A DNA stretch of 64,000 nucleotides from Mogibacterium sp. (GTDB lineage Bacteria; Bacillota; Clostridia; Peptostreptococcales; Anaerovoracaceae): contig JAFRGD010000014.1 of NCBI GenBank assembly GCA_017433975.1, forward strand, positions 62,001 through 126,000, in the 5' to 3' direction. Numbering within the stretch: the first letter of the stretch is position 1; each line of letters begins with the position of its first letter. Positions 1-64,000 of this stretch are shown one piece after another. A model generated the notes under the pieces. The model was not told the DNA's origin. It ran no database searches and was given only the letters and a program-made list of their open reading frames with translations. Both the position numbers and the translations under genes were made by a program.

Positions 1-1
1 C

Positions 2-688
2 CTGATCACGGACAAGACCCGCGCCATCGTCATCAACACGCCGAACAACCCGACCGGCAGCTGCCTGACGCTCGAGACGATGCAGGGCATCGCGCGGATC
101 GCCGAAAAATACGACCTCATCGTCATCGCGGACGACATCTACACCGACTACAGTTACGAGAACCCGTTCATCCCGTTTGCGAGCCTGCCGGGGATGTTCC
201 CGCGCACGATCACGCTGAACTCCTTCTCCAAGGGCTTCAACATGACCGGCTGGCGCGTCGGCCACATCGTCGCGCCGGAGTACTTCATCAAGACCATCCA
301 GCGGATCAACGACGGCGTCTGCTTCACGACGCCGACCATGTCGCAGCGCGCCGCGATCTACGCGCTGCAGCACCGCCGGGAGATCCAGCCGCCGATCGTC
401 GAGGAATACAAAGCGCGCGTGACCTACGCCGCGCGGCGCATCAACCAGATTCCGGGCTGGCACGTCATCGAGCCGCCAAAAGGGACGTTTTACCTCTTCC
501 CGAGCATCAAGGGCACCGGCCTCTCCTCCCAAGAAGTCGTGACCAAGGTGCTCCAGGAGGCGCACGTCCTCGCGCTCCCGGGCGAGACCTTCGGCGCCTG
601 CGGCGCCGGCCACATCCGGATCGCCTGCACCACCAAGATCGACGTCCTCAAGGAGGCCTTCGACCGCATCGATAAACTCGACTGGTGA
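2..688 (+). CDS. Class I/II pyridoxal-phosphate aminotransferase (5' truncated by window edge)
   Basis: The reading frame is open from the window edge, so the N-terminal part is missing. The visible part carries hallmarks of fold-type I aminotransferases: INTPNNPTG early (substrate/PLP-pocket Asn), a DDIYTDY segment (PLP-contacting Asp/Tyr), SFSKGFNMTGWRVG containing the Schiff-base Lys, and a C-terminal IRIACTT segment with the carboxylate-binding Arg. Such enzymes move an amino group between an amino acid and a 2-oxoacid in the cytosol. Substrate cannot be told from the sequence. It is followed closely by a permease gene on the same strand, so an amino-acid or 2-oxoacid uptake/transamination pair is possible. 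Confidence 0.9.
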   Translation: MITDKTRAIVINTPNNPTGSCLTLETMQGIARIAEKYDLIVIADDIYTDYSYENPFIPFASLPGMFPRTITLNSFSKGFNMTGWRVGHIVAPEYFIKTIQRINDGVCFTTPTMSQRAAIYALQHRREIQPPIVEEYKARVTYAARRINQIPGWHVIEPPKGTFYLFPSIKGTGLSSQEVVTKVLQEAHVLALPGETFGACGAGHIRIACTTKIDVLKEAFDRIDKLDW

Positions 689-716
689 CTCGACCGATGA
701 AATCAGGGTACGACCA

Positions 717-1910
717 ATGTTCGAATTCGACTTGCTGCAGTCCGGCATCGTGGTGCTGGTGCTGCTGCTCTTAGGGGAAGCGTTATCGCGCAAAATGAAA
801 GCCGCGGTGCCTGCCGTTCTTGCAGCGGGCATCGCTTTTATTGCGCTCGTGTGGGCGGGCGTCCTGCCGCGCGACCTCATCGACCGCGCCGGCTTCACCA
901 TGCTGGCACCGGTCTGCGTCGCCTTCATGCTCATCAGCATGGGCGCCTCGATCAGTATCAAGGAACTCGCCGCGAACCGGCGCGTCGTCGCGCTCGCGGC
1001 AATCACCCTCGTCGCGCAGACCATCACCGTCATGGCCGTCATCGCACTGATTTACGACAAAAACATGGCGATCGGTACGGTTCCGGGCGGATCCATCGTC
1101 GCCTTCATGATCCAGGACAAGGCCCGGTCGCTCGGGTACGACAACATCGTGCTCCTCGCGACCCTCATCATGTGCGTGCGCGGGCTCATCGCCTGCCCGA
1201 TCGCGAACGTGCTCATGCGCAAGGAGATCCGGCGGCTCCTCGACAGCCGGGACGAAAGCCTCTACGGCGACGGCAGCCTCCCGGCGATCGCGGGCGGCAG
1301 CGCGGCCGACGCGTCGTCCAAAGCCGGCGCGTCCGGCAAGAACGACGGCTTCTCCGGCATGGCGGGCGTCTACAAAGCCCTCTTTCTCATGTACGCGGTC
1401 GCATGGCTCTCCAACCGCCTCGGCACGCTGACGCACCTCCCGCAGTACCTGCTCTGCTTCGTGTTCGGGGTGCTCCTCGCGGAGACGAGCCTCCTGCCGC
1501 GGGACATCATGAACCGGACCAACAGCAGCGGCTTTTTCACGTTTCTGCTGATGTCGATCGTCCTCGCGGGCTTCAAAGACGCGACGCCGCAGATGTTCCA
1601 GGCGGTGCTCGTCCCGCTGATCGTCGTCATGGCCGTCAACATCGCGAGCATCTTCCTCTTCGGCGCCCTGTTCGGCCGGCCGTTCGGCTTCTCACGCCCG
1701 ATGAGCGTCGCAATCGGTCTCAACATCATGATCGGCTTCCCGATCAACCTCATCATCGCGCAGGACATCATCGACTATTACGTCGACGACCCGCGCGACC
1801 GGCAGATGCTGATGGTTCAGGTCTCGACCAAAATGGTCATCGCCGGCCTGACCAGCGTGACCTGCCTCGCGACCCTGATCGGCAGCGTCATCGTGACGTT
1901 CATGTCATAA
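717..1910 (+). CDS. Polytopic inner-membrane permease, unassigned family (GltS-like features)
   Basis: About 397 residues with roughly ten hydrophobic segments and a charged, Ala/Gly/Ser-rich cytoplasmic loop near residues 175-215. A glycine-rich VPGGSIVAFM motif between membrane segments recalls the pore loops of sodium/carboxylate symporters such as GltS, but I cannot place it firmly. It starts 28 bases after the aminotransferase stop and is followed after 13 bases by the PPC-domain gene, so the three probably form one transcript. Transport of an amino acid or oxo-acid related to the upstream aminotransferase is inference. Confidence 0.6.
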   Translation: MFEFDLLQSGIVVLVLLLLGEALSRKMKAAVPAVLAAGIAFIALVWAGVLPRDLIDRAGFTMLAPVCVAFMLISMGASISIKELAANRRVVALAAITLVAQTITVMAVIALIYDKNMAIGTVPGGSIVAFMIQDKARSLGYDNIVLLATLIMCVRGLIACPIANVLMRKEIRRLLDSRDESLYGDGSLPAIAGGSAADASSKAGASGKNDGFSGMAGVYKALFLMYAVAWLSNRLGTLTHLPQYLLCFVFGVLLAETSLLPRDIMNRTNSSGFFTFLLMSIVLAGFKDATPQMFQAVLVPLIVVMAVNIASIFLFGALFGRPFGFSRPMSVAIGLNIMIGFPINLIIAQDIIDYYVDDPRDRQMLMVQVSTKMVIAGLTSVTCLATLIGSVIVTFMS

Positions 1911-1923
1911 AAGGAGAAACTAC

Positions 1924-2358
1924 ATGGATTTCAGACATTACGGGGACGCGTATTACCTCCGGATCGACCCGGGCGAAGAAATCGTCGAGACGGTCCTCGG
2001 CCTTTGCCGGCGCGAAGGCGTGCAGTCCGCGACCTTTTCGGGCATCGGCGGCTGCGGCGACGCAAAGCTCGCGGTCTACGACCCGGACCTCGACAAATTC
2101 CAAATCGAGACCGCCGAGGGCATGCTCGAGCTCGTTTCGCTCATGGGCAACATCGCCGTCGCGGACGACGGCGAGCTCTACCACCACACGCACGCGATGT
2201 ACTCGTTCAAGCAGGACGGCGCTTTCCGCTCGTTCGGCGGGCACCTGATCTCGAGCGTGGTCCGCAACATCGCCGAGGTCGAGCTCCGGCCGGTCATCGG
2301 CGGCGTCATCAAGAAAAAACTCCGGCCGGGCGGCAAAGCCGGCACCTGGGAGTTCTAG
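1924..2358 (+). CDS. PPC/DUF296-domain protein
   Basis: A 144-residue single-domain protein. GIGGCGDAKLAVYD, LMGNIAV and the HHTHAMYS...GGHL block are characteristic of the PPC (plant and prokaryote conserved, DUF296) fold, which forms trimers; the His cluster often binds a metal. In plants the domain accompanies AT-hooks, in bacteria it stands alone and its role is unknown. A good ribosome binding site (AAGGAG) precedes the ATG. It ends just before a strong terminator shared with the convergent hydF gene. Confidence 0.85.
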   Translation: MDFRHYGDAYYLRIDPGEEIVETVLGLCRREGVQSATFSGIGGCGDAKLAVYDPDLDKFQIETAEGMLELVSLMGNIAVADDGELYHHTHAMYSFKQDGAFRSFGGHLISSVVRNIAEVELRPVIGGVIKKKLRPGGKAGTWEF

Positions 2359-2384
2359 AAGGCCCTGCAATACCCATAAAAACA

Positions 2385-2418
2385 CAAACGACGGAGCCCT
2401 CTCCGTCGTTTGCTTTTG
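2385..2418. terminator. Bidirectional intrinsic terminator
   Basis: Perfect 12-bp stem (CAAACGACGGAG / CTCCGTCGTTTG) with a CCCT loop, then a T-rich run. It lies between the convergent PPC-domain gene and hydF and can end both. Confidence 0.85.
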
Positions 2419-2442
2419 CTCTATTGAATACTTTTTTCTAAA

Positions 2443-3645
2443 TTATCGGAAGACCTCGAGGCTCTTGTCGAGGATGCCGTTCATGTGCGCGATGGCGGTC
2501 CCGTAGTTGGTCATCGGGACGCCCGCGTCTGCGGCGCACTTCATGCGGTACTTCATCTCGCGCTCGTTCAGCATGCAACCGCCGCAGTGGACGATCAGCG
2601 CGTACCGTTCGAGATCCATCGGGAACTCGGTCCCGCTGGTGAAGTCGAAGGCCAGGTTCTTGCCGGTGTGCGCACGGATCCAGTTCGGCAGCTTGACCGT
2701 GCCGATGTCCTCGCAGGTCCGGTGGTGCGAGCAGCCTTCGGAAATCAGGACGGTGTCCCCGTCCCGCAGCGCGTCGAGCGCATGCGCGCCCGCGACCAGG
2801 CTGTCCAGATTCCCTTTATACCGCGCGAACAGAATGGAAAACGACGTGTACGGAATGTCCGCGGGCGTTTCCTCCGCGACGCGCTTGAACACCTGACTGT
2901 CAGTGATTACGAGCGCCGGTTTTGTTGCGAGCGAAGAGAAAACCTCCTTGAGGCCGTTCTCCTTGACGACGACCGAAACCGCGTCCGCCTCGAGGATGTC
3001 GCGGATGGTCTGCTGCTGCGGCAAGATGAGCCGCCCCTTTGGCGCGGCCTTGTCGATCGGGACGACCAGCACGGCCAGATCCCCCGGTTGCAACAAGTCG
3101 CCGACGATCCGACGGCTCCGGTCGTCCTGCGGCGGCAACGTCGCAATCAGGTCTTTCAACTCGTTGATATTGGTCCGCTCGGTCGAGCTCACCCACATGA
3201 CATGAGACGCGTCCGGCACTTCAACGGACCCCCGCGCCTCCTCCGAAACCAGATCGCTCTTGTTGAAGACGATGACGTACGGAATCCGCTTGTCTTCAAT
3301 CCGCCGCAGAATCCGGCGGTCCTCCTCCGTAAAGCCGACCGTCGCGTCCACGACCAGGAGGGCGATATCGCATTTATTGAGCATCTGATACGCTTTTTTG
3401 ATGCGGAGCGCGCCGAGCGCACCCTCGTCGTCCAATCCCGGCGTATCGATCATCACGACCGGCCCGAGCGGCAGGAGCTCCATCGCCTTTTGCACCGGGT
3501 CCGTCGTCGTCCCGCGCACATCCGAAACGATGGCGAGGCTCTGCCCCGTCAAAGCGTTGATAATGCTGGATTTGCCGGCGTTCCGCCTGCCGAAGATCCC
3601 GATGTGCACCCGCTCACCCGACGGCGTACTGTTCATTCCACTCAT
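2443..3645 (-). CDS. hydF: [FeFe]-hydrogenase maturation GTPase HydF
   Basis: HydF is the scaffold that assembles the 2Fe subcluster of [FeFe]-hydrogenase. An N-terminal GTPase domain shows a Walker A (GRRNAGKSS), a T-loop region (RGTTTDP), DTPG and NKSD. The C-terminal cluster-binding domain has CSHHRTC and, about 50 residues later, HCGGC, matching the HydF Cys-x-His...His-Cys-x-x-Cys pattern. I place the start at 3645 (Met-Ser-Gly-Met) because it has an AGGAGG site and overlaps the folC stop as ATGA; a longer open frame upstream is spurious. Translational coupling to folC is likely. hydE/hydG are not in this window. Confidence 0.95.
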   Translation of the reverse strand: MSGMNSTPSGERVHIGIFGRRNAGKSSIINALTGQSLAIVSDVRGTTTDPVQKAMELLPLGPVVMIDTPGLDDEGALGALRIKKAYQMLNKCDIALLVVDATVGFTEEDRRILRRIEDKRIPYVIVFNKSDLVSEEARGSVEVPDASHVMWVSSTERTNINELKDLIATLPPQDDRSRRIVGDLLQPGDLAVLVVPIDKAAPKGRLILPQQQTIRDILEADAVSVVVKENGLKEVFSSLATKPALVITDSQVFKRVAEETPADIPYTSFSILFARYKGNLDSLVAGAHALDALRDGDTVLISEGCSHHRTCEDIGTVKLPNWIRAHTGKNLAFDFTSGTEFPMDLERYALIVHCGGCMLNEREMKYRMKCAADAGVPMTNYGTAIAHMNGILDKSLEVFR

Positions 3646-5045
3646 AACGTTCCTCCTGCGGTCAGCTTGCGATATGCTTTGCGGACTTCGCCCGCCATGT
3701 AAAGCGAGCCGAACGCGAGCACCGGGTGCGGTTCGTCCAGGCAGGCCTGCACGGCCTCCGGGATGGATGCGAAGACGCGGACGTAGCAAGCCGGCGTTTC
3801 ACGGACGTCGCAGGCGGCCTTCTCGCTACTGTCCCAATCCGAGGCCATCCGTTCCCGGATGCGGGCCGCGAGGTCCTTTGCGGCGAGCGCCCGCGGGCTG
3901 TCCGGCGTGACGCAGTAACACCGCGCCGCGTACGGAAGCAGCGTGTCGATCACTGCGAGGTAGTCCTTGTCCGCGAGCATCCCGATGAGCAGGGTGACCT
4001 TTGTCGTCGGCAGGTATTTTTCAAGCGAAAGCGCGACGGCCTCCGCGCACTGGAGGTTGTGGCCGCCGTCCAGGATGAACAGCGGGTCCGTCCCCAGCAC
4101 TTCAAAACGCGCCGGCCAGCAGACCGTCTCCATACCGCGGACGATCGCCTCGTCCGGGACGGACCAGCCGCGGCGCCGGAACGCCTCTACCGCCGTCAGC
4201 GCGACGGCGGCGTTGCGAATCTGGTACTCGCCGACGAGTGGCAACGTGAACGTGAGGCTATCCGTTTCCGCGGCGGCTTCGTCAGCCGTTCCAACGACGG
4301 CGACTGCCTCTGCTCCGTCGACCGCCTCCGCGCGCCAGCTGAGCTGCTGGCCCGTCAGGTCCGCGCCGCGGACGGTCATCCGCCCGAAGTCCGCGACCGC
4401 AAGCGGGCAACCGGCGCGGTCGCACGCCCCGGCGATCACTTCCATGACCTCCGGAACGTTCGGATACGCGACCACCGCGGAGCCGCTTTTGATGATGCCC
4501 GCCTTGGCCGAAGCGATCTTGGCCAGCGTGTCGCCGAGATAGTCCGTGTGGTCAAAGCCGATGTTCGTGATGACCGCAACGTCCGGCGCGTCGATCACGT
4601 TGGTCGAGTCGAATTCGCCGCCGAGCCCGACCTCGAGCACGACGACGTCGCACTGCATCTTTTGAAAATAAAGCATGCCGATGGCCGTGATGAGTTCGAA
4701 TTGCGACGGATGATCCTCCATCGCGTCGGCTGCGTCGCGGACCCGCTCGGTCAGCTCGCAGAGCGCGTCCTCCGCAATCGGCTGCGCGTCCACCTGGATG
4801 CGCTCCCGGAAGTCCTCGATGTAAGGCGACGGGAACATGCCCGTCCGGTACCCGGCCGCGCGCAGGACCGACTCGATCATGGCCGTCGTTGACCCTTTGC
4901 CGTTCGTCCCGGCGATGTGCACAAACCGGAGCTCCCGCTGCGGGTTCCCCAGCCGGTCGAGCAGCTCGCGCGTGCGCCCGAGGCCCAGCTTCCACTGGCT
5001 CCAGGTCGCGGCGTTGATGTATGTCATGGCTTCGTTCAGGTTCAT
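3642..5045 (-). CDS. folC: Folylpolyglutamate synthase / dihydrofolate synthase
   Basis: 467 residues, the usual FolC length. It adds glutamates to reduced folates, ATP-dependently, so they stay in the cell and bind folate enzymes well. Visible motifs: the P-loop HIAGTNGKGST, GMFPSPYIEDFRERI (folate-binding omega-loop area), VVLEVGLGGEFDSTNV, NIGFDHTDYLG and a C-terminal ligase domain with LDGGHN. The gene overlaps hydF by four bases. Together with the folate transporter operon at 32-37 kb it supports heavy use of folate-bound C1 units in this organism. Confidence 0.95.
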   Translation of the reverse strand: MNLNEAMTYINAATWSQWKLGLGRTRELLDRLGNPQRELRFVHIAGTNGKGSTTAMIESVLRAAGYRTGMFPSPYIEDFRERIQVDAQPIAEDALCELTERVRDAADAMEDHPSQFELITAIGMLYFQKMQCDVVVLEVGLGGEFDSTNVIDAPDVAVITNIGFDHTDYLGDTLAKIASAKAGIIKSGSAVVAYPNVPEVMEVIAGACDRAGCPLAVADFGRMTVRGADLTGQQLSWRAEAVDGAEAVAVVGTADEAAAETDSLTFTLPLVGEYQIRNAAVALTAVEAFRRRGWSVPDEAIVRGMETVCWPARFEVLGTDPLFILDGGHNLQCAEAVALSLEKYLPTTKVTLLIGMLADKDYLAVIDTLLPYAARCYCVTPDSPRALAAKDLAARIRERMASDWDSSEKAACDVRETPACYVRVFASIPEAVQACLDEPHPVLAFGSLYMAGEVRKAYRKLTAGGTL

Positions 5046-5080
5046 GGAAAAATCCTTTCGCTTCGATTGATTTCGCTCAA

Positions 5081-5112
5081 AAGATGAAAACCGGAACCGT
5101 CCCCGATTTCAC
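5081..5112. repeat. REP-like element, single half-site
   Basis: GATGAAAACCGGAACCGTCC followed by CCGATTTCACC. It matches one arm of the large palindromes at 31624-31691 and 46550-46614 and the half-sites near 57291 and 57785. It sits just upstream of folC. Confidence 0.7.
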
Positions 5113-5279
5113 CTTATTATACTACAGGGGGCGTCATTTTGTCGGTTCCTCCGCGCAAAAGCCCTCGCTTTTGTGGCTATCTCCGACCGCCTGGCTGTTT
5201 TATCATAAACGCAGATTCCCGGGAAGGAATCGACCGTTTCAGACCACTTCAAAGTACAAATATTACAGGAGGCAAAGCA

Positions 5280-5495
5280 ATGGCACTTTCATTAGATTCC
5301 AAAGTCAGAGATATCCTTCGTTCCCCAGAGGGCAAAGCCGTCATGGAAAAGTATGCTCCAGGCTCCACTTCGGACCCGCGCATGAAACTCGTTGGCGGCC
5401 TGACCTACCGTAAACTGCTCAGCTATCCGGAATCCGCCGAGGTTGCGGTTCATGCGGATGAGATCGACGCCGAACTGAAGGCCTGCTCGAGATAA
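5280..5495 (+). CDS. Small helical protein of 71 residues, function unknown
   Basis: ATG at 5280 has a good ACAGGAGG site eight bases upstream; an in-frame extension to 5139 lacks one. The sequence (DILRSPEGKAVMEKYAPG, SDPRMKLVGGLTYRKLLSYP, ending in a DEIDAELKAC helix) resembles the small all-helical domain seen alone or fused to various enzymes in Clostridia and Actinobacteria, in which a PG...P-x-hydrophobic-K turn precedes a second helix pair. No catalytic residues are evident. It stands alone, followed by its own terminator. Confidence 0.75.
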   Translation: MALSLDSKVRDILRSPEGKAVMEKYAPGSTSDPRMKLVGGLTYRKLLSYPESAEVAVHADEIDAELKACSR

Positions 5496-5512
5496 CAAAT
5501 CCCGCTCGGATG

Positions 5513-5541
5513 GACGCCTGCTTTGCCGGGCGTCTTTTTTA
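5513..5541 (+). terminator. Intrinsic terminator of the 71-residue protein gene
   Basis: GACGCC...GGCGTC stem followed directly by TTTTTTATT; it extends into the last codons of the convergent PucR gene. Confidence 0.75.
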
Positions 5542-7074
5542 TTTGCTGCTGAGGACGGCCTCGATGTCCATCGCTTTGAGAACCATCTCTAGTTGGAGCC
5601 GCTTGTCCGGGTCGCTGAAGTCAATTCCGAGGTCCCGCTCGATCCGCGCAATTCGGTCGATCAGGGTGGATCTATGGATATACAGCTTGCGAGCCGCGGC
5701 CGTGTACGACAGGTTTTCGTCCAGGAACGTCTTCAGCGTCTCGAGGTACGAAATGTCGGACTCCTGGTCGTGGCTGAGCAGCGTCGCGAATCCCGAAGGA
5801 TAATACGTCTCGACCGGCAGGCCGCCGAGCGAATTGATGATCATCTCGGTGAGCGCATAGCTCTCGAAATAGTACAGCTGCTCCCCCGCCGCGAGCAGCA
5901 GGCCGTTTTCGACCGCGGAAAGGGATTGCTGATAATACACTTTGACGTTGAAAAGGTCGCTGAATTCGTTGGAAATCCCCGCGCAGAGGCCCATGCTCCG
6001 AAGCAGTTCGCCCAGCTTCTGATTGAACGGAATCCGCGGGTCTGACGCGCCGGCCGCCCGGAGCGTGTCAAAATTGACAAAGGCGACGATGTCGTTGTCA
6101 TGTACGAACGCGTAGGAATCCGCGAAGGTATCCTCAAAGATGTCGCAGATGTAGGCCATCGGCAACTGGTTGTAGCTGCTGGTGTAGCGGAGGCAGATGC
6201 ACCGGTACGCGGTCTGCCGGTTGGACCCTGTAAGGAGCAACCGCTGGGACTGTGAAAGCGGCAGCTCCTGGACCAGGCTTCGGAGAACCCGTTTCATCGA
6301 CGCCTCCGCGCCGTTGATGATCTGCGGGTCCTTGGCGATCGCGAGCTGAAGGCACTCCGCGAGGTGCTCCGCCAGCCGGTCCTCCCCGTCCACGAACTCC
6401 CCGTCCTGCAGCGAAATGACAACGCAGCCCTCGTACTGGTCATTTTTATTAAAAAGATTTACGCAGAGTGCTTTATTCCCGTGGATGTCCAGCCGGATGG
6501 CGTTCCGGCGGTCCGTCATCAGGTCTGACACAGAGAGGTACTTGGACATCGTGCCGGAACTCAGGAATCCTCCGTCCGTGACGGCCCAGTTACTGTCAGT
6601 CAACTGCGTGACGGACCCCGCGATGACGCGGAAGGACTTATCCAGGACATAAACCGCCTTGCGGAAGATCGGACCGGCGTCTCTCACGATGCCTTGGATG
6701 TTCGGCTCCTCGATCAGCCCGCGGAGCATTCTATCGTCCCATTCGTCGTACTTGTCGTAAACGCTTTGCACAAACTGGTAGACCTTGAAGAAGTCCGCCC
6801 GGTTCCGGATGAGGATCACGCACATCTTATCTTTATAGTAATTGAGCGTCAGGTTCTCGCCGATGCAGACCAGGACGCTATCCTTTTGAATCCGGGGGCG
6901 CTTCGGCAGATGCTCCACCGTCGCCAGATACAGATGGTCCGACAGGAACAATTCGTCGGTGTCCATGTAGAACTCCGGACGTGGCAGATGGAGCTCCCGC
7001 GACCGCGGCCCGACGATTTCGGCCTTGTAAACCGCCTTCAGCTCATTATACAAAATATCCGCATTCAGCTTCAT
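5539..7074 (-). CDS. PucR/CdaR-type transcriptional regulator
   Basis: 511 residues. The N-terminal two thirds is a sensory region without an obvious named fold; the C-terminus has the PucR helix-turn-helix: TLKTFLDENLSYTAAARKLY followed by IHRSTLIDRIARIERDLG. It is a paralogue of the regulator at 23469-25001 (both begin MKLNA-x-ILY and share the PRF/PEFY-x-x-DE segment). It is divergent from the SDR/unknown/GcvT operon starting at 7217, with 142 bases between, so it most likely controls that operon. PucR-type proteins commonly answer to a pathway substrate; the ligand here is unknown. Start has a GGGAGG site. Confidence 0.85.
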   Translation of the reverse strand: MKLNADILYNELKAVYKAEIVGPRSRELHLPRPEFYMDTDELFLSDHLYLATVEHLPKRPRIQKDSVLVCIGENLTLNYYKDKMCVILIRNRADFFKVYQFVQSVYDKYDEWDDRMLRGLIEEPNIQGIVRDAGPIFRKAVYVLDKSFRVIAGSVTQLTDSNWAVTDGGFLSSGTMSKYLSVSDLMTDRRNAIRLDIHGNKALCVNLFNKNDQYEGCVVISLQDGEFVDGEDRLAEHLAECLQLAIAKDPQIINGAEASMKRVLRSLVQELPLSQSQRLLLTGSNRQTAYRCICLRYTSSYNQLPMAYICDIFEDTFADSYAFVHDNDIVAFVNFDTLRAAGASDPRIPFNQKLGELLRSMGLCAGISNEFSDLFNVKVYYQQSLSAVENGLLLAAGEQLYYFESYALTEMIINSLGGLPVETYYPSGFATLLSHDQESDISYLETLKTFLDENLSYTAAARKLYIHRSTLIDRIARIERDLGIDFSDPDKRLQLEMVLKAMDIEAVLSSK

Positions 7075-7216
7075 CGGTCCAACCTCCCGTCATTTTGTAG
7101 GGTTCCTTTTGTATATTCTAACACAATTACGGCTCGAATAACATCCGCAAATCCGTATGATAGAAGTAAACAAGTATCAAACTTCCCGGGAAAACGAATA
7201 AGGAGGTACAAATTGT

Positions 7217-8122
7217 ATGGCTTTTACAGAATCCGATAAGGCAATGCTGGAGGGATACATCGCGGCCGCCAGACCGTTCGCGGACATGTTCTCCGTCAAG
7301 GATAAGGTCGCGCTCGTGACCGGCGGATCGTCGGGTCTCGGCTTTGATATCACGCTGCGGCTCCTGCAAGGCGGCGCGAAGGTCGTAATCGCATCGAACT
7401 CCCGCATCGAGGAGGCAGCCGCCATGTCGCTCCTGATTGAACAGGGCTACGAAGGCAGCGTCAAATTCTGCTTCACCGACGTGCGGAACGAGGATGAAGT
7501 CGCGGCGCTGGTCGATTATACCGTCGAAACGTACGGGTCCCTCGACATCTTCGTCAACAGCGCGGCGATCTGGAACTACGCCAAGATCTACGACCTGCCG
7601 AAAGAAGACCTCGCGCTCATCTTTGAAACCAATGTCTACGGCGCGTTCTTCGGCGTCAAATACGTCAGCAAATACATGAAAGAGCACGAAATCCCGGGCA
7701 AAATCGTCCTGATCTCGTCCAACAGCCCGGTCATGCCTTACCCGCTGTTCGGCGGCTACCCGCACTACGCGTCCAGCAAGGCCGCGGTCATGGGCCTCGT
7801 TACCGAGGCGGCCAAGGAACTGAAGCGCTTCGGGATCATGATCAACTCGATCGCCCCGGGCGGCATGGTCACCCCGGGCGCAGCCGGCAACCTCGCGAGC
7901 GACGGGATCACCGAAGAGCAGCAGGACGAATTCTACGACGAGCTGATGGTCTGGCAAGTCGACGGCCAGCTCCCGGTCGACCAGGTCGGCATCATGGCTT
8001 ACGCGTTCTGCACGCCGGTCGCTGACGGAATCACCGGCGAAACGATCTTTGTCGACGGCGGCGCCAGCCACAACATCGTGAAATATCAGGCCGCGATCGA
8101 CGCCTATCCGGCAGAAGACTAG
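7217..8122 (+). CDS. Short-chain dehydrogenase/reductase (module A)
   Basis: 301 residues of the classical SDR fold: TGGSSGLG nucleotide loop, NSAA (NNAG equivalent), the Ser of VLISSNS and the YASSK catalytic Tyr/Lys. A roughly 25-residue N-terminal extension before the Rossmann domain is shared with the SDR at 29813. It should oxidise a secondary alcohol or reduce a ketone with NAD(P). First gene of an operon with the unknown Cys-rich protein (12-base gap) and the GcvT-like protein; AAGGAGG site. Module B at 16.5-19.8 kb has the same three families in another order. Confidence 0.9.
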   Translation: MAFTESDKAMLEGYIAAARPFADMFSVKDKVALVTGGSSGLGFDITLRLLQGGAKVVIASNSRIEEAAAMSLLIEQGYEGSVKFCFTDVRNEDEVAALVDYTVETYGSLDIFVNSAAIWNYAKIYDLPKEDLALIFETNVYGAFFGVKYVSKYMKEHEIPGKIVLISSNSPVMPYPLFGGYPHYASSKAAVMGLVTEAAKELKRFGIMINSIAPGGMVTPGAAGNLASDGITEEQQDEFYDELMVWQVDGQLPVDQVGIMAYAFCTPVADGITGETIFVDGGASHNIVKYQAAIDAYPAED

Positions 8123-8134
8123 GAGGAAAAAACG

Positions 8135-9364
8135 ATGAGCAAGAAAATCGATGGAAGAATTCCGCGGGAGTCCGGCGACGGCGCTGCCTTCAAGCAGTAC
8201 AACGCCGTGCAGTCCCCGTGGAACAAACTGATGTCCTACCAGGACGCGTTGCACTACGCGTCCCGCTTTGAGGCGGTCCTCTCCGCGGCGGTCACGCAGG
8301 CGTACCGGATCATCATCCCGGACTACGAGACGCGCGCTTCCGAAATGTGCACGGAAGCCTACACGCGCCTCTACAACACCGGCCTCTATTACCCGAACGA
8401 CGACGGCTTTGGCATCCACCCGTTCATGTGCGGGTCGTATCCGGGCGCGCTGATCGGCGACAAGGGCGACGACGCGCTCCTGATGTGCGGCCGTTGCAAT
8501 GACTTCGGGACCTATCGCTGCGAAAAAGAACTCGACGTTTGCGACTGGGACATCTGCGGCTCCGAGCTCTGCCGCGCGACGACGATGTCGCTGCAGGGCC
8601 AGGCGGACGCGACCGAGAGCCGCCACCGCAAGGGCCACAAGCTCGACTACCTGATGGTCGAGGCCAAGGGCTGCGGCGACCGCCACTGCCGCATCATCGC
8701 GGAGAGCCGCGAGAAGTACCCGGCGCCGGAACACGAGCTCTGGCAGTCCTTCGGACCGGCCGTCTCGGACGATTACAAGAAGTATACCGAGGAAGAAGAC
8801 TGCGTGGACGAGTCGATGATGTTCCGCGAGGAGTGCGACTACCACTTCGTGAACGGGACGAATAACGAGACCGACTCCTCCAACCAGATGGTCAACCTGT
8901 CCACAGCAGCCTCGCTTTACATGCTCCCGGCGATTGACAACGCGGTCAAACTCGGCTACACCACCGCGGAAAACGCGGAATGGATCAAAAAATGCGTCCT
9001 CGAGGCCGCCGGCAAGGCGATGTTCGGCGAGCGCTACGCCATCCGCGCCTGCCGCGAGTGGCTCGGCGCCCCGAATGAAATCGGCGAGGACGGACGGCTC
9101 CTCGGCGGTGTCATCGAGATGCTCCTCCAGTCACTGGTCTGCGGTTACGAAATCGAAGCCTTCAACAAAGACGAGGTCATCTACGTGATCAACCGCGGCG
9201 ACCTCGCAATCACCGGCACGCAGTCGATGTGCGAAGCGCACCTTTACATGTGGCAGGGCATGGTCAAAACGCTGGTCAACGCGCAGTGGTCCGTTTGGGA
9301 GGAGGACTCCCCGAAGGGCAAGATGCGCATCAAGATCGCGAAGAAGATCGATAAGTTCATGTAA
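8135..9364 (+). CDS. Unknown Cys-rich protein, paralogue of 18485-19762 (module A)
   Basis: 409 residues, no family assigned with certainty. Its paralogue in module B shares the start (MSKKIDGR/MSNKIDDR), P-W-x-KL-x-S-x-x-D-A-x-HYA, NDFGTYR-x-EKELD, W-D-I-x-GSE-x-CR, MVEA-x-GCGD-x-HCR, GKA-x-FGE and a KIDKF tail. The conserved Cys/His residues (CR, GCGD, HCR) could bind a metal or act as nucleophile. The layout faintly resembles the L-2-amino-thiazoline-4-carboxylate hydrolase or V4R-like families, which I rate as weak. It is always next to a GcvT-like protein, so it may generate, bind or present that enzyme's substrate. Strong AGGAGG site. Confidence 0.8.
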   Translation: MSKKIDGRIPRESGDGAAFKQYNAVQSPWNKLMSYQDALHYASRFEAVLSAAVTQAYRIIIPDYETRASEMCTEAYTRLYNTGLYYPNDDGFGIHPFMCGSYPGALIGDKGDDALLMCGRCNDFGTYRCEKELDVCDWDICGSELCRATTMSLQGQADATESRHRKGHKLDYLMVEAKGCGDRHCRIIAESREKYPAPEHELWQSFGPAVSDDYKKYTEEEDCVDESMMFREECDYHFVNGTNNETDSSNQMVNLSTAASLYMLPAIDNAVKLGYTTAENAEWIKKCVLEAAGKAMFGERYAIRACREWLGAPNEIGEDGRLLGGVIEMLLQSLVCGYEIEAFNKDEVIYVINRGDLAITGTQSMCEAHLYMWQGMVKTLVNAQWSVWEEDSPKGKMRIKIAKKIDKFM

Positions 9365-9375
9365 GGAGGCCGGCC

Positions 9376-10422
9376 ATGAATAAAAACATATTTGCACACG
9401 ATGAATGGAAGCGCGCGGAGCACATGGCGGTCCGGGAGTGCGTCGGATACTACCTCTTTACACACCAGCTCATGGAAGTTACTGGGCCGGACGCCTGCCG
9501 GTTCCTCGACTACATCTATCCGAACAACATCGCGTCCCTCGCGGTCGGCCGCGACCGCTACACGACCATGCTGGACGACAACGGTGAAATCATCGACGAC
9601 GTCGTCATCCTGCGGCTCGAAGACGAGAAATACTGGGTCTCCACGCTGTATGGGACCAAGGCCGACGACTGGTTTTACTACCACTCCGAAGACTTTGACG
9701 TCGATACGTGCGAAATCACCGAGGACTGGCACATGTTCTCCATCCAGGGCCCGAAGTCCCCGGACGTTATGAACGCGATCCTGCGGGACGGCGTGGACGG
9801 AATGAAATTCTTCCAGAACCGCTTTGACGAAATCCGCGGGGCGAACGGCGCCGACGGGGTCGAGGTCCTCGTGAACCGCGGCGGCTTCACCGGAGAAAAG
9901 TTCGGCTACGAAGTCTACTGCGCGGCGGACGACGCGGACGCAGTTCAGGACGCCATCGACGCGGCGGTCAAGGCCGCCGGCGGCCGGGAGATCACCGAGT
10001 TTCAGGTCTTCGCATGGACCCTCCCGACCGAAGCGGGCTTCTACTACATGAGAGACCTGAACCACACCAACCCGTTCGAAGTCGGCCTGGACAAGAACAT
10101 CAACTGGGACAAGGACTTCATCGGCAAGGCTGCGCTCCTCAAGATCAAGGACGCCGGCCCGGCGAGAGAGATGGTCGGCTTTGAGGTCTGCGACGCGAAC
10201 GAGGACTTCTACATCCGCTCCAAGCAGTACGGCGGCCCGGGCGAGCCGGTCTACATCGACGGTGAGGATGAAGAGGTCGGCCGCGTCTCCAAGTTGGTCT
10301 ACTCCTACGTGAAGAACGTGAACAACGGCTACATCCTCGCAAAGAAGGGCGCCCTCAAGGTCGGCGACCGCATCAAGATCCATGGCTACGACTGCGTGAT
10401 CACCGAGAAGAACTGGCTGTAA
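9376..10422 (+). CDS. GcvT-like THF-dependent C1 (aminomethyl/demethylase) transferase (module A)
   Basis: 348 residues of the GcvT/DmdA/LigM family, which transfers a methyl or methylene group from a substrate to THF. Visible: YTTMLDDNGEIIDDVVI with the folate-contacting Asp pair, GGFTGEKFGYEVY (equivalent to TGYTGE-x-G-x-E), LPTEAGFYYMRDL, and the C-terminal barrel with FIGKAALLKIK. No gcvH, gcvP or lpd is nearby, so this is not the glycine cleavage system; a dedicated demethylase-type role is inferred. Coupled to the unknown Cys-rich gene (11-base gap) and followed by a strong terminator. Confidence 0.88.
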   Translation: MNKNIFAHDEWKRAEHMAVRECVGYYLFTHQLMEVTGPDACRFLDYIYPNNIASLAVGRDRYTTMLDDNGEIIDDVVILRLEDEKYWVSTLYGTKADDWFYYHSEDFDVDTCEITEDWHMFSIQGPKSPDVMNAILRDGVDGMKFFQNRFDEIRGANGADGVEVLVNRGGFTGEKFGYEVYCAADDADAVQDAIDAAVKAAGGREITEFQVFAWTLPTEAGFYYMRDLNHTNPFEVGLDKNINWDKDFIGKAALLKIKDAGPAREMVGFEVCDANEDFYIRSKQYGGPGEPVYIDGEDEEVGRVSKLVYSYVKNVNNGYILAKKGALKVGDRIKIHGYDCVITEKNWL

Positions 10423-10453
10423 CGACTATCTTGCATTAACAATCAAAACAAAA

Positions 10454-10508
10454 GACGGATCTGGAGTTCATCCTTTTGATGAACTCCGGATCCGTCCTCT
10501 TTTTCCCT
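10454..10508. terminator. Intrinsic terminator between convergent operons
   Basis: Long stem GACGGATC-T-GGAGTTCATC pairing with GATGAACTCC-G-GATCCGTC, loop CTTTT, then CCTCTTTTTCCC. It ends module A and can act for the SDR gene on the other strand. Confidence 0.85.
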
Positions 10509-10532
10509 TTCTATTGGAAAAGGTCCGTTTTG

Positions 10533-11414
10533 CTATTTATCCATGCGGGAGAGCATGTGCTGCACGATCATGTCAAACGTAAAGGCACCGTTCGGGTTTT
10601 CCTTCAGGCCGGCTGTAACGCCAACCATGTTGCCATAGTCGACCATCAAGTGGACGCCGGAGATGTAGGAGGCCATGTCGCTGTTGAGGAACACGATCGG
10701 TGCGCCCATTTCCTCTGGTACGGCCAGCCGCTGCGCGTAACCAGTGTATTTCAGCAGGTTGTCCCGGCCGCCGGTCATGACCGCAAAGTCGTCGATCAGC
10801 CCGGTGTCGGTCGAACCCGGGAGCACTGCGTTGACGCGAATGCCCCGCGGGGCAAAGACTTCTTGATACTTCGCGACCAGATAGTTCAGTGCGAGTTTGG
10901 AATACGCGTAGCCAAGGTTGCCGGAAGCCTTCGACAGCGGGGTCGCCTCGAGCGCCGCAAGGAATTCGTCCCAGCCTTTGATGTCGAGGAGTTCGACGTA
11001 ATGGTTCTTGTTTCCCTCGAGTTCCCAGCCGTAGCCGCCGTTGGAGGTCATATAGGCGATGGCGCCGCCCTTGGTCATGCGGTCGCAGAGGTATTCCTCG
11101 GTGATGTATTTGTTGGAAAGCAGGTCGATCGTCACGGTCTCGATAAAGGTGTTGTGCAGGCCGGACGCCCCCGCGATGCCGAAGAAGCAGTCGATGTGAT
11201 CCGGAATGGCCGCGAATGCCTTGTCGATCGCCGCGCGGTCTGAAAGGTCTGTGGAGATGAACTCATAGATGCCCGGCACGTCCGGCTTGCTGCGGCTGAG
11301 CGCATAAACCTTTGCCCCGAGGTCCACCAGCATCGCTGCGGCGGCCTTTCCCATGCCGCTCGAGGCGCCGGTCACGACGACGGTCTTTCCTTGATACCCG
11401 AAATAATCCTTCAT
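10533..11414 (-). CDS. Short-chain dehydrogenase/reductase
   Basis: 293 residues; TGASSGMG nucleotide loop, GIAGASG, MTSNGG (catalytic Ser region) and YAYSK. The shortened middle and the long insertion before YAYSK (residues about 140-175) resemble the 3-alpha-hydroxysteroid/coniferyl-alcohol dehydrogenase branch, and its closest relative in the window is the SDR at 16524. Substrate unknown. AAAGGAG site. It is the last of the minus-strand genes before the terminator shared with module A. Confidence 0.88.
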   Translation of the reverse strand: MKDYFGYQGKTVVVTGASSGMGKAAAAMLVDLGAKVYALSRSKPDVPGIYEFISTDLSDRAAIDKAFAAIPDHIDCFFGIAGASGLHNTFIETVTIDLLSNKYITEEYLCDRMTKGGAIAYMTSNGGYGWELEGNKNHYVELLDIKGWDEFLAALEATPLSKASGNLGYAYSKLALNYLVAKYQEVFAPRGIRVNAVLPGSTDTGLIDDFAVMTGGRDNLLKYTGYAQRLAVPEEMGAPIVFLNSDMASYISGVHLMVDYGNMVGVTAGLKENPNGAFTFDMIVQHMLSRMDK

Positions 11415-11468
11415 ACTGTATAACTCCTTTCATCATTTGCAATTGAGAACTATTTTATATCATCACGG

Positions 11469-12824
11469 TCAGGCACGCTTTAACGCGCGCTTGTTCCGCC
11501 ACGTTCCTCGCAGATAGTGGATCCACGTGATCGTAAAGCCGCCGATAAAGCCAAACAGGATGCAATACCATACGATCCGGTAGCCAAACGGCTCCCGGTT
11601 GTACAACGTATACGCGCTTAGCACGCGAACGACCAGCGCAAAGATGGACGTCCGGGTAACTGCATATCCATCGCCGGCCCCCTGGAACACGCCGAGGATC
11701 GGCATGTATCCCGCAAGCACCAGCATTGCGAGCGCCGTCACACGAATGTGCTCCGAGCAGAATGCCTCCGCCGCCTCGCTGATCCCAAACAGTCCGATGA
11801 TCGGATGGGAAAAGGTGATTGCGAGGAACGCCAGCACCCCGGTCATGGCGAAGGCTAGGAGCAGCCCCTGCCGCATCCCCTGCTCTACCCGCTTCATGTT
11901 CCCGGCCCCGATGTTCTGCCCGGTATACGTCGCCATCGCGACCTGAACCGTGCTGATTGGCATGCGAATATACGTCTCGATGCGCATCGCTACCGTGTAA
12001 GACGCAGTCATCGCCTGTCCGAAGCCGTTCACGACCCGCTGAACGAACAGGAGCCCGAGCGAAGCAATCATCTGCTGCAGGGTGATCGGAATCCCCTGCC
12101 GGACGATGCCCGACGCGATGTCCCGGTCGTACTGCCAATTATCCTTGGAATAACGGAACTCCGGGTACCGTTTCCACAGATAACGGAACGACGCGAAGCA
12201 GGACCCGGCTTGCGCAATCACGGTCGCGACCGCGGCGCCTGCAACGCCCAGGCCAAACCCCGCCACAAAGAGCAGATCCAGAACGATATTGATTCCCGAG
12301 GAGATCATCAGAAAATACAAACTCGCCTTGCTGTCCCCCATCGACCGGAGCAACGCTGCGACGATATTGTACCCGAACTGAAAGAGCAGTCCACTCAGAT
12401 AGATCCTGGAATAAACCAACGCTCCGTTCAGATAGCTCTCCTGCACGTTGAGGAGGTGCCGGAACACCGGTCCGGTCAGCGCGAGGCCAACCACGGTGAC
12501 GATGAGCCCGATTCGGAGAAGAAGGCGGATTCCGACCGCCGCATGGCGGACCAGGCCTTCCCGGTCACCCGCGCCGAACAGCTGCGAAATCAGGACGCCC
12601 GCTCCTGCGGAAAACCCGACCGCGACGGCCAGGAACAGGTACGTAAACACGCCCGTCGTTCCGACCGCCGAGAGCGATGTTTCGCCCGCGAAATTCCCGA
12701 CGATGATCGTATCAACAGTGTGGTATAACTGCTGCAGAAGCAGCCCGCCGTAGACCGGAAGTGAGAACCGGAAAATCTGCTTCCACGGCGTTCCTTCCGT
12801 CATGTTGATGGTTTTGTTACGCAT
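11469..12824 (-). CDS. MATE-family efflux transporter
   Basis: About 451 residues with twelve hydrophobic segments in the two-lobe MATE arrangement; PVYGGLLLQQLYHTVDTIIVGNF and the related second-half segment IPITLQQMIASLGLLFVQRV are typical. MATE proteins export organic cations or drugs driven by Na+ or H+. The stop of the upstream hydrolase ends at 12826 and the ATG is at 12824, so translation is coupled; a TTG at 12836 would be an alternative start. Pairing with an esterase suggests uptake or export of a small ester-derived compound, which is inference. Confidence 0.9.
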   Translation of the reverse strand: MRNKTINMTEGTPWKQIFRFSLPVYGGLLLQQLYHTVDTIIVGNFAGETSLSAVGTTGVFTYLFLAVAVGFSAGAGVLISQLFGAGDREGLVRHAAVGIRLLLRIGLIVTVVGLALTGPVFRHLLNVQESYLNGALVYSRIYLSGLLFQFGYNIVAALLRSMGDSKASLYFLMISSGINIVLDLLFVAGFGLGVAGAAVATVIAQAGSCFASFRYLWKRYPEFRYSKDNWQYDRDIASGIVRQGIPITLQQMIASLGLLFVQRVVNGFGQAMTASYTVAMRIETYIRMPISTVQVAMATYTGQNIGAGNMKRVEQGMRQGLLLAFAMTGVLAFLAITFSHPIIGLFGISEAAEAFCSEHIRVTALAMLVLAGYMPILGVFQGAGDGYAVTRTSIFALVVRVLSAYTLYNREPFGYRIVWYCILFGFIGGFTITWIHYLRGTWRNKRALKRA

Positions 12825-12825
12825 A

Positions 12826-13779
12826 TTACTCGTCAAAGACGCTCTTGATGAAGCTGTTCGTCATTCCGATGCATTCCATGACCATCGGATTAAAGGCTGC
12901 CTCAAAGGCGTGCCATACGCCGCCGACAACACGGAAGTCCACAATGACCCCGGCTTCCATGAGCTTTTGCGCATATGTAATGGCTTCGTCTCTCATCGGA
13001 TCGAGCTCTCCGATGTAGAAATACGTCTGTGGGAGGCCCGAAAAGTCATCGGCCAACGCCGGAGAAGCATACGCCGGGATTTCTCCCTCAAGGCCGGACA
13101 GATACATATCCCAAGCCAGCTTGTTCTGCGGTCCGTTCCAGGCGCGGAGGTCTGTAATGTCCTGCATAGACTTCGTGCAGCACCGCGCGTCCAGCATCGG
13201 CTGCAGCGGGATCTGCGCGGCGATCTTAGGATAGCCCAGGTCTCTCGACAGAAGTGACAGCGCCGCGGCCAGCCCGCCGCCTGCACTGACTCCATACACG
13301 ATGATTTTATCCGGGTCGATGTTCAGCTCCTCTGCATGCTCAACGGTCCAGCAAAGCGCAGCATAACAATCTTTGATTGCCGCCGGATACGGTGCCTGCC
13401 AGGAAAGCCGGTATTCCGGCATCACAGCGACACAGTCCGTTGCGCGAATGGCCATCAATGCCCCGCCTTCGCTGTTTTCAACGTTCCCAAGGTACATTCC
13501 GCCGCCGTGGATATAGAATACAACCGGCGCCTTCTCGGTGCGGCCTACCTTCTCGAGAATCCTGACCTTGACCTCCGGATCCTCCGGCAGCCGGCCCGGA
13601 ATCATCCGGTCAACAGTCGAGATGTCATCATGCGGCCTGGCATATCTCTTGAGCAGTTCACAGTTCTGCTCATACGCAGCCTGTGCTGTTTCCATCGTTA
13701 CCAAAGGAGTATCCGGGAGGGAAGCGAAGGCTTTTCGAAACGCCGGATGAACTCTGGCTTCATTGATTCTGTTTTCCAT
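12826..13779 (-). CDS. Alpha/beta-hydrolase (acetyl esterase / hormone-sensitive-lipase type)
   Basis: 317 residues. HGGGMYLGN is the oxyanion-hole HGGG motif and GVSAGGGLA the nucleophile elbow (Ser). A late Asp (GELDPMRDEA) and His (VVGGVWHAFE) complete the expected triad. This family cleaves short-chain esters in the cytosol. GAGGAGC site before the ATG. Immediately upstream of and coupled to the MATE transporter. Substrate not deducible. Confidence 0.92.
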   Translation of the reverse strand: MENRINEARVHPAFRKAFASLPDTPLVTMETAQAAYEQNCELLKRYARPHDDISTVDRMIPGRLPEDPEVKVRILEKVGRTEKAPVVFYIHGGGMYLGNVENSEGGALMAIRATDCVAVMPEYRLSWQAPYPAAIKDCYAALCWTVEHAEELNIDPDKIIVYGVSAGGGLAAALSLLSRDLGYPKIAAQIPLQPMLDARCCTKSMQDITDLRAWNGPQNKLAWDMYLSGLEGEIPAYASPALADDFSGLPQTYFYIGELDPMRDEAITYAQKLMEAGVIVDFRVVGGVWHAFEAAFNPMVMECIGMTNSFIKSVFDE

Positions 13780-13878
13780 AGTAATTGCTCCTCAACATGT
13801 TAAAGGTGAGAAAAGGCAGAGCCGTTTCGTCTTCTGCGGCCCTGCCCCTGTTTTCAAGACATCCTTTAAAAACACAGA

Positions 13879-14970
13879 TTACTTCAGCGAATAATCGATT
13901 GCGAACTTGATGCCGACGTTCTTGTCCTTCAACTCGTGAATCGCCTCGTTCAGCTCTTCCTGCTTGATCTTCTTGCTGATGAACTTCGAGACGTCAACGC
14001 CGCTTCTAACCAGATCCGCGGCCTGGTTGAAGGTGATGTCGATTGCTGCGGTTCCGCCGCCCTTGATCGTCAGGGAGTTGAAGCAAACAGCGACTGCGTC
14101 GAAGCCGCTCGCCTCGTGGTGAATGCCGGTGATGCCCAGCACTGCGCCCGGACGGGCGAATTTGCAGAACGCGTCAATCGCGTCGTTATGGCCGCAGGCA
14201 TCCATCCAGACATCCGCTGTGCACTTCTTGCCGCCGTAGCCGTAGGTCAGGCCGAGGTGCTCAATCAGCGTCTCACCGAGGTCCTGTGTGGAAGGGTTGC
14301 AGGTCAGCAAGCCGTATTCCTCTGCCGCGAAGTCAAGACGCTTCTGTGCGAAGTCGACCATCACGATCTTCTCATAGCCGTGGAGATGTTTGAGAATCAG
14401 CGCAGCACCGAGTCCGATGACGCCGCATCCGTAAATGACAGCGCTCTTGCCGCCCGGCTGAGCCGCTACGAGCTGGAGCACCTGTCTGCCGGAGATGTTC
14501 AGCGGCTCAAACATGCAGAGGTTCTCAAGTCCGAGGGACTTGTCCAGCATGATTGCGCTCGGCTGCAGATCGACCGACGGAATCGCGTAGTTCCCTTCCA
14601 GTCTGAAATCCGGGAGTACCAGGTATTCGGAGAAGCCGCCGATGCCGCCCATGCGGCGTCTGTCGTGGAACGCGTATCCCATGTTCGGGAACAGCCAGTC
14701 GCCGACTTCGACGCCCTTGACGTTCTTACCGACAGCGATGACTTCCGAAACCATCTCATGGCCGAATTCTGAGCCGTCCCAGATCATGTGCTTTGGTCCG
14801 CCTTCGCCGTGCCAGATGGACTCCATGTCGCCGCCGCAGATAGACGCGATGAGATTCTTTACGATGACGTCGTTATCGCCGACCTGATCCGGGAGCTCCT
14901 TCTCATCAAAAGTCGCTGCACCGTATGTGTTATAGTCGTGATAAATTGCCGCTTTGTATTTGAGACCCAT
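13879..14970 (-). CDS. Zinc-type medium-chain dehydrogenase (MDR superfamily)
   Basis: 363 residues with a GroES-like N-terminal domain (SICGGD catalytic Cys, EFGHEMVSEV) and a Rossmann domain (IYGCGVIGLGAALIL). The four-Cys structural zinc loop of classical ADHs is missing. It is a close paralogue of 39532-40590 (shared KAAIYH, DVI-x-KN, GGFSEYL-x-LPDF-x-LEG, GLLTCNP). Likely oxidises an alcohol or polyol with NAD(P). Its leader holds a 10-bp inverted repeat (14989-15029) just upstream of the AAGGAGG site, a candidate control element. Confidence 0.9.
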   Translation of the reverse strand: MGLKYKAAIYHDYNTYGAATFDEKELPDQVGDNDVIVKNLIASICGGDMESIWHGEGGPKHMIWDGSEFGHEMVSEVIAVGKNVKGVEVGDWLFPNMGYAFHDRRRMGGIGGFSEYLVLPDFRLEGNYAIPSVDLQPSAIMLDKSLGLENLCMFEPLNISGRQVLQLVAAQPGGKSAVIYGCGVIGLGAALILKHLHGYEKIVMVDFAQKRLDFAAEEYGLLTCNPSTQDLGETLIEHLGLTYGYGGKKCTADVWMDACGHNDAIDAFCKFARPGAVLGITGIHHEASGFDAVAVCFNSLTIKGGGTAAIDITFNQAADLVRSGVDVSKFISKKIKQEELNEAIHELKDKNVGIKFAIDYSLK

Positions 14971-14988
14971 TGTTTACCTCCTTGAATC

Positions 14989-15029
14989 GGTTGCCGATAT
15001 CTTCTTAATAATAAGTATAATCGGCAACC
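14989..15029. promoter_or_regulatory. Inverted repeat in leader of dehydrogenase gene
   Basis: Arms GGTTGCCGAT (14989-14998) and ATCGGCAACC (15020-15029), perfect over 10 bp, separated by an AT-rich 21-base spacer that contains a TATACT box on the minus strand. It ends a few bases before the ribosome binding site of the gene at 13879-14970, so it could be an operator or an RNA hairpin acting on initiation. Confidence 0.5.
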
Positions 15030-15103
15030 ATGTTTTTAAGTATTCTTAAAAATTAGCATTTAATGTAGGCAAAATTGATAACTACGCTTTTGCCCCCTGC
15101 GAT

Positions 15104-15946
15104 TTAGTTAATCTGCGGCAGCGTGTTGAACGCCTGTGTACCGTCGTCCATGAGGACGTCCACACCGTTGATGTAGGACGCGCGGTAGCTGCACAGGAAA
15201 TCGATCAGATTCGCGATTTCAAAGGCGTTTCCGTACCGGCCGAGCGGCATGTCCGCCATTTCCTTTGCGATGCGCTCCGGCTCTGCGTCGATCAGCGCTC
15301 TGTGCATCGGCGTCAGGATTCTGCCCGGCGCGATGGAGTTGATCCGGCACTGTTTCTTTCCGAAGCGGCCGACATTCATCTTCACATAGTTGTAGACGAA
15401 CATCTTGCTGAACATGTACGCGCGGCCTGTGTCTGACGCCATCGCGCGGAGCTTGTCATACAGCCCGTCCGGATCGTCCTTGACGCTGGTGAACGCCTTC
15501 ATCATCGGCTCCGGCACCTGCGGCATCAGGTACACCGCGGAAGAGGTGAAGCACACCATGGAGCCGCCCTCCGCGAGCACCGGCAGGAACGCCTCCACCA
15601 TGTTGACCGTACCGATCGCATTCGCCTTCAGAATCTTTTCGATTCCTTCCTCCGTCGGAAGTTTCGATACCAGAATCGGCGAGAGGCCCGCTGTATTAAT
15701 TACGTTCTTTACCTCTCCCATGGAAGCTGCTTTTTCCGCCGCTGCCTGGACCTGCGCCGGATCCGCCACGTCCGTGACCAGATATTCCACGTCGATATTC
15801 TGACGCTTCAGGTTGTCCGCACAGGCTTTTAGCGGTTCTTCCTTGATATCACAGAGCAGCAGGGAGTATCCCTGGTGCCCGAATACGTTCGCGGTGGCAA
15901 ACCCCATGCCGCCGCATCCTCCTGTGATAACAGTAACGTTTTTCAT
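15104..15946 (-). CDS. Short-chain dehydrogenase/reductase
   Basis: 280 residues; TGGCGGMG nucleotide loop, NTAG, the Ser of CFTSSAVY and YMFSK. A long insert between the Ser and the Tyr (about residues 140-175) is shared with the SDR at 25185, which it otherwise resembles (TDVADPAQVQA, ILTPMHRA, a terminal GVDVLMDDG). GAAAGGAG site. It lies upstream of the zinc-type dehydrogenase on the same strand (133-base gap), so a two-step alcohol oxidation is possible. Confidence 0.88.
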   Translation of the reverse strand: MKNVTVITGGCGGMGFATANVFGHQGYSLLLCDIKEEPLKACADNLKRQNIDVEYLVTDVADPAQVQAAAEKAASMGEVKNVINTAGLSPILVSKLPTEEGIEKILKANAIGTVNMVEAFLPVLAEGGSMVCFTSSAVYLMPQVPEPMMKAFTSVKDDPDGLYDKLRAMASDTGRAYMFSKMFVYNYVKMNVGRFGKKQCRINSIAPGRILTPMHRALIDAEPERIAKEMADMPLGRYGNAFEIANLIDFLCSYRASYINGVDVLMDDGTQAFNTLPQIN

Positions 15947-16175
15947 GTTGCTCTCCTTTCAGACGGATATAGATAATGCGTATAGTAATTAGTTAAAGCT
16001 TGCTATTCTGCGTTTTGCTTCTTTGAAGATATATAAGTTATCGATATCAGTAAATCCGTCAAACGGCTGATAATAGCGTTGTTTCATCAACTTTTTGTAC
16101 GGTCATTCTTATACATAAAGCGATCCGATTCCTCTTCGAAGATTCTATTAATGACGCTGTTCGTCAAACCGTCGG

Positions 16176-16430
16176 CTATCGTCCGTTGCGGATCCGCTCG
16201 CGGACCGCGTCGATTCTCCGTTCCATCTCTTCAATCTCCCGCAGTTGTTCTTTCTCGGATTCGGATGTCTGGATGATTCGAATGATCCCGCCGTTTCGGA
16301 CAACGAGCCGTTGCGGCGGTTGATGCCCGCGTTCTCAATTTCATCGATCAGTGAATAGGAAATCCCCTCTCTTACCGGAATACCGGCGTCGCGGTAGTTG
16401 TTGACGTCATCCGCCGTAAGACAGTCAAAT
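16176..16430 (-). pseudogene. Frameshifted gene remnant
   Basis: In the 577-base gap between two SDR genes the minus strand holds coding-like sequence in two frames: FDCLTADDVNNYRDAGIP...SLIDEIENAGIN in one, then RLVVRNGGIIRIIQ and a charged helix EKEQLREIEEMERRIDAVRE ending RIRNGR-stop in another. The switch lies near 16315-16330. No start codon with a ribosome binding site precedes it (a stop lies just upstream). I do not recognise the family. The remainder of the gap (15947-16175) shows nothing I can name. Confidence 0.4.
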
Positions 16431-16472
16431 CATGATCTCCTTATGGTCGTTTATTCTTTGTGCTTTTCATAG

Positions 16473-16512
16473 AAAAAACTCCCTTCGCGGCGTCCGCCAC
16501 GAAAGGAGTTTT
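16473..16512 (-). terminator. Intrinsic terminator of module B
   Basis: On the minus strand AAAACTCCTTTCGTGG pairs with CCGCGAAGGGAGTTTT, followed by a T run. It ends the minus-strand operon whose last gene is the SDR at 16524. Confidence 0.85.
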
Positions 16513-16523
16513 CTGCGTTTCCG

Positions 16524-17366
16524 CTATTTCGTCAGTTCTCCGATCTCCCACAGGCTGGCGGTACCGTAGTCGATGTAGATGACCTGTCCGCTCATGTAGC
16601 TGAAGATGTCGCTGCCGATCGCGACCATCGGGTGTCCCATCTCTTCCGGAGAAGCCCAGCGGCCGTTCCAGAATTCAAGACTGTACTTCTCGAGGATCGC
16701 CTGCCCCTGCTCCGCGTTTCCGGTAATCGACTTGTTGAAGTCGTCCGTCAGGCCGGTCTTGGTCATGCCAGGCGCGATCGCGTTCAGGCGGATCTTGCGG
16801 CCGATGAATTCCGGGCTGTGGCACTTCGACATGACGTACGCGTTCTGGCACTGCTTCGCAAAGACGTAGCCGTCGCCGGTCTCTTCCGGATGCGCTTCAT
16901 ACCATGCGAGCGCCTCGTCCCAGGAGGTCGTAGCGATGACTTCCAGGCACTGCGGCAGGCGGTCGCGCCACGCTTTTCCTCCGTCGGAGGAGATAAACGT
17001 CACGGAGCCGTTGTCCGCGATGCGCGGGAGCACGAGTTCGGTCAGGTACTTGAAGCTGTAGAAGTTCGTCTTCTGAACTTCGAGCGCATTCGTCTTGCCG
17101 AGGCTGTTCGAGATGCCGTGACAGATGAACAGCGCGTCGACCTTCTCCGGGAGCTCCGGAATGATCATGTCGATGCCTTCCTTGGAGCCGAGGTCGCACT
17201 TGATCTCCTTGGTCACCGCGAAGTCGAGCGGTTTTCTGCGGACGGTGGCATAAACGTTTGCGCCCAGCTCGACGAGCAGCTTTGCGGCAGCCTTACCCAT
17301 GCCGGAGCCGGCGCCGGTGATGACAACATTCTTGCCTTCATAACCGAATAACTGTTTCAAATCCAT
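16524..17366 (-). CDS. Short-chain dehydrogenase/reductase (module B)
   Basis: 280 residues; TGAGSGMG loop, FICHGISNS in place of NNAG, the Ser of FISSDGG and YVFAK. It belongs with the SDR at 10533 (both start with a FGY-x-GK segment and carry the insertion before the Tyr). It is the third gene of module B, 41 bases after the GcvT-like gene, with a GAAAGGAG site. Expected to be an NAD(P)-dependent alcohol dehydrogenase; substrate unknown. Confidence 0.9.
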   Translation of the reverse strand: MDLKQLFGYEGKNVVITGAGSGMGKAAAKLLVELGANVYATVRRKPLDFAVTKEIKCDLGSKEGIDMIIPELPEKVDALFICHGISNSLGKTNALEVQKTNFYSFKYLTELVLPRIADNGSVTFISSDGGKAWRDRLPQCLEVIATTSWDEALAWYEAHPEETGDGYVFAKQCQNAYVMSKCHSPEFIGRKIRLNAIAPGMTKTGLTDDFNKSITGNAEQGQAILEKYSLEFWNGRWASPEEMGHPMVAIGSDIFSYMSGQVIYIDYGTASLWEIGELTK

Positions 17367-17407
17367 AGTCTTTCTCCTTTCTCTTTATCCTTCATCCTTC
17401 TGTCGCA

Positions 17408-18421
17408 TTAAATGAAAGGGATCTCGCAGAGCACCGCCTCGAATCCATGGAGCATGACTTTATCGCCAGGGTTCAGCGAAGCATCGACGATCGCGTAGCC
17501 GATGTTCTTGTCATTCACATAGCTGTAGGTCACCTTGGTCACGCGGCCTTTTTCCTCGCCGTCCACCAGAACCGGGGTTCCCGGGCCGCCGATGTTTCTC
17601 GCAGGAATGAAGATATCCTCTTCATCGACCGTGAAGCCGAGCAGCTTTCTCGCCGGGCCTTCTTCTTTGACCTTCAGCAGCGCGTCCTTGCCGATGAAGT
17701 CCTTATCCCAGTTGATGCCCTTGGTCATGTTGACCTCGAACGGATTGTTGCGGGAGAGGTCGCACATCAGGTAGTAACCAGCCTCGGTCGGGAGCGACCA
17801 GACCATGATCTGGATGTCCGTAACCTGCTGTCCGCCGTATTTTGGCGCCAGCTCGCGGAGCTTCGCAACCGCCTTCTTGGTGTCTTCCTTCTTGACGTAC
17901 AGCTCATAGCCGAGCTTCTCGCCGGTGAAGCCGCCCTTATTGACCTTGACCGCGGTTCCGTCCATCGTCTTGTCAACAATCTGGAAGAATTTGACATCGT
18001 CAACGCCCTCTGCAATGAGCTCGTTCATCAGCTCTGCAGCCTTCGGTCCCTGAATCGAGTACATATCCCAGGCTGCGGTGATGACTTTATACTCGACAGC
18101 ATAGTCGCCCTTCACCTGGTTGAACCAAGGAACGGTCTTTTTGGTGTAGAGTGTCGAAATCCAGAAGCATTCTTCGCCCATGCGGAAGATGACGACGTCG
18201 TCGATGATCTCGCCCTTTTCGTTCAGCATAGTCGTGTAACGGCCGCGCGTCACATCCAGGTTCGCAATATTCTTCGGGCAAACATAGTCCAGGAAAGCCG
18301 CGGCGTCCGGGCCGGTGACTTCGATGAGCTCGTGAGTGAAAAGGTACCAACCCACTGCCTCACGCACTGCCATGTGATCTGCACGTTTCATTGCATCGTT
18401 TTTATATACATTTTTATACAT
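17408..18421 (-). CDS. GcvT-like THF-dependent C1 transferase (module B)
   Basis: 337 residues, paralogue of 9376-10422. Shared: MKRADHMAVREAVGWYLFTH, EVTGPDA, YTTMLNEKGEIIDDVVIF (folate-binding Asp), GGFTGEKLGYELYV, LPTEAGYYLM, NPFEV and INWDKDFIGKDALLK. Start chosen at 18421 because AAAGGAGG lies ten bases upstream; an upstream in-frame GTG/ATG has no site. It should transfer a methyl or methylene group from an unidentified donor to THF. Lies 63 bases after the unknown Cys-rich gene. Confidence 0.88.
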   Translation of the reverse strand: MYKNVYKNDAMKRADHMAVREAVGWYLFTHELIEVTGPDAAAFLDYVCPKNIANLDVTRGRYTTMLNEKGEIIDDVVIFRMGEECFWISTLYTKKTVPWFNQVKGDYAVEYKVITAAWDMYSIQGPKAAELMNELIAEGVDDVKFFQIVDKTMDGTAVKVNKGGFTGEKLGYELYVKKEDTKKAVAKLRELAPKYGGQQVTDIQIMVWSLPTEAGYYLMCDLSRNNPFEVNMTKGINWDKDFIGKDALLKVKEEGPARKLLGFTVDEEDIFIPARNIGGPGTPVLVDGEEKGRVTKVTYSYVNDKNIGYAIVDASLNPGDKVMLHGFEAVLCEIPFI

Positions 18422-18484
18422 TTTGTATGATCCTCCTTTATCGCAATCTGACAAAGCTCGTTCTTTTGATCCGAAACGGCTTTC

Positions 18485-19762
18485 CTACAGGCAGAACTTG
18501 TCGATCTTCTTGCAGATCTTCACGCGGTAAATGTTCTCCGGAACGCCTTCCTTCTCCTCTTCGAAGGTCCACTCCGGGCTGACCAGCGTCTTGACCATGC
18601 CGTAGAAATACGCGTTGTAAGCGGTCGTCAGCGAATTCAGCTTGCGGTTGAACGCCGCGCGGTCGATCTCGTAGATGACTTCTTCTTCGTTAAATGCGAT
18701 AACCGTATAAGGAACGAGGACGCTCTGCAGGATCACTTCGATGTATCCGCCGAGGACGCGGCCGTCGTTCATGCCGCGCGGGACGCCGAGCCAGTCGTGG
18801 AGACCGTCAATCGCGAACTTCTCGCCGAACTGCGCCTTGCCTGCGCCGCGGAACACGCACTCGATGATGAAGTCGACCTGTTCCTGCGTGAATTTGCCCG
18901 CTCTGATCAGCTGGTTGATCGGGTTGATGCAGTAGTCGCTTCCGAGCGCATAGGTGACCGCTCCGTCAGCATAGTAGCTGTCCGCATCCTTCTCCATGCA
19001 GGTACCGCTGCGGTACGTGAAGTCGTACTCACTGCGCATCTGCTGCGGCTCAGTGTACATCTCTTCTCTTGGAGTGAACTTGATCTGGTCCGCCGTAGCG
19101 ATCGGTCCGAAGTTGTCCCAGATCTTCTCGCGTGGAGGCATCGGGAACTTGGTTCTGTTCTCGCAGACGACGCGGCAGTGCAGGTCGCCGCAGCCTCTGG
19201 CCTCGACCATGTTGTACTCGCAGTTGTCTCCGCAGCACTTACCGATCTCCTCGAGGGAAGCGGTGGAAGTTCTGCAGATCTCAGAACCCATGATGTCCCA
19301 TGGGCAGGCATCGAGTTCCTTCTCAACGCGGTAAGTACCGAAGTCGTTGACGCGGCCCTGCATCAGCAGACGCTCGTCGCCGTTGTCACCGAAGACGCCG
19401 GCGCGGAAACCGCCGTTATTCTCGGTTCCGGTGAAGAACGGGTGCATGAAGTGATTTGCGAGATGGTAATCAACATAGTGCAGTCCAGGAGCGACCTCCA
19501 TGCCCTTCTCAGGGTCAAAGATGTAACGCTTGACGCCACAGTCCACCTTGCACATGATCGTGCAGCGCTCATCGTAATCCGGAATCAGGATACGAAGAAC
19601 TTCCTGGAACAGCGCGCCGATGACCGCGTGGTGGCGGCACGCATAGTGATAGGCATCATGGAAAGAAATCAGTTTTTCCCACGGCGTTTTCAATGCCGGG
19701 TGGTTCGGCAGCGACTTTGCGCCGACCTCCTTTGGAAGTCTGTCATCAATTTTATTGGACAT
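18485..19762 (-). CDS. Unknown Cys-rich protein (module B)
   Basis: 425 residues, paralogue of 8135-9364. The conserved core (NDFGTYRVEKELDACPWD, IMGSEICRTST, MVEARGCGDLHCRVV) is retained, and additional cysteines occur in a short KCCGDNCEY insert. The protein has no signal peptide or membrane segment. Conservation of the Cys/His cluster across two diverged copies argues for a metal site or catalytic thiol. It begins module B, downstream of a 14-bp perfect inverted repeat at 19811-19846. Family membership is unresolved; an ATC-hydrolase-like fold is a weak guess. Confidence 0.8.
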   Translation of the reverse strand: MSNKIDDRLPKEVGAKSLPNHPALKTPWEKLISFHDAYHYACRHHAVIGALFQEVLRILIPDYDERCTIMCKVDCGVKRYIFDPEKGMEVAPGLHYVDYHLANHFMHPFFTGTENNGGFRAGVFGDNGDERLLMQGRVNDFGTYRVEKELDACPWDIMGSEICRTSTASLEEIGKCCGDNCEYNMVEARGCGDLHCRVVCENRTKFPMPPREKIWDNFGPIATADQIKFTPREEMYTEPQQMRSEYDFTYRSGTCMEKDADSYYADGAVTYALGSDYCINPINQLIRAGKFTQEQVDFIIECVFRGAGKAQFGEKFAIDGLHDWLGVPRGMNDGRVLGGYIEVILQSVLVPYTVIAFNEEEVIYEIDRAAFNRKLNSLTTAYNAYFYGMVKTLVSPEWTFEEEKEGVPENIYRVKICKKIDKFCL

Positions 19763-19810
19763 ATGTACCCCTCTTTCTATTTCATTCGAAAGTTATGCTT
19801 ACAAATTAAA

Positions 19811-19846
19811 TATGTACGATTTACCTTCTTTCGTAAATCGTACATA
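19811..19846. promoter_or_regulatory. Perfect 14-bp inverted repeat upstream of module B
   Basis: TATGTACGATTTAC (19811-19824) and GTAAATCGTACATA (19833-19846) with an 8-base spacer. It lies 49-84 bases upstream of the module B start codon and 37 bases after the stop of the gene at 19883. The stem is followed on the minus strand by TTTAATTTG, so it could be a terminator for the upstream gene, an operator, or both. Confidence 0.6.
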
Positions 19847-19882
19847 CTGCGGTAAATTTCAAGTTCAAATCAGACAATCGGA

Positions 19883-20647
19883 CTATTCGACGACCGCGTT
19901 CTCCAGAATGAGTTCTTTCGCCTTCTGTCGGAGGACCTCTCCTTCGAGACCGGACAGATCTTCTCCAAAGAACATTTTGACCATGTCCATGCCCGACCCC
20001 TGCGACGCAGCGATCCGCTCCGCCTCCTTCTCGAGTTCCTCCGGTGAAGCTGTGAGGTTCTCCTCCGTGATGACACGCTTCAGCAACTGGTCTATCTTGT
20101 AGTCTCTGATCACGTCCCTGCGGACCTCTTCCCGGATCGCATCGACGTCGACATCCGCAGGCTGGATCTCCGGATTATAGAAGCTCTGGTATTTTAAACT
20201 CTGAAGGTTCCCGACCACCTGGTATTCGACCTCGTCCTCGATTGCGGCTTCCGACAGGTCGAGCGGCATCTTGTCGATGATCAGATCGAGCAGCGCGTCC
20301 GTCAGCGCTTCGCGCGATCTGTTGTAGCCTCTGATCCTGATACCTTTATAGTTCACGGTATCCCCGTCCGGTTCGTCTTGCAGTGAAACAGTTTCTACAA
20401 CCGGCTCTGGTTTCGGCTCATCTCTCGTAAAGGTGTCAACTGATGACCGAACGATGTTAGATTCCGGCACCACCACCGGCGTTTCCTTGGAGATTGTCTT
20501 GCGCGCGACCCGATACGCAAGAGGGAGGACAGCCGCCCCTCCGAGAACCACGCCGCACAAAAATGCCCGGGCCGCAGGAAGAACCGCATTCTTAACATCG
20601 ATCGTGATTCGGATGTCTTTTGTATCAGATGGAGAGTTGATACCCAT
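19883..20647 (-). CDS. Membrane-anchored protein with trigger-factor C-terminal-like domain
   Basis: 254 residues. Residues about 20-45 form one hydrophobic segment (AFLCGVVLGGAAVLPLAY), then a Pro/Glu-rich linker, then an all-helical region: YNRSREALTDALLDLIIDKM, DVDAIREEVRRDVIRDYKI, and LEKEAERIAA...LRQKAKELILENAV. The last parts match the chaperone arms of trigger factor (the typical V-x-x-D-L-LRRKA-x-x-L-x-x-NA ending). No ribosome-binding or PPIase domain is present. A membrane-tethered holdase or foldase for nearby enzymes is inference. Start at 20647 with GAGGTGA upstream. Confidence 0.65.
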   Translation of the reverse strand: MGINSPSDTKDIRITIDVKNAVLPAARAFLCGVVLGGAAVLPLAYRVARKTISKETPVVVPESNIVRSSVDTFTRDEPKPEPVVETVSLQDEPDGDTVNYKGIRIRGYNRSREALTDALLDLIIDKMPLDLSEAAIEDEVEYQVVGNLQSLKYQSFYNPEIQPADVDVDAIREEVRRDVIRDYKIDQLLKRVITEENLTASPEELEKEAERIAASQGSGMDMVKMFFGEDLSGLEGEVLRQKAKELILENAVVE

Positions 20648-20808
20648 TATGTCACCTCGCAAAACTTACTTTTGTATTATCTCATATATTATCAGTAACT
20701 GCGCAAACCGTCAACACTGCGGTCAAAGCCTCAACGAACCGGACCGGCCGCAGATTGCTGCGCGCCGGCCCGGCAGAATTACATTTTGTCAGCTTGCGTC
20801 CTGATTCT

Positions 20809-21702
20809 TTAGAAGTCCTTGACCATCTCTTCGAACTTCGCGAGTTCTTCCGGATCCATGTGGAATCCATGCTTGTCCTCCGGATATACGCCGGTGCGGA
20901 CGTCGTTCGCCCATGCAGCGTATCCGCCGACCGCGAACTTGAAGAAGTCTCCGTAGACCTTCGCGTGGGTTGCGAGGCTCGGCATCATGTTGAAGGTATC
21001 GAAGTCGACCATCTCAGAGCCGTCCGCAGCGCCGCCGGCAGCGATGTTGATGACCGGGATTCTGAGTTTCTTGGCTACGATGTTGGTGACTTCGATCGGG
21101 GTCAGCTCGATTGTCATGGCCTTCATGCCGTTTTCCTGATACTCATACGCCATTTTGAAGACCTTGTAAGCGTCTTCCGCTGTTTTGCCGAGGCGCTTGT
21201 ATCCGCCAAAGCCGGCTGTCTGCCATCCGGAGAGCGCTCCGACGTGACCGAACAGGACGACGTAATTGTCGGACAGGTATTTGCACATCTCGTTGTTGAT
21301 GCCCATGATGTTGATGGAGTCCGCGCCTTCTGTCTGATAGATGGAGCAGTTCTTGAACGCATCATTGAGGTTGGAAACCGCACAGGTCTGCGGTACAAAG
21401 TTGATGTGAATGTACTGCGCAGCGCCGCGGATGGTCCGGATCCACCACGGAGCGTTCGCAGCTCTCATCTCAGCGTTCTCGCCAGGCACGGTCAGACGCA
21501 GGACGTCGCAGCCCGCCATGTCCGCCGCCATCGCGAAATACTTGTCTCTGTCAGCCGGGCACATCTGGACGATCTTCTCGCCGTTATCCTTCATCTTCTG
21601 GAGGACCTGGATGGTCTTGCGGCCCTTCTTCATCAGTGAGGATTTGACCTTTTTGTCTTCGTCCTTGATTTCTACATTGGTGTTCTTGTTCTCTTCAGCC
21701 AT
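20809..21702 (-). CDS. Divergent PanB-like (ketopantoate hydroxymethyltransferase fold) protein 1
   Basis: 297 residues aligning along its length with the intact PanB at 47980: KMKDNGEKIVQMCPADRDKY against the CKDEGRKFNMVVAYDY segment, FGHVGALSGWQT for GHIGLLPQT, FGGYKRLGKTAEDAYK for GGFKVQGKDYATARK, and AMTIELTPIEVT for GLECVPAQLT. The PanB metal ligands (GDS Asp, DMPF Asp) and the Lys/Glu of KLEGG are gone; the late Glu (TIELT) remains. It cannot work exactly like PanB; a changed reaction or a structural/binding role is possible. Four such paralogues occur here. Start 21702 chosen for AAAGGAG. Upstream on the same strand lies the SDR at 21776. Confidence 0.82.
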   Translation of the reverse strand: MAEENKNTNVEIKDEDKKVKSSLMKKGRKTIQVLQKMKDNGEKIVQMCPADRDKYFAMAADMAGCDVLRLTVPGENAEMRAANAPWWIRTIRGAAQYIHINFVPQTCAVSNLNDAFKNCSIYQTEGADSINIMGINNEMCKYLSDNYVVLFGHVGALSGWQTAGFGGYKRLGKTAEDAYKVFKMAYEYQENGMKAMTIELTPIEVTNIVAKKLRIPVINIAAGGAADGSEMVDFDTFNMMPSLATHAKVYGDFFKFAVGGYAAWANDVRTGVYPEDKHGFHMDPEELAKFEEMVKDF

Positions 21703-21775
21703 TTTCTTTTCTCCTTTCATCGTCCGGCTTCCATTCGCCGGGGTTAATAAATGGAAACGTTTTACTGTACAAACA

Positions 21776-22567
21776 TCATCCGAGGCATACGCCGCCGTCG
21801 ATAATGATCGTGGCCGAGTTCATGAAGCTCGACTCGTCGCTTCCCAGGTAGACTGCGAGCGGAGCGATCTCATCCGGGAACGCGACGCGCTTGAGCGCCC
21901 ATTCCGCATAATGTTTGTTGTAGCCCGTTGCATAATGAACCGCAGTCCCTGCAGGGTCTCTCTCGATACCGACGTGGATATTCGTCGAGACCGGACCCGG
22001 GCAAATCGAGTTGCAACGGATCCCATAGCGGCCGTTCTCAAACGCGATGGACTTCATCAGCGCATTCGCGCCTGCTTTCGCCGCGGTGTACGCAGCGCCG
22101 CCGGTCGAGCTCTCCACTGCCGCGTTGGACGTGATCATGACCATGGAAGCCTTGATCTCGTTCGGCAGGAAGTACTTGAGCGACGATCTCGCGATGTTCA
22201 TCGACCCAGTCAGGTTGACAGCAATCTGTCTCTCCCAAATAGAATCCTCCATGTCTACAACCAATTTCCAGTTGTCACCAATGCCCGCGTTGTGAGACAG
22301 AACGTTGTACGTTCCGTACTTCTCCACGCAGAGCGCGACAGCCGCGTCGCAGTCTGCCGAAGACGTGACATCGCACTTGATTGTGCAGATGCTGTCGGCA
22401 AAGCCGAGCTCATCCGCTTCCTTCTCTAAAGCTTCCAGACCCTCTACGTTAAAATCCGCAGCGACGATCTTTGCGCCTTCTCTCAGGTACGCCAGCGCAA
22501 TCGCCTTGCCCATTCCCGATGCGGCTCCCGTAACGACGGCCACCTTTCCTAACATCCGATCAGCCAT
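21776..22567 (-). CDS. Short-chain dehydrogenase/reductase
   Basis: 263 residues, a standard SDR: TGAASGMG loop, NAGIG, the Ser of MITSNAAV, YTAAK, and PGPVSTNIH with a C-terminal IIIDGGVCLG. Closest in type to 3-oxoacyl-ACP reductase/cyclohexanol dehydrogenase-like enzymes. Start at 22567 has AAAGGAGG; the longer open frame has no site. It precedes the PanB-like gene by 73 bases, so the pair may oxidise a hydroxyl group and then handle the product. A TTATGTAGTTTTG box sits 86-98 bases upstream. Confidence 0.9.
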   Translation of the reverse strand: MADRMLGKVAVVTGAASGMGKAIALAYLREGAKIVAADFNVEGLEALEKEADELGFADSICTIKCDVTSSADCDAAVALCVEKYGTYNVLSHNAGIGDNWKLVVDMEDSIWERQIAVNLTGSMNIARSSLKYFLPNEIKASMVMITSNAAVESSTGGAAYTAAKAGANALMKSIAFENGRYGIRCNSICPGPVSTNIHVGIERDPAGTAVHYATGYNKHYAEWALKRVAFPDEIAPLAVYLGSDESSFMNSATIIIDGGVCLG

Positions 22568-22652
22568 TTTTTCCTCCTTTGTAAAACCTAAAAAAGATGT
22601 ACTGAATCTAATACAAAAATAGCATGCCCCGGTATTGCCAGATTGCATACTA

Positions 22653-22665
22653 TTATGTAGTTTTG
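22653..22665. promoter_or_regulatory. TTATGTAGTTTTG box (copy 1)
   Basis: Thirteen bases identical to 29674-29686. Here it lies in the leader of the SDR at 21776-22567; the other copy lies between the MFS and SDR genes. A shared operator half-site is the simplest reading. Confidence 0.4.
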
Positions 22666-22690
22666 CATATGCTGTTTTGAAGAAATATGG

Positions 22691-23452
22691 TTAATCTGTA
22701 TATCCCTGGTATTTCCGGACCAGTTGGATCTGATTGCTGACGCCGAGTTTGTTATGGATATTTGCGACGTGACGGTATATTGTACTAGTGCTGATGTAGA
22801 GTTCTTTAGCTATGGCATCTGCCTTGTATCCCTTGGCGATCAGCGAAGCAATTTCATACTCCCGCTTCGAAAGAATGACGGAAATATCGGTTTGAAAATG
22901 TTCTTCCGACGGTGGTACTGTGAAAAGTCCTGTAAAGAAATTCCGGACATGCGGTACGAGCCAGTACAGTGCAGACAACTCCTGTTCGCTAAAGGTCCGC
23001 TCATGCGTCTTGTCAAACATGATCGAAGCATAAGAATTACCATTCGGTTTGACCAAAGCAAATCCGACACTCTGCGTCAGATGCTGCGGGCGAATGTAAT
23101 CATCCAGGAACGAACCGTCTGCATCGGTCATTTTGCGTTCACGCCAGTCGATCACGCTGATCTTCCGCGATGCGCTGCCGACCTTACGGCGCTCGACATT
23201 ATATGAGCTTTTGCGGTTTTCCTCACAAAAGTGCAGGTAAACATTATTCCATTTATTATTCACCCCGTATACGACGATGTCGGAAAGCTGGTGCTTTTCA
23301 TCGTGGTACATGATGCGTCCAAGGTCCCAGTGAGTAAAGTCCCGCAATCCAAGGATGACCTTATCGCAAAAGTCATGCGGTGATTTTTCAGAGCCGATGG
23401 ACAGCAGAAACTGATTGACCGACTTCAGACTTAATCCGTTCTCTCCAGCCAT
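22691..23452 (-). CDS. LuxR-type transcriptional regulator
   Basis: 253 residues. The C-terminal DNA-binding domain reads LSKREYEIASLIAKGYKADA then IAKELYISTSTIYRHVANIH. The N-terminal half shares a pattern with the three other LuxR proteins here (HWDLGRIMYHDEKHQLSDIVVYGVNNKW), suggesting a common GAF/PAS-like sensor domain. No response-regulator receiver domain. Seventeen bases after the stop of the PucR gene at 23469, so both regulators may be one transcript, upstream of the SDR/PanB-like pair. AGAGGA site. Confidence 0.85.
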   Translation of the reverse strand: MAGENGLSLKSVNQFLLSIGSEKSPHDFCDKVILGLRDFTHWDLGRIMYHDEKHQLSDIVVYGVNNKWNNVYLHFCEENRKSSYNVERRKVGSASRKISVIDWRERKMTDADGSFLDDYIRPQHLTQSVGFALVKPNGNSYASIMFDKTHERTFSEQELSALYWLVPHVRNFFTGLFTVPPSEEHFQTDISVILSKREYEIASLIAKGYKADAIAKELYISTSTIYRHVANIHNKLGVSNQIQLVRKYQGYTD

Positions 23453-23468
23453 TGTACAGTCCTCTTAT

Positions 23469-25001
23469 TCAAACAACCGGGCTGCTGTATTCGATTTGTT
23501 TTAGTAAAATCTGAATCGTCAGCCGTGCATCCGGGTCCTCGAGATCCGCTCCGAGCAGTCCTTGAATCCTCTCCAGTCGCGCGACGAGCGTACTCTTGTG
23601 AATATACAGTTCGCGGGATGCGCGGGACAAATTCATGTTGCACCGCAGATACACCTGCAGCGTCTCTACGTACTGCGCCTTGTCAGGGTCCTCCGCGTCG
23701 TGCTGCATCAACTTGCGGATCCCTTCGGACAGCAGGGTCTCCGTCGCGAATTCTCCGACGCTGTGCATGACCATGTATGGCAGCACGTAATCCCGGAACC
23801 GGTAAATCGTCTTTCCCGAATCCTGGGTCATCCCGATTTCAAACGCGATGCTCGCCTCCTTGTAATACGTCAGGATCTCGGAAGGGTCCGCAAACGGGTC
23901 GCTCATCGCCGCCTTCATCTGCATCGGTTCTAGCATCGCTGTCAATCTGTCAGTAAAGCCTGGCGAATCCACTTCCTCCTGATGCATTTTCATGCACAGA
24001 ATGATTGCCCCGTCATGGATGAACGCAATGCAGCCCGCAAAAGCGTCTTCAAACTCGCTGCAGATATAATCAGAGATCATCGTATCGCTTGCCGCGCTGC
24101 TCATCATGAGTTTGATGCAGACGTAGGCATACCCTGCGACAGCGGTCCGTTCAATATAGCTCATGCGGATCCCGTCGATCGGAATCCCCTCCAGCGCATC
24201 GGTCAGCACGCTCCGGAGCATGTTCATTTCGCCGCTGAACATCAGGGTCTGCCGGGAGATTGCCTCCTCGAGGACGTGGGCAAAATACGAAATGATGCAG
24301 TCGTCACTCGGCCGCCTCCTCCGCATCGCGCAGGCAACGGTCAGCGAACCAATGTATTCGTCGCGGCTGAACAGATTGGCGGAGAGGTGGTCTGTTCCGT
24401 TCACTTCAATGTGGAGCACTTCTCTCGCCGTCGGAAAGATCCTGTTATCGTCGATGCACTGTTCGACATTCTGAAGGGGCATCCCGCCCCTGTCGTCCGG
24501 ACGGTAGACCTTGAGCTCGTCTCTCTGATCGATGATATCGCTGTACGCGAGAAACCGGTATCTGGAATCCAGGACCTGCATTGGGTTCTCGAGAATCGGA
24601 TACGTGATACGCAGCAGTTCGTTCAGGTCCCCGGTGGTCCGTACGATCTCGCGCATCTCTTCATCCCAGTGGTCAAACCGGTCATAGACGCGCTGCACCA
24701 TGTCGAACGCCCGGATGATTTCGATCTTTGCGTTTACTGTGATGCACAGGGCTTTCCCATAATAATACGCGCTCGGCGGCCGCCCTCCGACGCAGAGGAT
24801 CGCGCAGCCCTTTTCGAACCGCGGATTCGGCGGCAGCAAAGAAGACCTGGCGATATACAACTGATTCTTGAGGAAAACGGTCTCGTCGCCGAGATAAAAC
24901 CGCGGACGTTTCAGCGTAAAGTCCGTACCGAGACTGCCGTGAACCTCCAGCTTGAGGTCGTCCTTTAACAGATCGTACAAAATCGTCGCGTTTAATTTCA
25001 T
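23469..25001 (-). CDS. PucR/CdaR-type transcriptional regulator
   Basis: About 510 residues, paralogue of 5539-7074 (both begin MKLNA-x-ILY). C-terminal helix-turn-helix: LQVYLRCNMNLSRASRELY then IHKSTLVARLERIQGLLG. The long N-terminal part contains a region with RVYDRFDHWDEEMR matching SVYDKYDEWDDRML of the paralogue. I place the start at 25001 by homology; no good ribosome binding site is visible there, and a GTG/ATG extension to 25043 is possible. Likely a ligand-responsive regulator of neighbouring catabolic genes. Confidence 0.82.
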   Translation of the reverse strand: MKLNATILYDLLKDDLKLEVHGSLGTDFTLKRPRFYLGDETVFLKNQLYIARSSLLPPNPRFEKGCAILCVGGRPPSAYYYGKALCITVNAKIEIIRAFDMVQRVYDRFDHWDEEMREIVRTTGDLNELLRITYPILENPMQVLDSRYRFLAYSDIIDQRDELKVYRPDDRGGMPLQNVEQCIDDNRIFPTAREVLHIEVNGTDHLSANLFSRDEYIGSLTVACAMRRRRPSDDCIISYFAHVLEEAISRQTLMFSGEMNMLRSVLTDALEGIPIDGIRMSYIERTAVAGYAYVCIKLMMSSAASDTMISDYICSEFEDAFAGCIAFIHDGAIILCMKMHQEEVDSPGFTDRLTAMLEPMQMKAAMSDPFADPSEILTYYKEASIAFEIGMTQDSGKTIYRFRDYVLPYMVMHSVGEFATETLLSEGIRKLMQHDAEDPDKAQYVETLQVYLRCNMNLSRASRELYIHKSTLVARLERIQGLLGADLEDPDARLTIQILLKQIEYSSPVV

Positions 25002-25104
25002 GTCAGACACCCATTCCCTTGAAACCAACGTCGAATCCGACAAATATCGGATGAGTTAATTATATTATTCTTTTTTTCTAAAAAATATAGGCAGAATTGA
25101 GAAT

Positions 25105-25129
25105 AAATGCCGGGGTATTACCCCCGGCA
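25105..25129 (-). terminator. Intrinsic terminator after SDR gene
   Basis: TGCCGGGG (25108-25115) pairs with CCCCGGCA (25122-25129); on the minus strand it is followed by TTTATTC. It separates the SDR/PanB-like/MFS operon from the PucR gene. Confidence 0.75.
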
Positions 25130-25184
25130 CTGTAAGGAATGATTCAGCTATGTGCGCGCGCCGTTAGCAGCGACTGCGCTACGT

Positions 25185-26123
25185 TTAATAATTCTTCGAA
25201 TAATCGACGTCGAACTTCTTCTCCGGGTCGTACGGTCTGGTCGCAGGGTCAAAGCCGCCTCTGCCCTTGTGGCCGTTCGCCATCTGGCCGTTATCCCACA
25301 GGATATCGATACCGGACAGATACGAGTTCTTTGGATTGATCAGGAATTCGAAGACCTTGGCGACCTCTTCCGGATATCCCGGACGGCCGAAGGCTGTGGT
25401 CTCGACCATCTTGGCGAGTCTTTCCTTGTAATCCAGGCCGCCCGCCTCGAGGTCCGCCTTGGACCGCGGCGTCTCGCAGAAGCCGATGGAAACCGTATTG
25501 ATCTTGATTCCTTTTCTCCGGCCAAGCGCATAGCAGCAGTTCCTGCACAGCCAGTAGATGAAGCAGCGGGAATACGTATATGCCATGTTGGAAGGCATCT
25601 GTCCGCCGCCCATCTTGTCGCCGAGATCCTTGCAGAAGTGGCACAGCTCGGTATAGAATGCCTGCCGGTCTGTGAACGCCTTGTCGAAGATCTCCGTCGG
25701 ATATTTGTCAAACGGGACCATGTGCGCCGTCTGCGAGCTGATGTTCATGATCGAGCTGCCTTCTTCCATGACCTGATAGAACGCTTCGTTCATGTTCAGC
25801 GTGCCGATGGCCTCCACGCGGACGATGGCGTCATAGCTTGCAAACGCAGGCGTCAGACCCGCCAGGTGGATCAGGCCCTGCACCTTGCCCATGGATTTCG
25901 CCTTAGCCGCGAGTGCATCGCACTGCACACGGTCGGAAACGTCGCACGTCATGCATTCAACATCGGTGTATCCTTCTGCGATCAGTTCCTGTTTGAACGC
26001 TTCGTTCCTCTCGGCGTTAACGTCTGCAAAAAGAACTTTGTAGCCGGACGCGAGCATCTCGCGAACCGCAGCAGAACCGATGCCGCCGGTTCCGCCGGTA
26101 ACAACACAAACTAACTTATCCAT
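25185..26123 (-). CDS. SDR-family protein with Arg in place of catalytic Lys
   Basis: 312 residues with a TGGTGGIG nucleotide loop, HLAG, the Ser of MNISSQTA, but YTYSR where SDRs have Tyr-x-x-x-Lys. The Lys normally positions the nicotinamide ribose and lowers the Tyr pKa; Arg is rare but not always inactive. Insertions around residues 145-185 contain several Cys (CHFCKDL, CRNCCYAL), and a C-terminal tail of about 35 residues is rich in Gly/Pro/Asp. Relative of 15104-15946. AGGAGG site. It is followed in the operon order PanB-like 3, PanB-like 2, SDR. Confidence 0.85.
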   Translation of the reverse strand: MDKLVCVVTGGTGGIGSAAVREMLASGYKVLFADVNAERNEAFKQELIAEGYTDVECMTCDVSDRVQCDALAAKAKSMGKVQGLIHLAGLTPAFASYDAIVRVEAIGTLNMNEAFYQVMEEGSSIMNISSQTAHMVPFDKYPTEIFDKAFTDRQAFYTELCHFCKDLGDKMGGGQMPSNMAYTYSRCFIYWLCRNCCYALGRRKGIKINTVSIGFCETPRSKADLEAGGLDYKERLAKMVETTAFGRPGYPEEVAKVFEFLINPKNSYLSGIDILWDNGQMANGHKGRGGFDPATRPYDPEKKFDVDYSKNY

Positions 26124-26161
26124 TATTCCTCCTCATTAAACGACCTTTCCTGCTTGTCAGA

Positions 26162-27049
26162 TTAAAGAGTCTCGAGCATGCTCAGGAACTTCTCGACCTC
26201 TGCCTGGTCGTCCATTCCCCAGCCGTTCTCCTCTGCAGGATATGCTTCGGATTCGATCTCTGCCTTGAACTCCGCAACGCCCTTGATGCAGATGTCAGCA
26301 ACGCTGGCGCCGCCGTAGGACTTCGCGTGGCGGGTCGCAGCCGCGCCAGGGATCATGCCCCAGAGGTCGTAAACGACCATCTCGGAACCGTCTGCAGGAG
26401 CAGAGCCGGCAACCTGAACGACCGGAATGCGGAGCTTCTTCGCGATGCCCGCAGTAACCTCACGCGCGGTCATCTCGATGGTCATGCCCTTCATGCCGTT
26501 TTCCTGATACTCGTACGCCATCTTGGCAACCTTCATTGCGCTCTCAGCGGTCTTGCCCTGTTTGCGGTATCCGCCGAACTGGCCGGTCTGCCATCCGGAG
26601 AGAACGCCGACGTGACCGAAGGACGGAATGTAGTTGTCCGACAGATATTTGAGCATGTCATTTGTAATACCCATGCACAGTACGCTGTCCGCACCGTCGC
26701 CGACGACGAGAGCTGAGCTCTCAAGCGCGGTCTTATTGTCCGCATACATGTGCGTCTGCAGGAACATGTTCAGACAGGTCTTTGGAGCCATCTTTCTGAT
26801 CATGCGGGTCCACATAGGACCGTTGGCTGCTCTGGATGCTACGGTGTCTCCCGGAGGGGCGTAACGGATGAGGTCCGCGCCGCCGAGTTCAGCGTACATC
26901 GAAAAAATCGGGTCGAGGCCGGCAACGCCGATCATCGTAATCTTTTTGCCTTCGTCCTTCATCTTCTGAAGATGCCAGATCGTCTTCACGCCCTTATCCA
27001 TGTTGATGGACGTGGTTTGGACTTTTTGGCCTTTTTTCTCTTCTGCCAT
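26162..27049 (-). CDS. Divergent PanB-like protein 2
   Basis: About 295 residues. Same landmarks as the paralogue at 20809: KMKDEGKKITMIGVAGLDPI at the strand-1 position, GADLIRYAPPGDT where PanB has GDSLGM, DGADSVLCMGITND for the KLEGG strand, FGHVGVLSGWQT, GKTAESAMKV, MTIEMTAREVT and PADGSEMVVYD. Metal-binding Asp and Lys positions are replaced while the late Glu stays. I use ATG 27049 because GGAGG lies at a proper distance; the ATG two codons earlier is too close. Terminator 27095-27126 separates it from the next paralogue, so it may have its own promoter or read-through. Confidence 0.82.
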   Translation of the reverse strand: MAEEKKGQKVQTTSINMDKGVKTIWHLQKMKDEGKKITMIGVAGLDPIFSMYAELGGADLIRYAPPGDTVASRAANGPMWTRMIRKMAPKTCLNMFLQTHMYADNKTALESSALVVGDGADSVLCMGITNDMLKYLSDNYIPSFGHVGVLSGWQTGQFGGYRKQGKTAESAMKVAKMAYEYQENGMKGMTIEMTAREVTAGIAKKLRIPVVQVAGSAPADGSEMVVYDLWGMIPGAAATRHAKSYGGASVADICIKGVAEFKAEIESEAYPAEENGWGMDDQAEVEKFLSMLETL

Positions 27050-27094
27050 TTTCATACCTCCATTATGAAAAAATCAACTGCTCAGGTTTTAAGA

Positions 27095-27126
27095 AAGCCC
27101 CATCAAACGTGACTTTGATGGGGCTT
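27095..27126. terminator. Intrinsic terminator between two PanB-like genes
   Basis: AAGCCCCATCAAA (27095-27107) and TTTGATGGGGCTT (27114-27126), 13 bp perfect, with T-rich flanks on both sides. Partial termination could set the ratio of the two PanB-like proteins. Confidence 0.8.
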
Positions 27127-27152
27127 TTCTACTACAACGAACTTAAGAAATT

Positions 27153-28019
27153 TTAGAACTTCGCAATCGCGTCGTTGAACTTAGCAAGCTCTGCCTCGTC
27201 CATTCCCCAGCCGTGCTCTTCGAGTGGGTATGCGCCGGTCTTGACTTCCTGTGTGAAGCCCGCGAGACCCTTGATGGTCTCCATCATGACTGGAGCATAA
27301 ACCTTGGCGTGCTTGCCCATCATCTCCGGAGGCATGAAGCCGAGGAGGTCGAAGATAACCATCTCGGAACCGTCCGCAGCGCCGCCCGCAGCGACCTCGA
27401 TGACCGGAACTCTCAGCTTGGCAGCAATCGCGTCGGTGACTTCTCTTGGAGTCATCTCGACGGTCATACCCGCCATACCGTTTTCCTGATACTCATAGCC
27501 CATCTTGAAGACTCTCATCGCGTCTTCGCAGGTCTTGCCTACACGGCGATATCCGCCAAAGCGGCCGGTCTGCCATCCGGACAGAACGCCGATGTGACCG
27601 AATACTGCGACGTAGTTGTCAGCCATCGCCTTAACAACTTCGTTGGTGACGCCCATCGGCATGACGGAGTCAGCGCCGTCGGTCAGGATCTGCGCGCCCT
27701 TGCGGACTGCCGTCGCCGGATCACCGTAGTCTTCCGTCTGCATTACAGCGTTCAGGCAGATGTTTGGAGCCTGCTTGCGCTGCATTCTCGTCCACATCAG
27801 AACCAGTTCTGCGCGGTCATGTCCGGTCTCTCCAGGAACCGTGTAACGGACCAGGTCGACGCCGGCCTTCTCGCACAGCATCGTGAACATCGGGTGCAGG
27901 TAAGCGGTACCTACCATGGAGATCTTCTCTCCCTTGTTCTTCATCTGCTGAAGATGCCAAATGGTCTTGCGGCCCTTCTCAATAGACACTGTTTTGATTG
28001 CATCTTTATTCTCTGCCAT
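27153..28019 (-). CDS. Divergent PanB-like protein 3
   Basis: 288 residues, closest to PanB-like 2. Landmarks: QMKNKGEKISMVGTAYLHPM, GVDLVRYTVPGETGHDRAE, DGADSVMPMGVTNEV, FGHIGVLSGWQT, GKTCEDAMRVFKMGYEYQEN, MTVEMTPREVT and AADGSEMVIFD. PanB metal and substrate Asp/Lys residues are absent. The AAGGAGG site is good. It follows the MFS transporter gene on the same strand (65-base gap), suggesting that the imported compound is connected with the PanB-like proteins. A heteromeric complex with PanB-like 2 is plausible because PanB forms decamers. Confidence 0.82.
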   Translation of the reverse strand: MAENKDAIKTVSIEKGRKTIWHLQQMKNKGEKISMVGTAYLHPMFTMLCEKAGVDLVRYTVPGETGHDRAELVLMWTRMQRKQAPNICLNAVMQTEDYGDPATAVRKGAQILTDGADSVMPMGVTNEVVKAMADNYVAVFGHIGVLSGWQTGRFGGYRRVGKTCEDAMRVFKMGYEYQENGMAGMTVEMTPREVTDAIAAKLRVPVIEVAAGGAADGSEMVIFDLLGFMPPEMMGKHAKVYAPVMMETIKGLAGFTQEVKTGAYPLEEHGWGMDEAELAKFNDAIAKF

Positions 28020-28084
28020 TGTGTTTCCTCCTTGATAGGGTTGTTAAAATTGATTGTAATAGTTTCAGTTATAGTGATAACGGA

Positions 28085-29497
28085 TTAATTGCCAGCGAGT
28101 GCCGCCGCCTCTGCTTCGATTTCTTCTTTCGGGAAGCGGAAGCCGATGAACGCGACGACGAGACCAAGTGCGCAGATCAGAGCGCCGATCAGGAACAGGT
28201 CGTGCATCTGAGCGCCGAGGCCCTGTGCAAGGCCGTATACCGCTGTAATGATCGACGAGAAGCCGGTCTGCGAGAACTGGTACATGCCCTGCGCCGGACG
28301 GATCTCTTCCATCTTGAGTTCAGTCTGGAAGAACGCAGCGTACTGGGACTGGGAGATACCCTGGCCGATACCACCGATTCCGGTTGCGAGCAGGAGCAGC
28401 GCGATCGGGGAATCCGGTTTGAGCGACCACATGATCAGCAGTGCGACGATGTAAACGATAACGGACAGAAGACCGACAGCGCGGAATTTCTTCTTGAACT
28501 GCTTGCCGATGATACCACCGATGACGAGGCCGACGATGAACTGAACAACAGTCTGCGGCATCGTAACGGTCGAGGAGACGGTCTGGCTGACGCCCATGAC
28601 CTGCTGCGCGTAACGGATACCATACGCGCCGGCGGTGGTAGCATAAGCTACGATCAGCGCCGCTACGATAAAGGTTGTACGGAAGCGTGGTTTTGCAAAC
28701 ATCTTGAGAGGGACAGCCGGTCCTTCGATCGTGGTCTCACGCTTGATAAGCAGTACCAGCGCGACGATCGCGAGTGCGAGGAGGCCAAGGCCGATCCCGC
28801 TGAAGCGCTTGAACAGTCCGCCGCCGAGGGACAGCCAGAAGATCAGAGGAATGACGAAGATCGCCAGATACAGCATGCCGAGGAAGTCGAACTTCATGCC
28901 CGGGCGCTTTCTGTTCGGATAGAACAGCAGGAAGAGCACGAACGGGATGATCAGGAAGACTGCATAGAACGGCCATGCGATCTTGGCGCCGGCCTTTGCG
29001 GAAACGATGCCGGTGAGCAGCGGTCCGAGCAGGGCGCCGACCGCGGACATCGCCGCGAGGAAGCCGAAGTATTTCGGGCGCTCCTGAGGTGTTACAAGCT
29101 CTGCCATTACGCTGTACGGTGCCGCCATGAAGAGGCCGCCGAAGAAGCCCATCAGGAAGTATACGATACCAAACGGTACGATAGATCCGATGAACGGGAT
29201 GGCCAGCTTGCAGGCGAACTGCGCAAGGATACCAAAGAGAATAATTGTCTTTGCCCCAAACTTAGCAGAAAGGGAACCGGAGATCGGCAGCGCGATCATC
29301 ATGCCGGTGGACGCGATAGCCGCCATGAACGCGTAGATCAAGCTGTACATTGTATCAGTTGGATCCGCGAATTTCATCAGCTCGCTCGGCAAGAGAACGT
29401 TACTGCTGTAGCTGGCCATCATCATTCCTACCATCAGGAACAATGTAGCGAAGATCATGAGTCCTTTTTTGCTCTGGGATGCATTTGCTTCACTCAT
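28085..29497 (-). CDS. Major facilitator superfamily transporter
   Basis: 470 residues with twelve to fourteen membrane segments. MFS signature between helices 2 and 3: GSLSAKFGAKTIILFG; multidrug-type landmarks such as PYSVMAELVTPQERPKYFG and a GIGGIGQGISQSQY segment. It may be an importer or exporter; family alone does not tell. First gene of the minus-strand run MFS, PanB-like 3, PanB-like 2, SDR. AAAGGAG site. Its 315-base upstream region holds a TGAGTA-type motif and an 8-bp inverted repeat. Confidence 0.9.
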   Translation of the reverse strand: MSEANASQSKKGLMIFATLFLMVGMMMASYSSNVLLPSELMKFADPTDTMYSLIYAFMAAIASTGMMIALPISGSLSAKFGAKTIILFGILAQFACKLAIPFIGSIVPFGIVYFLMGFFGGLFMAAPYSVMAELVTPQERPKYFGFLAAMSAVGALLGPLLTGIVSAKAGAKIAWPFYAVFLIIPFVLFLLFYPNRKRPGMKFDFLGMLYLAIFVIPLIFWLSLGGGLFKRFSGIGLGLLALAIVALVLLIKRETTIEGPAVPLKMFAKPRFRTTFIVAALIVAYATTAGAYGIRYAQQVMGVSQTVSSTVTMPQTVVQFIVGLVIGGIIGKQFKKKFRAVGLLSVIVYIVALLIMWSLKPDSPIALLLLATGIGGIGQGISQSQYAAFFQTELKMEEIRPAQGMYQFSQTGFSSIITAVYGLAQGLGAQMHDLFLIGALICALGLVVAFIGFRFPKEEIEAEAAALAGN

Positions 29498-29663
29498 AAT
29501 AGACTCCTTTCTAAAACTTATGGAAGCGTCATCCTACTTTCTTAATACTTAAATTATAGTTTGCAAGGTCTGTGACAGTAATACGCACAAATGACCATTA
29601 ATAGTTCTCAAAAATGAGTACTTTTTTGGTATTTTCAACCCGTTTCAAACATGCCGGACGCGA

Positions 29664-29681
29664 CTACATAATTTTATGTAG
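29664..29681. promoter_or_regulatory. Inverted repeat CTACATAA-TT-TTATGTAG
   Basis: Perfect 8-bp arms with a 2-base spacer, midway in the 315-base divergent region between the MFS (minus) and SDR (plus) genes. Its right half with flank (TTATGTAGTTTTG) recurs at 22653. The same region holds AAAATGAGTA at 29611-29620. Typical size for a dimeric regulator site. I see nothing else in the gap. Confidence 0.5.
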
Positions 29682-29812
29682 TTTTGTGCAGAACGATTTA
29701 CATAACTTTAAGGATGGTCAGAATCTGCGGCAGATTTTAAACTGAAATCAAGCAAACCCGAAGCATCCCGTCGTTCCCGCAAACGACATTAAAAATGAAA
29801 GGAGAACCCGAA

Positions 29813-30751
29813 ATGAGCGAAGCAAGAAGACCGCAGATTGACCCGGAAGCACTGGCAGAAAAAACTCTTGATACGATCCAGAGCCTGGAAGATGTGTTCT
29901 GCCATTCTTTGGAAGGACAGGTCGCCCTCGTGACCGGCGGCGCCTCCGGCCTCGGATTCAATATTGTCAACCGCCTTTGCCAGGCTGGCGCAAAGGTCAT
30001 GATTGCCTCCCGCGGCGAAGCCCGCGGACGGAAGGCTGTTGAGATCTTCAAGGCCCGCGGCTTTGACGTATCCTGGGTTCAGGCAGACATGACAAAGGTC
30101 GAGGATTGCAGAAAGTCCGTCGACGCCACCGTCGAGACCTACGGAAGGATCGACGTTCTGGTTGCAAATGCCTCAGGTTGGTCGAACTACTCCTATCTGG
30201 ACATCGATGAAAAAGAATACGACCGTGTCGTGGACTGCGCGCTCAAAGGCGCCTACTTTGTTGGCCAGGCCGCTGCCCGTTACATGGTGGCAAACAAGAT
30301 CAAAGGCAAGATCGTCTTTATCTCTTCTGCGGCACATCTCAGCGAAGGTCCGGCGAACATGGTGATGAACACTCACTATATCGCAGCCAAGTCCGGCGTC
30401 GTCGGCATGACGAAGGGGATCGCCGGCGAACTGATCCAGTACGGCATTCACGTGAACTGCGTCGCTCCGGGCGGAATGTTCAGTGCAGGCGTCTTCACGC
30501 AAGGCGTGGAAGCCGGTGCCCTCTACGGAGAAGAATATCTTAAGTTCCGCAGCGAGAACGGCAGACTCACGCCGCTCGCAATGAATCCTGACCAGATCGC
30601 GCTTGCCGTGTTCGCCCTCTGCACACCGATGGCAGACTTCATGGTCGGTGAGACCGTCAACGTAAACGGCGGCGTCATGATGAACATCCAGCGGAAGCCG
30701 TTCAGCTTTACGGTCGAAGGCTGCATCCCGGGACCGGCAAAGGCGGAATAA
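29813..30751 (+). CDS. Short-chain dehydrogenase/reductase
   Basis: 312 residues; TGGASGLG loop, ANASG, the Ser of VFISSAAH, YIAAK, and PGGMFSAGV. Like the SDR at 7217 it has an N-terminal extension of about 30 residues before the Rossmann fold, and the two share the C-terminal FALCTPMADFMVGETVNVNG/AFCTPVADGITGETIFVDG layout. Start at 29813 (AAAGGAG upstream). Divergent from the MFS gene and followed by a LuxR gene. Confidence 0.9.
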   Translation: MSEARRPQIDPEALAEKTLDTIQSLEDVFCHSLEGQVALVTGGASGLGFNIVNRLCQAGAKVMIASRGEARGRKAVEIFKARGFDVSWVQADMTKVEDCRKSVDATVETYGRIDVLVANASGWSNYSYLDIDEKEYDRVVDCALKGAYFVGQAAARYMVANKIKGKIVFISSAAHLSEGPANMVMNTHYIAAKSGVVGMTKGIAGELIQYGIHVNCVAPGGMFSAGVFTQGVEAGALYGEEYLKFRSENGRLTPLAMNPDQIALAVFALCTPMADFMVGETVNVNGGVMMNIQRKPFSFTVEGCIPGPAKAE

Positions 30752-30778
30752 CTTCACAAAAAGCCTTATTTTTAAGAA

Positions 30779-30806
30779 TTGACGCAGAAAACGCACCCAA
30801 TACAAT
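30779..30806 (+). promoter_or_regulatory. Sigma-A type promoter for LuxR gene
   Basis: TTGACG, 16-base spacer, TACAAT, about 45 bases upstream of the ATG at 30852. Confidence 0.6.
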
Positions 30807-30851
30807 AAAGATATAACGTAAGTTATCCTTTGTTGTGTCGGGTGCTTTGTC

Positions 30852-31610
30852 ATGAAAACCAATAACATCTACGAACAGGTCTACTCGTTTGTCCGCACCT
30901 GCGGAGCGGTCAAGGAACCGAACGCCTTCTGTGAGACGATCGTCGAGCAACTCCCGTCAATCATTCCGTTCGACCAGGCCAGAATTCTTTACTTCACAGT
31001 ATCGGGCAAGATCAAGGGGTCTCAACTGTACGGCGTGAATAAAAAGTCCTGGGACAGCTTCATGGAATTCTACCTCGAGGACTCGGTCTATTACCGGATC
31101 GGATCGCAGAAGACGATGAAGCTGACGCCGGAGGAGAAGGTCTCCCTCCGCGACCACACAAAAGAGCAGGGGAAGGACAAAGGGTTGTTTTTCAACGCAT
31201 ATATCCGCGCGCAAAACATCAACTCCTGCCTGGCGATGGGGCTGGCGGACGCGGACAACTGCATCCGCGCGACGATCATCCTGGACCGGATCCGGCTCTC
31301 GTGTTTCTCGCAGACCGATCTGCAGTTCTTCCGGTTGCTGCAGCCGCTCCTCGAGCATCTTTACGCCAATCTGCTCCTTTCCGCACCGGACCTGCAGCCG
31401 GCCGGGACCAGCGCGACGCCAGCGTTTCAGCTGACACAAAGAGAGCGGCAGATCGTTCTCCTCCTCTGCAGTGGAGAAACGCCTGCCGCAATCGCCGATA
31501 AATATTCGATATCCGTCTCAACCGTCTACCGGCACATCGCCAACATCTATAAAAAGACCAATGTCCGGAACCGGCAGGAGCTGTTTGCCCTGCAGAAGAA
31601 CGGCCTGTAG
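30852..31610 (+). CDS. LuxR-type transcriptional regulator
   Basis: 252 residues. N-terminal sensor-like half with PFDQARILYFTVSGKIKGSQ and YGVNKKSWDSF, shared with the LuxR proteins at 22691, 37272 and 44674; C-terminal LuxR domain LTQRERQIVLLLCSGETPAA, SVSTVYRHIANIYKKTNV. No receiver domain, so probably ligand-responsive. No clear ribosome binding site at the ATG. Lies next to the SDR at 29813 and convergent with the formate/folate operon, from which it is separated by a 31-bp palindrome. Confidence 0.85.
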   Translation: MKTNNIYEQVYSFVRTCGAVKEPNAFCETIVEQLPSIIPFDQARILYFTVSGKIKGSQLYGVNKKSWDSFMEFYLEDSVYYRIGSQKTMKLTPEEKVSLRDHTKEQGKDKGLFFNAYIRAQNINSCLAMGLADADNCIRATIILDRIRLSCFSQTDLQFFRLLQPLLEHLYANLLLSAPDLQPAGTSATPAFQLTQRERQIVLLLCSGETPAAIADKYSISVSTVYRHIANIYKKTNVRNRQELFALQKNGL

Positions 31611-31623
31611 GCTCGTTGCAAAA

Positions 31624-31691
31624 GATGAAAAAGGGGACGGTTCCGGATTTCATCCCGAAAGATGAAATCCGGAACCGTCCCCTTTTTCATC
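31624..31691. repeat. REP-like palindrome, full site (31-bp perfect arms)
   Basis: Arms 31624-31654 and 31661-31691 are exact reverse complements over 31 bp with a 6-base loop. Each arm starts GATGAAA and ends TTTCATC around GGGGACGGTTCCGGA. It probably also terminates transcription from both sides. Same family as 46550-46614 and the half-sites at 5081, 57291 and 57785. Confidence 0.85.
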
Positions 31692-31698
31692 ATATTTT

Positions 31699-32466
31699 TT
31701 ACTTCTTGTACGCGTAGTAGTAGGCGAACGGGATGATGACCGCGCCGCCGATCAGGTTTCCGATCGTGACCGGTACCAGGTTTCCAAGCAGGAACGCGCC
31801 CCAGGACACGTCTGCGCCGAGGAAAATTCCAAGCGGTACATATGTCATGTTCGCGACGCTGTGCTCAAAGCCCGCAAAGACGAAGAGCATGATCGGGAAC
31901 CAGATTCCGAAGATCTTGCCCGGCAGGTCCTTTGCGCCAGCCTGGAACCAGCAGGCCAGCACGACCAGCACGTTGCACGCGATGCCGCGGATCACGGCTT
32001 GCATGAACGGGATTGACGCCTTGGCTACCGCAACCGCCATCGCCTTTTCCCAGACCGCGCCGGTATAGAGCCCGCTCTTCGCGAGCAGGAACGCGAGCAC
32101 GACCGAACCGATGAAGTTGCCGATATATACCAGGCACCAGTTCTTGAGCATCTGTCCGGCGGTGATCTTCTTATCCATCAGCGCCAGCGTCAGCAGGTTG
32201 TTGCCGGTGAAGAGCTCCGCGCCGCACAGGATGACCAGCATCAGCCCGACCGGGAAGAGCGCCGCGCCGATCAGCTTGGCCACCATGCTCTGGAACGCGT
32301 CGCCGCCCGCTGAAGTCGCGAGGATGAACACATGCGCGCCAAAGCCGATGAACACGCCCGCCAGCATGCCGAGCACCAGCATCTTGCCGGTCTTGAGATT
32401 CGCTTTCTTGACCCCGTTATTGATCCAGATATCCGCGATTTCCGCCGGGGAATTGACTCCACTCAT
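31699..32466 (-). CDS. focA: Formate/nitrite transporter family protein
   Basis: 255 residues with six membrane segments. Landmarks of the FNT pentameric channel family: SPAEIADIWIN at the N-terminus, GFGAHVFILATSA, CGAELFTGNNLLT and AGFEHSVANMTYVPLGI containing the channel His. It conducts formate (or nitrite/hydrosulphide) across the inner membrane. As the last gene of the fhs-folT-fchA-folD run, formate is by far the likeliest substrate: export when folate C1 units are oxidised, import when formate is assimilated. GGAGGAAG site. Confidence 0.92.
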   Translation of the reverse strand: MSGVNSPAEIADIWINNGVKKANLKTGKMLVLGMLAGVFIGFGAHVFILATSAGGDAFQSMVAKLIGAALFPVGLMLVILCGAELFTGNNLLTLALMDKKITAGQMLKNWCLVYIGNFIGSVVLAFLLAKSGLYTGAVWEKAMAVAVAKASIPFMQAVIRGIACNVLVVLACWFQAGAKDLPGKIFGIWFPIMLFVFAGFEHSVANMTYVPLGIFLGADVSWGAFLLGNLVPVTIGNLIGGAVIIPFAYYYAYKK

Positions 32467-32506
32467 GATACTACTTCCTCCAAACTACCGCACTGCGTAC
32501 TTTCTA

Positions 32507-33361
32507 TTACTGTAATGCTCGCTTCGCCGCGTCGACCACGTGCTTCATCAGCACCGTGCTCGTCACGGAGCCGACGCCGCCCGGTACCGGTGTGATGGCC
32601 TTGACGACCGGCTCGACCGCGTCAAAGTCCACGTCGCCCGCGATTCCGTTCTTCTCCGCGTCCCAGTTGATGCCGACGTCGATGACGACCTGATCCGGAT
32701 TGACGTATTCCGGGGTGACCGAACGGAGCTTGCCGGCCGCACAGATCAGGATTTCCGCGCCGCTTGTGATTGACGGTACGTCGACTGTCCTCGTGTGGCA
32801 GTTGGTGACCGTCGCGTTCTCGTGCATCAGCATCATCGCGACTGGCCGGCCGATGACCAGCGACCGCCCGATGACTGCGGCGCGCTTGCCCTTCGGCTCG
32901 ATCCCGTAGTAGTGCAGGATCTCCATCGCGGCCTGCGCCGTGCACGGCGGGAAGCCGATTGGATTGTTTGTAAAGACACCGGCCATCGAGCTGTACGTGC
33001 AGCCGTCGATGTCCTTGGCCGCCGCGATCCGCTCGCGGGCCTTTGTTCCGTCGATGTGTTTCGGCAGCGGCTGAAACATCAGGATCCCGTGGACGCTGTC
33101 GTCCGCATTCAGCTTGTCGATCTCCGCAAAAAAGTCCGCCTCAGCGATGTCCTCCGGCAGGACGACATTCTTGACCAATACGCCGACCTTGTCCGCTCTC
33201 TTGGTCGCGCCGCGCTCATACGCGAGATCGTCCGGCCGCTCGCCGACTCTGACGATCGCGATCGCCGGCTTGACGCCTTTTGCCTCGAGTTCCGCCACAT
33301 CCGCGCGGATCGCTTCGCTCAGCGCCTCCGCGACAGGTGCTCCCTTTAAAATCTCCGCCAT
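32507..33361 (-). CDS. folD: Methylene-THF dehydrogenase / methenyl-THF cyclohydrolase
   Basis: 284 residues, the usual FolD length. Converts 5,10-methylene-THF to 5,10-methenyl-THF (NAD(P)) and on to 10-formyl-THF. Seen: the catalytic-Lys region ERGATKRADKVGV is altered relative to the standard Y-x-x-x-K motif (YERGATKRA has the Lys later), FQPLPKHID for the LPLP substrate loop, FPPCTAQAAMEILHYYGI, VIGRSLVIGRPVAMML and TPVPGGVGSVTSTVL. Overlaps fchA by one base (TAATG). Because a separate cyclohydrolase (fchA) is encoded, FolD may act mostly as the dehydrogenase here. Confidence 0.93.
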   Translation of the reverse strand: MAEILKGAPVAEALSEAIRADVAELEAKGVKPAIAIVRVGERPDDLAYERGATKRADKVGVLVKNVVLPEDIAEADFFAEIDKLNADDSVHGILMFQPLPKHIDGTKARERIAAAKDIDGCTYSSMAGVFTNNPIGFPPCTAQAAMEILHYYGIEPKGKRAAVIGRSLVIGRPVAMMLMHENATVTNCHTRTVDVPSITSGAEILICAAGKLRSVTPEYVNPDQVVIDVGINWDAEKNGIAGDVDFDAVEPVVKAITPVPGGVGSVTSTVLMKHVVDAAKRALQ

Positions 33362-33978
33362 TATTCATACCTCCCGTAAATGCCCTGAAATACCGCTTCC
33401 GCCCGGTCAAGATACATATTCAGCATGTCGTCAACCTGCTTGTTGATGCCTGCAGCGTACTCCTTGTCCTTCATCAGACTGGTGTTGACCTTGACGTTGA
33501 TCGCAGCGCCCTTAAGCGCGCCCTGGCAGACCACGGCGCCGGTCGCCGCGTCCGAAATGACCAGCTTGGACCCCTTGGCCGCAAAGCCCTCCAGCAGTTC
33601 GATCGTTTCGCAGGTGAGCTCCATGATCTCGAGCGGCACGGACGCCGCCGTACGGAGGCACTTCTCGAGCGTCTCGTCCCGGCCCGGCTGATCCTTAGGG
33701 ATTCCATACGCCGCGGCCAGCGGTTCGAACGCCTCCGCGTCCTGATCCATGCACGCCGCCAGCCGGTCGCTGAGACCGGAGGCCTTGCGCATTAGTTCCT
33801 TGATCTCCTCCTCGACGTCGGCGTATTTCTTTTTGCCCACCGTCAGCGAGCCGACCATCACGCCGAGCGCGGCGCCGATGGCGCCGACCAGCCCCGAGGC
33901 TCCGCCGCCGCCAGGGGCCGGCAGAGAGGACTTCAGATCCTCCAAAAACTTCTCAATACTGTTATTTGTCATACTCAT
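33361..33978 (-). CDS. fchA: Methenyl-THF cyclohydrolase (formiminotransferase-cyclodeaminase family)
   Basis: 205 residues, helical. The N-terminal FLEDLKSSLPAPGGGGASGL is the PGGGS-type folate-binding signature of FTCD-C/FchA proteins, followed by LGVMVGSLTVGKKKYADVEE. It interconverts 5,10-methenyl-THF and 10-formyl-THF. In anaerobes such as purine- or amino-acid-fermenting clostridia it sits with fhs and folD, as here. Stop codon overlaps the folD start, so translation is coupled. Confidence 0.93.
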   Translation of the reverse strand: MSMTNNSIEKFLEDLKSSLPAPGGGGASGLVGAIGAALGVMVGSLTVGKKKYADVEEEIKELMRKASGLSDRLAACMDQDAEAFEPLAAAYGIPKDQPGRDETLEKCLRTAASVPLEIMELTCETIELLEGFAAKGSKLVISDAATGAVVCQGALKGAAINVKVNTSLMKDKEYAAGINKQVDDMLNMYLDRAEAVFQGIYGRYE

Positions 33979-34025
33979 ATCGTTATCCTTCCGACGCTTG
34001 ACAAGATTCCGCGGGTTACCGCGGC

Positions 34026-34613
34026 CTATTCCGCAGCAGCCGGGGCCGCCGCTCTATACACTGCGGACTCCGTGACAACGGCTTCCATCTTTTTGTCCCA
34101 TTCGTTCACCGGCAAGGCCTCGCTCTTTTGCGCCTCAAAGGCGACCGCGATCACCGCTGCATTGGTGCACTTCGGCAGATACCGGTCGTAATAGCCGGCG
34201 CCCATGCCCATCCGGTTGCACTCCTCATCAAAAGTGGAGCACGGGCAGATCACCAGGTCAATTTCCTGCGGTCCGGCGATGACGCCCGCGGCCGCGACCG
34301 GTTCCTTGATCCCGTAGGCGCCTTTTCTCCACGCGCCTCTGCCCTTGCCAGGCTCGATCGCCACCATCTCGGTATCGCTGACACAAAGCGGGAAGCACAG
34401 CGTCTTCCCATCTTGTTTCGCGTATGTCTCGAGTTTGGTCAGCCGGACCTCTCCCTTGGTCCATTTGTATGAGAGGATCGTCTTCGCGTTCCGGTACTCC
34501 GGGAGCGCGCGGACCGCGTCGCAAATCAACCCGGAATAACCGACTCTCTCCTCATCCGTCAAGCCCTCTCTGGCGGCGATCCCCTGTTTTCGAATTTCCT
34601 TTCTGCTACTCAT
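34026..34613 (-). CDS. 5-formyltetrahydrofolate cyclo-ligase
   Basis: 195 residues. Salvages 5-formyl-THF to 5,10-methenyl-THF using ATP. Motifs: RKEIRKQGIAAREGL near the start, TILSYKWTKGEV, LCFPLCVSD, YGIKEP and the nucleotide-binding RMGMGAGYYDRYLPK. The gene overlaps or abuts folT (GTGA at 34616-34619 gives an alternative GTG start two codons earlier). It prevents build-up of a dead-end folate, consistent with high flux through 10-formyl-THF. Confidence 0.93.
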   Translation of the reverse strand: MSSRKEIRKQGIAAREGLTDEERVGYSGLICDAVRALPEYRNAKTILSYKWTKGEVRLTKLETYAKQDGKTLCFPLCVSDTEMVAIEPGKGRGAWRKGAYGIKEPVAAAGVIAGPQEIDLVICPCSTFDEECNRMGMGAGYYDRYLPKCTNAAVIAVAFEAQKSEALPVNEWDKKMEAVVTESAVYRAAAPAAAE

Positions 34614-34615
34614 AG

Positions 34616-35173
34616 TCACCGTCCGTTTCCTGTCACCTTTGACAACGCCTTCAGTACCGGATGCGAAATCAGACCTAGCACAACACCCTTCCCGACCGCG
34701 GTCACCAGCCGGATCAACAGCATGCCGGTGATGATGGTCGGATAATAATAACCATAGATCTTGGAATCCGCGTAGATCGCGCCTGTATTCAGCGCCCAGA
34801 TCAGCAGCTCGCAGACCAGGAAGATAAACAGAATCTGCTTGTTGCTGTTGTTGAACTTAGCGCGTTTTGCATAGAGTCCCGCAATGCCGCCCACGATCAC
34901 AAACGGGAGAATCCACAGGACCGTCGTCGCGGTAATTCCATAACTGAGCAGCTGGTACAGGAAAATCCCGACCGCCGCTACGATCATCCCGTCGACCGGG
35001 CCGAAGAGCAGCGCCGCGAAGATGATCGGAAAATCCTCGAGCGAGATCTTCATGACGTTTCCAATCCGGATCGACATGAAACCGAGTACGACCGCCATGG
35101 CAGCGAGCACCGCGTTGATCGTCAGTTGTTGCGTACGGGTGCGGCCCGTCCCCTTGTTCCCCTTTTCCGCCAT
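34616..35173 (-). CDS. folT: Folate ECF-transporter S component FolT
   Basis: About 185 residues with five to six membrane segments. After a short charged N-terminus, TINAVLAAMAVVLGFMSIRI and MKISLEDFPIIFAALLFGPV are typical of ECF S components of the FolT/QueT group; YGYYYPTIITGML occurs near the C-terminus. It binds the vitamin and works with shared EcfAA'T, not encoded here. The folate assignment rests mainly on the THF riboswitch in its leader and on the operon. Start at 35173 (AAAGGAG upstream); the longer open frame runs through the riboswitch and is not real. Confidence 0.88.
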   Translation of the reverse strand: MAEKGNKGTGRTRTQQLTINAVLAAMAVVLGFMSIRIGNVMKISLEDFPIIFAALLFGPVDGMIVAAVGIFLYQLLSYGITATTVLWILPFVIVGGIAGLYAKRAKFNNSNKQILFIFLVCELLIWALNTGAIYADSKIYGYYYPTIITGMLLIRLVTAVGKGVVLGLISHPVLKALSKVTGNGR

Positions 35174-35244
35174 AATAAAAGCTCCTTTCATGACTGCGAC
35201 ATATCGATAACGAACACCTGCCACAAAAGAAACACCTTGGCTGT

Positions 35245-35348
35245 GGCAACGGATGCGGGACCGGCACCGCGGGCGCTTTGACTCCGCCCTTCGTCTGCGG
35301 GCTACTTCCCATCCCGCAACACTTGACGCGCCGTCCCTACTTCGCCTG
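35245..35348 (-). ncRNA. Tetrahydrofolate (THF-I) riboswitch
   Basis: Read on the minus strand, the order of conserved blocks matches the THF aptamer known from Eubacterium siraeum: GAAGTAGGG, GGCGCGTCAAGTGT, GGGATGGGAAGTAG, CCCGCAGACGAAG, GCGCCCGCGGTG, GGTCCCGCATCCGTTGCC. The 5' GGC(G/A) and 3' GCC ends close P1; CCCGC/GCGGG and GGGAC/GTCCC form internal helices, and the loop-loop pseudoknot partners are present. It lies between the fhs terminator and the folT start, so the folT-to-focA genes can be turned down when reduced folate is plentiful, independently of fhs. Downstream GCCACA...TGTGGC may be the expression platform. Confidence 0.9.
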
Positions 35349-35349
35349 T

Positions 35350-35385
35350 TTTGAAATCCCGAAGAGCCCACAAGGGCTCTCCGGG
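35350..35385 (-). terminator. Intrinsic terminator after fhs
   Basis: On the minus strand CCCGGAGAGCCC-TTGT-GGGCTCTTCGGG, then ATTT. It separates fhs from the riboswitch-controlled genes. Confidence 0.7.
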
Positions 35386-35406
35386 AACACGTTTACATTA
35401 ACTGAT

Positions 35407-37083
35407 TTAGAACAGTCCGCTGATCACGCCGTTCTCGTCGACGTCGATCTTCTCGGCCGCCGGGAGCTTTGGCAGACCCGGCAGAGTCATGATGTCACCC
35501 GTGAGCGCGACGATGAAGCCCGCGCCGGCAGAGACCTTGAGGTTCCGGACCGCGATACGGAAGTTCTTTGGTGCGCCGAGCTTCGTCGGATCGTCCGTAA
35601 AGCTGTATTGCGTCTTGGCCATGCAGATCGGCATGTTGCCGAAGCCGAGCGCTTCGAGCTCTTTGATCTGCTTTGGCGCATTTCCGATCAGGTCCACGCC
35701 GTCCGCGTGATAAATCTTGGTCGCGATGGCCTCGAGCTTGTCCATGATTGACGCGTCGAGATCATACGAGAATTTGAACTCGTTCGGCTGGTCGCAGAGG
35801 CGGACGACTTCTTCCGCCAGAGCCTTGCCGCCTTCGCCGCCCTTGGCCCAGACTTCAGACAGAGCGACGTTGACGCCGAGCTCTTTGCACTTTGCCTCGA
35901 CCATGTCGAGCTCTGCCTTGGTGTCCGTCGGGAAGGCGTTGATCGCCACGACGCACGGCAGCCCGAAGACGTTCTTGATATTGGAAACGTGCTGGAGCAG
36001 GTTCGGAAGGCCCTTCTCGAGCGCGTCGAGGTTTTCGTTGGTCAGTTCAGCCTTTGGAACGCCGCCGTGGTACTTGAGCGCTCTGACCGAAGCGACGATG
36101 ACGACCGCGTTCGGGTGGAGGTCGCCGATGCGGCACTTGATGTCGAGGAATTTCTCCGCGCCGAGGTCCGCAGCGAAGCCCGCCTCAGTGACGACGTAGT
36201 CCGCCATCTTGAGCGCAGTTTTGGTCGCTGTCAGCGAATTGCAGCCGTGCGCGATATTCGCAAACGGGCCGCAGTGGATGAACGCCGGGTTGCCTTCGAG
36301 CGTCTGCACGAGGTTTGGCTTGAGCGCGTCCTTGAGGAGGGCTGCCATCGCGCCCTGCGCGTTGATCTGGCCCGCCGTAACCGGTTCGCCGCCATAGGTG
36401 TAGCCGACGATGATGCGGGCGAGTCTCGCCTTGAGGTCGGTGATGTCGCTCGCGAGGCACATGACCGCCATGATCTCGCTGGCGACGGTGATGTCAAAGC
36501 CGTCCTCTCTCGGGGAGCCGTTCGCCTTGCCGCCAAGGCCGATGACGATGTTGCGGAGCTGACGGTCGTTCATGTCGACCGCTCTTCTCCAGGTGACGCG
36601 CCGCGGGTCGATCCCGAGCTTGTTGCCCTGGTGAATGTGGTTGTCGAGCATCGCCGCGAGCAGGTTGTTCGCCGCGCCGATCGCGTGGAAGTCACCGGTG
36701 AAGTGCAGGTTGATGTCCTCCATCGGAACGACCTGCGCATAGCCGCCGCCGGCCGCGCCGCCCTTGACGCCGAAGACCGGTCCGAGCGAAGGCTCTCTGA
36801 GGCAGAGCATGGATTTCTTACCGATCTTGCGGAGACCGTCGTGCAGACCGACAGAAGTCGTGGTCTTGCCTTCGCCTGCCGGTGTCGGCGTGATCGCCGT
36901 GACCAGGATCAGCTTGCCGTCCGGCTGATCCGCCATGTCCTTGAGCATTCTGTAGTCGACTTTTGCCTTGTAGTTACCATACTGCTCAAGATATTTCTCA
37001 TCGATCCCCTCAGCCGCTGCGACCTCGGTGATCTTTCTCATCTTACATTCCTGTGCGATTTCGATATCGGTTTTAAATGCCAT
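35407..37083 (-). CDS. fhs: Formate-tetrahydrofolate ligase
   Basis: 558 residues, full length. Catalyses formate + ATP + THF to 10-formyl-THF, reversible, so in fermenters it can yield ATP from 10-formyl-THF. Motifs: [18 protein letters not shown] (P-loop), [40 protein letters not shown] and the monovalent-cation region. GGGAGG site. Upstream (37140-37165) is a perfect hairpin. With fchA, folD and focA it gives a complete route from methylene-THF to exported formate; no metF or acetyl-CoA synthase genes are seen, so acetogenesis is not supported by this window. Confidence 0.97.
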
Positions 37084-37139
37084 TGTTTACCTCCCAATGA
37101 TTGATCACTGCATCTTCCACGATTTTTCCTGTCTATAAT

Positions 37140-37165
37140 TTATCAGAGCGGAAGCGCTCTGATAA
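37140..37165. promoter_or_regulatory. 11-bp perfect hairpin upstream of fhs
   Basis: TTATCAGAGCG-GAAG-CGCTCTGATAA. It lies between the stop of the LuxR gene (37272) and the fhs start. Either a terminator of the LuxR gene (only weakly T-rich downstream) or an operator/leader element of fhs. Confidence 0.55.
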
Positions 37166-37271
37166 GTACAAGGAATATCCATTTAATATACCTAGAATTA
37201 AGTATATTATACTCTGCGGTGTTTTTCTATCCTTCTTTTTTCTGTTTCGTTATTACTTTTTTGAATCGTTG

Positions 37272-38054
37272 TTATCCGCGGGCGAGCTTGGAGAGCAGTT
37301 CCTGGCGGTTCTGGACGCCCATCTTCAGGTAGATGTGCGCCAGGTGCTTGTTGACCGTTGACTCCGCGATCTTGAGCCGCCGGCTGATGTTCCGGGTGCT
37401 GACGCCCTCGAACAACAGGTTCACGATCTCCTGCTCCCGCCGCGTCAGGGAATTGAACTCCGGCAGGTCCGCATATGAGCCGCTGCCGACCGGTCCCGAA
37501 CCGATCAGCAGTCTATAAATATTATTCAACATCGGAACGGCCTTCATGACATACCACTGTTCTTTTTCTGTGAAATTGTGTCCGCTCGTCCGGTCCAGCA
37601 TGAAATTCAACCGCATGACATGGTTCACGTCAAAGAAACCAAACCCGAGGCTGTATTTCAGTCCCAGCTGATTGAGGTACTCTCTTGTAAACGCGTCATT
37701 TCTCGGCATGATCGTCCAGTCCACCATGCCGTACACGGTAGCCGGCTTGTTCGGATCCATGTACCGGTTATACATGTTCTCGTCGCTCAGTACATTCCAC
37801 CGTTCGTTGCCGACATGGGAATAGTACTCGAAATAATCTTTGACGATCCGCTTGTCCACACCACGTAAAAAATATTCGTCCAGACTCCCGTTCGCCTTGA
37901 ACAGATAAACGCGGGCCTGTTCGCAGGGGATTAGGTGGCGGAATTCATCCAGCGCGACGTTCGCGAAGATCTTGGCGTCGGAGATTCCGCTGCAGGAATA
38001 GACAAGGTCGTATACACGACTCCAGTTCGCAGCATCTTTTGCATAATCAGACAT
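37272..38054 (-). CDS. LuxR-type transcriptional regulator
   Basis: 260 residues. N-terminal region with IPCEQARVYLFKANGSLDEY and RGVDKRIVKDYFEYY, matching the other LuxR proteins of the window; C-terminal LTRREQEIVNLLFEGVSTRN and AESTVNKHLAHIYLKMGV is a LuxR helix-turn-helix. Directly upstream of fhs on the same strand, so it may govern the formate/folate genes. A CCAACATTTGTTGG palindrome lies 127-140 bases upstream of its start codon, possibly its own operator. Confidence 0.85.
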   Translation of the reverse strand: MSDYAKDAANWSRVYDLVYSCSGISDAKIFANVALDEFRHLIPCEQARVYLFKANGSLDEYFLRGVDKRIVKDYFEYYSHVGNERWNVLSDENMYNRYMDPNKPATVYGMVDWTIMPRNDAFTREYLNQLGLKYSLGFGFFDVNHVMRLNFMLDRTSGHNFTEKEQWYVMKAVPMLNNIYRLLIGSGPVGSGSYADLPEFNSLTRREQEIVNLLFEGVSTRNISRRLKIAESTVNKHLAHIYLKMGVQNRQELLSKLARG

Positions 38055-38180
38055 GGGTTCCCTTCTTTCCCTACCTTAAAGCAATATCCGTTATGTAAAA
38101 GCTCTAGTCCATGAAAAAATTATAACATCACCTCATAACCGCAAAAATGAAACAAATGAAGGTATTCTCACCCGATTCAT

Positions 38181-38194
38181 CCAACATTTGTTGG
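38181..38194. promoter_or_regulatory. Palindrome CCAACATTTGTTGG upstream of LuxR gene
   Basis: Six-bp arms (CCAACA/TGTTGG) around TT in the AT-rich region between the LuxR gene and the convergent-side GNAT fusion gene. Size and place fit an operator; no other copy was found. Confidence 0.3.
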
Positions 38195-38248
38195 GTATCA
38201 TTCTCTGCTGCAGTTTTCAAAAAATATCCATTATGAAAGCCCCCCGCT

Positions 38249-39346
38249 TTACATAATCATTTTTACATACTGTGCTTCCCCGCCTTTTGTTTCTCCAAGC
38301 GATTCAAAACCGAGGTTTTCAAAAAATCTCCTGTATGGATTCTGCTCCGGCAGCGTGATGGTCAGGCGATCCCAGCCTCTCGCCCGGGCGTCCATGACTG
38401 CCTTGCCTACAAGTTGCGTTCCGATGCCAACCCCTCTGGCGCCGGGATGCGACAAGAGGATCTGTATCGTCCCGTCCCTCATCCCGTATTGCAGAAAACC
38501 CGCCGGGATCTGCTCCGCGTATCCTACGATCGTCTCATACCGGGACGCGTCGTCGATGAGATCGAAGCGACGGAATGGTCCGGTCTGGCCAGCCTCCTCC
38601 CAGACGCTCTCGACCGCATCCGCAAACAGGTCGCCGTACTCGACCGCCCGGAGCCACTGATAGTAGAGGGTGCTGTCAAAGTCCGGTTCCCGGTGCTCCG
38701 GGAAATCCTCCAACGCCCGCTGCGCCCGGACATGGTCTGTCTCGTTCTCGGCGACAATGAAGAAGGTATCGCCGTCCGCCGCGACCCGCGTGACCGATCC
38801 GTTGCCAAACAGTCTCCATAAAGTGGTCTGACCGGCCGCTTCGCCGGAGACCTCCGGTCCGAAGAGCCGCGTCATCAGCAACCGCAGGATATACCTATGG
38901 CTGACGACCACGGTTGCCTCCCCGTCTGCGCCGAGCACCGCCTGGCGGACCCAGGTTTCGATCCGTGTAGCAGCATCCTCAACGTCCTCCGCTCCGGCTG
39001 CACCCCAGCGGAACAGGTCGTCCCGGAATCGCCGGTACATCTCGGCGTCATCAAAGGCGAGATTGCCGGCCGCGCAGCCGTCCCACGCGCCGAGGTCGAG
39101 TTCGTTCAATGCTTCAACCTGTTCGACCTCGCCGCCCTGCAGCGCCGCGATCGCTTCCGCCGCGGTCCACGCGCTGCCCTGGCAGCTCGCATAGACTCGG
39201 TCCGGCCGGCGCTCCCGGAAGCACTCCACCAGCGCGCGGCATTGCAACGCCCCCTGCGGACTCAGCGGGCTCTCCGCCCGTCCCTGCAGGAAACGGAACA
39301 ATTCGGTCTCGGTTTCCGGTGCGCACACAAGGTAAACTTCCGTCAT
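38249..39346 (-). CDS. Fusion of degenerate histidine-phosphatase domain and GNAT acetyltransferase
   Basis: 365 residues. Residues about 1-200 have the histidine-phosphatase layout (TEVYLVCAPETETE where RHG-x-TE is expected; LNELDLGAWDG; VVVSHRYILRLLMTRL), but Arg-His-Gly is replaced by Cys-Ala-Pro, so the phosphorylated His is missing. Residues about 200-365 are a GNAT N-acetyltransferase with the acetyl-CoA loop HPGARGVGIGTQLV and an NPYRRFFENLGF ending. The first domain is likely a binding or structural part, the second active. Target unknown. Start 39346 (GGAGAG upstream). Confidence 0.82.
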   Translation of the reverse strand: MTEVYLVCAPETETELFRFLQGRAESPLSPQGALQCRALVECFRERRPDRVYASCQGSAWTAAEAIAALQGGEVEQVEALNELDLGAWDGCAAGNLAFDDAEMYRRFRDDLFRWGAAGAEDVEDAATRIETWVRQAVLGADGEATVVVSHRYILRLLMTRLFGPEVSGEAAGQTTLWRLFGNGSVTRVAADGDTFFIVAENETDHVRAQRALEDFPEHREPDFDSTLYYQWLRAVEYGDLFADAVESVWEEAGQTGPFRRFDLIDDASRYETIVGYAEQIPAGFLQYGMRDGTIQILLSHPGARGVGIGTQLVGKAVMDARARGWDRLTITLPEQNPYRRFFENLGFESLGETKGGEAQYVKMIM

Positions 39347-39531
39347 TTTTCTCTCCGTTCCAATAATTGCAACCACGACAACTGTGCTCTACCCTTCCAG
39401 TCTTCTTAAAAGATAGAGCACAGTCATTCTTACGCATTTTCGCTTGGCCACAACACCGCGACCGATGAGCAAGCGGACTGTTTATCTATTTCTATCACAA
39501 TTCCAAACTTGCTGTATATGGGTAAAATTGC

Positions 39532-40590
39532 CTACTTATATTCGATAGCAACCTTCTGGGAAACATCAAACTTTCCGTGCGTCTCGAGCGCCTCGGTGAT
39601 CTGGTCGACCGGCCATTTGCTCGTGATGAGCGGAGTCAGGTCAACGCCGCCGCGGACCATGTCGCAGATGTCGTTGAACACTACGTCGAGGTTCTCGGTT
39701 CCGCAGCCCTTGATCCACTGCTGATTGTAGCAGACGGAGACCGCATCGATCTCAACAGGCTTGTGATGTACGCCGACGATGCACAGCGTCGCGCCGAAAC
39801 CGGCGTGCTTGAAGAAGTAGTCGATGCAAGGCTGGATGCCGATGCAGTCGAAGAAGACCTCAGCGCAGCACTTCATGCCGCCGTAAGCGCCTCTCTTGCC
39901 GAACGTCTCGAACAGCACGTTCTCGAGGTCCTCGGTCTTTGGATTGCAGGTGAGCAGTCCATACTGTCTCGCGAAGTTCAGCCGGAAGTCGGAGAAGTCA
40001 ACGATCATGATCTTCTCAAAGCCATAGTACTTAAGCATGATACCGGTGGACAGGACGATGATGCCGCCACCGATGATGACTGCGGTCTTGCCTCTGCCGA
40101 CAACGGACTTGGCCGCCTTCGCGCCGACGCTGAACGGCTCAAGCAGACACAGGTTCTCCGCACCAAGACTCTTGTCCAGTTTAATTGCACTTGGCTGATA
40201 GTCTACGTGCGGAATGCTGAAGGTGCCTTCCAGCTTAAAGTCAGGAAGATACAGATATTCCGAGAAGCCGCCGACCGTCGCCATTCTGCCGCGGTCATGA
40301 TACGCATAGCCGAGGTTCGGGAAAATCCAGTCGCCGATCTCGACGCAGGTTACGTTCTCACCCTTCGCGACGACTTCAGATACCATTTCATGACCGAACT
40401 CATGCTCTGTCCAGATCTGCTGCGCGTCGCCGTTGGCTCTCCAGGCGTTGAAGTCCGCGCCGCAGATGGTCGCCATCACGTTCTTCGCGATGACATCATT
40501 TGGACCGACCTGCTCCGGCAGCGTCTTTTCCTCGATGGTGACGTTGCCAGGACCGTGATAAATAGCAGCCTTATAAGTGCTTGGATACAT
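39532..40590 (-). CDS. Zinc-type medium-chain dehydrogenase
   Basis: 352 residues, paralogue of 13879-14970. TICGADFNAW (catalytic Cys), EFGHEMVSEVVA, GGFSEYLYLPDFKLEGTFSI and a Rossmann IIGGGIIVLSTGI; the structural-zinc Cys loop is absent. AAGGAGG site. It is divergent from the VOC-family gene at 40832, and the shared 240-base region carries two TGAGTA-type motifs. Presumably an NAD(P)-dependent alcohol dehydrogenase; substrate unknown. Confidence 0.9.
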   Translation of the reverse strand: MYPSTYKAAIYHGPGNVTIEEKTLPEQVGPNDVIAKNVMATICGADFNAWRANGDAQQIWTEHEFGHEMVSEVVAKGENVTCVEIGDWIFPNLGYAYHDRGRMATVGGFSEYLYLPDFKLEGTFSIPHVDYQPSAIKLDKSLGAENLCLLEPFSVGAKAAKSVVGRGKTAVIIGGGIIVLSTGIMLKYYGFEKIMIVDFSDFRLNFARQYGLLTCNPKTEDLENVLFETFGKRGAYGGMKCCAEVFFDCIGIQPCIDYFFKHAGFGATLCIVGVHHKPVEIDAVSVCYNQQWIKGCGTENLDVVFNDICDMVRGGVDLTPLITSKWPVDQITEALETHGKFDVSQKVAIEYK

Positions 40591-40689
40591 TATGATACCT
40601 CCTTGTACACTTAATCGTTAGTTTGCGTAATTAATTCTTTACAGAATCACTATTATACTTATTATATGAACTCCTCTGCCTAAAAATAA

Positions 40690-40718
40690 TACTCACTATT
40701 AACCGCATTTAATACTCA
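40690..40718. promoter_or_regulatory. Two TACTCA (TGAGTA) motifs in divergent promoter region
   Basis: TACTCA at 40690-40695 and 40713-40718 (23 bases start to start), both in AT-rich context, between divergent dehydrogenase and VOC genes. Other copies: 29615, 41449, 41462, 42729, 44578, 45484. Candidate binding sites of a common regulator. Confidence 0.45.
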
Positions 40719-40831
40719 ATCTTAAGTATTTCGCATCCATGACCGCTTCATTAGAATTTAATCAGAAAAGTGTATCTGGGAATTATTTTATATATAATAA
40801 TTCTGCTTTAACAGTTGAAAGGAGCATCCAC

Positions 40832-41344
40832 ATGACAACCCCTATTGCTTTTTCACATGTCGGCATCTCTGTTCCTGATGCCAAAGCTGCAATCGAATGG
40901 TATTCCAAGGTTTTCGGTTGGTATCACATCGCTGGTCCAATGCCGATTCCAGAAGGAAGAAGCCCATTCTCCGACGAGCTCTACGGCAGAAACGGTAAGC
41001 ACTACGGCGGCTTCAAGCTCGCTCATATGTCCACTGCTGACCACGTAGGCATCGAGCTGCTCGAGTTCCAGAACGGCTACGATCCAGAGGATGATTTCGA
41101 CTATGAGAGACACGGCGTATTCCATTTTGCCGTTCAGACTCCTGATGTAGAAGCCCTGAGAGATAAGGTCGTTGAGAACGGCGGCGAGATCATCACCAGC
41201 GTCAACACGATGCCTTGCACAGACATCATGGGCCACACGGTAGAATACAAAAACGCGTTCTGCAAGGACCCGTTCGGCAACATCTTCGAGATTTACTCCT
41301 ACAGCTATGAACTGCAGGGCAAGCTCCCGACCAAGATGGGTTAA
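40832..41344 (+). CDS. VOC-superfamily (glyoxalase/dioxygenase-like) protein
   Basis: 170 residues. FSHVGISVPDAKAAIEWYSK and a second half FHFAVQTPDVEALRDKVVE...DPFGNIFEIYSY show the paired beta-alpha-beta-beta-beta modules of the vicinal-oxygen-chelate fold; metal ligands plausible at the first His, the His of HVGIELLE or HFAVQ, and the final Glu of NIFEIY. VOC enzymes include glyoxalases, epimerases and ring-cleaving dioxygenases. Start at 40832 with AAAGGAG. Codon use (many AGA and CCA) differs from the flanking genes at the window ends. Confidence 0.87.
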   Translation: MTTPIAFSHVGISVPDAKAAIEWYSKVFGWYHIAGPMPIPEGRSPFSDELYGRNGKHYGGFKLAHMSTADHVGIELLEFQNGYDPEDDFDYERHGVFHFAVQTPDVEALRDKVVENGGEIITSVNTMPCTDIMGHTVEYKNAFCKDPFGNIFEIYSYSYELQGKLPTKMG

Positions 41345-41393
41345 ACACACCTTTTCTGTTGTTCATCGACCGGATGTGCGACATAATGAAGGG

Positions 41394-41420
41394 CGGACAG
41401 CCTCGCGCTGTCCGTCTTTA
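41394..41420 (+). terminator. Intrinsic terminator after VOC gene
   Basis: CGGACAGC-CTCGC-GCTGTCCG followed by TCTTTACTT. Confidence 0.75.
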
Positions 41421-41448
41421 CTTATCCGTAATGAAACATTATCAAAAG

Positions 41449-41467
41449 TGAGTACGAAAAATGAGTA
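41449..41467 (+). promoter_or_regulatory. Tandem TGAGTA motifs in convergent gap
   Basis: AAAAGTGAGTACG and AAAAATGAGTAAA in direct repeat, 13 bases apart. They lie after the VOC terminator and before the 3' end of the convergent dehydrogenase gene, where no gene start is known; see the terminator at 41583-41630. Confidence 0.4.
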
Positions 41468-41582
41468 AATTTTTCAGTTACTAAAAACAGTGTTCATTGA
41501 TATTCTATTATCAGAAAGCGGATTTAAACATTACGCTACACACTCTCCTTACTTAATACCAATTTACTCTCCATTGAACCCG

Positions 41583-41630
41583 AAAGGGAAGGCCGATCAC
41601 GCTACGATGACCCGCCTTCCCTTTTGGTTT
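41583..41630. terminator. Intrinsic terminator, convergent gap
   Basis: AAAGGGAAGGC (41583-41593) pairs with GCCTTCCCTTT (41614-41624), followed on the plus strand by TGGTTT. It could end the dehydrogenase transcript (minus) or a short plus-strand RNA starting near the TGAGTA pair. Confidence 0.65.
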
Positions 41631-41646
41631 AAATGCCTTTACTCAA

Positions 41647-42648
41647 TTACTCGATGTCGACGATGACCTTCATTCCGTCGCGACCGGCAGCGGTCAGCAT
41701 CGCCTCGTTGATATCGTCCAGCTTGAAGTGATGCGTGATGACGTCGGTGATGCAGGTCTTGCGCTCCGACAAAATCTTGATGACTTCGTCGAGGTCCTCA
41801 TTGCTGTAGCTGCAGGAGCCGATGATCTCACCCTCTGTGCTCATCAGTCTCGACGGAATCTCTCTCGGCTCTCTGGTCGTCGCAACGACCGACAGTTTGG
41901 AACCCGGATGCGCCATTTTAACGAATTCGTCCGGAATCTGCGGCGCGCCGGCGCAGTCGACCATGATGTCCATGTCCGGAATCGGATAGCCGATGCGGGC
42001 CTTCGTCTCGCCGAAGTGCTCCTTTACAAATTCGTGCAGATTAACCTCTGACGTATTGCAGACGATGACGCCCAGCTTCTCGAGGAACTCTCTGCGCTTG
42101 TTGCTTCTTACCACCGCAATCGGGGTGATGCCCTGCGTGACCAGTCCCGCCATGCAGAACAGTCCGATCGGGCCGGCTCCGTAGACGAGCACCTTGGAGC
42201 CCGGCTTTGCGCCTGCGCGGTTCTTGCCGCGAACGCCGACGCCAAACGGCTCGATCAAAGCGACTTCATCGTCCGTCAGTTCATCCGGAACGTGGAAGAG
42301 ATTGAACCGCTCCTTCGCGTTCGGTACCAACACGTACTCACCAAAGCCACCCAACATGTCGGAATGTCCGAGCGGCATGGAAGTGATCGGATGAATCCAG
42401 ACGCGTTCGCCCGGCTGGAACCCTTCAACATTCTCACCGACCTCCGCGACTCTGCCGCAGACTTCGTGGCCGATACCCTTGCCCGGCGCGTTGCCGCCGA
42501 TGTGACCGCCGATCATGTAGCTGCCTGTATCCGATCCGCAGATACCGCATTTGATGATCTTAACCAGTACGTCGTTCGGGCCGCATTCCGGCGTCGGCAC
42601 TTCCTCTACCCGGATGTCTTTTACACCGTAATAAATCGCTGCTTTCAT
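41647..42648 (-). CDS. Zinc-type medium-chain dehydrogenase
   Basis: 333 residues. KCGICGSDTGSYMIGGH with the catalytic Cys, GIGHEVCGRVAEVGENVEGF, and a Rossmann VYGAGPIGLFCMAGL. The structural-zinc four-Cys loop is not present. It resembles the threonine/sorbitol dehydrogenase group more than the two paralogues at 13879 and 39532. ACAGGAGG site. A TGAGTA-type motif lies 81-86 bases upstream. Substrate unknown; part of the regulated set near the LuxR gene at 44674. Confidence 0.9.
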   Translation of the reverse strand: MKAAIYYGVKDIRVEEVPTPECGPNDVLVKIIKCGICGSDTGSYMIGGHIGGNAPGKGIGHEVCGRVAEVGENVEGFQPGERVWIHPITSMPLGHSDMLGGFGEYVLVPNAKERFNLFHVPDELTDDEVALIEPFGVGVRGKNRAGAKPGSKVLVYGAGPIGLFCMAGLVTQGITPIAVVRSNKRREFLEKLGVIVCNTSEVNLHEFVKEHFGETKARIGYPIPDMDIMVDCAGAPQIPDEFVKMAHPGSKLSVVATTREPREIPSRLMSTEGEIIGSCSYSNEDLDEVIKILSERKTCITDVITHHFKLDDINEAMLTAAGRDGMKVIVDIE

Positions 42649-42728
42649 AAAAACCTCCTGTAATCGCTCTTCCCGTTAGGACAGATTTCTTCAAATACAA
42701 TACTATCGTCATGGATTGCGGAAAAAAA

Positions 42729-42734
42729 TACTCA
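42729..42734 (-). promoter_or_regulatory. TGAGTA motif upstream of dehydrogenase
   Basis: Minus strand reads ATGAGTATTTTTTT, matching the consensus of the other copies, 81 bases upstream of the start codon. Confidence 0.4.
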
Positions 42735-42763
42735 TAGATATGAAACAATTCTTCTTAATATTA

Positions 42764-42804
42764 AGTAAAAAAGACTGCATCCGCTTTGTGTAGCGATGCA
42801 GTCT
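42764..42804 (-). terminator. Intrinsic terminator of GroEL-like gene
   Basis: AGACTGCATC (42772-42781) pairs with GATGCAGTCT (42795-42804); on the minus strand the stem runs into TTTTTTAC. Confidence 0.85.
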
Positions 42805-42843
42805 CTTCATTTCTTCCTACCAGTCCATCCTGGTGATTCGGAC

Positions 42844-44496
42844 CTAGTCTTCTTTCTTCGGTTTTGGCCGGACCTCTGTCAGCCCCGCGTTCGCCGTCAG
42901 CAACGTAGCTGCGACAGACACCGCGCTCTCCAAAGCGAGCCGCGTGACCTTGACCGGGTCAACGATCCCCTCACCGATCATGTCGACATACTCCATCCGG
43001 TCTGCGTCAAAGCCGACGCCGCGCTCTCGTTTCATCACTTCCCAGACGATGCCGTCCGCTTTGAGCCCTGCGTTCAGCGCGATCTGGGCGCATGGTTTCT
43101 CCATCGCTTGAATAAGAATCTTCGCGCCGACCTTTTCATCACCCTCCAGCGTATCCGCGAATGCCTGAACGGCTGGAATCGCGTCAACCAGCGCAATGCC
43201 GCCGCCGGCTACGATCCCCTCCTCCATGGCAGATCTTGCGGCGTTGATCGCGTCTTCGATCCGGAGCTTTCTCTCCTTGATCTCGACCTCCGTATCCCCG
43301 CCGGCCTGAATGGTGGCGACGCCGGAAACGAATTTCGCCAGCCGCTCTTTGAATCTATTTTTGTTGAATTCGTAGTCGGTGTGCTCGATATAGTACTTCA
43401 GCTGGTTGATCCGGTCCTCGACAGCCTTCGGGTCACCGTGACCGCCGGAGATAATCGTCTGCCGTTTGGATACGGAGACGTGATCGGCGCCGCCGAGGTC
43501 GTTTCTGGTCACGTCCCGGAGAGAATCGCCCTTATCCTTGGAAATGAAGCGACCGCCGGTCTGAACCGCCATGTCTTCGAGGCGCCAGAGCCGACCTTCC
43601 CCGTAAAACGGCGGCTGAACACCGACCGTGTCCAGGTTGCCTTCGAGCTTGTTCCGCGCGATGATCCCCATCGCGCCGCGTTCGATGCCCTCCGCGATGA
43701 TCAGAAGCGGCCGGTTCTCCTCCGCCGCCATGATCATGATGTCAATCAGCTCGTTCGGGTTTTCGATTTTGTGATCCGTCAGGAGAATGTACGGGTTGTA
43801 GAGTTCGGCCGTGCCTTTTTCCTTGTCCGTAATCATGAAGTCGCCCATGTAGCCGCGCTCAAAGACGATGCCCTTTTGGATGTCGAGCTCCGTCCGGCCA
43901 CTCTTGGACAGGACGTCAACACTTACGACGCCTTCCGTACCCACGCTGTCGAACGCCTCGCCGACCAAGCCGCCAATCTCAGGATCCTGACATGAGATGG
44001 CAGCCACTTGGGATATTTCTTTCTTTGTCTGAATCGGAACGGAAAACCGCCGGATCTCCTCAACGGCGACTTCGCAGGCTTTGGTCATACCGCGCCGGAT
44101 CCCGAGCGGATGCGCTCCGGCGACGACGTTCTTAACGCCCTCCCGAATCAGTTCCTCCGCAAGGATTACCGACGTCGTCGTACCGTCGCCGGCCTCGTCG
44201 TTGGTCTTGATCGCGGCTTCCCGGAGAAGCGACGCGCCCATCTCCTCGTACGGGTCTGGCAAGCGGATGACCCGGGCAATCGTGACCCCGTCGTTGGTCA
44301 CAAACGTCGGCGCATGCGGCAACGGCGGCGCAGACGGATCAATCTCCCCTGCCGCGTCGCGGAGATTCGGCGGCTGCGGCATCATGACATTTCGCCCTTT
44401 TGGGCCGAGCGTGACCTTGACCGCGCCCGCGAGTTTTTCGATTCCGGCCATCATGCCTTCCCACAGTTCTCTATCGAAAAGAATATCCTTTGCCAT
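42844..44496 (-). CDS. GroEL-like chaperonin paralogue without GroES
   Basis: 550 residues of the group I chaperonin family: VTLGPKGRNVMM, a catalytic NDEAGDGTTTSVILAEELI, EGVVSVD, apical-domain RGYMGDFMIT and a VAGGGIALVDA near the C-terminus. Compared with housekeeping GroEL it has a proline-rich insert after GRNVMM (PQPPNLRDAAGEIDPSAPPL), a diverged apical domain and no GGM tail, ending in KPKKED. No groES or CIRCE element is next to it. It is flanked by dehydrogenases and a divergent LuxR gene, so it may be a specialised folding helper for enzymes of this island. Start at 44496 (GGAGGC). Confidence 0.9.
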   Translation of the reverse strand: MAKDILFDRELWEGMMAGIEKLAGAVKVTLGPKGRNVMMPQPPNLRDAAGEIDPSAPPLPHAPTFVTNDGVTIARVIRLPDPYEEMGASLLREAAIKTNDEAGDGTTTSVILAEELIREGVKNVVAGAHPLGIRRGMTKACEVAVEEIRRFSVPIQTKKEISQVAAISCQDPEIGGLVGEAFDSVGTEGVVSVDVLSKSGRTELDIQKGIVFERGYMGDFMITDKEKGTAELYNPYILLTDHKIENPNELIDIMIMAAEENRPLLIIAEGIERGAMGIIARNKLEGNLDTVGVQPPFYGEGRLWRLEDMAVQTGGRFISKDKGDSLRDVTRNDLGGADHVSVSKRQTIISGGHGDPKAVEDRINQLKYYIEHTDYEFNKNRFKERLAKFVSGVATIQAGGDTEVEIKERKLRIEDAINAARSAMEEGIVAGGGIALVDAIPAVQAFADTLEGDEKVGAKILIQAMEKPCAQIALNAGLKADGIVWEVMKRERGVGFDADRMEYVDMIGEGIVDPVKVTRLALESAVSVAATLLTANAGLTEVRPKPKKED

Positions 44497-44577
44497 TCTG
44501 CAAATGCCTCCAGCTTGTAGTTTCTTCAAATTTTGTTTATTATATCAAAATGCTCATTTCCATTAAATACGCAAAAA

Positions 44578-44583
44578 TACTCA
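44578..44583. promoter_or_regulatory. TGAGTA motif in GroEL-like/LuxR divergent region
   Basis: Minus strand reads AAAAATGAGTATTTTT, the best match to the consensus. A near copy (GAGCA) lies at 44551. Region between divergent GroEL-like and LuxR genes. Confidence 0.45.
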
Positions 44584-44673
44584 TTTTTACGAATAATCAT
44601 CGGGATGAAATCTGATAAAATACGAGGTAGGACAGCATTCTTCACGCGACTGTCGAGACACAAGGAGCCCGCC

Positions 44674-45462
44674 ATGAGTTCTGCCGCCTATGCCTTCCCA
44701 AAAGACAGGGACATTGAGCCTTCGTCCTATATCGACACGTATTATCTCATTCTGGAGTGCAGTAAAGCCCGCACACCAAAGGACTTCGCGGTCACGTTCA
44801 TCGACCTCGCAAACCGCATCTGTCCGTTCGACCAGGCGATTGCGTTCTTCCACGATCTGAACGGCAAGATTGCCGGGGTCTACAGCGTCGGCACAAAGGA
44901 AGGCTGGCTGGATTCGTATTTCAATTATTATATTGAACTTGCTCCGGAATTCGACATAACGAACACGGTCTATACGGATCATCGTGATATCAAAACGCGA
45001 ATCGTCGACTATGACCGCCTCCCGGATTCCGAATTCAAGCGGGAGTATTGTAACGCGGCAAACCTGAAATACACGTGGCCGTTGTTGTTTTCCGGTATGA
45101 ACGACGAAATACGCATCACCGTCTGCCTGGACCGCTGCCGCGACCAGATGTTTTCCATTGAAGAGCAGAATACGATCCTGCTCGCCCTTCCGATCCTGAA
45201 CAATCTGGTTCGCAATTTCTTTTACGCAGACGTCCAAAAGGACGACACCGCCGCCGTTTGGAAGGAATATGGCCTCACAGCCCGGGAAACGGAAATTGCA
45301 GAGTTGTTATGTAAAGGAATGAAATCTTCCCGCATCAGTGAAGTCCTTTTCATCGCCGACGGTACGACGCGCAAGCACATCGTGAACATCTACCGCAAGG
45401 TCGGTGTATCCTCCCAGCAGGAACTCATCGCACGCATGCTGAGCAGCTGGGCAATCTCCTGA
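44674..45462 (+). CDS. LuxR-type transcriptional regulator
   Basis: 262 residues. N-terminal CPFDQAIAFFHDLNGKIAGV and GTKEGWLDSYFNYYIE align with the other three LuxR proteins; C-terminal LTARETEIAELLCKGMKSSR, ADGTTRKHIVNIYRKVGV is the helix-turn-helix. Start at 44674 with AAGGAG; the longer open frame lacks a site. Six TGAGTA-type motifs lie within 5 kb, and one directly upstream of this gene, so it is the first candidate for the protein that binds them. Confidence 0.87.
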   Translation: MSSAAYAFPKDRDIEPSSYIDTYYLILECSKARTPKDFAVTFIDLANRICPFDQAIAFFHDLNGKIAGVYSVGTKEGWLDSYFNYYIELAPEFDITNTVYTDHRDIKTRIVDYDRLPDSEFKREYCNAANLKYTWPLLFSGMNDEIRITVCLDRCRDQMFSIEEQNTILLALPILNNLVRNFFYADVQKDDTAAVWKEYGLTARETEIAELLCKGMKSSRISEVLFIADGTTRKHIVNIYRKVGVSSQQELIARMLSSWAIS

Positions 45463-45483
45463 CCGTCGAATTTTACACTTTTT

Positions 45484-45489
45484 TGAGTA
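45484..45489 (+). promoter_or_regulatory. TGAGTA motif upstream of PanB-like 4
   Basis: TTTTTTGAGTATTTCTTTT, 107 bases upstream of the PanB-like 4 start codon. Confidence 0.4.
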
Positions 45490-45595
45490 TTTCTTTTCTT
45501 CTCCGCGTTCATTAAAATTGAATCATAAAATGGATAAAAAGCCCGTGCCGCAGGCTGCGGCCGGCGGATTGGTTTGCAATTGAAAGGAGTTTTCC

Positions 45596-46495
45596 ATGAA
45601 CGAAGAGATGAAAAAGTATTTCAGCCCGATGCCAAAGATGTCCATGGCTGACAAGAGACGTAAAACCATCAATTACCTGCAGCAGTGCAAGGACGAGGGC
45701 AAAAAAATCGTGCAGCACTGCCCGAGCATGCTCGGTCCGATGTTCACGATGGCTGCCGGAATGGCCGGCGTAGACATCGCAAGACTTTCGCCTGCGGAAC
45801 TCCGCTACGGCGCATACAAGGCCCTGGAAGACGCTCCGGTCTACCTTGCTGCATACCGCCAGATGTCGCCGACCATCCACCTCAACTATGTAACAGACAC
45901 CATCGCCTTCGCCGATAAGAACGAAGCGCTGAAGAACTTCTCCGTATTCCATATGGCAGGCGCGGACTCCGTCCTGCCGATGGGGATCAACAACGAGACG
46001 TTGAAATTCGTTGCCGACAATCACTGCATCGTTTACGGGCACGTCGGCGCGCTGTCCGGTTGGCAGACCAACGGTCTCTATGGCGGCTACAAAAAACTCG
46101 GGAAGACCGCAGAGGACGCCCTGAAGATCTTTAAGACCGCGTATGAATATCAGGAAAACGGCATGAAGGCCATGTCGGTCGAGCTAATCCCGGGCGAAGT
46201 CAGCGCCAAGATCGCAAAGAAGATGAGAGTTCCGGTCATCGGAATCGCCTCCGGCTGCACCGGCGGCGACGTGGACGTTGACGGTTACGAGATGGTCGAC
46301 GCGGACCTCTTCGGGCTCATGGCGAAGCCTGCAATGCACGCCAAGACCTACGCGAACTTCCTCGAATTCGCGGTCGGCGTCTACGGCGCATGGGCAAATG
46401 ACGTCCGCACAAACAACTACCCGCAGGAAGCCAACGGCTGGCACATGGACGAGGCTGAGCTGGAGAAATTCAACGACGCGGTCGAAAAATTCTAA
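45596..46495 (+). CDS. Divergent PanB-like protein 4
   Basis: 299 residues. QCKDEGKKIVQHCPSMLGPM aligns with the first strand of PanB; GADSVLPMGINNE, YGHVGALSGWQT, GGYKKLGKTAEDALKIFKTA, MSVELIPGEVS follow. The metal-binding Asp residues (GDS, DMPF) and the Lys/Glu of KLEGG are missing; the late Glu is kept. A small insert (GCTGGDVDVDGYE) replaces the GAGP/PADGSE loop. AAAGGAG site. It stands alone on the plus strand after the LuxR gene and before the REP palindrome. Confidence 0.82.
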   Translation: MNEEMKKYFSPMPKMSMADKRRKTINYLQQCKDEGKKIVQHCPSMLGPMFTMAAGMAGVDIARLSPAELRYGAYKALEDAPVYLAAYRQMSPTIHLNYVTDTIAFADKNEALKNFSVFHMAGADSVLPMGINNETLKFVADNHCIVYGHVGALSGWQTNGLYGGYKKLGKTAEDALKIFKTAYEYQENGMKAMSVELIPGEVSAKIAKKMRVPVIGIASGCTGGDVDVDGYEMVDADLFGLMAKPAMHAKTYANFLEFAVGVYGAWANDVRTNNYPQEANGWHMDEAELEKFNDAVEKF

Positions 46496-46549
46496 AACAC
46501 AACGACTACCCACAGCGTTCGCGTTCCTGAACTTAGGGACGGCTCCGGG

Positions 46550-46614
46550 GTGAAAAGGGGGACGGTTCCGGATTTCATCAAAAGAGATGAAATCCGGAAC
46601 CGTCCCCTTTTCAC
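46550..46614. repeat. REP-like palindrome, full site
   Basis: Arms GTGAAAAGGGGGACGG...TTTCATC (46550-46579) and GATGAAATCCGG...TTTTCAC (46586-46614), perfect but for one extra G. Same family as 31624-31691. Acts at least as a terminator for PanB-like 4. The rest of the 373-base gap is AT-rich promoter DNA. Confidence 0.85.
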
Positions 46615-46753
46615 TTTATGTATTTATGCTTTGCGATATTCAGAATGGCTTTTGTTCGGCCCACATTTATATATTTTATCATTAATTTTTCAGTTAGTCA
46701 CTTAAAACCTTTCCTTTATCAGCCCTTTTGAATGATGAAAAATGTGCATTGCA

Positions 46754-46800
46754 GTGATACCAACTCTCTATCACAAGACATAGCAAACGTACGATATAAT
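46754..46800 (+). promoter_or_regulatory. Putative promoter/operator of the dehydrogenase-PanB operon
   Basis: TATAAT at 46795-46800 with only a weak -35 (near 46772), overlapped by an inverted repeat GTGATA (46754-46759) / TATCAC (46769-46774). A poor -35 covered by a palindrome would fit activator or repressor control. Confidence 0.35.
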
Positions 46801-46868
46801 TTTTATACAAAATAAAAAGAAATAACACTATGCTGAAGTACACATTATTTGTGGGAAAGGAGTACACC

Positions 46869-47963
46869 TTGAAAGAAACTATGAAAGCGTGGTTCCTGAC
46901 AGGACCGGGAAAGATGGAGATGTTCGAAGTTCCCGTACCTGAACTCAAGCCGGGATTTCTGCTTGCACAGGTACTGACCGCTCAGGCAAGTGTCACTGAG
47001 ACCAACGTGATCACTCTTGAAGACGACATTTTCGGACTACTTCCACGAATCGAAAAAGAAGGGAAAATCAGTCTTCCGGGACATGAACACGTTTCAAGAG
47101 TTGTCGCTGTAAACCCTGACTCGAAGTTTAAGGTCGGAGACCGCGTTTCCACACTCGCAAAGATCACCTGTGGATACTGCAAGGGCTGCCAGGCAGACAA
47201 GCCAAGAGAGTGCGAACACCCATCCTGGATGGGCATCACCAACGACGGTATGTTCTCTGAGTATGTTCTTCTGCAGGAGAGCGGTCTGATCACCGTTCCG
47301 GAAAACCTGACGGACAGCGAGGCTGCAAATCTCCAGCCGCTGGCGGACTGCATCGCTGCAGTCGACACGACGAGCCTCAAGGAAGGCGACACCGTCGCAA
47401 TCTTCGGCATGGGCTGCCTCGGCATGAGCACACTGCAGATCGTCAAAGCGTCCAATCCGAGCAAACTGATCGCCATCGATGTTAAGCAGGAAAACCTCGA
47501 GCTCGCGAAGAGCCTCGGTGCAACCGATATCATCAACGGCAGAGAGGTCGACCCGGTAGCGACGATCAAAGCGCTCACAGGTGGCAAAGGTGCGGACATC
47601 GTCATCGACTGCGCTGGCGGTAACCCTAAGAAAGGCCTTGCCGGCACTGTCGTTCTGCAGCAGGCCGTCAAGAGCGCGAGACCGGAAGGCGAGCTTCTCA
47701 TTCTTGCGATGTACGGAGACTTCGTCGAGTTCCCGATTGGCGTCGTCAGAACGTATGGCCAGAGAGTCACGTTCCCATACTTCACAACGCTGGATCACAT
47801 GAGAAAAGGCGCACAGTTGATCTCCGAAGGAAAGCTCAATGTGGAGTGCATGGTCACACACGTCCTGGAGGGAATCGAGAAAGTGCCTGAAATGTTCGAA
47901 ATCACAGGCAACAAGACGTCCGTCAAATCGCTCAACCCTGCACAAGTTATTATTAGTAAGTAA
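46869..47963 (+). CDS. Zinc-dependent alcohol dehydrogenase
   Basis: 364 residues. Unlike the other three MDR proteins it keeps the structural zinc loop CGYCKGCQADKPRECEHP; PGHEHVSRVVAVNPDSKFKV, and Rossmann IFGMGCLGMSTLQIV. I choose the TTG at 46869 because AAAGGAG lies six bases upstream; the first ATG (46881) is too far from it. The catalytic Cys of the usual GICGSD position is replaced (VTETNVI), so the catalytic zinc site may be altered. First gene of the operon ADH, PanB, cyclase, SDR, transporter. Confidence 0.88.
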   Translation: MKETMKAWFLTGPGKMEMFEVPVPELKPGFLLAQVLTAQASVTETNVITLEDDIFGLLPRIEKEGKISLPGHEHVSRVVAVNPDSKFKVGDRVSTLAKITCGYCKGCQADKPRECEHPSWMGITNDGMFSEYVLLQESGLITVPENLTDSEAANLQPLADCIAAVDTTSLKEGDTVAIFGMGCLGMSTLQIVKASNPSKLIAIDVKQENLELAKSLGATDIINGREVDPVATIKALTGGKGADIVIDCAGGNPKKGLAGTVVLQQAVKSARPEGELLILAMYGDFVEFPIGVVRTYGQRVTFPYFTTLDHMRKGAQLISEGKLNVECMVTHVLEGIEKVPEMFEITGNKTSVKSLNPAQVIISK

Positions 47964-47979
47964 TTTCCGGAGAACAAAT

Positions 47980-48813
47980 ATGGGAACCAAAAAGAAATTC
48001 AGTGCCCTTGATTTTAAAAGATGCAAAGACGAGGGAAGAAAATTCAACATGGTCGTAGCCTATGACTACACCATGGCGAGCATCATCGACGAGAGCGACA
48101 TCGAGTCCATCCTCGTCGGTGATTCCTGCGGAATGCTTTGCCAGGGCCTCAAAGGAACGACCGCTGTAACCATGGATCAGATGATCTATCACACCAAATG
48201 TGTCGTAGCAGGTGCCCCTAACACATTCGTTGTCGGCGACATGCCGTTCGGATCATATCAGGAGAGCTGCGAGCAGGCGATTCACAACGCAACCCGCCTT
48301 ATGAAAGAAGGCGGCTGCGATGCGGTCAAGCTGGAAGGCGGCATCGAAATCATCGACAAAATCAAAGCCATCACCCAGATCGGCATCCCTGTCATGGGCC
48401 ACATCGGACTGTTGCCGCAGACCGCTGCCATGACGACCGGCGGCTTCAAGGTGCAGGGCAAGGACTATGCGACTGCGAGAAAGATCATCGACGACGCAAA
48501 GGCGCTCGAAGAGGCCGGTGTATTCATGATCGGTCTGGAATGCGTTCCTGCGCAGCTGACAAAGGTCATGGCTAAGGAAATCAGCACTCCGATCAACGGC
48601 ATCGGTGCCGGCGTTTACGACGACGGTCCAGGAATCGTCACCTACGACATGCTGGGACTCACCAAGGGCAGAGTCTCCAAGTTCACACGTAAGTATCTGA
48701 ACATGAGAGAAGAAGTACTCAACGCTCTGAACCAGTTCCACGCGGACTGCTGCGACAGAACGTATCCGAGCGAAGACGAGAGTTACAACATGATCGTCGA
48801 AGGGCTTGAGTAA
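47980..48813 (+). CDS. panB: PanB-family ketopantoate hydroxymethyltransferase with intact active site
   Basis: 277 residues. All PanB landmarks are present: AYDYTMASIIDE, VGDSCGM (Mg Asp), VVGDMPFGSYQ (second Mg Asp), DAVKLEGGIE (Lys, Glu), GHIGLLPQTAAMTTGGFKV, GLECVPAQLT (late Glu) and GIGAGVYDDGPGIVTYDMLG. The family transfers a hydroxymethyl group between 5,10-methylene-THF and a 2-oxoacid, reversibly. No panC, panD or panE is next to it; the neighbours are dehydrogenases, a cyclase-family hydrolase and a transporter, so a catabolic (retro-aldol) use on a similar oxoacid is at least as likely as pantothenate synthesis. CGGAG site; 16 bases after the ADH stop. Confidence 0.88.
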   Translation: MGTKKKFSALDFKRCKDEGRKFNMVVAYDYTMASIIDESDIESILVGDSCGMLCQGLKGTTAVTMDQMIYHTKCVVAGAPNTFVVGDMPFGSYQESCEQAIHNATRLMKEGGCDAVKLEGGIEIIDKIKAITQIGIPVMGHIGLLPQTAAMTTGGFKVQGKDYATARKIIDDAKALEEAGVFMIGLECVPAQLTKVMAKEISTPINGIGAGVYDDGPGIVTYDMLGLTKGRVSKFTRKYLNMREEVLNALNQFHADCCDRTYPSEDESYNMIVEGLE

Positions 48814-48840
48814 TTCCAAAAGAGAAGGAGCGAAAAGGAT

Positions 48841-49497
48841 ATGGAAATTTACGATATCAGTGTGATCAATGGAAAGGAAGTCCCGAACCCGGACAATGAT
48901 CGGTTTTCGCTTGAAATGATCGAAATGGAGATCGGTGACTCTACCTTTGTCGATACGAGAATCTCCCTGCGCGCGCATACCGGAACCCACCTGGATGCGC
49001 CGTCTCATCTGCTTCCGTTCACAAAAGATCTTTGCGACTATCCGCTGGACAGATTTTTACTCCCGGCAGTCGTCATCGACATTAAGGATCCGGTTAAAAT
49101 CGGCGTCGAAGAACTGAAAGCCGCAGACATCAGAGAGGGCGATGCGGTCGTTTTCAAAACCCTGAACTCCGTGAACGGCTGGTGCGTCGATCCGCATTAC
49201 CAGATGCGGCCTGATCTGACCCTGAGCGCGGGGAACTATGTCTATCTGAGCATGGAAGCAGCTGAATATCTCGTTGAAAAAGGCGTCACCATGCTCGGCC
49301 TCGACTTCGGCATGGGTGAATCGTGGGGAGAGCCTCCTCACACAGAACTGCATAAGTACATTTTCGCCAAGGACGTCATCTTCCTGGAGAGCATCTACAC
49401 CGCAAATGTACCGGCGGGCAGATACACGTTATCCGCTCTGCCGCTTAAGATGGAAGGCGCTACCGGCCTCCCGGTCAGAGCCGTTCTGTTCCGGTAA
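48841..49497 (+). CDS. Cyclase-family metal-dependent hydrolase (kynurenine formamidase/isatin hydrolase type)
   Basis: 218 residues. RAHTGTHLDAPSHLLPF is the H-x-G-T-H-x-D-x-P-x-H metal motif of the cyclase family, whose members hydrolyse amides or lactone-like bonds (kynurenine formamidase, isatin hydrolase). GLDFGMGESWGEPPHTELHK supplies the later His/Glu. AGAAGGAG site. Between PanB and an SDR in one operon; it could open a lactone or amide (for example a pantolactone-like compound) before the PanB step, which is speculation. Confidence 0.88.
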   Translation: MEIYDISVINGKEVPNPDNDRFSLEMIEMEIGDSTFVDTRISLRAHTGTHLDAPSHLLPFTKDLCDYPLDRFLLPAVVIDIKDPVKIGVEELKAADIREGDAVVFKTLNSVNGWCVDPHYQMRPDLTLSAGNYVYLSMEAAEYLVEKGVTMLGLDFGMGESWGEPPHTELHKYIFAKDVIFLESIYTANVPAGRYTLSALPLKMEGATGLPVRAVLFR

Positions 49498-49570
49498 TTT
49501 GTTTTCGTACTTGTTATCACTTTTTAATATTTAAGCTCGGTACAATCTTTATGAGAAAGGAGAAATTGTA

Positions 49571-50365
49571 ATGGAATTTGATTTTGGATTAGCAGGCAAA
49601 AACGTACTGCTGTATGGCGGCCACTCGAACATCGGTCGTTTCGCGACATACGGCTTTGCGCAGTGCGGCGCTCACGTTACCATCGCGGCCCGCGATATGA
49701 AGAGCGCTCAGGAAGTCTGTGACGAGGCTCTCGCGCTCGGAGCTGCCAGCGCCCGTTGCATCAAGTGCGACACCACGAGCTATGAAGAGACCGCAGCGGC
49801 AGCTGACTTCGCTCTCGAGAACACCGGCAGAATCGACTGCGTATATCACGGTGTAGCCTGGGACCAGCTGGACAGCTTCCTGGACCTCCCGCGCGAATAC
49901 TGGGACAGACTGTATGAAGTCAACTTCAAGTCCGTCATGAACGCATGGCACTACATCATCCCGAAGATGATCGAAGCGGGCGGCGGTAACTTCGTCAACG
50001 TCGCATCCGTCATGGGACGTCAGCATGCGACTGAAGAGCCGGTCTACGGAGCTCTGAAGAGCGCCGTTATCCACCTCGGCCAGACGATTGCCATCGAGCA
50101 CGGCAAAGAACACATCAGAATCAACTTCGTAGCGCCTGGTCCTACCCCACCGGTAGATGGCAGATACACGACCGGTTCCCCATGGGCAGAGTTCTTCAAA
50201 CATCCGGAAGCGATGGAGAAGTTCGGCCAGTACAGCCCGATGGGACAGGTCGGCAACCCGGCAGAATGCGGCTACGCGGCAGTCTATCTCGGTTCCGAAG
50301 TTACTGGACGTCACCTGACAGGCCAGATTATCGGTCTTGACGGCGGTTGGTACATGCCGAAATAA
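49571..50365 (+). CDS. SDR-family oxidoreductase with atypical nucleotide loop
   Basis: 264 residues. The SDR fold is clear (HGVAW in place of NNAG, the Ser of VASVMG, YGALK, PGPTPPVDGRY, a GLDGGWYMPK ending), but the glycine loop reads YGGHSNIGR instead of TG-x3-G-x-G, recalling enoyl-ACP-reductase-like or divergent SDRs. GAAAGGAG site. Fourth gene of the ADH-PanB-cyclase-SDR-transporter operon. Confidence 0.87.
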   Translation: MEFDFGLAGKNVLLYGGHSNIGRFATYGFAQCGAHVTIAARDMKSAQEVCDEALALGAASARCIKCDTTSYEETAAAADFALENTGRIDCVYHGVAWDQLDSFLDLPREYWDRLYEVNFKSVMNAWHYIIPKMIEAGGGNFVNVASVMGRQHATEEPVYGALKSAVIHLGQTIAIEHGKEHIRINFVAPGPTPPVDGRYTTGSPWAEFFKHPEAMEKFGQYSPMGQVGNPAECGYAAVYLGSEVTGRHLTGQIIGLDGGWYMPK

Positions 50366-50401
50366 GCACGGACAGTTACTTAATTAGGAGGTGACAAACA
50401 A

Positions 50402-51721
50402 ATGGAAGAGAAAAAATATTCTTCGGCTGCTCAAATAAGATTCATACTCTTCAGTATTTTGGGCATACTCATTTTCTTTATTAACTTTCAGTTTGGTGAG
50501 CAGAAGACGACACCATATGACTACCTTTGCGTTCTCTTAGTCGGCGCTACGGCAGTTATCTTTAGATGGCTGTTGTTGGCAACCGGCATCTATATGCTCT
50601 ACGTCTTGATTAAAGGAAAGTTCTGGAAGAATACGGCGGTTCAAATCGTTCTTGACTGCCTGAAAATCATCGGTGCCGTTCTGCTGATTCTGGACGGTAT
50701 CGGCATCCTTCCTGGCTTTATCGCAGCCAGCGGACTCTGGGACGGCGTCCAGTATACTTATGGCGAAGCGTTCATGAAGATGCTGCTTTGCTTCCTGCTG
50801 CTCCCGCTCATCACGGACTACGGTCTGCCGGAAGCAATCGGCGTCTTCCTAAGACCGCTCACCAAGAAGCTGTGGAGACTCCCAGGTAGAACCGCGATCA
50901 TCATCTCCAGCGCATTCGTCGGCAGCTACTTCGTCGGTATCGCGCAGGCGGGCCAACTGTATGAAAACGGCAAGCTGAGCCACAGAGAAGGTACCCTCCT
51001 CGCGACTGGCTTCTCGACCGCTTCGCTGGGATACATCGTATTCCTCTCCGGCCTTGCCGGCATCACCAACATGTTTGGTACGCTGGTTCTGGTCTCACTC
51101 ATCACGCTGTTCATCATCAACATCATCATCTGCCGTATCCCACCGATCAGCAAATATAAAGATGATTACTATGAAGGCGCGACCCCGGACATCGAACCGG
51201 ATTACAAGTACAACAGTGGCATGTTCAAAGATTCCTATGGCATCGCCTGCGAGCTGTCTGAAAAGTCTGGCAGCATCCTTCCGAAATTTGGAAAGATGTT
51301 CCTTCGCGGACTGCCAATGGTAACGTCCTTGGTATGCACGGCGGTTGGCTGCGTCGTTATCTTCGGCTTCATCAACATGTACACGCCGGTATTCGACATC
51401 ATCGGCTTCATCTTCCTGCCGATCCTCAAGCTGTTCGGTCTGCCAGACGCTGCGTTCCTCGCGAACAACACCGCGCTCTGCATGATCTCCAACATGGCTG
51501 GTCCGATTGCGATGGCTTCCGGCGGCGCGTCCGTTGCATCCAGATTCTACGGCATCATCTTCATGGCACCGATGGTCCTGTTCATGACCGACTTCCTGGC
51601 TTGCCTCTGCTCGACCAAGATCAAGGTCAACATCGTCCACATGTTCATCCTGTGGGTAGAGAGAGCGATCATCGCTTGCTTCCTCTGCGCGCTGTGCGCC
51701 AGAATTTTCTGCGGTATCTAA
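50402..51721 (+). CDS. YjiH-family transporter with nucleoside-recognition (Gate) domains
   Basis: 439 residues with about ten membrane segments. Paired Gate-type regions are seen around GSYFVGIAQAGQLYENGKLS, GFSTASLGYIVFLSGLAGI and the second half NTALCMISNMAGPIAMASGG. The family resembles nucleoside and small-solute carriers; substrates are largely unknown. AGGAGG site. Last gene of the plus-strand operon, so it probably imports the compound processed by the upstream enzymes. A strong terminator follows. Confidence 0.85.
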   Translation: MEEKKYSSAAQIRFILFSILGILIFFINFQFGEQKTTPYDYLCVLLVGATAVIFRWLLLATGIYMLYVLIKGKFWKNTAVQIVLDCLKIIGAVLLILDGIGILPGFIAASGLWDGVQYTYGEAFMKMLLCFLLLPLITDYGLPEAIGVFLRPLTKKLWRLPGRTAIIISSAFVGSYFVGIAQAGQLYENGKLSHREGTLLATGFSTASLGYIVFLSGLAGITNMFGTLVLVSLITLFIINIIICRIPPISKYKDDYYEGATPDIEPDYKYNSGMFKDSYGIACELSEKSGSILPKFGKMFLRGLPMVTSLVCTAVGCVVIFGFINMYTPVFDIIGFIFLPILKLFGLPDAAFLANNTALCMISNMAGPIAMASGGASVASRFYGIIFMAPMVLFMTDFLACLCSTKIKVNIVHMFILWVERAIIACFLCALCARIFCGI

Positions 51722-51763
51722 TCGGTTGTCCTTTCTACTTGGTTAATGATTATCTTTACACGA

Positions 51764-51798
51764 AGAGGGTGAAGCGATTTTCGCTTCACCCTCTTTCT
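51764..51798. terminator. Intrinsic terminator of the PanB operon
   Basis: AGAGGGTGAAGCGA-TTT-TCGCTTCACCCTCT, a 14-bp perfect stem followed by TTCTG; it also faces the end of the convergent LysR gene. Confidence 0.88.
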
Positions 51799-51815
51799 GT
51801 CGTCCGTTTTTTTGT

Positions 51816-52709
51816 TTATTTTACTCTCCCATACATATTTCTCGCAAAATTAATGAGCGATGAAACGCAAGGGTTTCTGTCATAGGAATGTGCATTCCAC
51901 ATCAAATATCTGCAAAACGGCTCTACATTCCGAATTGGGATGAAGCGCAGTCTTCCTTCCGCCTGATCCGCAAGCCCTTCGTGCAGAATTGCGACACCTT
52001 TTTTGCAAGCGACCAGCATCATCACTCCTGCCATATTATCAACGGTAATAATTTCCTTTGGTACGTAGCCGACGTCCATGAGGTTTCCCATAATCGTATC
52101 ATAAGCGTAGGACGATGATTGTCTTGACAACATTACAATGCGCGCCTCTGGGAAGTCATTCATTGAAATCGAGTCCAAAGAAGCCAGCGGATGATCCGGC
52201 GGAACGACCAGGCATTCACGCTTTTTTGAAAGAAGAAGCTCATTGTTATATCCACTATTAAAGCTATCCGCTGCGACGATGACGTCCAGACGGTGTTCGG
52301 AAAGCGCATTAACAAGCGCCGAGATGGACATAAGTTGAATGTCTATTTGTATCAGCGGATATTCTTTGTAAAAAGCTGTGATTAGGTCGGCTGTGGTGCT
52401 TTCGAAAGAGTCACTTTGGATTCCAAACCTTATTACACCAGTTTTTCCCTCTTCCGCGGACTTTGCGTCTTTTATTGCAATATTAAGTGTATTAAATAAT
52501 TCATCGCAATGCGTCGAAAACGCTCTTCCCGCTGGAGTCAAAGTTACTTTGTGAGATGTCCGTTCAAAAAGGACCACGCCTAGTTCGTTTTCCAGCGCTG
52601 CGATATTTCTGCTGAGTGCTGGTTGTGTAATAAAGAGAATGTTGGCCGCCTTGGTAAAGTTCAAAGCGTTTGCGAGAACCATGAAACATTTGATTTGAAA
52701 CGTCGTCAT
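51816..52709 (-). CDS. LysR-family transcriptional regulator
   Basis: 297 residues. N-terminal winged helix with KCFMVLANALNFTKAANILF, TQPALSRNIAALENELGVVL, FERTSHKVTLTPAGRAF; C-terminal periplasmic-binding-like effector domain (IRFGIQSDSF, LDVIVAADSF, VVPPDHPLA). ATAGGAGG site. It is convergent with the ADH-PanB-transporter operon, so its target is not fixed by position; that operon is the nearest metabolic candidate. Confidence 0.92.
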   Translation of the reverse strand: MTTFQIKCFMVLANALNFTKAANILFITQPALSRNIAALENELGVVLFERTSHKVTLTPAGRAFSTHCDELFNTLNIAIKDAKSAEEGKTGVIRFGIQSDSFESTTADLITAFYKEYPLIQIDIQLMSISALVNALSEHRLDVIVAADSFNSGYNNELLLSKKRECLVVPPDHPLASLDSISMNDFPEARIVMLSRQSSSYAYDTIMGNLMDVGYVPKEIITVDNMAGVMMLVACKKGVAILHEGLADQAEGRLRFIPIRNVEPFCRYLMWNAHSYDRNPCVSSLINFARNMYGRVK

Positions 52710-52797
52710 AGTGACCTCCTATTGGGACTTTCCTACCCTGGACGTGATAAAAAACCATTCACTCCATTGTCGTTCCCAAGATGTCCGGAACATTTCG

Positions 52798-53160
52798 TCA
52801 GTACACCATCCCCAAATTCCTCTTGTACTGCCGGGCGTAGCTCAGGTTCTTCTCGATCCGGATCCGGTACGCCTCGGCGTCCGCCGTGGAAAGCGCAGCC
52901 GCCGTACCCTCGGCATACGCCGCGTTGACCGCGGCCAGGCGCGCGTAGTCGTCGGCCAGTTCGGCCGCGATGGACGCTTCGATCTTTTTCATATTGATTA
53001 CCAGGAATCCGCGCATGCGGCGCATCACGATCTGGAGGATCCGCTCCCGCGTCCGCAGCATGATTTCGCTCTCGATCAACTGCCCCTCCAGCGACGGCGA
53101 CGTCAGCACGAAGTTCTCGATGTCGACCCGGAATACGTTGTCTTCTTCTTTCTTAAACAT
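52798..53160 (-). CDS. Hypothetical helical protein, 120 residues
   Basis: Starts with a good GGAGGG site. Short N-terminal beta-like part (NVFRVDIENFVLTSPSLEG), then long helices rich in Ala, Arg and Glu (SEIMLRTRERILQIVMRRMR, AAELADDYARLAAVNAAYAE, YRIRIEKNLSYARQYKRNLG), probably a coiled coil. No signal peptide or membrane segment. I do not recognise the family. Alone between the LysR gene and the divergent thymidylate synthase. Confidence 0.65.
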   Translation of the reverse strand: MFKKEEDNVFRVDIENFVLTSPSLEGQLIESEIMLRTRERILQIVMRRMRGFLVINMKKIEASIAAELADDYARLAAVNAAYAEGTAAALSTADAEAYRIRIEKNLSYARQYKRNLGMVY

Positions 53161-53220
53161 TCCCGAACCCTCCGATCTCGTTTCATGGGTTGATTATACT
53201 ATATGTTTTAAAATGATTCA

Positions 53221-53440
53221 AACCGCGGGAATCGCTCCCAGTGCAGCGTAGGAACAGTAGACGAAATGCTTGCAGCATTTCGGACGCCTCCCAGGTTGCG
53301 CCTTGGCGAAACGCCCGTCACGCTTGACGAACGGGCTTCCGGACGATATGATAATTGTTAAGCGGAACCGTCCGGCGGCGGGCTGACGAATCGCAATCGA
53401 ACGGACCGGTGCATAGAGAACACTTCAACGGAGGACGACC
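53221..53440 (+). other. Long GC-rich leader of thyA with three predicted hairpins
   Basis: Three stems occur in a row: CGAAATGC/GCATTTCG near 53260-53281, GCCCGT/ACGGGC near 53310-53334, and CCGGACG/CGTCCGG near 53338-53375. No known riboswitch signature was recognised (no T-box GGTGG-ACCGCG, no THF aptamer). May be a structured 5' UTR. Confidence 0.35.
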
Positions 53441-54346
53441 ATGCTGACCAAGGCTGATAAATATCTGATCGACGACATTCACAATATATTGGAAAACGGC
53501 TTTTGGGACGAGGACCCGCGCCCGAGATACGAGGACGGGACGCCCGCGCACACCATCAGCGTGAACCACGTGACGCGCAAATACGACCTTTCGAAGGGCG
53601 AATTCCCGGTCTGCACGCTGCGGCCGCAGGCCTGGAAGACCGGCGTCCGCGAGATTTTCACGATTTATCAGAAGCCGACCAACGTCATCGCTGAGATGTG
53701 CGAACAGGGCGTTACCTGGTGGGGTCCGTGGGACATCGGCGACGGAACGATCGGCCAGCGCTACGGCGCGACGGTCAAACGGTACGACCTGATGAACGGC
53801 CTGATCAAAGACATCCGGGAGAACCCGTACGGCCGCCGCAAAATCGTCTCGCTCTGGCAGGAGACCGACCTCCGCGAAACGCCGGGGCTGCCGCCATGCG
53901 CCTTCCTGACAATCTGGAACGTCCGCGGGACGTACCTCGATATGGTGCTCGTGCAGCGGAGCGGCGACATGCTCACCGCCTCCGGCGCCGGCGGAATCAA
54001 CGAGATCCAATACGCGGCGCTCCTCCTGATGATCGCCCGCGTGACTGGCAAGGAGCCGGGCGTCTTCACGCACTTCGTCGCGAATGAGCAGATCTACGAC
54101 CGCCACATCGACAACGCGAACGAGATGCTTCGCCGCGCGGCGGAGGTCGAAGCGGCGGACGGTGCGGAAGCAGTCGAGGCCGCGACGGCCAACGACACCG
54201 ACGCCGCGGCGGACAACGCAGCGCTGCCGCGCCTCGTCCTCCACAAGGAGCCGGGCTGTGACTTCACCGACATCACCCTCGCGGACTTCGAGATGGTGAA
54301 CTACGCGCCGATCAAGCCACAGCTGAAGTTCGACCTCGGAATCTAG
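53441..54346 (+). CDS. thyA: Thymidylate synthase (ThyA family)
   Basis: 301 residues. Makes dTMP from dUMP using 5,10-methylene-THF. Seen: LPPCAFLTIW with the catalytic Cys, VQRSGDMLTA (the QRS-x-D phosphate/substrate block), and NEQIYDRHIDN (Y-x-NH equivalent). An Ala/Glu/Asp-rich insert of about 30 residues (around positions 232-262) and several non-consensus residues (AFLTIW instead of the usual H-x-Q) mark a diverged clostridial type. CGGAGG site. Terminator follows. Confidence 0.85.
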   Translation: MLTKADKYLIDDIHNILENGFWDEDPRPRYEDGTPAHTISVNHVTRKYDLSKGEFPVCTLRPQAWKTGVREIFTIYQKPTNVIAEMCEQGVTWWGPWDIGDGTIGQRYGATVKRYDLMNGLIKDIRENPYGRRKIVSLWQETDLRETPGLPPCAFLTIWNVRGTYLDMVLVQRSGDMLTASGAGGINEIQYAALLLMIARVTGKEPGVFTHFVANEQIYDRHIDNANEMLRRAAEVEAADGAEAVEAATANDTDAAADNAALPRLVLHKEPGCDFTDITLADFEMVNYAPIKPQLKFDLGI

Positions 54347-54407
54347 GAGTTCCGCGGCGGTCATTGCCTTCCCGCGATATCACGGGCAAACACTGTTAAG
54401 ACTACGA

Positions 54408-54433
54408 ACGGGAGCCGAGCGGCTCCCGTTTTG
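54408..54433. terminator. Intrinsic terminator after thyA
   Basis: ACGGGAGCC-GAGC-GGCTCCCGT then TTT; lies between convergent thyA and the DUF362 gene. Confidence 0.82.
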
Positions 54434-54458
54434 CATGTTTTTTATGTTTTTTAGCTCG

Positions 54459-55550
54459 TTACGCCTGCAGCGCGATGGCGCGGAGCGCTTCGTAGATGTC
54501 GTCCTCCGTCGGCGGGCAGCCGCGGATGCAGGTGTCGAAGCGCGCGGTGCAGTTGCCGACGCCGAGGGCGCCGGTCTTGCCGCGGTGCCCCTGCCCGATG
54601 CTGATCTGCGCCGGCAGCCTGTCCAAAAGACCCTCTTCATTCAGCCGGTTGAGCGCCGGGATCAACACCCCGTAGCACGCGCTGCACGAGTCCACCTCGT
54701 CCACCGCGTAGCTGACGTCCAGGAGGGTCCGCGCCGGCAGGTCTTCGTAGGGATCCCCTTCGCAGGTGATGAGCCGAAGCGTCGACAGGTCGCTGCTCCC
54801 GACGCCGAGCTGTTCCGCGAGGCCGACGTACGGGACCTCGTCCAGTTCATAGTGCAGCAGCGAGCAGACATAGGCGTCCACCAGCACCGGGTCCACGGCC
54901 GCCATGACGCAGTTCCGCACGACCGGGTTCCCGCCCTCCTCGAAGCTCAGGTCGCCGCAGATGTGATCGATCACGATGAAGTCCGGCCGGACGCCGCAGT
55001 TCAGGTGCGCGATCGGCCGGTGCAGGCCCATGGTGTGAAAGCGCCGCTTCTCGGAGTTCGGAATCAGCCCTTTGAGGTTCTTGAGCGCGCAGGTGACGTT
55101 CGTCTGGTAGTGGCCCTTGAGGACCGGGACGTTGATCAGGAAGTCCCAGTCCCGGACGCACCGGCAGATGGTGAGACGCTTCCCGCCGCAGTCCACGGCG
55201 ATTCCCTTCTCCTTTTGTGTATCGATGAGCGTCACGCCGTAGGCCCGGGCGAGCGCGTTGTACCCGCAGTATTCGAAGGCCTCCGACGTCTTGTCGCCGA
55301 CCCACGAGCCCTCCGCGATGACGATGTCTTTGTAGCCGCGTTCCTGCAGAAATTCAACGATCCCGGCGACGACCGCCGGGTGCGTGGTCCCGCCGAAATT
55401 GGCCGGCGCCGGCGTCACCAGGTTCGGCTTGATGGCGATGCGCGCGGTCGGCGGCGGCAGCAAATCGGCCAGCCCCGCCTGCGCGAGCAACCGCTTCGTC
55501 ATGTCTTTGTAATCCGTCCCGTAGGACCGCCAGATTTCGTTCTTTCTCAT
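54459..55550 (-). CDS. DUF362 domain protein
   Basis: About 363 residues. IAIKPNLVTPAPANFGGTTHP, FLINVPVLKGHYQTNVTCAL, KNLKGLIP and DFIVIDHICGDLSFEEGG are typical of DUF362, a family often fused or linked to ferredoxin domains; its reaction is unknown. Several cysteines near the C-terminus (CSACYG, NCTARFDTCIRGCPP) could bind a cluster or metal. Start uncertain: ATG 55550 has a weak AGGGA; a GTG at 55586 is an alternative. Confidence 0.82.
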   Translation of the reverse strand: MRKNEIWRSYGTDYKDMTKRLLAQAGLADLLPPPTARIAIKPNLVTPAPANFGGTTHPAVVAGIVEFLQERGYKDIVIAEGSWVGDKTSEAFEYCGYNALARAYGVTLIDTQKEKGIAVDCGGKRLTICRCVRDWDFLINVPVLKGHYQTNVTCALKNLKGLIPNSEKRRFHTMGLHRPIAHLNCGVRPDFIVIDHICGDLSFEEGGNPVVRNCVMAAVDPVLVDAYVCSLLHYELDEVPYVGLAEQLGVGSSDLSTLRLITCEGDPYEDLPARTLLDVSYAVDEVDSCSACYGVLIPALNRLNEEGLLDRLPAQISIGQGHRGKTGALGVGNCTARFDTCIRGCPPTEDDIYEALRAIALQA

Positions 55551-55702
55551 CGCGAAAAGTCCCTTCGCTCCAGTTTTGCTTGTCACTCACCGCACGAGTG
55601 CTTCACAATCAGGTAAATTCTAAAACATTTCGGGCGGCGGTTCAACCGGGTTTTGCGGGCGGGCCGGACGGTGCAATCGAGTGCCGGAGTGGGTTGGTCA
55701 CT

Positions 55703-55940
55703 TTTGCACACATTCTTGTTGGCGGAAGCTCTATGTGAGCAATAATTCCTTTCATTTGTGCCGTTTCGGTAGTCAGGCAACCATCTAAGTCACTCACACT
55801 CAACTGTCTCTTGTGCACAAATTCGATGATTCTTCTTGCTTGTGCGTAAAAGCGCGTCTTGGCGAACGATTTTTTTGCACACAAAGTCGGTCTCGGCTAT
55901 TGTTTGTGCGTAAAAAACAAGAAGACGGCCTGCACAAAAC
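55703..55940. repeat. Cluster of TTGTGC-type short repeats
   Basis: In the 584-base gap upstream of the TPR gene, about seven copies of a TTGTGC(G/A)-x-AAA element occur in both orientations: 55703, 55755, 55811 (palindromic TTGTGCACAA), 55840 and 55903 (both TTGTGCGTAAAA), 55871 (reverse, TTGTGTGCAAAAAA) and 55931 (reverse). Spacing is uneven, so not a CRISPR array. The rest of the gap shows only the promoter below. Confidence 0.45.
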
Positions 55941-55972
55941 CAGGTTTATTCGCGAAGGGCAACGTTCTCATC

Positions 55973-56001
55973 TTGGTTGAAGAATCTTTTTTTGATATAA
56001 T
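55973..56001 (+). promoter_or_regulatory. Sigma-A promoter of TPR gene
   Basis: TTGGTT, 17-base spacer, TATAAT; predicted start near 56008, about 125 bases before the ATG. Confidence 0.75.
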
Positions 56002-56134
56002 GCGTATGCAAACTGACATTGACACACGCGACCCCTTTGAACATTAACCGCTGATGCGAGAGCCCTTCCACCAGCGGCGTTCGGGCGGATGCTCGCCTGT
56101 TAACAGATTTGAAACAACCAAAAAGGACTACAAC

Positions 56135-57289
56135 ATGGACAGAGATCACGAAAAGACAGAAGTATTGCTCGGTAAAGAACTATCGCAGGTTGACACGGAG
56201 ACGCTGGTGACGGAAGGCGTCGCCGCGGTGCGCGACGTGCCGGGCGGCGTGCAGGCGGACGCAGCAGCGGCTGCGCCGCGGACGGAGGCGCCGGGCGAGC
56301 AGACCGGCGAGCTAATGGCGCAGGGCCGCAAACAGAGCGGCAAGACGGTTCTGCTGGTCGTGCTGGCGGTGCTGGTCGTCATCGGCGCGGCGGTCGCGTT
56401 CCTGAACCGCGGCGGCAGTCCCGACGGCGGCTCCGGCGGCGGCAGCGGTTCTGACGGGTCTGGCGGCAGTGGCGGTACGGGCGCCAGCTACGAAGACTAC
56501 CTTTCACTCGGCGAAAAATACTTCGCGGAGGGCAATTACGAACAGGCGGAGGTGAACTTCCTCTCCGCCCTCGGCATGAAGCCGCGGGAACCGCGCGCGC
56601 AGAGAGGTCTCGCTTACACCTACGCGGTGCAGGGCAAGTTCGCGGATGCGAAAACGGTCTACGATGAACTCTACGAAGACACCGGTGAAGAAATCTACGC
56701 GACCGCGGCGGCCGAGGTCGCGGACAACCGCGTCCCGACGAATATCGACCTCATCCCGGTTCCGCCGGAATACGCGGAGCTGACCAGGACTGCTTTCGCG
56801 GAGCACGCCGGAACGTACTACTACGACTTCGCGGGCGGCGAGTACTGGCCGGTGGAATATACCGACGCATTCGAGCTTATCACCTGGTGGAGCTACGTCA
56901 TGGTCACGCTGAACGAAGACGGGTCCTTCACCGTCCTGACCAACCAATATGAGGCGTTCACCGACATCCACGTCGGCGGCGCCGATGAAGTCCGCCGTGC
57001 GGAGGCGGTCGGCCAGTTCATCTGCGTCGGGCAGAACGACGACGGAGCGTACATTCTCCGGCTGGTCGCTCTGAACGGAACGACCCAGGACTCCGACGAG
57101 TACAACTGGATTCCGTACTACGACCCGATCGACGGGCAGGACTACGAGCTTCCGACGACGTACCGGGCGTTCAACCCGGAACAGGGCTTCGCAAACGCCG
57201 GCGAGTTCCTGCTCTCCGACGGCACGCTCGTCAACGTCGGCGGCAGCCAGACCTTCACGTCGACGTGGAACCACGCCATCGGCGAATAA
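56135..57289 (+). CDS. Membrane-anchored TPR-repeat protein
   Basis: 384 residues. A cytoplasmic Ala/Glu-rich N-terminus of about 70 residues, one membrane helix (VLLVVLAVLVVIGAAVAFL), a Gly/Ser/Asp linker, then two or so TPR units (SLGEKYFAEGNYEQAEVNFL, ALGMKPREPRAQRGLAYTYA) and a C-terminal domain of about 170 residues rich in Tyr, Asp and Trp that I cannot name. The C-terminal part should face the outside. The gene is alone behind its own promoter. Start at 56135 with AAAGGA. The function is unknown; binding of a surface partner is possible. Confidence 0.82.
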   Translation: MDRDHEKTEVLLGKELSQVDTETLVTEGVAAVRDVPGGVQADAAAAAPRTEAPGEQTGELMAQGRKQSGKTVLLVVLAVLVVIGAAVAFLNRGGSPDGGSGGGSGSDGSGGSGGTGASYEDYLSLGEKYFAEGNYEQAEVNFLSALGMKPREPRAQRGLAYTYAVQGKFADAKTVYDELYEDTGEEIYATAAAEVADNRVPTNIDLIPVPPEYAELTRTAFAEHAGTYYYDFAGGEYWPVEYTDAFELITWWSYVMVTLNEDGSFTVLTNQYEAFTDIHVGGADEVRRAEAVGQFICVGQNDDGAYILRLVALNGTTQDSDEYNWIPYYDPIDGQDYELPTTYRAFNPEQGFANAGEFLLSDGTLVNVGGSQTFTSTWNHAIGE

Positions 57290-57290
57290 G

Positions 57291-57320
57291 GTGAAAGCGG
57301 GGATGGTTCCGGTTTTCATC
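57291..57320. repeat. REP-like element, half-site
   Basis: GTGAAAGCGGGGATGGTTCC followed by GGTTTTCATC, one arm of the REP-like palindrome, immediately after the TPR gene stop. Confidence 0.65.
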
Positions 57321-57448
57321 TTTTCAGAAGTTATGAATCACGGTTGGCCCCGGGAGCAATCCCGGGGCCTTTCTCGTTCATGCATACCGTTGGCTTTTGC
57401 GGTAGCGTGCCTTTTTTCAACATTTATATCCCTGTTTTTTTCAAAGCA

Positions 57449-57477
57449 TTGACGGGGATTTCGGGAGTTTGTTAAAC
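57449..57477 (+). promoter_or_regulatory. Toxin gene promoter
   Basis: TTGACG, 17-base spacer, TTAAAC, about 90 bases upstream of the toxin start codon. Confidence 0.55.
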
Positions 57478-57504
57478 TTGCTGCAGTGCTGCCATAGCAT
57501 GGTG

Positions 57505-57705
57505 GACGGCTGGCCCTCCAGACGGAGGGTTGCACCCTCCGATCTTGTAGAAAGGAGGTGTTGCCAATGACTGTATTTGAAGCTTTGTACCTCGGCATGA
57601 CCTTGTGTCTGCTTGTTGTCACAATTCTCATTTACACGAAAAAGTAGCCGCCCAGGGATCGACTGAGCAGCTACGAAAGTAGTGTGTATCATCGGGCCAG
57701 CCGTC
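57505..57705. repeat. Long-range inverted repeat flanking the toxin gene
   Basis: GACGGCTGGCCC (57505-57516) and GGGCCAGCCGTC (57694-57705) are perfect complements on either side of the toxin ORF. In the toxin mRNA this would pair the 5' leader with the 3' tail, as in other type I toxin mRNAs; GGAGGGT-TGC-ACCCTCC (57523-57540) forms a second hairpin next to the ribosome binding site. Confidence 0.65.
57567..57647 (+). CDS. Type I toxin of the holin-like (Hol_Tox) family, 26 residues
   Basis: Reads MTVFEALYLGMTLCLLVVTI then LIYTKK. The T-V-F-EAL start, one hydrophobic helix and a basic C-terminus are the pattern of small holin-like toxins controlled by antisense RNA in Firmicutes (TxpA/BsrG group). 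Such peptides insert into the membrane. Strong AAAGGAGG site. The antisense RNA gene overlaps its 3' end on the other strand (57637-57723). Confidence 0.85.
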   Translation: MTVFEALYLGMTLCLLVVTILIYTKK

Positions 57706-57723
57706 TATCGGCAGCACCTTTGT
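57637..57723 (-). ncRNA. Antitoxin antisense RNA (RatA-type)
   Basis: A consensus promoter (57730-57757) drives leftward transcription from about 57723. A terminator follows: on the minus strand GTAGCTGCTCAG pairs with CTGGGCGGCTAC over 57644-57674, then TTTTT. The predicted RNA is about 87 nt and overlaps the toxin stop codon and 3' UTR, the arrangement known from txpA/ratA. Confidence 0.8.
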
Positions 57724-57729
57724 GTTTCA

Positions 57730-57757
57730 ATTATAACAGATTGCCATTCACTGTCAA
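57730..57757 (-). promoter_or_regulatory. Consensus promoter of the antisense RNA
   Basis: On the minus strand TTGACA, 16-base spacer, TATAAT: both boxes perfect, the strongest promoter I see in the window, as expected for an antitoxin RNA. Confidence 0.85.
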
Positions 57758-57784
57758 TGGACAACAGCAAACCTGCAGCAAGCG

Positions 57785-57817
57785 AATCGGAACCGTCCCC
57801 GATTTCACCGATTTCAC
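57785..57817. repeat. REP-like element, half-site
   Basis: AATCGGAACCGTCCCCGATT followed by TCACCGATTTCAC; matches the right arm of the REP-like palindrome and reaches the 3' end of the reductase gene at 57814. Confidence 0.65.
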
Positions 57818-58995
57818 ATGATCGGAATCTTGATCCTGAGGTCGCTCACCGGGTACGCGGAGCAGGCGTGGAACCAGCCGAACTCCTTGTCCATCGCGCG
57901 GCGGCCGTCATTGACCGGCGAGACGAAGATGTCGCCGGCGAGCAGCTGGGAGCGGCAGTAGCCGCACTTGCCGCCGCGGCAGTGCGTGTCGATCGGGATG
58001 CCGGCGCGCTCGAGCGCAACGGCGACCGGCTCGTCTGCCTTGGCCGGGATGACGTCCTCGTGGATGCCGCGGACGACCGTGAGCTGGTATTCCTTGCCGA
58101 TCTGGTCCTCCGGGAAGCTAGGAATCAGCGTGACCTTTGGCTGGGCAGCCGCGTCGTGGCGGAATCTCCGCCGCGGAACGCCTATGGCTTTCATCGTCTT
58201 TTCAATCATGAAGTACATGACCGGCGGGCCGCAGAAGAAATAGCTCGGGTCCTCCGGCGAATACTTCTCGATGATTTCGCGGGTCACGAAGCCTTTTTCG
58301 CCGTCCCACTCCTCGTCTTCCGACATGACGTGGACGAGGCGGATCTTGTCCGGGCACGCATCGGCCGCCGCCTGCAGCTCGTCGCCGCAGACGATGTCGG
58401 TGTGTTTGACCGAGCCGTAGATGACCGTGAGGTTTACGTCGAGCGTCCCATGCGCGATCTCCTTGGCCATCGAAGCGAACGGCGTGATGCCGGAGCCGCC
58501 GGCGAGGCCGACGATGTTGCGGGAGTCGCGGAGCGGTTCATAGTAGAACTGCCCGAACGGCAGCGCCGCGGTGATTTCCGCGCCGACCTTGAGGTTCTCG
58601 AGGAACCAGTCCGGAACGAGGTACGGGACGTTGTGGCGGACCGTGATCTCAAAGTACGGGTCCGCGAGCCTCGCCTCATATGGGGCGGACGAGATCGAAT
58701 ACGCGCGCGTGAGCACGCTCTGGCCGATCGTCAGGTAGAAGTTCACATACTGGCCGCACTGGAAGACCGGCACGTGGCCGTTCTTCGGTGAGAAGCGGTA
58801 CGTCGTGGAGGTCGGCGAAGCCTCGCGGACCTCGGTGACGACAAAATCCTGCTTGCCCGGATGGAGCGCGTCCGCGAGGGCGCGGATCGGGTCCTTTGGA
58901 TCCGGAACCGGCGAACCGTTCGCGATCAGCTCCTGGCGCATTTTGGTGACGCGGGAGGCGCCGCCGACGTCTTTCAGAAATCCTTTGACTTTCAT
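57814..58995 (-). CDS. FNR-type flavin reductase with C-terminal 2Fe-2S ferredoxin domain
   Basis: 393 residues. FAD domain RAYSISSAP (R-x-Y-S), NAD(P)-binding GLAGGSGITPF, FCGPPVMYF, and a plant-type 2Fe-2S domain at the C-terminus: CRGGKCGYC and a final Cys (HACSAYP). An N-terminal segment of about 50 residues is extra. It passes electrons from NAD(P)H to a partner, most likely the CrtI-like flavoprotein encoded just upstream (14-base gap). Start 58995 with AAAGGAGG. Reads Hcr/phenol-hydroxylase-reductase-like. Confidence 0.93.
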   Translation of the reverse strand: MKVKGFLKDVGGASRVTKMRQELIANGSPVPDPKDPIRALADALHPGKQDFVVTEVREASPTSTTYRFSPKNGHVPVFQCGQYVNFYLTIGQSVLTRAYSISSAPYEARLADPYFEITVRHNVPYLVPDWFLENLKVGAEITAALPFGQFYYEPLRDSRNIVGLAGGSGITPFASMAKEIAHGTLDVNLTVIYGSVKHTDIVCGDELQAAADACPDKIRLVHVMSEDEEWDGEKGFVTREIIEKYSPEDPSYFFCGPPVMYFMIEKTMKAIGVPRRRFRHDAAAQPKVTLIPSFPEDQIGKEYQLTVVRGIHEDVIPAKADEPVAVALERAGIPIDTHCRGGKCGYCRSQLLAGDIFVSPVNDGRRAMDKEFGWFHACSAYPVSDLRIKIPIM

Positions 58996-59009
58996 TCGGG
59001 TGCCTCCTT

Positions 59010-60578
59010 TCACGCTTTTTTGGCCGCGGCCTTTTCGGCTGCGGCTTTCTTGTTCGCTACGTCGTCGATAACGGCCTTGGCGGCGGCGCGGCCGTTGGTG
59101 ACGGCCGGGCCCATGCCGTTGCCGGAAATCGCGTGCGCGCCGGCGAACTCAAGCCCGTCGATGAAGTGGTCTTGCTCCTTCATCTGGAGCCGCGCGACCG
59201 CGTGGTCGTCGATGCTGTGGGAGAAGCCGTAAATGCTTCCCTTCCACGCGCCGACGTAGTGCGCGATCGTGACCGGCGTCGAAACCTCGATCTCGACGAT
59301 GTGGTCGCGGATGTTGACGCCCGAAACGCGTTCGTACTCCGCGATCATCTCGCTCGCCATTTTGCGCTTGAAGTCGTAATAGTCTTCTTCTTTGAGCTCG
59401 AGGAAGCCCTTGACCAGCGGCAGATTGGTGATCGAGAACTGGCACATGCCCTCCGGCGTCGCGCCCGGGTTCGCGAGGTCGAGGCAGATGGACGTGAGGT
59501 ATTTGTACGGACCGGTGGTCTGGTTTTGTTTCCAGATTTCGTCGGTGTCCATCGTTTCGCCCGCGGAGAAGATGTTGTAATCCTTGATGCCCAGGTTCTC
59601 CGGGGTGTCGTCGAGGACCATCATGACGGAGGCGGTCGTGACCGACAGCCTGCGGCCGTTGACCATCTTGACCGCGCCGGCCGGGACCTCCGACAGCGGC
59701 TCGATCATCTGGGTGTACACCTTGTTCGGGTACGCGCCGCTGATGACGTAGTCGCAGTTGATCACGTCGCCGCGCTTCGTGCGGACGCCCGTGACCTTGC
59801 CGTCCTTGACCAGAATCTTTTCGACCTCCTGGCAGAACTCGATCTGCGCGCCGTTCTCCTCGGCCTTGCGCTGGAGCTTCATGCTCATCTCATGCGAGTA
59901 TTTCTTTGGCACGTAGCTCCCGCCGCGGAAATAGTCCGCCATCAGGAAGGCGTAAATCGTGAACGGCAGTGTGCTGAGCGGGTTGCCGACGTAGATCCAG
60001 TACGGCGAAAGGATGTCGACGATGTCCTGCGGGAAGCCGAACGTGTCGATGACCTCAGTGGCCGTGTAACCCGCCGTCTTGACGAATTCAGGGTGCTTGA
60101 GCAGCATCTGGACCTTGCTCATCGGGGTGACCGAGAGGATGTTCATCGAGTCGTAGACCGTGTTGCAGAGCTGCATGAACTCGAGGACCTTCGGCCCCCA
60201 GCCCGGGTACTTCGCGTCAATCTCGTTCGCCATCGTCTCAAAGCCCGCGTGCAGCGTGATGTCGATGCCCTTCTTTGGCTCGACGAAGCGGTACGCCTCC
60301 GGGACCTTGAGCCAGTCGATGTCCACGCCGCACTCGTCGAAGAAGACGCCGACCTTGAGGCGGTCTTCTTTGGAGCCGATGCTCATCATCTCGTGCAGCG
60401 TCGCCTCGATCTCGATCCCGTTCCGGACGTAGCTCGTCGCGAGGCCGCCCGGGAGGTTGTGCTTCTCGAGGATCAGGATGTCGGTGATGCCCTTCTGCTG
60501 GAGCTGCAGCGCGGCCGAGAGGCCAGCGAGTGCTCCGCCGATGATCACGACATCGTAGTGGTCTTTATAGAATTTCAT
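59010..60578 (-). CDS. CrtI/phytoene-desaturase-like FAD oxidoreductase
   Basis: 522 residues. N-terminal dinucleotide motif VVIIGGALAGLSAALQLQQK then EKHNLPGGLATSY; C-terminal FAD motif GLEFAGAHAISGNGMGPAVT. The family includes carotenoid desaturases, retinol saturase and other enzymes acting on conjugated lipid double bonds. Between a PAI-like isomerase and an FNR/2Fe-2S reductase, a reductase of conjugated fatty acids is the attractive reading (inference). The C-terminus is an odd Lys/Ala tail (KKAAAEKAAAKKA). AAAAGGAG site. Confidence 0.88.
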   Translation of the reverse strand: MKFYKDHYDVVIIGGALAGLSAALQLQQKGITDILILEKHNLPGGLATSYVRNGIEIEATLHEMMSIGSKEDRLKVGVFFDECGVDIDWLKVPEAYRFVEPKKGIDITLHAGFETMANEIDAKYPGWGPKVLEFMQLCNTVYDSMNILSVTPMSKVQMLLKHPEFVKTAGYTATEVIDTFGFPQDIVDILSPYWIYVGNPLSTLPFTIYAFLMADYFRGGSYVPKKYSHEMSMKLQRKAEENGAQIEFCQEVEKILVKDGKVTGVRTKRGDVINCDYVISGAYPNKVYTQMIEPLSEVPAGAVKMVNGRRLSVTTASVMMVLDDTPENLGIKDYNIFSAGETMDTDEIWKQNQTTGPYKYLTSICLDLANPGATPEGMCQFSITNLPLVKGFLELKEEDYYDFKRKMASEMIAEYERVSGVNIRDHIVEIEVSTPVTIAHYVGAWKGSIYGFSHSIDDHAVARLQMKEQDHFIDGLEFAGAHAISGNGMGPAVTNGRAAAKAVIDDVANKKAAAEKAAAKKA

Positions 60579-60603
60579 AGTACTCCTTTTGAATATCAGA
60601 GTT

Positions 60604-60690
60604 GGTCGGGGACTGCAGGCCTTCCGGTCGCTCGGCCTTCGGCCGTCGGACTGAAAGTCGAACGCTCCCTTCAGGCTGCAGTCCCCGACC
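60604..60690. promoter_or_regulatory. Long hairpin between PAI-like and CrtI-like genes
   Basis: GGTCGGGGACTGCAG (60604-60618) and CTGCAGTCCCCGACC (60676-60690), 15 bp perfect, enclosing an inner CGGCC-TTC-GGCCG hairpin. No strong T run follows on the minus strand. It may be an attenuator, an RNase-processed intercistronic stem or a mobile palindrome. Confidence 0.5.
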
Positions 60691-60751
60691 TCTTTAATTA
60701 TTTAAAAGAACTCTTCTGACAACTGAAAGACCGCTTCTCTGCGTACCGCAG

Positions 60752-62140
60752 TTAGAAGAAGCGCTCTACGAGCTCGCGGCTGTACTCTGCGGTCTCGTCC
60801 ATGTCTCCGAAGGCCATGATCTCGCCGGCATAGTAGGTGTCGTACTTGCCCTGCATCGCCTCGACCTTGTCGTACCAGCCCGCCGCGTAGTCCGCGCTGA
60901 AGACGTGCGGGAAGTAGTAGACGGACCACTCGTTGATGACTTCGGACGCCGGGTTGCCCATGGTCTTGAGGTCGTCCTGAACGGTCTTGCGGACCTCTTC
61001 GTACGGAATCTCGAGGGTGTCTTTGTGCTTGCGCAGCGCATACGTCGTGATGACCTGGTCGACGGTCTCTTTCCATCTGCGGTAGTAGACCATCAGGTGG
61101 CCGAGTCTCTCCTTGGTCATGTTGTCGAAGACGTAGTACGAAATCTCCGGGTGGTCTTCCGGCTTGGTCAGGACCGCCTGGACGTCGTATCTCTCGTAGT
61201 CGATCTTGGAGAAGAGCTCCATCTCGTCGTCGCGGGTGTCGAAGTAGTCGACCATGCCGACCTGTCCGTCGTAGCGCTTGTTCGGGATGTACAGCGGAGC
61301 GGTAACGATGATCTTGTCGTATTCCTCGACCACGCCGTTGACGGTGACGTAGACCTTGCCGTCCTTACGCTCGACCTTCTCAATGTGGCTGTTGAGTCTC
61401 GCGTGATTCTTGAGTTTCGCATCGAGGCACTCCCAGATGTACTGCGTGCCCTGCTCCCACGTCCAGAGGTTGACCTTGACGAAGTTCATCGTGGTCTGGA
61501 AGTCGAGGTACTTGAGGACGTAGCCCGCCGGGATCTCGTCAAAGTAGCCGTAACCGAACGCGGTGAACGGTCCGATCCACACGTCCTGAACCAGGTCGAC
61601 GCCGTTGATGCGGCAGAATTCCTTGAACGGAAGCGCGAGGTCCTTGAGGTTTGGATTCTCGCCGGAAACCGGCTCGCGGTCCGGTGTGCAGGCAAAGCCT
61701 TCGTAACGTCCCTCTGCGACGCCGCGGTGGCCGTTGATGTCGTAACCGTAGTACTTGGTCTCGAGCAGTTCGCCGAACTCCTTGAGCTGCTTCTTCATCT
61801 TGAGCAGGCGCGGAATCTTGAGGATGTTTTTCTTTGGCTCGAACGGCTCGATGACTTTGCCGTTCTTGTCCTTGTAGTTGCGGTTGAGCTTTGGTCCGTC
61901 GTGCGTGATGCCGCAGAACTCCTCAACGTCATGCACTGCATAGTAGGACGGAACGCCCATGATCGCGCCCATCTCGTAGCGCTTGCCGTTGTAGGTCGGG
62001 GACCAGCACTTGCCGCCGACGCGGTCGAGGCGCTCGAGGATCGTGTAGTTCTCGTAGCCCTTCTGCTCGAGATACATGCCCGCCGAGAGGCCCGCAGGGC
62101 CGCCGCCGATGATGCAGATTCTCATGTCTTTGTCTGCCAT
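60752..62140 (-). CDS. Polyunsaturated fatty acid double-bond isomerase (PAI/linoleate isomerase-like)
   Basis: 462 residues. The sequence follows the Propionibacterium (Cutibacterium) acnes linoleic acid isomerase PAI throughout: GGGPAGLSAGMYLEQKGY, ILERLDRVGGKCWSP, YEMGAIMGVPSYY, FTAFGYGYFDEIPAGYVLKY, LWTWEQGTQYIWE, LGHLMVYYRRW, ITTYALRKHKD, YYFPHVFSADYAAGWYDKVE and YAGEIMAFGDMDE. PAI is an FAD enzyme that turns linoleate into trans-10,cis-12 conjugated linoleate without net redox. Operon with the CrtI-like and FNR proteins; divergent from the acyl-ligase/ACP/thioesterase genes. AAGGAGG site. Confidence 0.9.
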   Translation of the reverse strand: MADKDMRICIIGGGPAGLSAGMYLEQKGYENYTILERLDRVGGKCWSPTYNGKRYEMGAIMGVPSYYAVHDVEEFCGITHDGPKLNRNYKDKNGKVIEPFEPKKNILKIPRLLKMKKQLKEFGELLETKYYGYDINGHRGVAEGRYEGFACTPDREPVSGENPNLKDLALPFKEFCRINGVDLVQDVWIGPFTAFGYGYFDEIPAGYVLKYLDFQTTMNFVKVNLWTWEQGTQYIWECLDAKLKNHARLNSHIEKVERKDGKVYVTVNGVVEEYDKIIVTAPLYIPNKRYDGQVGMVDYFDTRDDEMELFSKIDYERYDVQAVLTKPEDHPEISYYVFDNMTKERLGHLMVYYRRWKETVDQVITTYALRKHKDTLEIPYEEVRKTVQDDLKTMGNPASEVINEWSVYYFPHVFSADYAAGWYDKVEAMQGKYDTYYAGEIMAFGDMDETAEYSRELVERFF

Positions 62141-62255
62141 TGTATATTCCTCCTTAGAAAAAATAAAAGTGAATAAATATCGTCATAAATATGGAGACTT
62201 ATCTTGTTTTATTATATGATTAAGATAGGATTTTATCAACATAAAGGTGGAACCT

Positions 62256-63581
62256 ATGAGAAGATTTTATTCGTTTTCGGAATTAATCCAGGACTTTGAT
62301 ACGAGAAATTCCGCCGCCTTCGTCTACGCGGAGGAAACCGTGGAGGACAACGTGGAAGACAGCTCGTTGCAGGAGCTCTCCTACCGGGACCTCGCGGCGA
62401 TGATCCGCGAGCGCGCTGACGCGGTGCGGGCCGTGGGCACGGCGGTCGACGTCGTCCCGGTCACGAACTCCGTGGAAGCGGTCGTGCGGATCTTTGGCGA
62501 CGTGATCGCCGGTTGCGACGTGGTCATGGCGGACCCGATGATCCCGGAGGAAGTGACCGCCAAGGTCGCGGCAGGGGCGCGCGCCGCCCGCGGCATGCGG
62601 CTTGCAGCTGACCCGGACCAGGCATCCGCCGAGGGCGAAGTCCTCTTTTTCACCTCCGGCACCACCAGCCGGTCCAAGGTCGTCCGCCTGACGTCCCGGT
62701 CGCTCTGCGCGAGCGCCTGGAGCGGCCAGAGCATGCTCGCCTGCGGACCGGAGGACCGGCTCCTGTCGATCCTGCCGCTCGCGCACGTCTTCGGCTTCGT
62801 CTGCGCGCTCCTGTGGGGACTCGCCTACGGTGCGACCGTCTGCCTCGGGCGCGGCGTCCGGCACCTCATCGACGACGCGGAATTCTTCCAGCCGACCATC
62901 ATCCCGGCCGTCCCGTCGATCATGGCCGCGCTCGTCCGCTTTGACGCGCTGAACCCGGAGTGCCGGGTCGCCCTGATCGGCGCCGCGCCTTGCACGCCAG
63001 CCGTCACAGCCGCCCTCCGCGCGCGCGGCATCGCGGTCTACCTCGGCTACGGCCTGACGGAGACGTCGAGCGGCGTCGCCATCACGCAGGACCTCGACGA
63101 GCCGGAGGCCATGTACGTCTGCCCGGGCACCGAGATCCGGGTCGAGGAGGACGGAGAAGTCTCCATCACCTCGGAGTGCATGATGGCGGGATACCTCGGC
63201 CAGCCGCCGGTCGGCCCGGGCTACCGCTTCTACACCGGCGACCTCGGCGGCTTTGACGACAAGGGCCGCCTCCGCCTCCAGGGCCGCAAGAAAGACGTCC
63301 TCCTCATGCCGGACGGTACCAAGATCTACTGCCCGGAGTACGAGGAAGACCTCGCCCGCATTTCCGGCCAGACGGACCTCGCCGTCGCTTCGCGAAACGG
63401 CCGCGCCGTCCTCATCGCCGGCCAGGGCAGCGACCCGGCCGCTTTGCGGCAGGCTGTCAACGAATACAACAACTCGTTGATGCGGTCGCAGCAGATTTAC
63501 GATATAATCATTGCAGACGGCCCGCTTCCGCGCACCGTCACTGGCAAACTCAAGCGTTACGAACTAGGAGAGCTTTCATGA
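62256..63581 (+). CDS. AMP-dependent acyl ligase (acyl-CoA/acyl-ACP synthetase type)
   Basis: 441 residues. Adenylate-forming motifs: FFTSGTTSRSKVVRLTSRS (phosphate loop), LGYGLTETSSGV, YTGDLGGFDDKGRLRLQGRK (hinge) and a C-terminal Lys in TVTGKLKRYEL. The N-terminal domain is shorter than in fatty acyl-CoA ligases. It overlaps the acyl-carrier-protein gene by four bases (ATGA), so it probably loads a carboxylic acid onto that ACP. Start at 62256 (AAGGTGG); an in-frame GTG at 62247 is less likely. Divergent from the PAI-like gene. Confidence 0.9.
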   Translation: MRRFYSFSELIQDFDTRNSAAFVYAEETVEDNVEDSSLQELSYRDLAAMIRERADAVRAVGTAVDVVPVTNSVEAVVRIFGDVIAGCDVVMADPMIPEEVTAKVAAGARAARGMRLAADPDQASAEGEVLFFTSGTTSRSKVVRLTSRSLCASAWSGQSMLACGPEDRLLSILPLAHVFGFVCALLWGLAYGATVCLGRGVRHLIDDAEFFQPTIIPAVPSIMAALVRFDALNPECRVALIGAAPCTPAVTAALRARGIAVYLGYGLTETSSGVAITQDLDEPEAMYVCPGTEIRVEEDGEVSITSECMMAGYLGQPPVGPGYRFYTGDLGGFDDKGRLRLQGRKKDVLLMPDGTKIYCPEYEEDLARISGQTDLAVASRNGRAVLIAGQGSDPAALRQAVNEYNNSLMRSQQIYDIIIADGPLPRTVTGKLKRYELGELS

Positions 63582-63841
63582 AACCATACACCCGCGACGA
63601 ACTGAGAGAAAAGACCATCAAGCTGATCCACAACTTCATTCCGGAGCTGCAGGACGCGGAGCTGACCGAGGAATCGGTCGTCAACACCGACACCAACATC
63701 GACTCCCTCAGTCTCATCATGCTGATCACCAAGGTCGAGTCCACCTTCAAAGTCCGCATCCCGCGCAAGGAGTGGAACAAGATCTCGACCCTCGGCGAGC
63801 TCCTCGACAAGGTCGAGCAGCGGCTGCCGGACGTCAAGTGA
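63578..63841 (+). CDS. Acyl carrier protein
   Basis: 87 residues, four-helix carrier protein with the phosphopantetheine site NIDSLSLIML. Acidic and rich in Glu/Asp. Overlaps the ligase by four bases, a fixed-ratio arrangement for ligase and its carrier. Not the housekeeping fatty-acid ACP by context; a dedicated carrier for acyl groups handled in this cluster is inferred. Confidence 0.92.
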   Translation: MKPYTRDELREKTIKLIHNFIPELQDAELTEESVVNTDTNIDSLSLIMLITKVESTFKVRIPRKEWNKISTLGELLDKVEQRLPDVK

Positions 63842-63858
63842 GGCATGGACTCAGACAC

Positions 63859-64000
63859 ATGTCAAACGAACTGATTTACGAGAAAAAAGTCCTGATTCGC
63901 AGCGAGCAGGTCAACATGACGCGCGCGCTCCGCACGTCGGAGCTCTTCCGGCTACTCGAGGAGGCGTCGATCGCCCACACCGAGCAGCTCGGCTGCACCC
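63859..64000 (+). CDS. Acyl-ACP thioesterase (3' truncated by window edge)
   Basis: Only 47 residues are visible: MSNELIYEKKVLIRSEQVNM then TRALRTSELFRLLEEASIAH. The VRSEQVNMTRALRTSELFRL-type start with an E-x-A-x-x-H helix fits the hot-dog fold of acyl-ACP thioesterases (FatA/FatB-like, PF01643) or 4HBT enzymes. It would release the acyl group from the neighbouring ACP. The gene continues past the window. Confidence 0.7.
   Translation, partial: MSNELIYEKKVLIRSEQVNMTRALRTSELFRLLEEASIAHTEQLGCT

Follow-up and report, generated by a model that had tools for sequence, protein, structure and literature searches.

A previously undescribed protein encoded beside a GcvT-like transferase and its apparent role in the conversion of single carbons to formate and energy by some bacteria of gut and rumen

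The protein described here, named X, is a previously undescribed protein which is encoded beside a GcvT-like C1 transferase (T). With the help of X some bacteria of gut and rumen apparently remove single carbons from a compound and convert them to formate and energy. The window, a stretch of 64,000 nucleotides from a Mogibacterium genome, contains two of these gene pairs (Table 1). The explanation that we favour, to which we give a little less than even probability, is that X and T form a two-component THF-dependent enzyme removing a C1 unit at the formaldehyde level, with a full route from there to formate and ATP.

The pairing of X with T is obligate. The initial annotation had named the gene neighbourhood of X as the check on a common function, and in this comparison X was never found without a GcvT-like neighbour. 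Wherever the contig leaves room, a full-length X gene has T adjoining it on the same strand (53/53), the order being reversed in one pair, and X and close relatives of T occur in the identical set of three genomes among 398 of the phylum. The divergences of the two proteins are correlated as well (Mantel r 0.96, p 0.001). Members of the X family occur in Erysipelotrichaceae and Lachnospiraceae of rumen and intestine. Glycine cleavage genes are possibly linked with X-T in a single locus, L012.

The two modules are present as open reading frames at 7217-10422 (plus strand) and 16524-19762 (minus strand), as initially annotated. Module 1 has the order SDR-X1-T1, module 2 the order X2-T2-SDR. The extent of T2 is approximate, since the listed frame starts at 18454 (TTG) and the homologues start at an internal ATG.

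Table 1. Genes of the two X-T modules and their surroundings in the window.
Feature	Position	Strand	Remarks
Small conserved protein beyond the PucR-type regulator, 71 aa from listed start	5280..5495	+	Homologues in 25/52 loci
PucR-type regulator, divergent	5539..7074	-	PucR homologue upstream of X in 38/53 pairs, mostly divergent
Module-1 SDR dehydrogenase	7217..8122	+	Relative at most 2.6 kb from X in 38/43 clade-B pairs
X1, unnamed protein, 409 aa, clade B	8135..9364	+	Two predicted V4R/TRAPP/H-NOX-like domains; fold inferred from the X2 model
T1, GcvT-like C1 transferase	9376..10422	+	PF01571 E 1.5e-42; pocket residues (see text)
Zn-dependent alcohol dehydrogenase, clade-A cluster	13879..14970	-	Related ADHs directly after T in L012/L013; near X-T in L076
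Second SDR, clade-A cluster	15104..15946	-	Copies 64-69% identical adjoining X2-T2 orthologues, L012 and L013
Module-2 SDR, coniferyl-alcohol-dehydrogenase type	16524..17366	-	Copies 67-72% identical near X2 orthologues, L010-L013
T2, GcvT-like C1 transferase	17408..18421	-	PF01571 E 5.3e-38; closest PDB sequence T. maritima GcvT, E 9e-36
X2, unnamed protein, 425 aa, clade A	18485..19762	-	Structure models
MFS transporter, candidate importer for clade-A cluster	28085..29497	-	MFS_1; homologues near X-T in L010-L013 and L025
FocA-like formate channel	31699..32466	-	In X-T cluster of L025 and L058
FolD, methylene-THF dehydrogenase/cyclohydrolase	32507..33361	-	Near X-T in 15/52 loci
FchA, methenyl-THF cyclohydrolase-like	33361..33978	-	Homologues in 16 of 52 loci
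5-formyl-THF cyclo-ligase-like protein	34026..34619	-	By sequence reading
Folate ECF-type transporter-like membrane protein	34616..35371	-	By sequence reading; similar gene after focA in L058
Fhs, formate-THF ligase	35407..37083	-	PF01268 E 2.4e-274; near X-T in 11/52 loci

The two modules had been described as one set of three families that occurs twice by duplication and includes a fixed SDR partner. X1 and X2 are 40% identical over 432 columns and T1 and T2 51% identical. The longest BLASTP alignment between the two SDRs comprises at most 82 residues, and they have only the superfamily in common, so that the description strictly holds for X and T only. X1 and X2 are found in two clades which are separated with 100/100 support, and in the X tree each of them is closest to copies in other species. 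Together with the distant relationship of the SDRs this rules out a recent local duplication of the module. The type of SDR differs between the clades, too. As a general rule the SDR was therefore rejected as a core part, because none is present beside the third X-T pair of the same genome (contig C31) or in the loci L015 and L022, and clade A uses other dehydrogenases. Neither gcvH nor gcvP appears beside modules 1 and 2 in the list of open reading frames; standard GcvT and GcvH are encoded together on a separate contig (C12). A Pfam search with the small protein beyond the PucR-type regulator gave no match.

Nothing credible was found for X in Pfam (single sequences and the full set of 36, up to E 10), for X1 and X2 in NCBIfam, or for X among PDB sequences (phmmer and profile). 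AlphaFold models (pTM 0.80 and 0.68) suggest that X consists of two V4R/TRAPP/H-NOX-like domains, the structural matches being TRAPP, H-NOX and the phenol-sensor domains of DmpR, PoxR and MopR. The best Foldseek match has E 2.4e-3 at probability 1.00, with none at E <= 0.001. VIA Z reaches 9.3 for the N half (145 residues, 3.8 A) and about 7-8 for matches within the C half, values of a size (7-9) that can arise from a common arrangement alone. The internal repeat is undetectable by sequence when the halves are compared with hhalign, even though one and the same fold is suggested for each half, and no V4R sequence profile was matched by any of the 36 members in Pfam-A at E <= 10.

Four residues of X, C153, C163, E187 and C196, are invariant (55/55). 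H195 is found in 54, H107 in 53 and C191 in 44 of the 55 sequences, and dozens of residues, many of them charged or polar, are invariant across both halves. In DmpR zinc is bound via C151/E172/C177/C185 and phenol via H100/W128 (PMC7264223). The spacing of C163/E187/C196 in the first domain of X suggests a resemblance to this zinc site; a comparable Cys/Glu/Cys set together with a histidine may be common to X and the V4R phenol sensors, and in its predicted fold each half of X may be like the domains of DmpR, MopR and PoxR and like TRAPP Bet3/H-NOX. In contrast to the V4R sensors, X would be a tandem of two domains, has neither a DNA-binding nor an AAA+ part, and matches no Pfam profile.

T1 and T2 belong to the GcvT superfamily GCV_T (PF01571; 146.1 and 131.2 bits against a cut-off of 25.6) and T proteins are 29-34% identical to T. 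maritima GcvT. However, they score below the curated cut-offs for GcvT itself (PRK00389, 145.2-165.6 against 300 bits; TIGR00528, 118.7-125.6 against 235.85 bits). Y83, D95/D96, E191 and E195 (T. maritima numbering) are kept in every T sequence as in GcvT, whereas two residues that standard GcvT keeps are replaced, N112 by S and R227 by I, V or L. Y83, D96, N112, E195 and R227 contact folate in GcvT. T thus retains the catalytic-type Asp and other residues of the folate pocket, but with the two replacements its binding of THF is not assured. T differs from GcvT further by its constant pairing with X and the lack of adjacent gcvH and gcvP.

Other members of the superfamily are of interest for the reaction catalysed. 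DmdA, LigM and DesA accept a C1 unit on THF, and their product is methyl-THF, for whose oxidation many X hosts apparently lack the means. T is far under the NCBIfam equivalog cut-offs for all three (DmdA, 103.1-112.8 against 410 bits; DesA, 60.2-75.4 against 800; LigM, 52.7-54.3 against 580). The TMAO demethylase (Tdm) combines a metal domain and a GcvT-type domain in one fused protein. T matches the Tdm model with E values of 2e-30 to 2e-36 and the solved structure 9q59 with 6.6e-18, and scores 125.6 and 105.8 bits against the TMAO demethylase family NF053776, which has a cut-off of 1100. X and T are separate genes, however, and the metal domain of Tdm differs from X, which is without a Pfam match. 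A precedent for the proposed reaction is the GcvT-like BrdA, which opens a methylenedioxy ring by transferring the ring carbon to THF; sesamin is demethylenated by SesA, a similar GcvT-like enzyme (PMC5547118). By description these two resemble T as GcvT-like enzymes and are reported to transfer a formaldehyde-level methylenedioxy carbon to THF, but they are described from bacteria growing on berberine or sesamin and as acting without an X partner.

The fhs-fchA-folD-focA operon pointed out in the initial annotation is real and forms the run fhs-folT-ygfA-fchA-folD-focA (31699-37083, minus strand). That C1 harvest could yield energy, as was proposed there, fits the X-T clusters of other species, which include fhs, fchA, folD and sometimes focA. 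Locus L025 has the order X-T-SDR-MFS-SDR-fhs-fchA-folD-focA and locus L058 the order SDR-X-T-fhs-fchA-folD-focA. At least one of fhs, folD and focA is found near X-T in 18 of 52 loci, and none of the three in the other 34 within the available stretch, many contigs being short. Of the 54 genome handles with X, 52 gave an Fhs match (51/53 distinct); Fhs is common in Clostridia. PanB-like proteins, of a family that adds a hydroxymethyl group, are encoded in the same region.

The removal of either a methyl or a hydroxymethyl group had been suggested for the modules. An O- or N-demethylase that transfers a methyl group to THF and yields 5-methyl-THF, like DmdA or LigM, would agree with the superfamily of T, and methyl-THF would be usable in those X genomes that have MetF (28) or CODH/ACS (several). 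The 28 also rule out a general absence of MetF from the hosts. In Alkalibacter mobilis a methyltransferase-like gene (URO-D type, by sequence reading) is located upstream of X, which would suit a demethylase as well. However, of the 51 distinct genomes with X, 23 showed no MetF, and that of the window is one of these; the absences rest partly on incomplete MAGs. Without MetF methyl-THF would be a dead end apart from methionine synthesis. Moreover, a metF gene close to X-T was seen in a single locus out of 52, whereas fhs, fchA and folD recur there. We therefore regard such a demethylase as improbable. In the genome of the window no full-length CODH/ACS was found, the only trace being a 27-bit CdhC match in a 254-aa frame, and acetogenesis from the C1 unit was rejected for this host, in which MetF was not detected either. 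These absences favour a carbon at the formaldehyde level, for which methylene-THF is the probable point of entry and formate, with a gain of ATP, the probable end product. Of the initial suggestion the formaldehyde-level unit is thus retained and a methyl group delivered as methyl-THF is disfavoured.

For the two-component enzyme the following course can be proposed. An organic compound, probably hydrophobic or phenolic, would be imported, with the MFS transporter as one candidate, and a neighbouring alcohol may be oxidised by either an SDR or an alcohol dehydrogenase. The product would be bound by X in a V4R-like pocket, as read from sequence and model, where a metal on C163/E187/C196 (with H195 or C191) could polarise it and free the C1 unit. 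T would take this unit onto THF, giving 5,10-methylene-THF, which FolD and FchA would oxidise and hydrolyse to 10-formyl-THF; Fhs, working in reverse, would convert the latter to formate and ATP, and formate would be exported through FocA. The chemistry could be a retro-aldol release of hydroxymethyl after oxidation or the opening of an aryl methylenedioxy bridge, both of which fit. A more specific reading, which we put forward only tentatively, is that X is the founder of a tandem V4R-fold metalloenzyme family that, with its GcvT-type subunit, cleaves a formaldehyde-level carbon (a retro-aldol hydroxymethyl or a methylenedioxy group) from a plant- or diet-derived compound, with neither a corrinoid nor methyl-THF involved.

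Three further explanations assign other roles to X or another direction to the pathway. X might be a non-catalytic carrier that is loaded by another enzyme and offers a C1 unit bound, for example, to C163 or C196 to T. GcvT, the relative of T, works with such a partner and takes the aminomethyl group from GcvH, and the invariant cysteines and the obligate pairing would suit a carrier. Yet no lipoyl-type domain was matched by X, whose Cys/Glu set looks less like a flexible arm than like the metal site of a ligand-binding fold, and there is no constant third enzyme, the SDR varying by clade and being absent beside the C31 pair; a carrier is therefore quite unlikely. A ligand-sensing or regulatory subunit or a chaperone of T, outside the chemistry, is suggested by the nearest folds, which are sensor domains (DmpR, PoxR, MopR) and TRAPP scaffolds. 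The dozens of invariant residues over both halves are above what is expected of a scaffold, however, and together with the strict one-to-one pairing make this role very unlikely. The steps of C1-folate metabolism are all reversible and FocA moves formate either way, so that formate could enter through FocA and be converted by Fhs, FchA and FolD to methylene-THF, from which X-T would hydroxymethylate or methylate an acceptor, in a biosynthesis or as an electron sink. While the PanB-like proteins would be in line with this direction, the dehydrogenases, MFS carriers and PucR-type regulators beside X-T look catabolic and ATP would have to be spent, and we consider it the least probable of all.

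In the literature that was searched, to which subscription journals mostly did not belong, no description was found of the X-T gene pair, of V4R proteins with THF enzymes or of retro-aldol/GcvT combinations. O-demethylation and related C1 harvest in gut anaerobes are usually credited to corrinoid methyltransferases that feed methyl-THF. If the two-component enzyme is true, X-T together with fhs, fchA, folD and focA would be a corrinoid-free route, with methylene-THF entering and formate leaving, which is usable by bacteria without MetF and CODH/ACS. With a tandem V4R metalloenzyme, non-acetogenic gut and rumen bacteria would gain a self-contained route from a compound to formate and ATP. An unannotated family of rumen and intestinal Erysipelotrichaceae and Lachnospiraceae would thereby receive a function, and the route might account for some of the formate production and the conversion of dietary compounds in rumen and intestine.

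The unnamed protein family X and the GcvT-like C1 transferase T are obligate partners. Searching 84,980 species genomes with an alignment of X gave 52 X loci, which belong to Lachnospiraceae, Erysipelotrichaceae, Eubacteriaceae, other Bacillota and one Spirochaetales bin. Across all X loci collected, a full-length T adjoins 53 full-length X genes on the same strand, downstream in 52 cases and upstream in one; the two others of full length are each close to a contig end on which part of T is still present. Of 398 genomes from the phylum, sampled independently, three contained X, and a close T (E <= 1e-40) was found in exactly the same three. The observation that the initial annotation named as refuting its reading, X usually occurring without T, is therefore itself refuted. 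The divergences of X and T are correlated (Mantel r 0.96, p 0.001), a value to which shared species history adds. By sequence X has no match in Pfam, NCBIfam or PDB, and no earlier description of the pair was found in a search of mainly open literature. Three findings are regarded as solid, namely the X-T pairing, the gene neighbourhoods and the absence of annotation for X.

The source genome is a draft of 2.26 Mb (83% complete), and the window sits in its contig C11. Both modules were found as initially described. That they repeat the same three families holds for X (409 and 425 aa, 40% identity) and T (about 340-350 aa, 51% identity), but not for the SDRs, which are of different types. A third pair, X3-T3, is encoded on contig C31 without an adjoining SDR, and contig C12 carries one standard GcvT and one GcvH. 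A local duplication is ruled out by the maximum-likelihood tree of X, in which X1 and X2 fall into two separate clades (support 100/100). X1 has for neighbours in this tree mostly Erysipelotrichaceae-type sequences from rumen and gut (nearest 94% identical), X2 groups with Merdimonas and Cuneatibacter (81% identity), and X3 falls with weak support in the X2 half. The X-T pairs of this genome are old paralogues or separate acquisitions. Three pairs are also present in one Merdimonas bin (L011, L022, L028).

X-T is the constant core of these loci, while the dehydrogenases vary. Of the 43 pairs of the X1 clade, 38 have a relative of the SDR at 7217 no more than 2.6 kb away. The neighbours of the X2 group (L010-L013) are a coniferyl-alcohol-dehydrogenase-type SDR, another SDR, Zn alcohol dehydrogenases and an MFS carrier, with counterparts in the window at 13879-17366 and 28085. 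The fixed alcohol dehydrogenase partner proposed initially is thus not upheld, and the pattern suggests different substrates but the same C1 step. A PucR-type regulator is located upstream of X in 38/53 pairs, mostly divergent. Further genes of the window and of other X loci are listed in the table; the small protein past the divergent regulator recurs in about 25 X1-clade loci.

Features of the window and, where a locus is named, of X loci in other genomes
Feature	Position	Strand	Basis or remark
Small conserved protein	5280-5495	+	no Pfam match
Module 1, SDR-X1-T1	7217-10422	+	ORF list
Module 2, X2-T2-SDR	16524-19762	-	ORF list
Protein matching trigger factor C-terminus, between X2 and PanB-like genes	19883-20662	-	PF05698, E 1.3e-13
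PanB-like (ketopantoate-hydroxymethyltransferase)	20809-21705	-	Pfam-confirmed
PanB-like	26162-27055	-	Pfam-confirmed
PanB-like	27153-28019	-	sequence reading
fhs-folT-ygfA-fchA-folD-focA	31699-37083
Chaperonin family (Cpn60/TCP-1), within catabolic island	42844-44529	-
PanB-like	45596-46495	+	Pfam-confirmed
PanB-like	~47980-48813	+	sequence reading
Row of one ferredoxin-reductase-like protein plus two FAD amine-oxidase-type oxidoreductases	57814-62140	-
Fused protein adjoining third X-T pair; multi-span membrane part like sugar-type transporter	L005:9430-10992		sequence reading
Glycine cleavage genes, few kb from X2-T2 orthologues (Cuneatibacter sp. NSJ-177)	L012:1258-5647
URO-D/methyltransferase-like gene, ~2 kb upstream of X (Alkalibacter mobilis)	L015:5902-7050		sequence reading

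The alignment of T included the GcvT of T. maritima and two standard GcvTs (one from this genome, one from Cuneatibacter); 53 T sequences were compared. Y83, D95/D96, E191 and E195 are kept throughout; in GcvT structures D96 is the catalytic Asp, and the other residues line the folate pocket. Serine replaces N112 and a hydrophobic residue R227, both of which are kept in the standard GcvTs. It is thus plausible that T works with THF but has become specialised away from chemistry on lipoyl proteins.

AlphaFold models of X2 (pTM 0.80, mean pLDDT 76; N half alone pTM 0.68) comprise two successive alpha/beta domains, both placed by Foldseek and VIA-align near TRAPP Bet3, H-NOX and V4R sensor domains (N half: best Z 9.3 across 145 residues, 3.8 A; C half: Z ~7-8). 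No Foldseek match with the X models had E < 0.001, so that this fold is likely rather than proven. C153, C163, E187 and C196 are invariant (55/55 sequences), followed by H195 (54/55), H107 (53/55) and C191 (44/55). The spacing of C163, E187 and C191/H195/C196 is similar to that of the zinc ligands C151/E172/C177/C185 of DmpR, whose phenol ligands are H100/W128 (PMC7264223), which suggests a putative metal beside a small-molecule pocket.

The nearby fhs-fchA-folD-focA set noted initially is present, interspersed with folT and ygfA. Within the sequence stretches around the 52 loci, fhs, folD or focA occur in 18 and an fchA homologue in 16, for example in the orders X-T-SDR-MFS-SDR-fhs-fchA-folD-focA (L025) and SDR-X-T-fhs-fchA-folD-focA (L058); metF is near X-T in only one. 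An Fhs match, in some cases a contig-end fragment, came from 51 of the 53 distinct X genomes. MetF is present in 28 of 51 distinct X genomes (one listed twice, as G026 and G108) and was not found in 23, among them the 83% complete draft of the window, several genomes being incomplete. Full-length CODH/ACS was not found in that draft either (best match 27 bits, 254-aa frame); Cuneatibacter, Alkalibacter and a few other hosts have it. Hosts without MetF or CODH/ACS have no known route for methyl-THF to oxidation or acetate, so methylene-THF is the simplest product of T, a non-homologous MetF being possible. FolD/FchA/Fhs would turn it into formate with ATP, both the C1 level and the direction being reasoned from gene content.

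PanB also uses methylene-THF, so the five PanB-like genes, with relatives near X-T in L017 and L018, may represent a second type of C1-harvesting enzyme in the island. In the same two loci a 40-44% relative of the chaperonin-family protein is found near PanB-like and X-T genes. The oxidoreductase row is possibly a further redox step of this island.

For the chemistry of X we propose the following hypothesis. An importer and a dehydrogenase would ready the substrate, X would bind it and its metal would help to free a formaldehyde-level C1 unit, T would hand this unit over to THF, and FolD/FchA/Fhs/FocA would complete the conversion to formate and ATP. X-T would act like a split TMAO demethylase and share its end product with the SesA/BrdA demethylenases (PMC5547118), although it belongs to neither family. 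Hydroxymethyl ketones and methylenedioxyphenyl compounds are chemically consistent substrate candidates.
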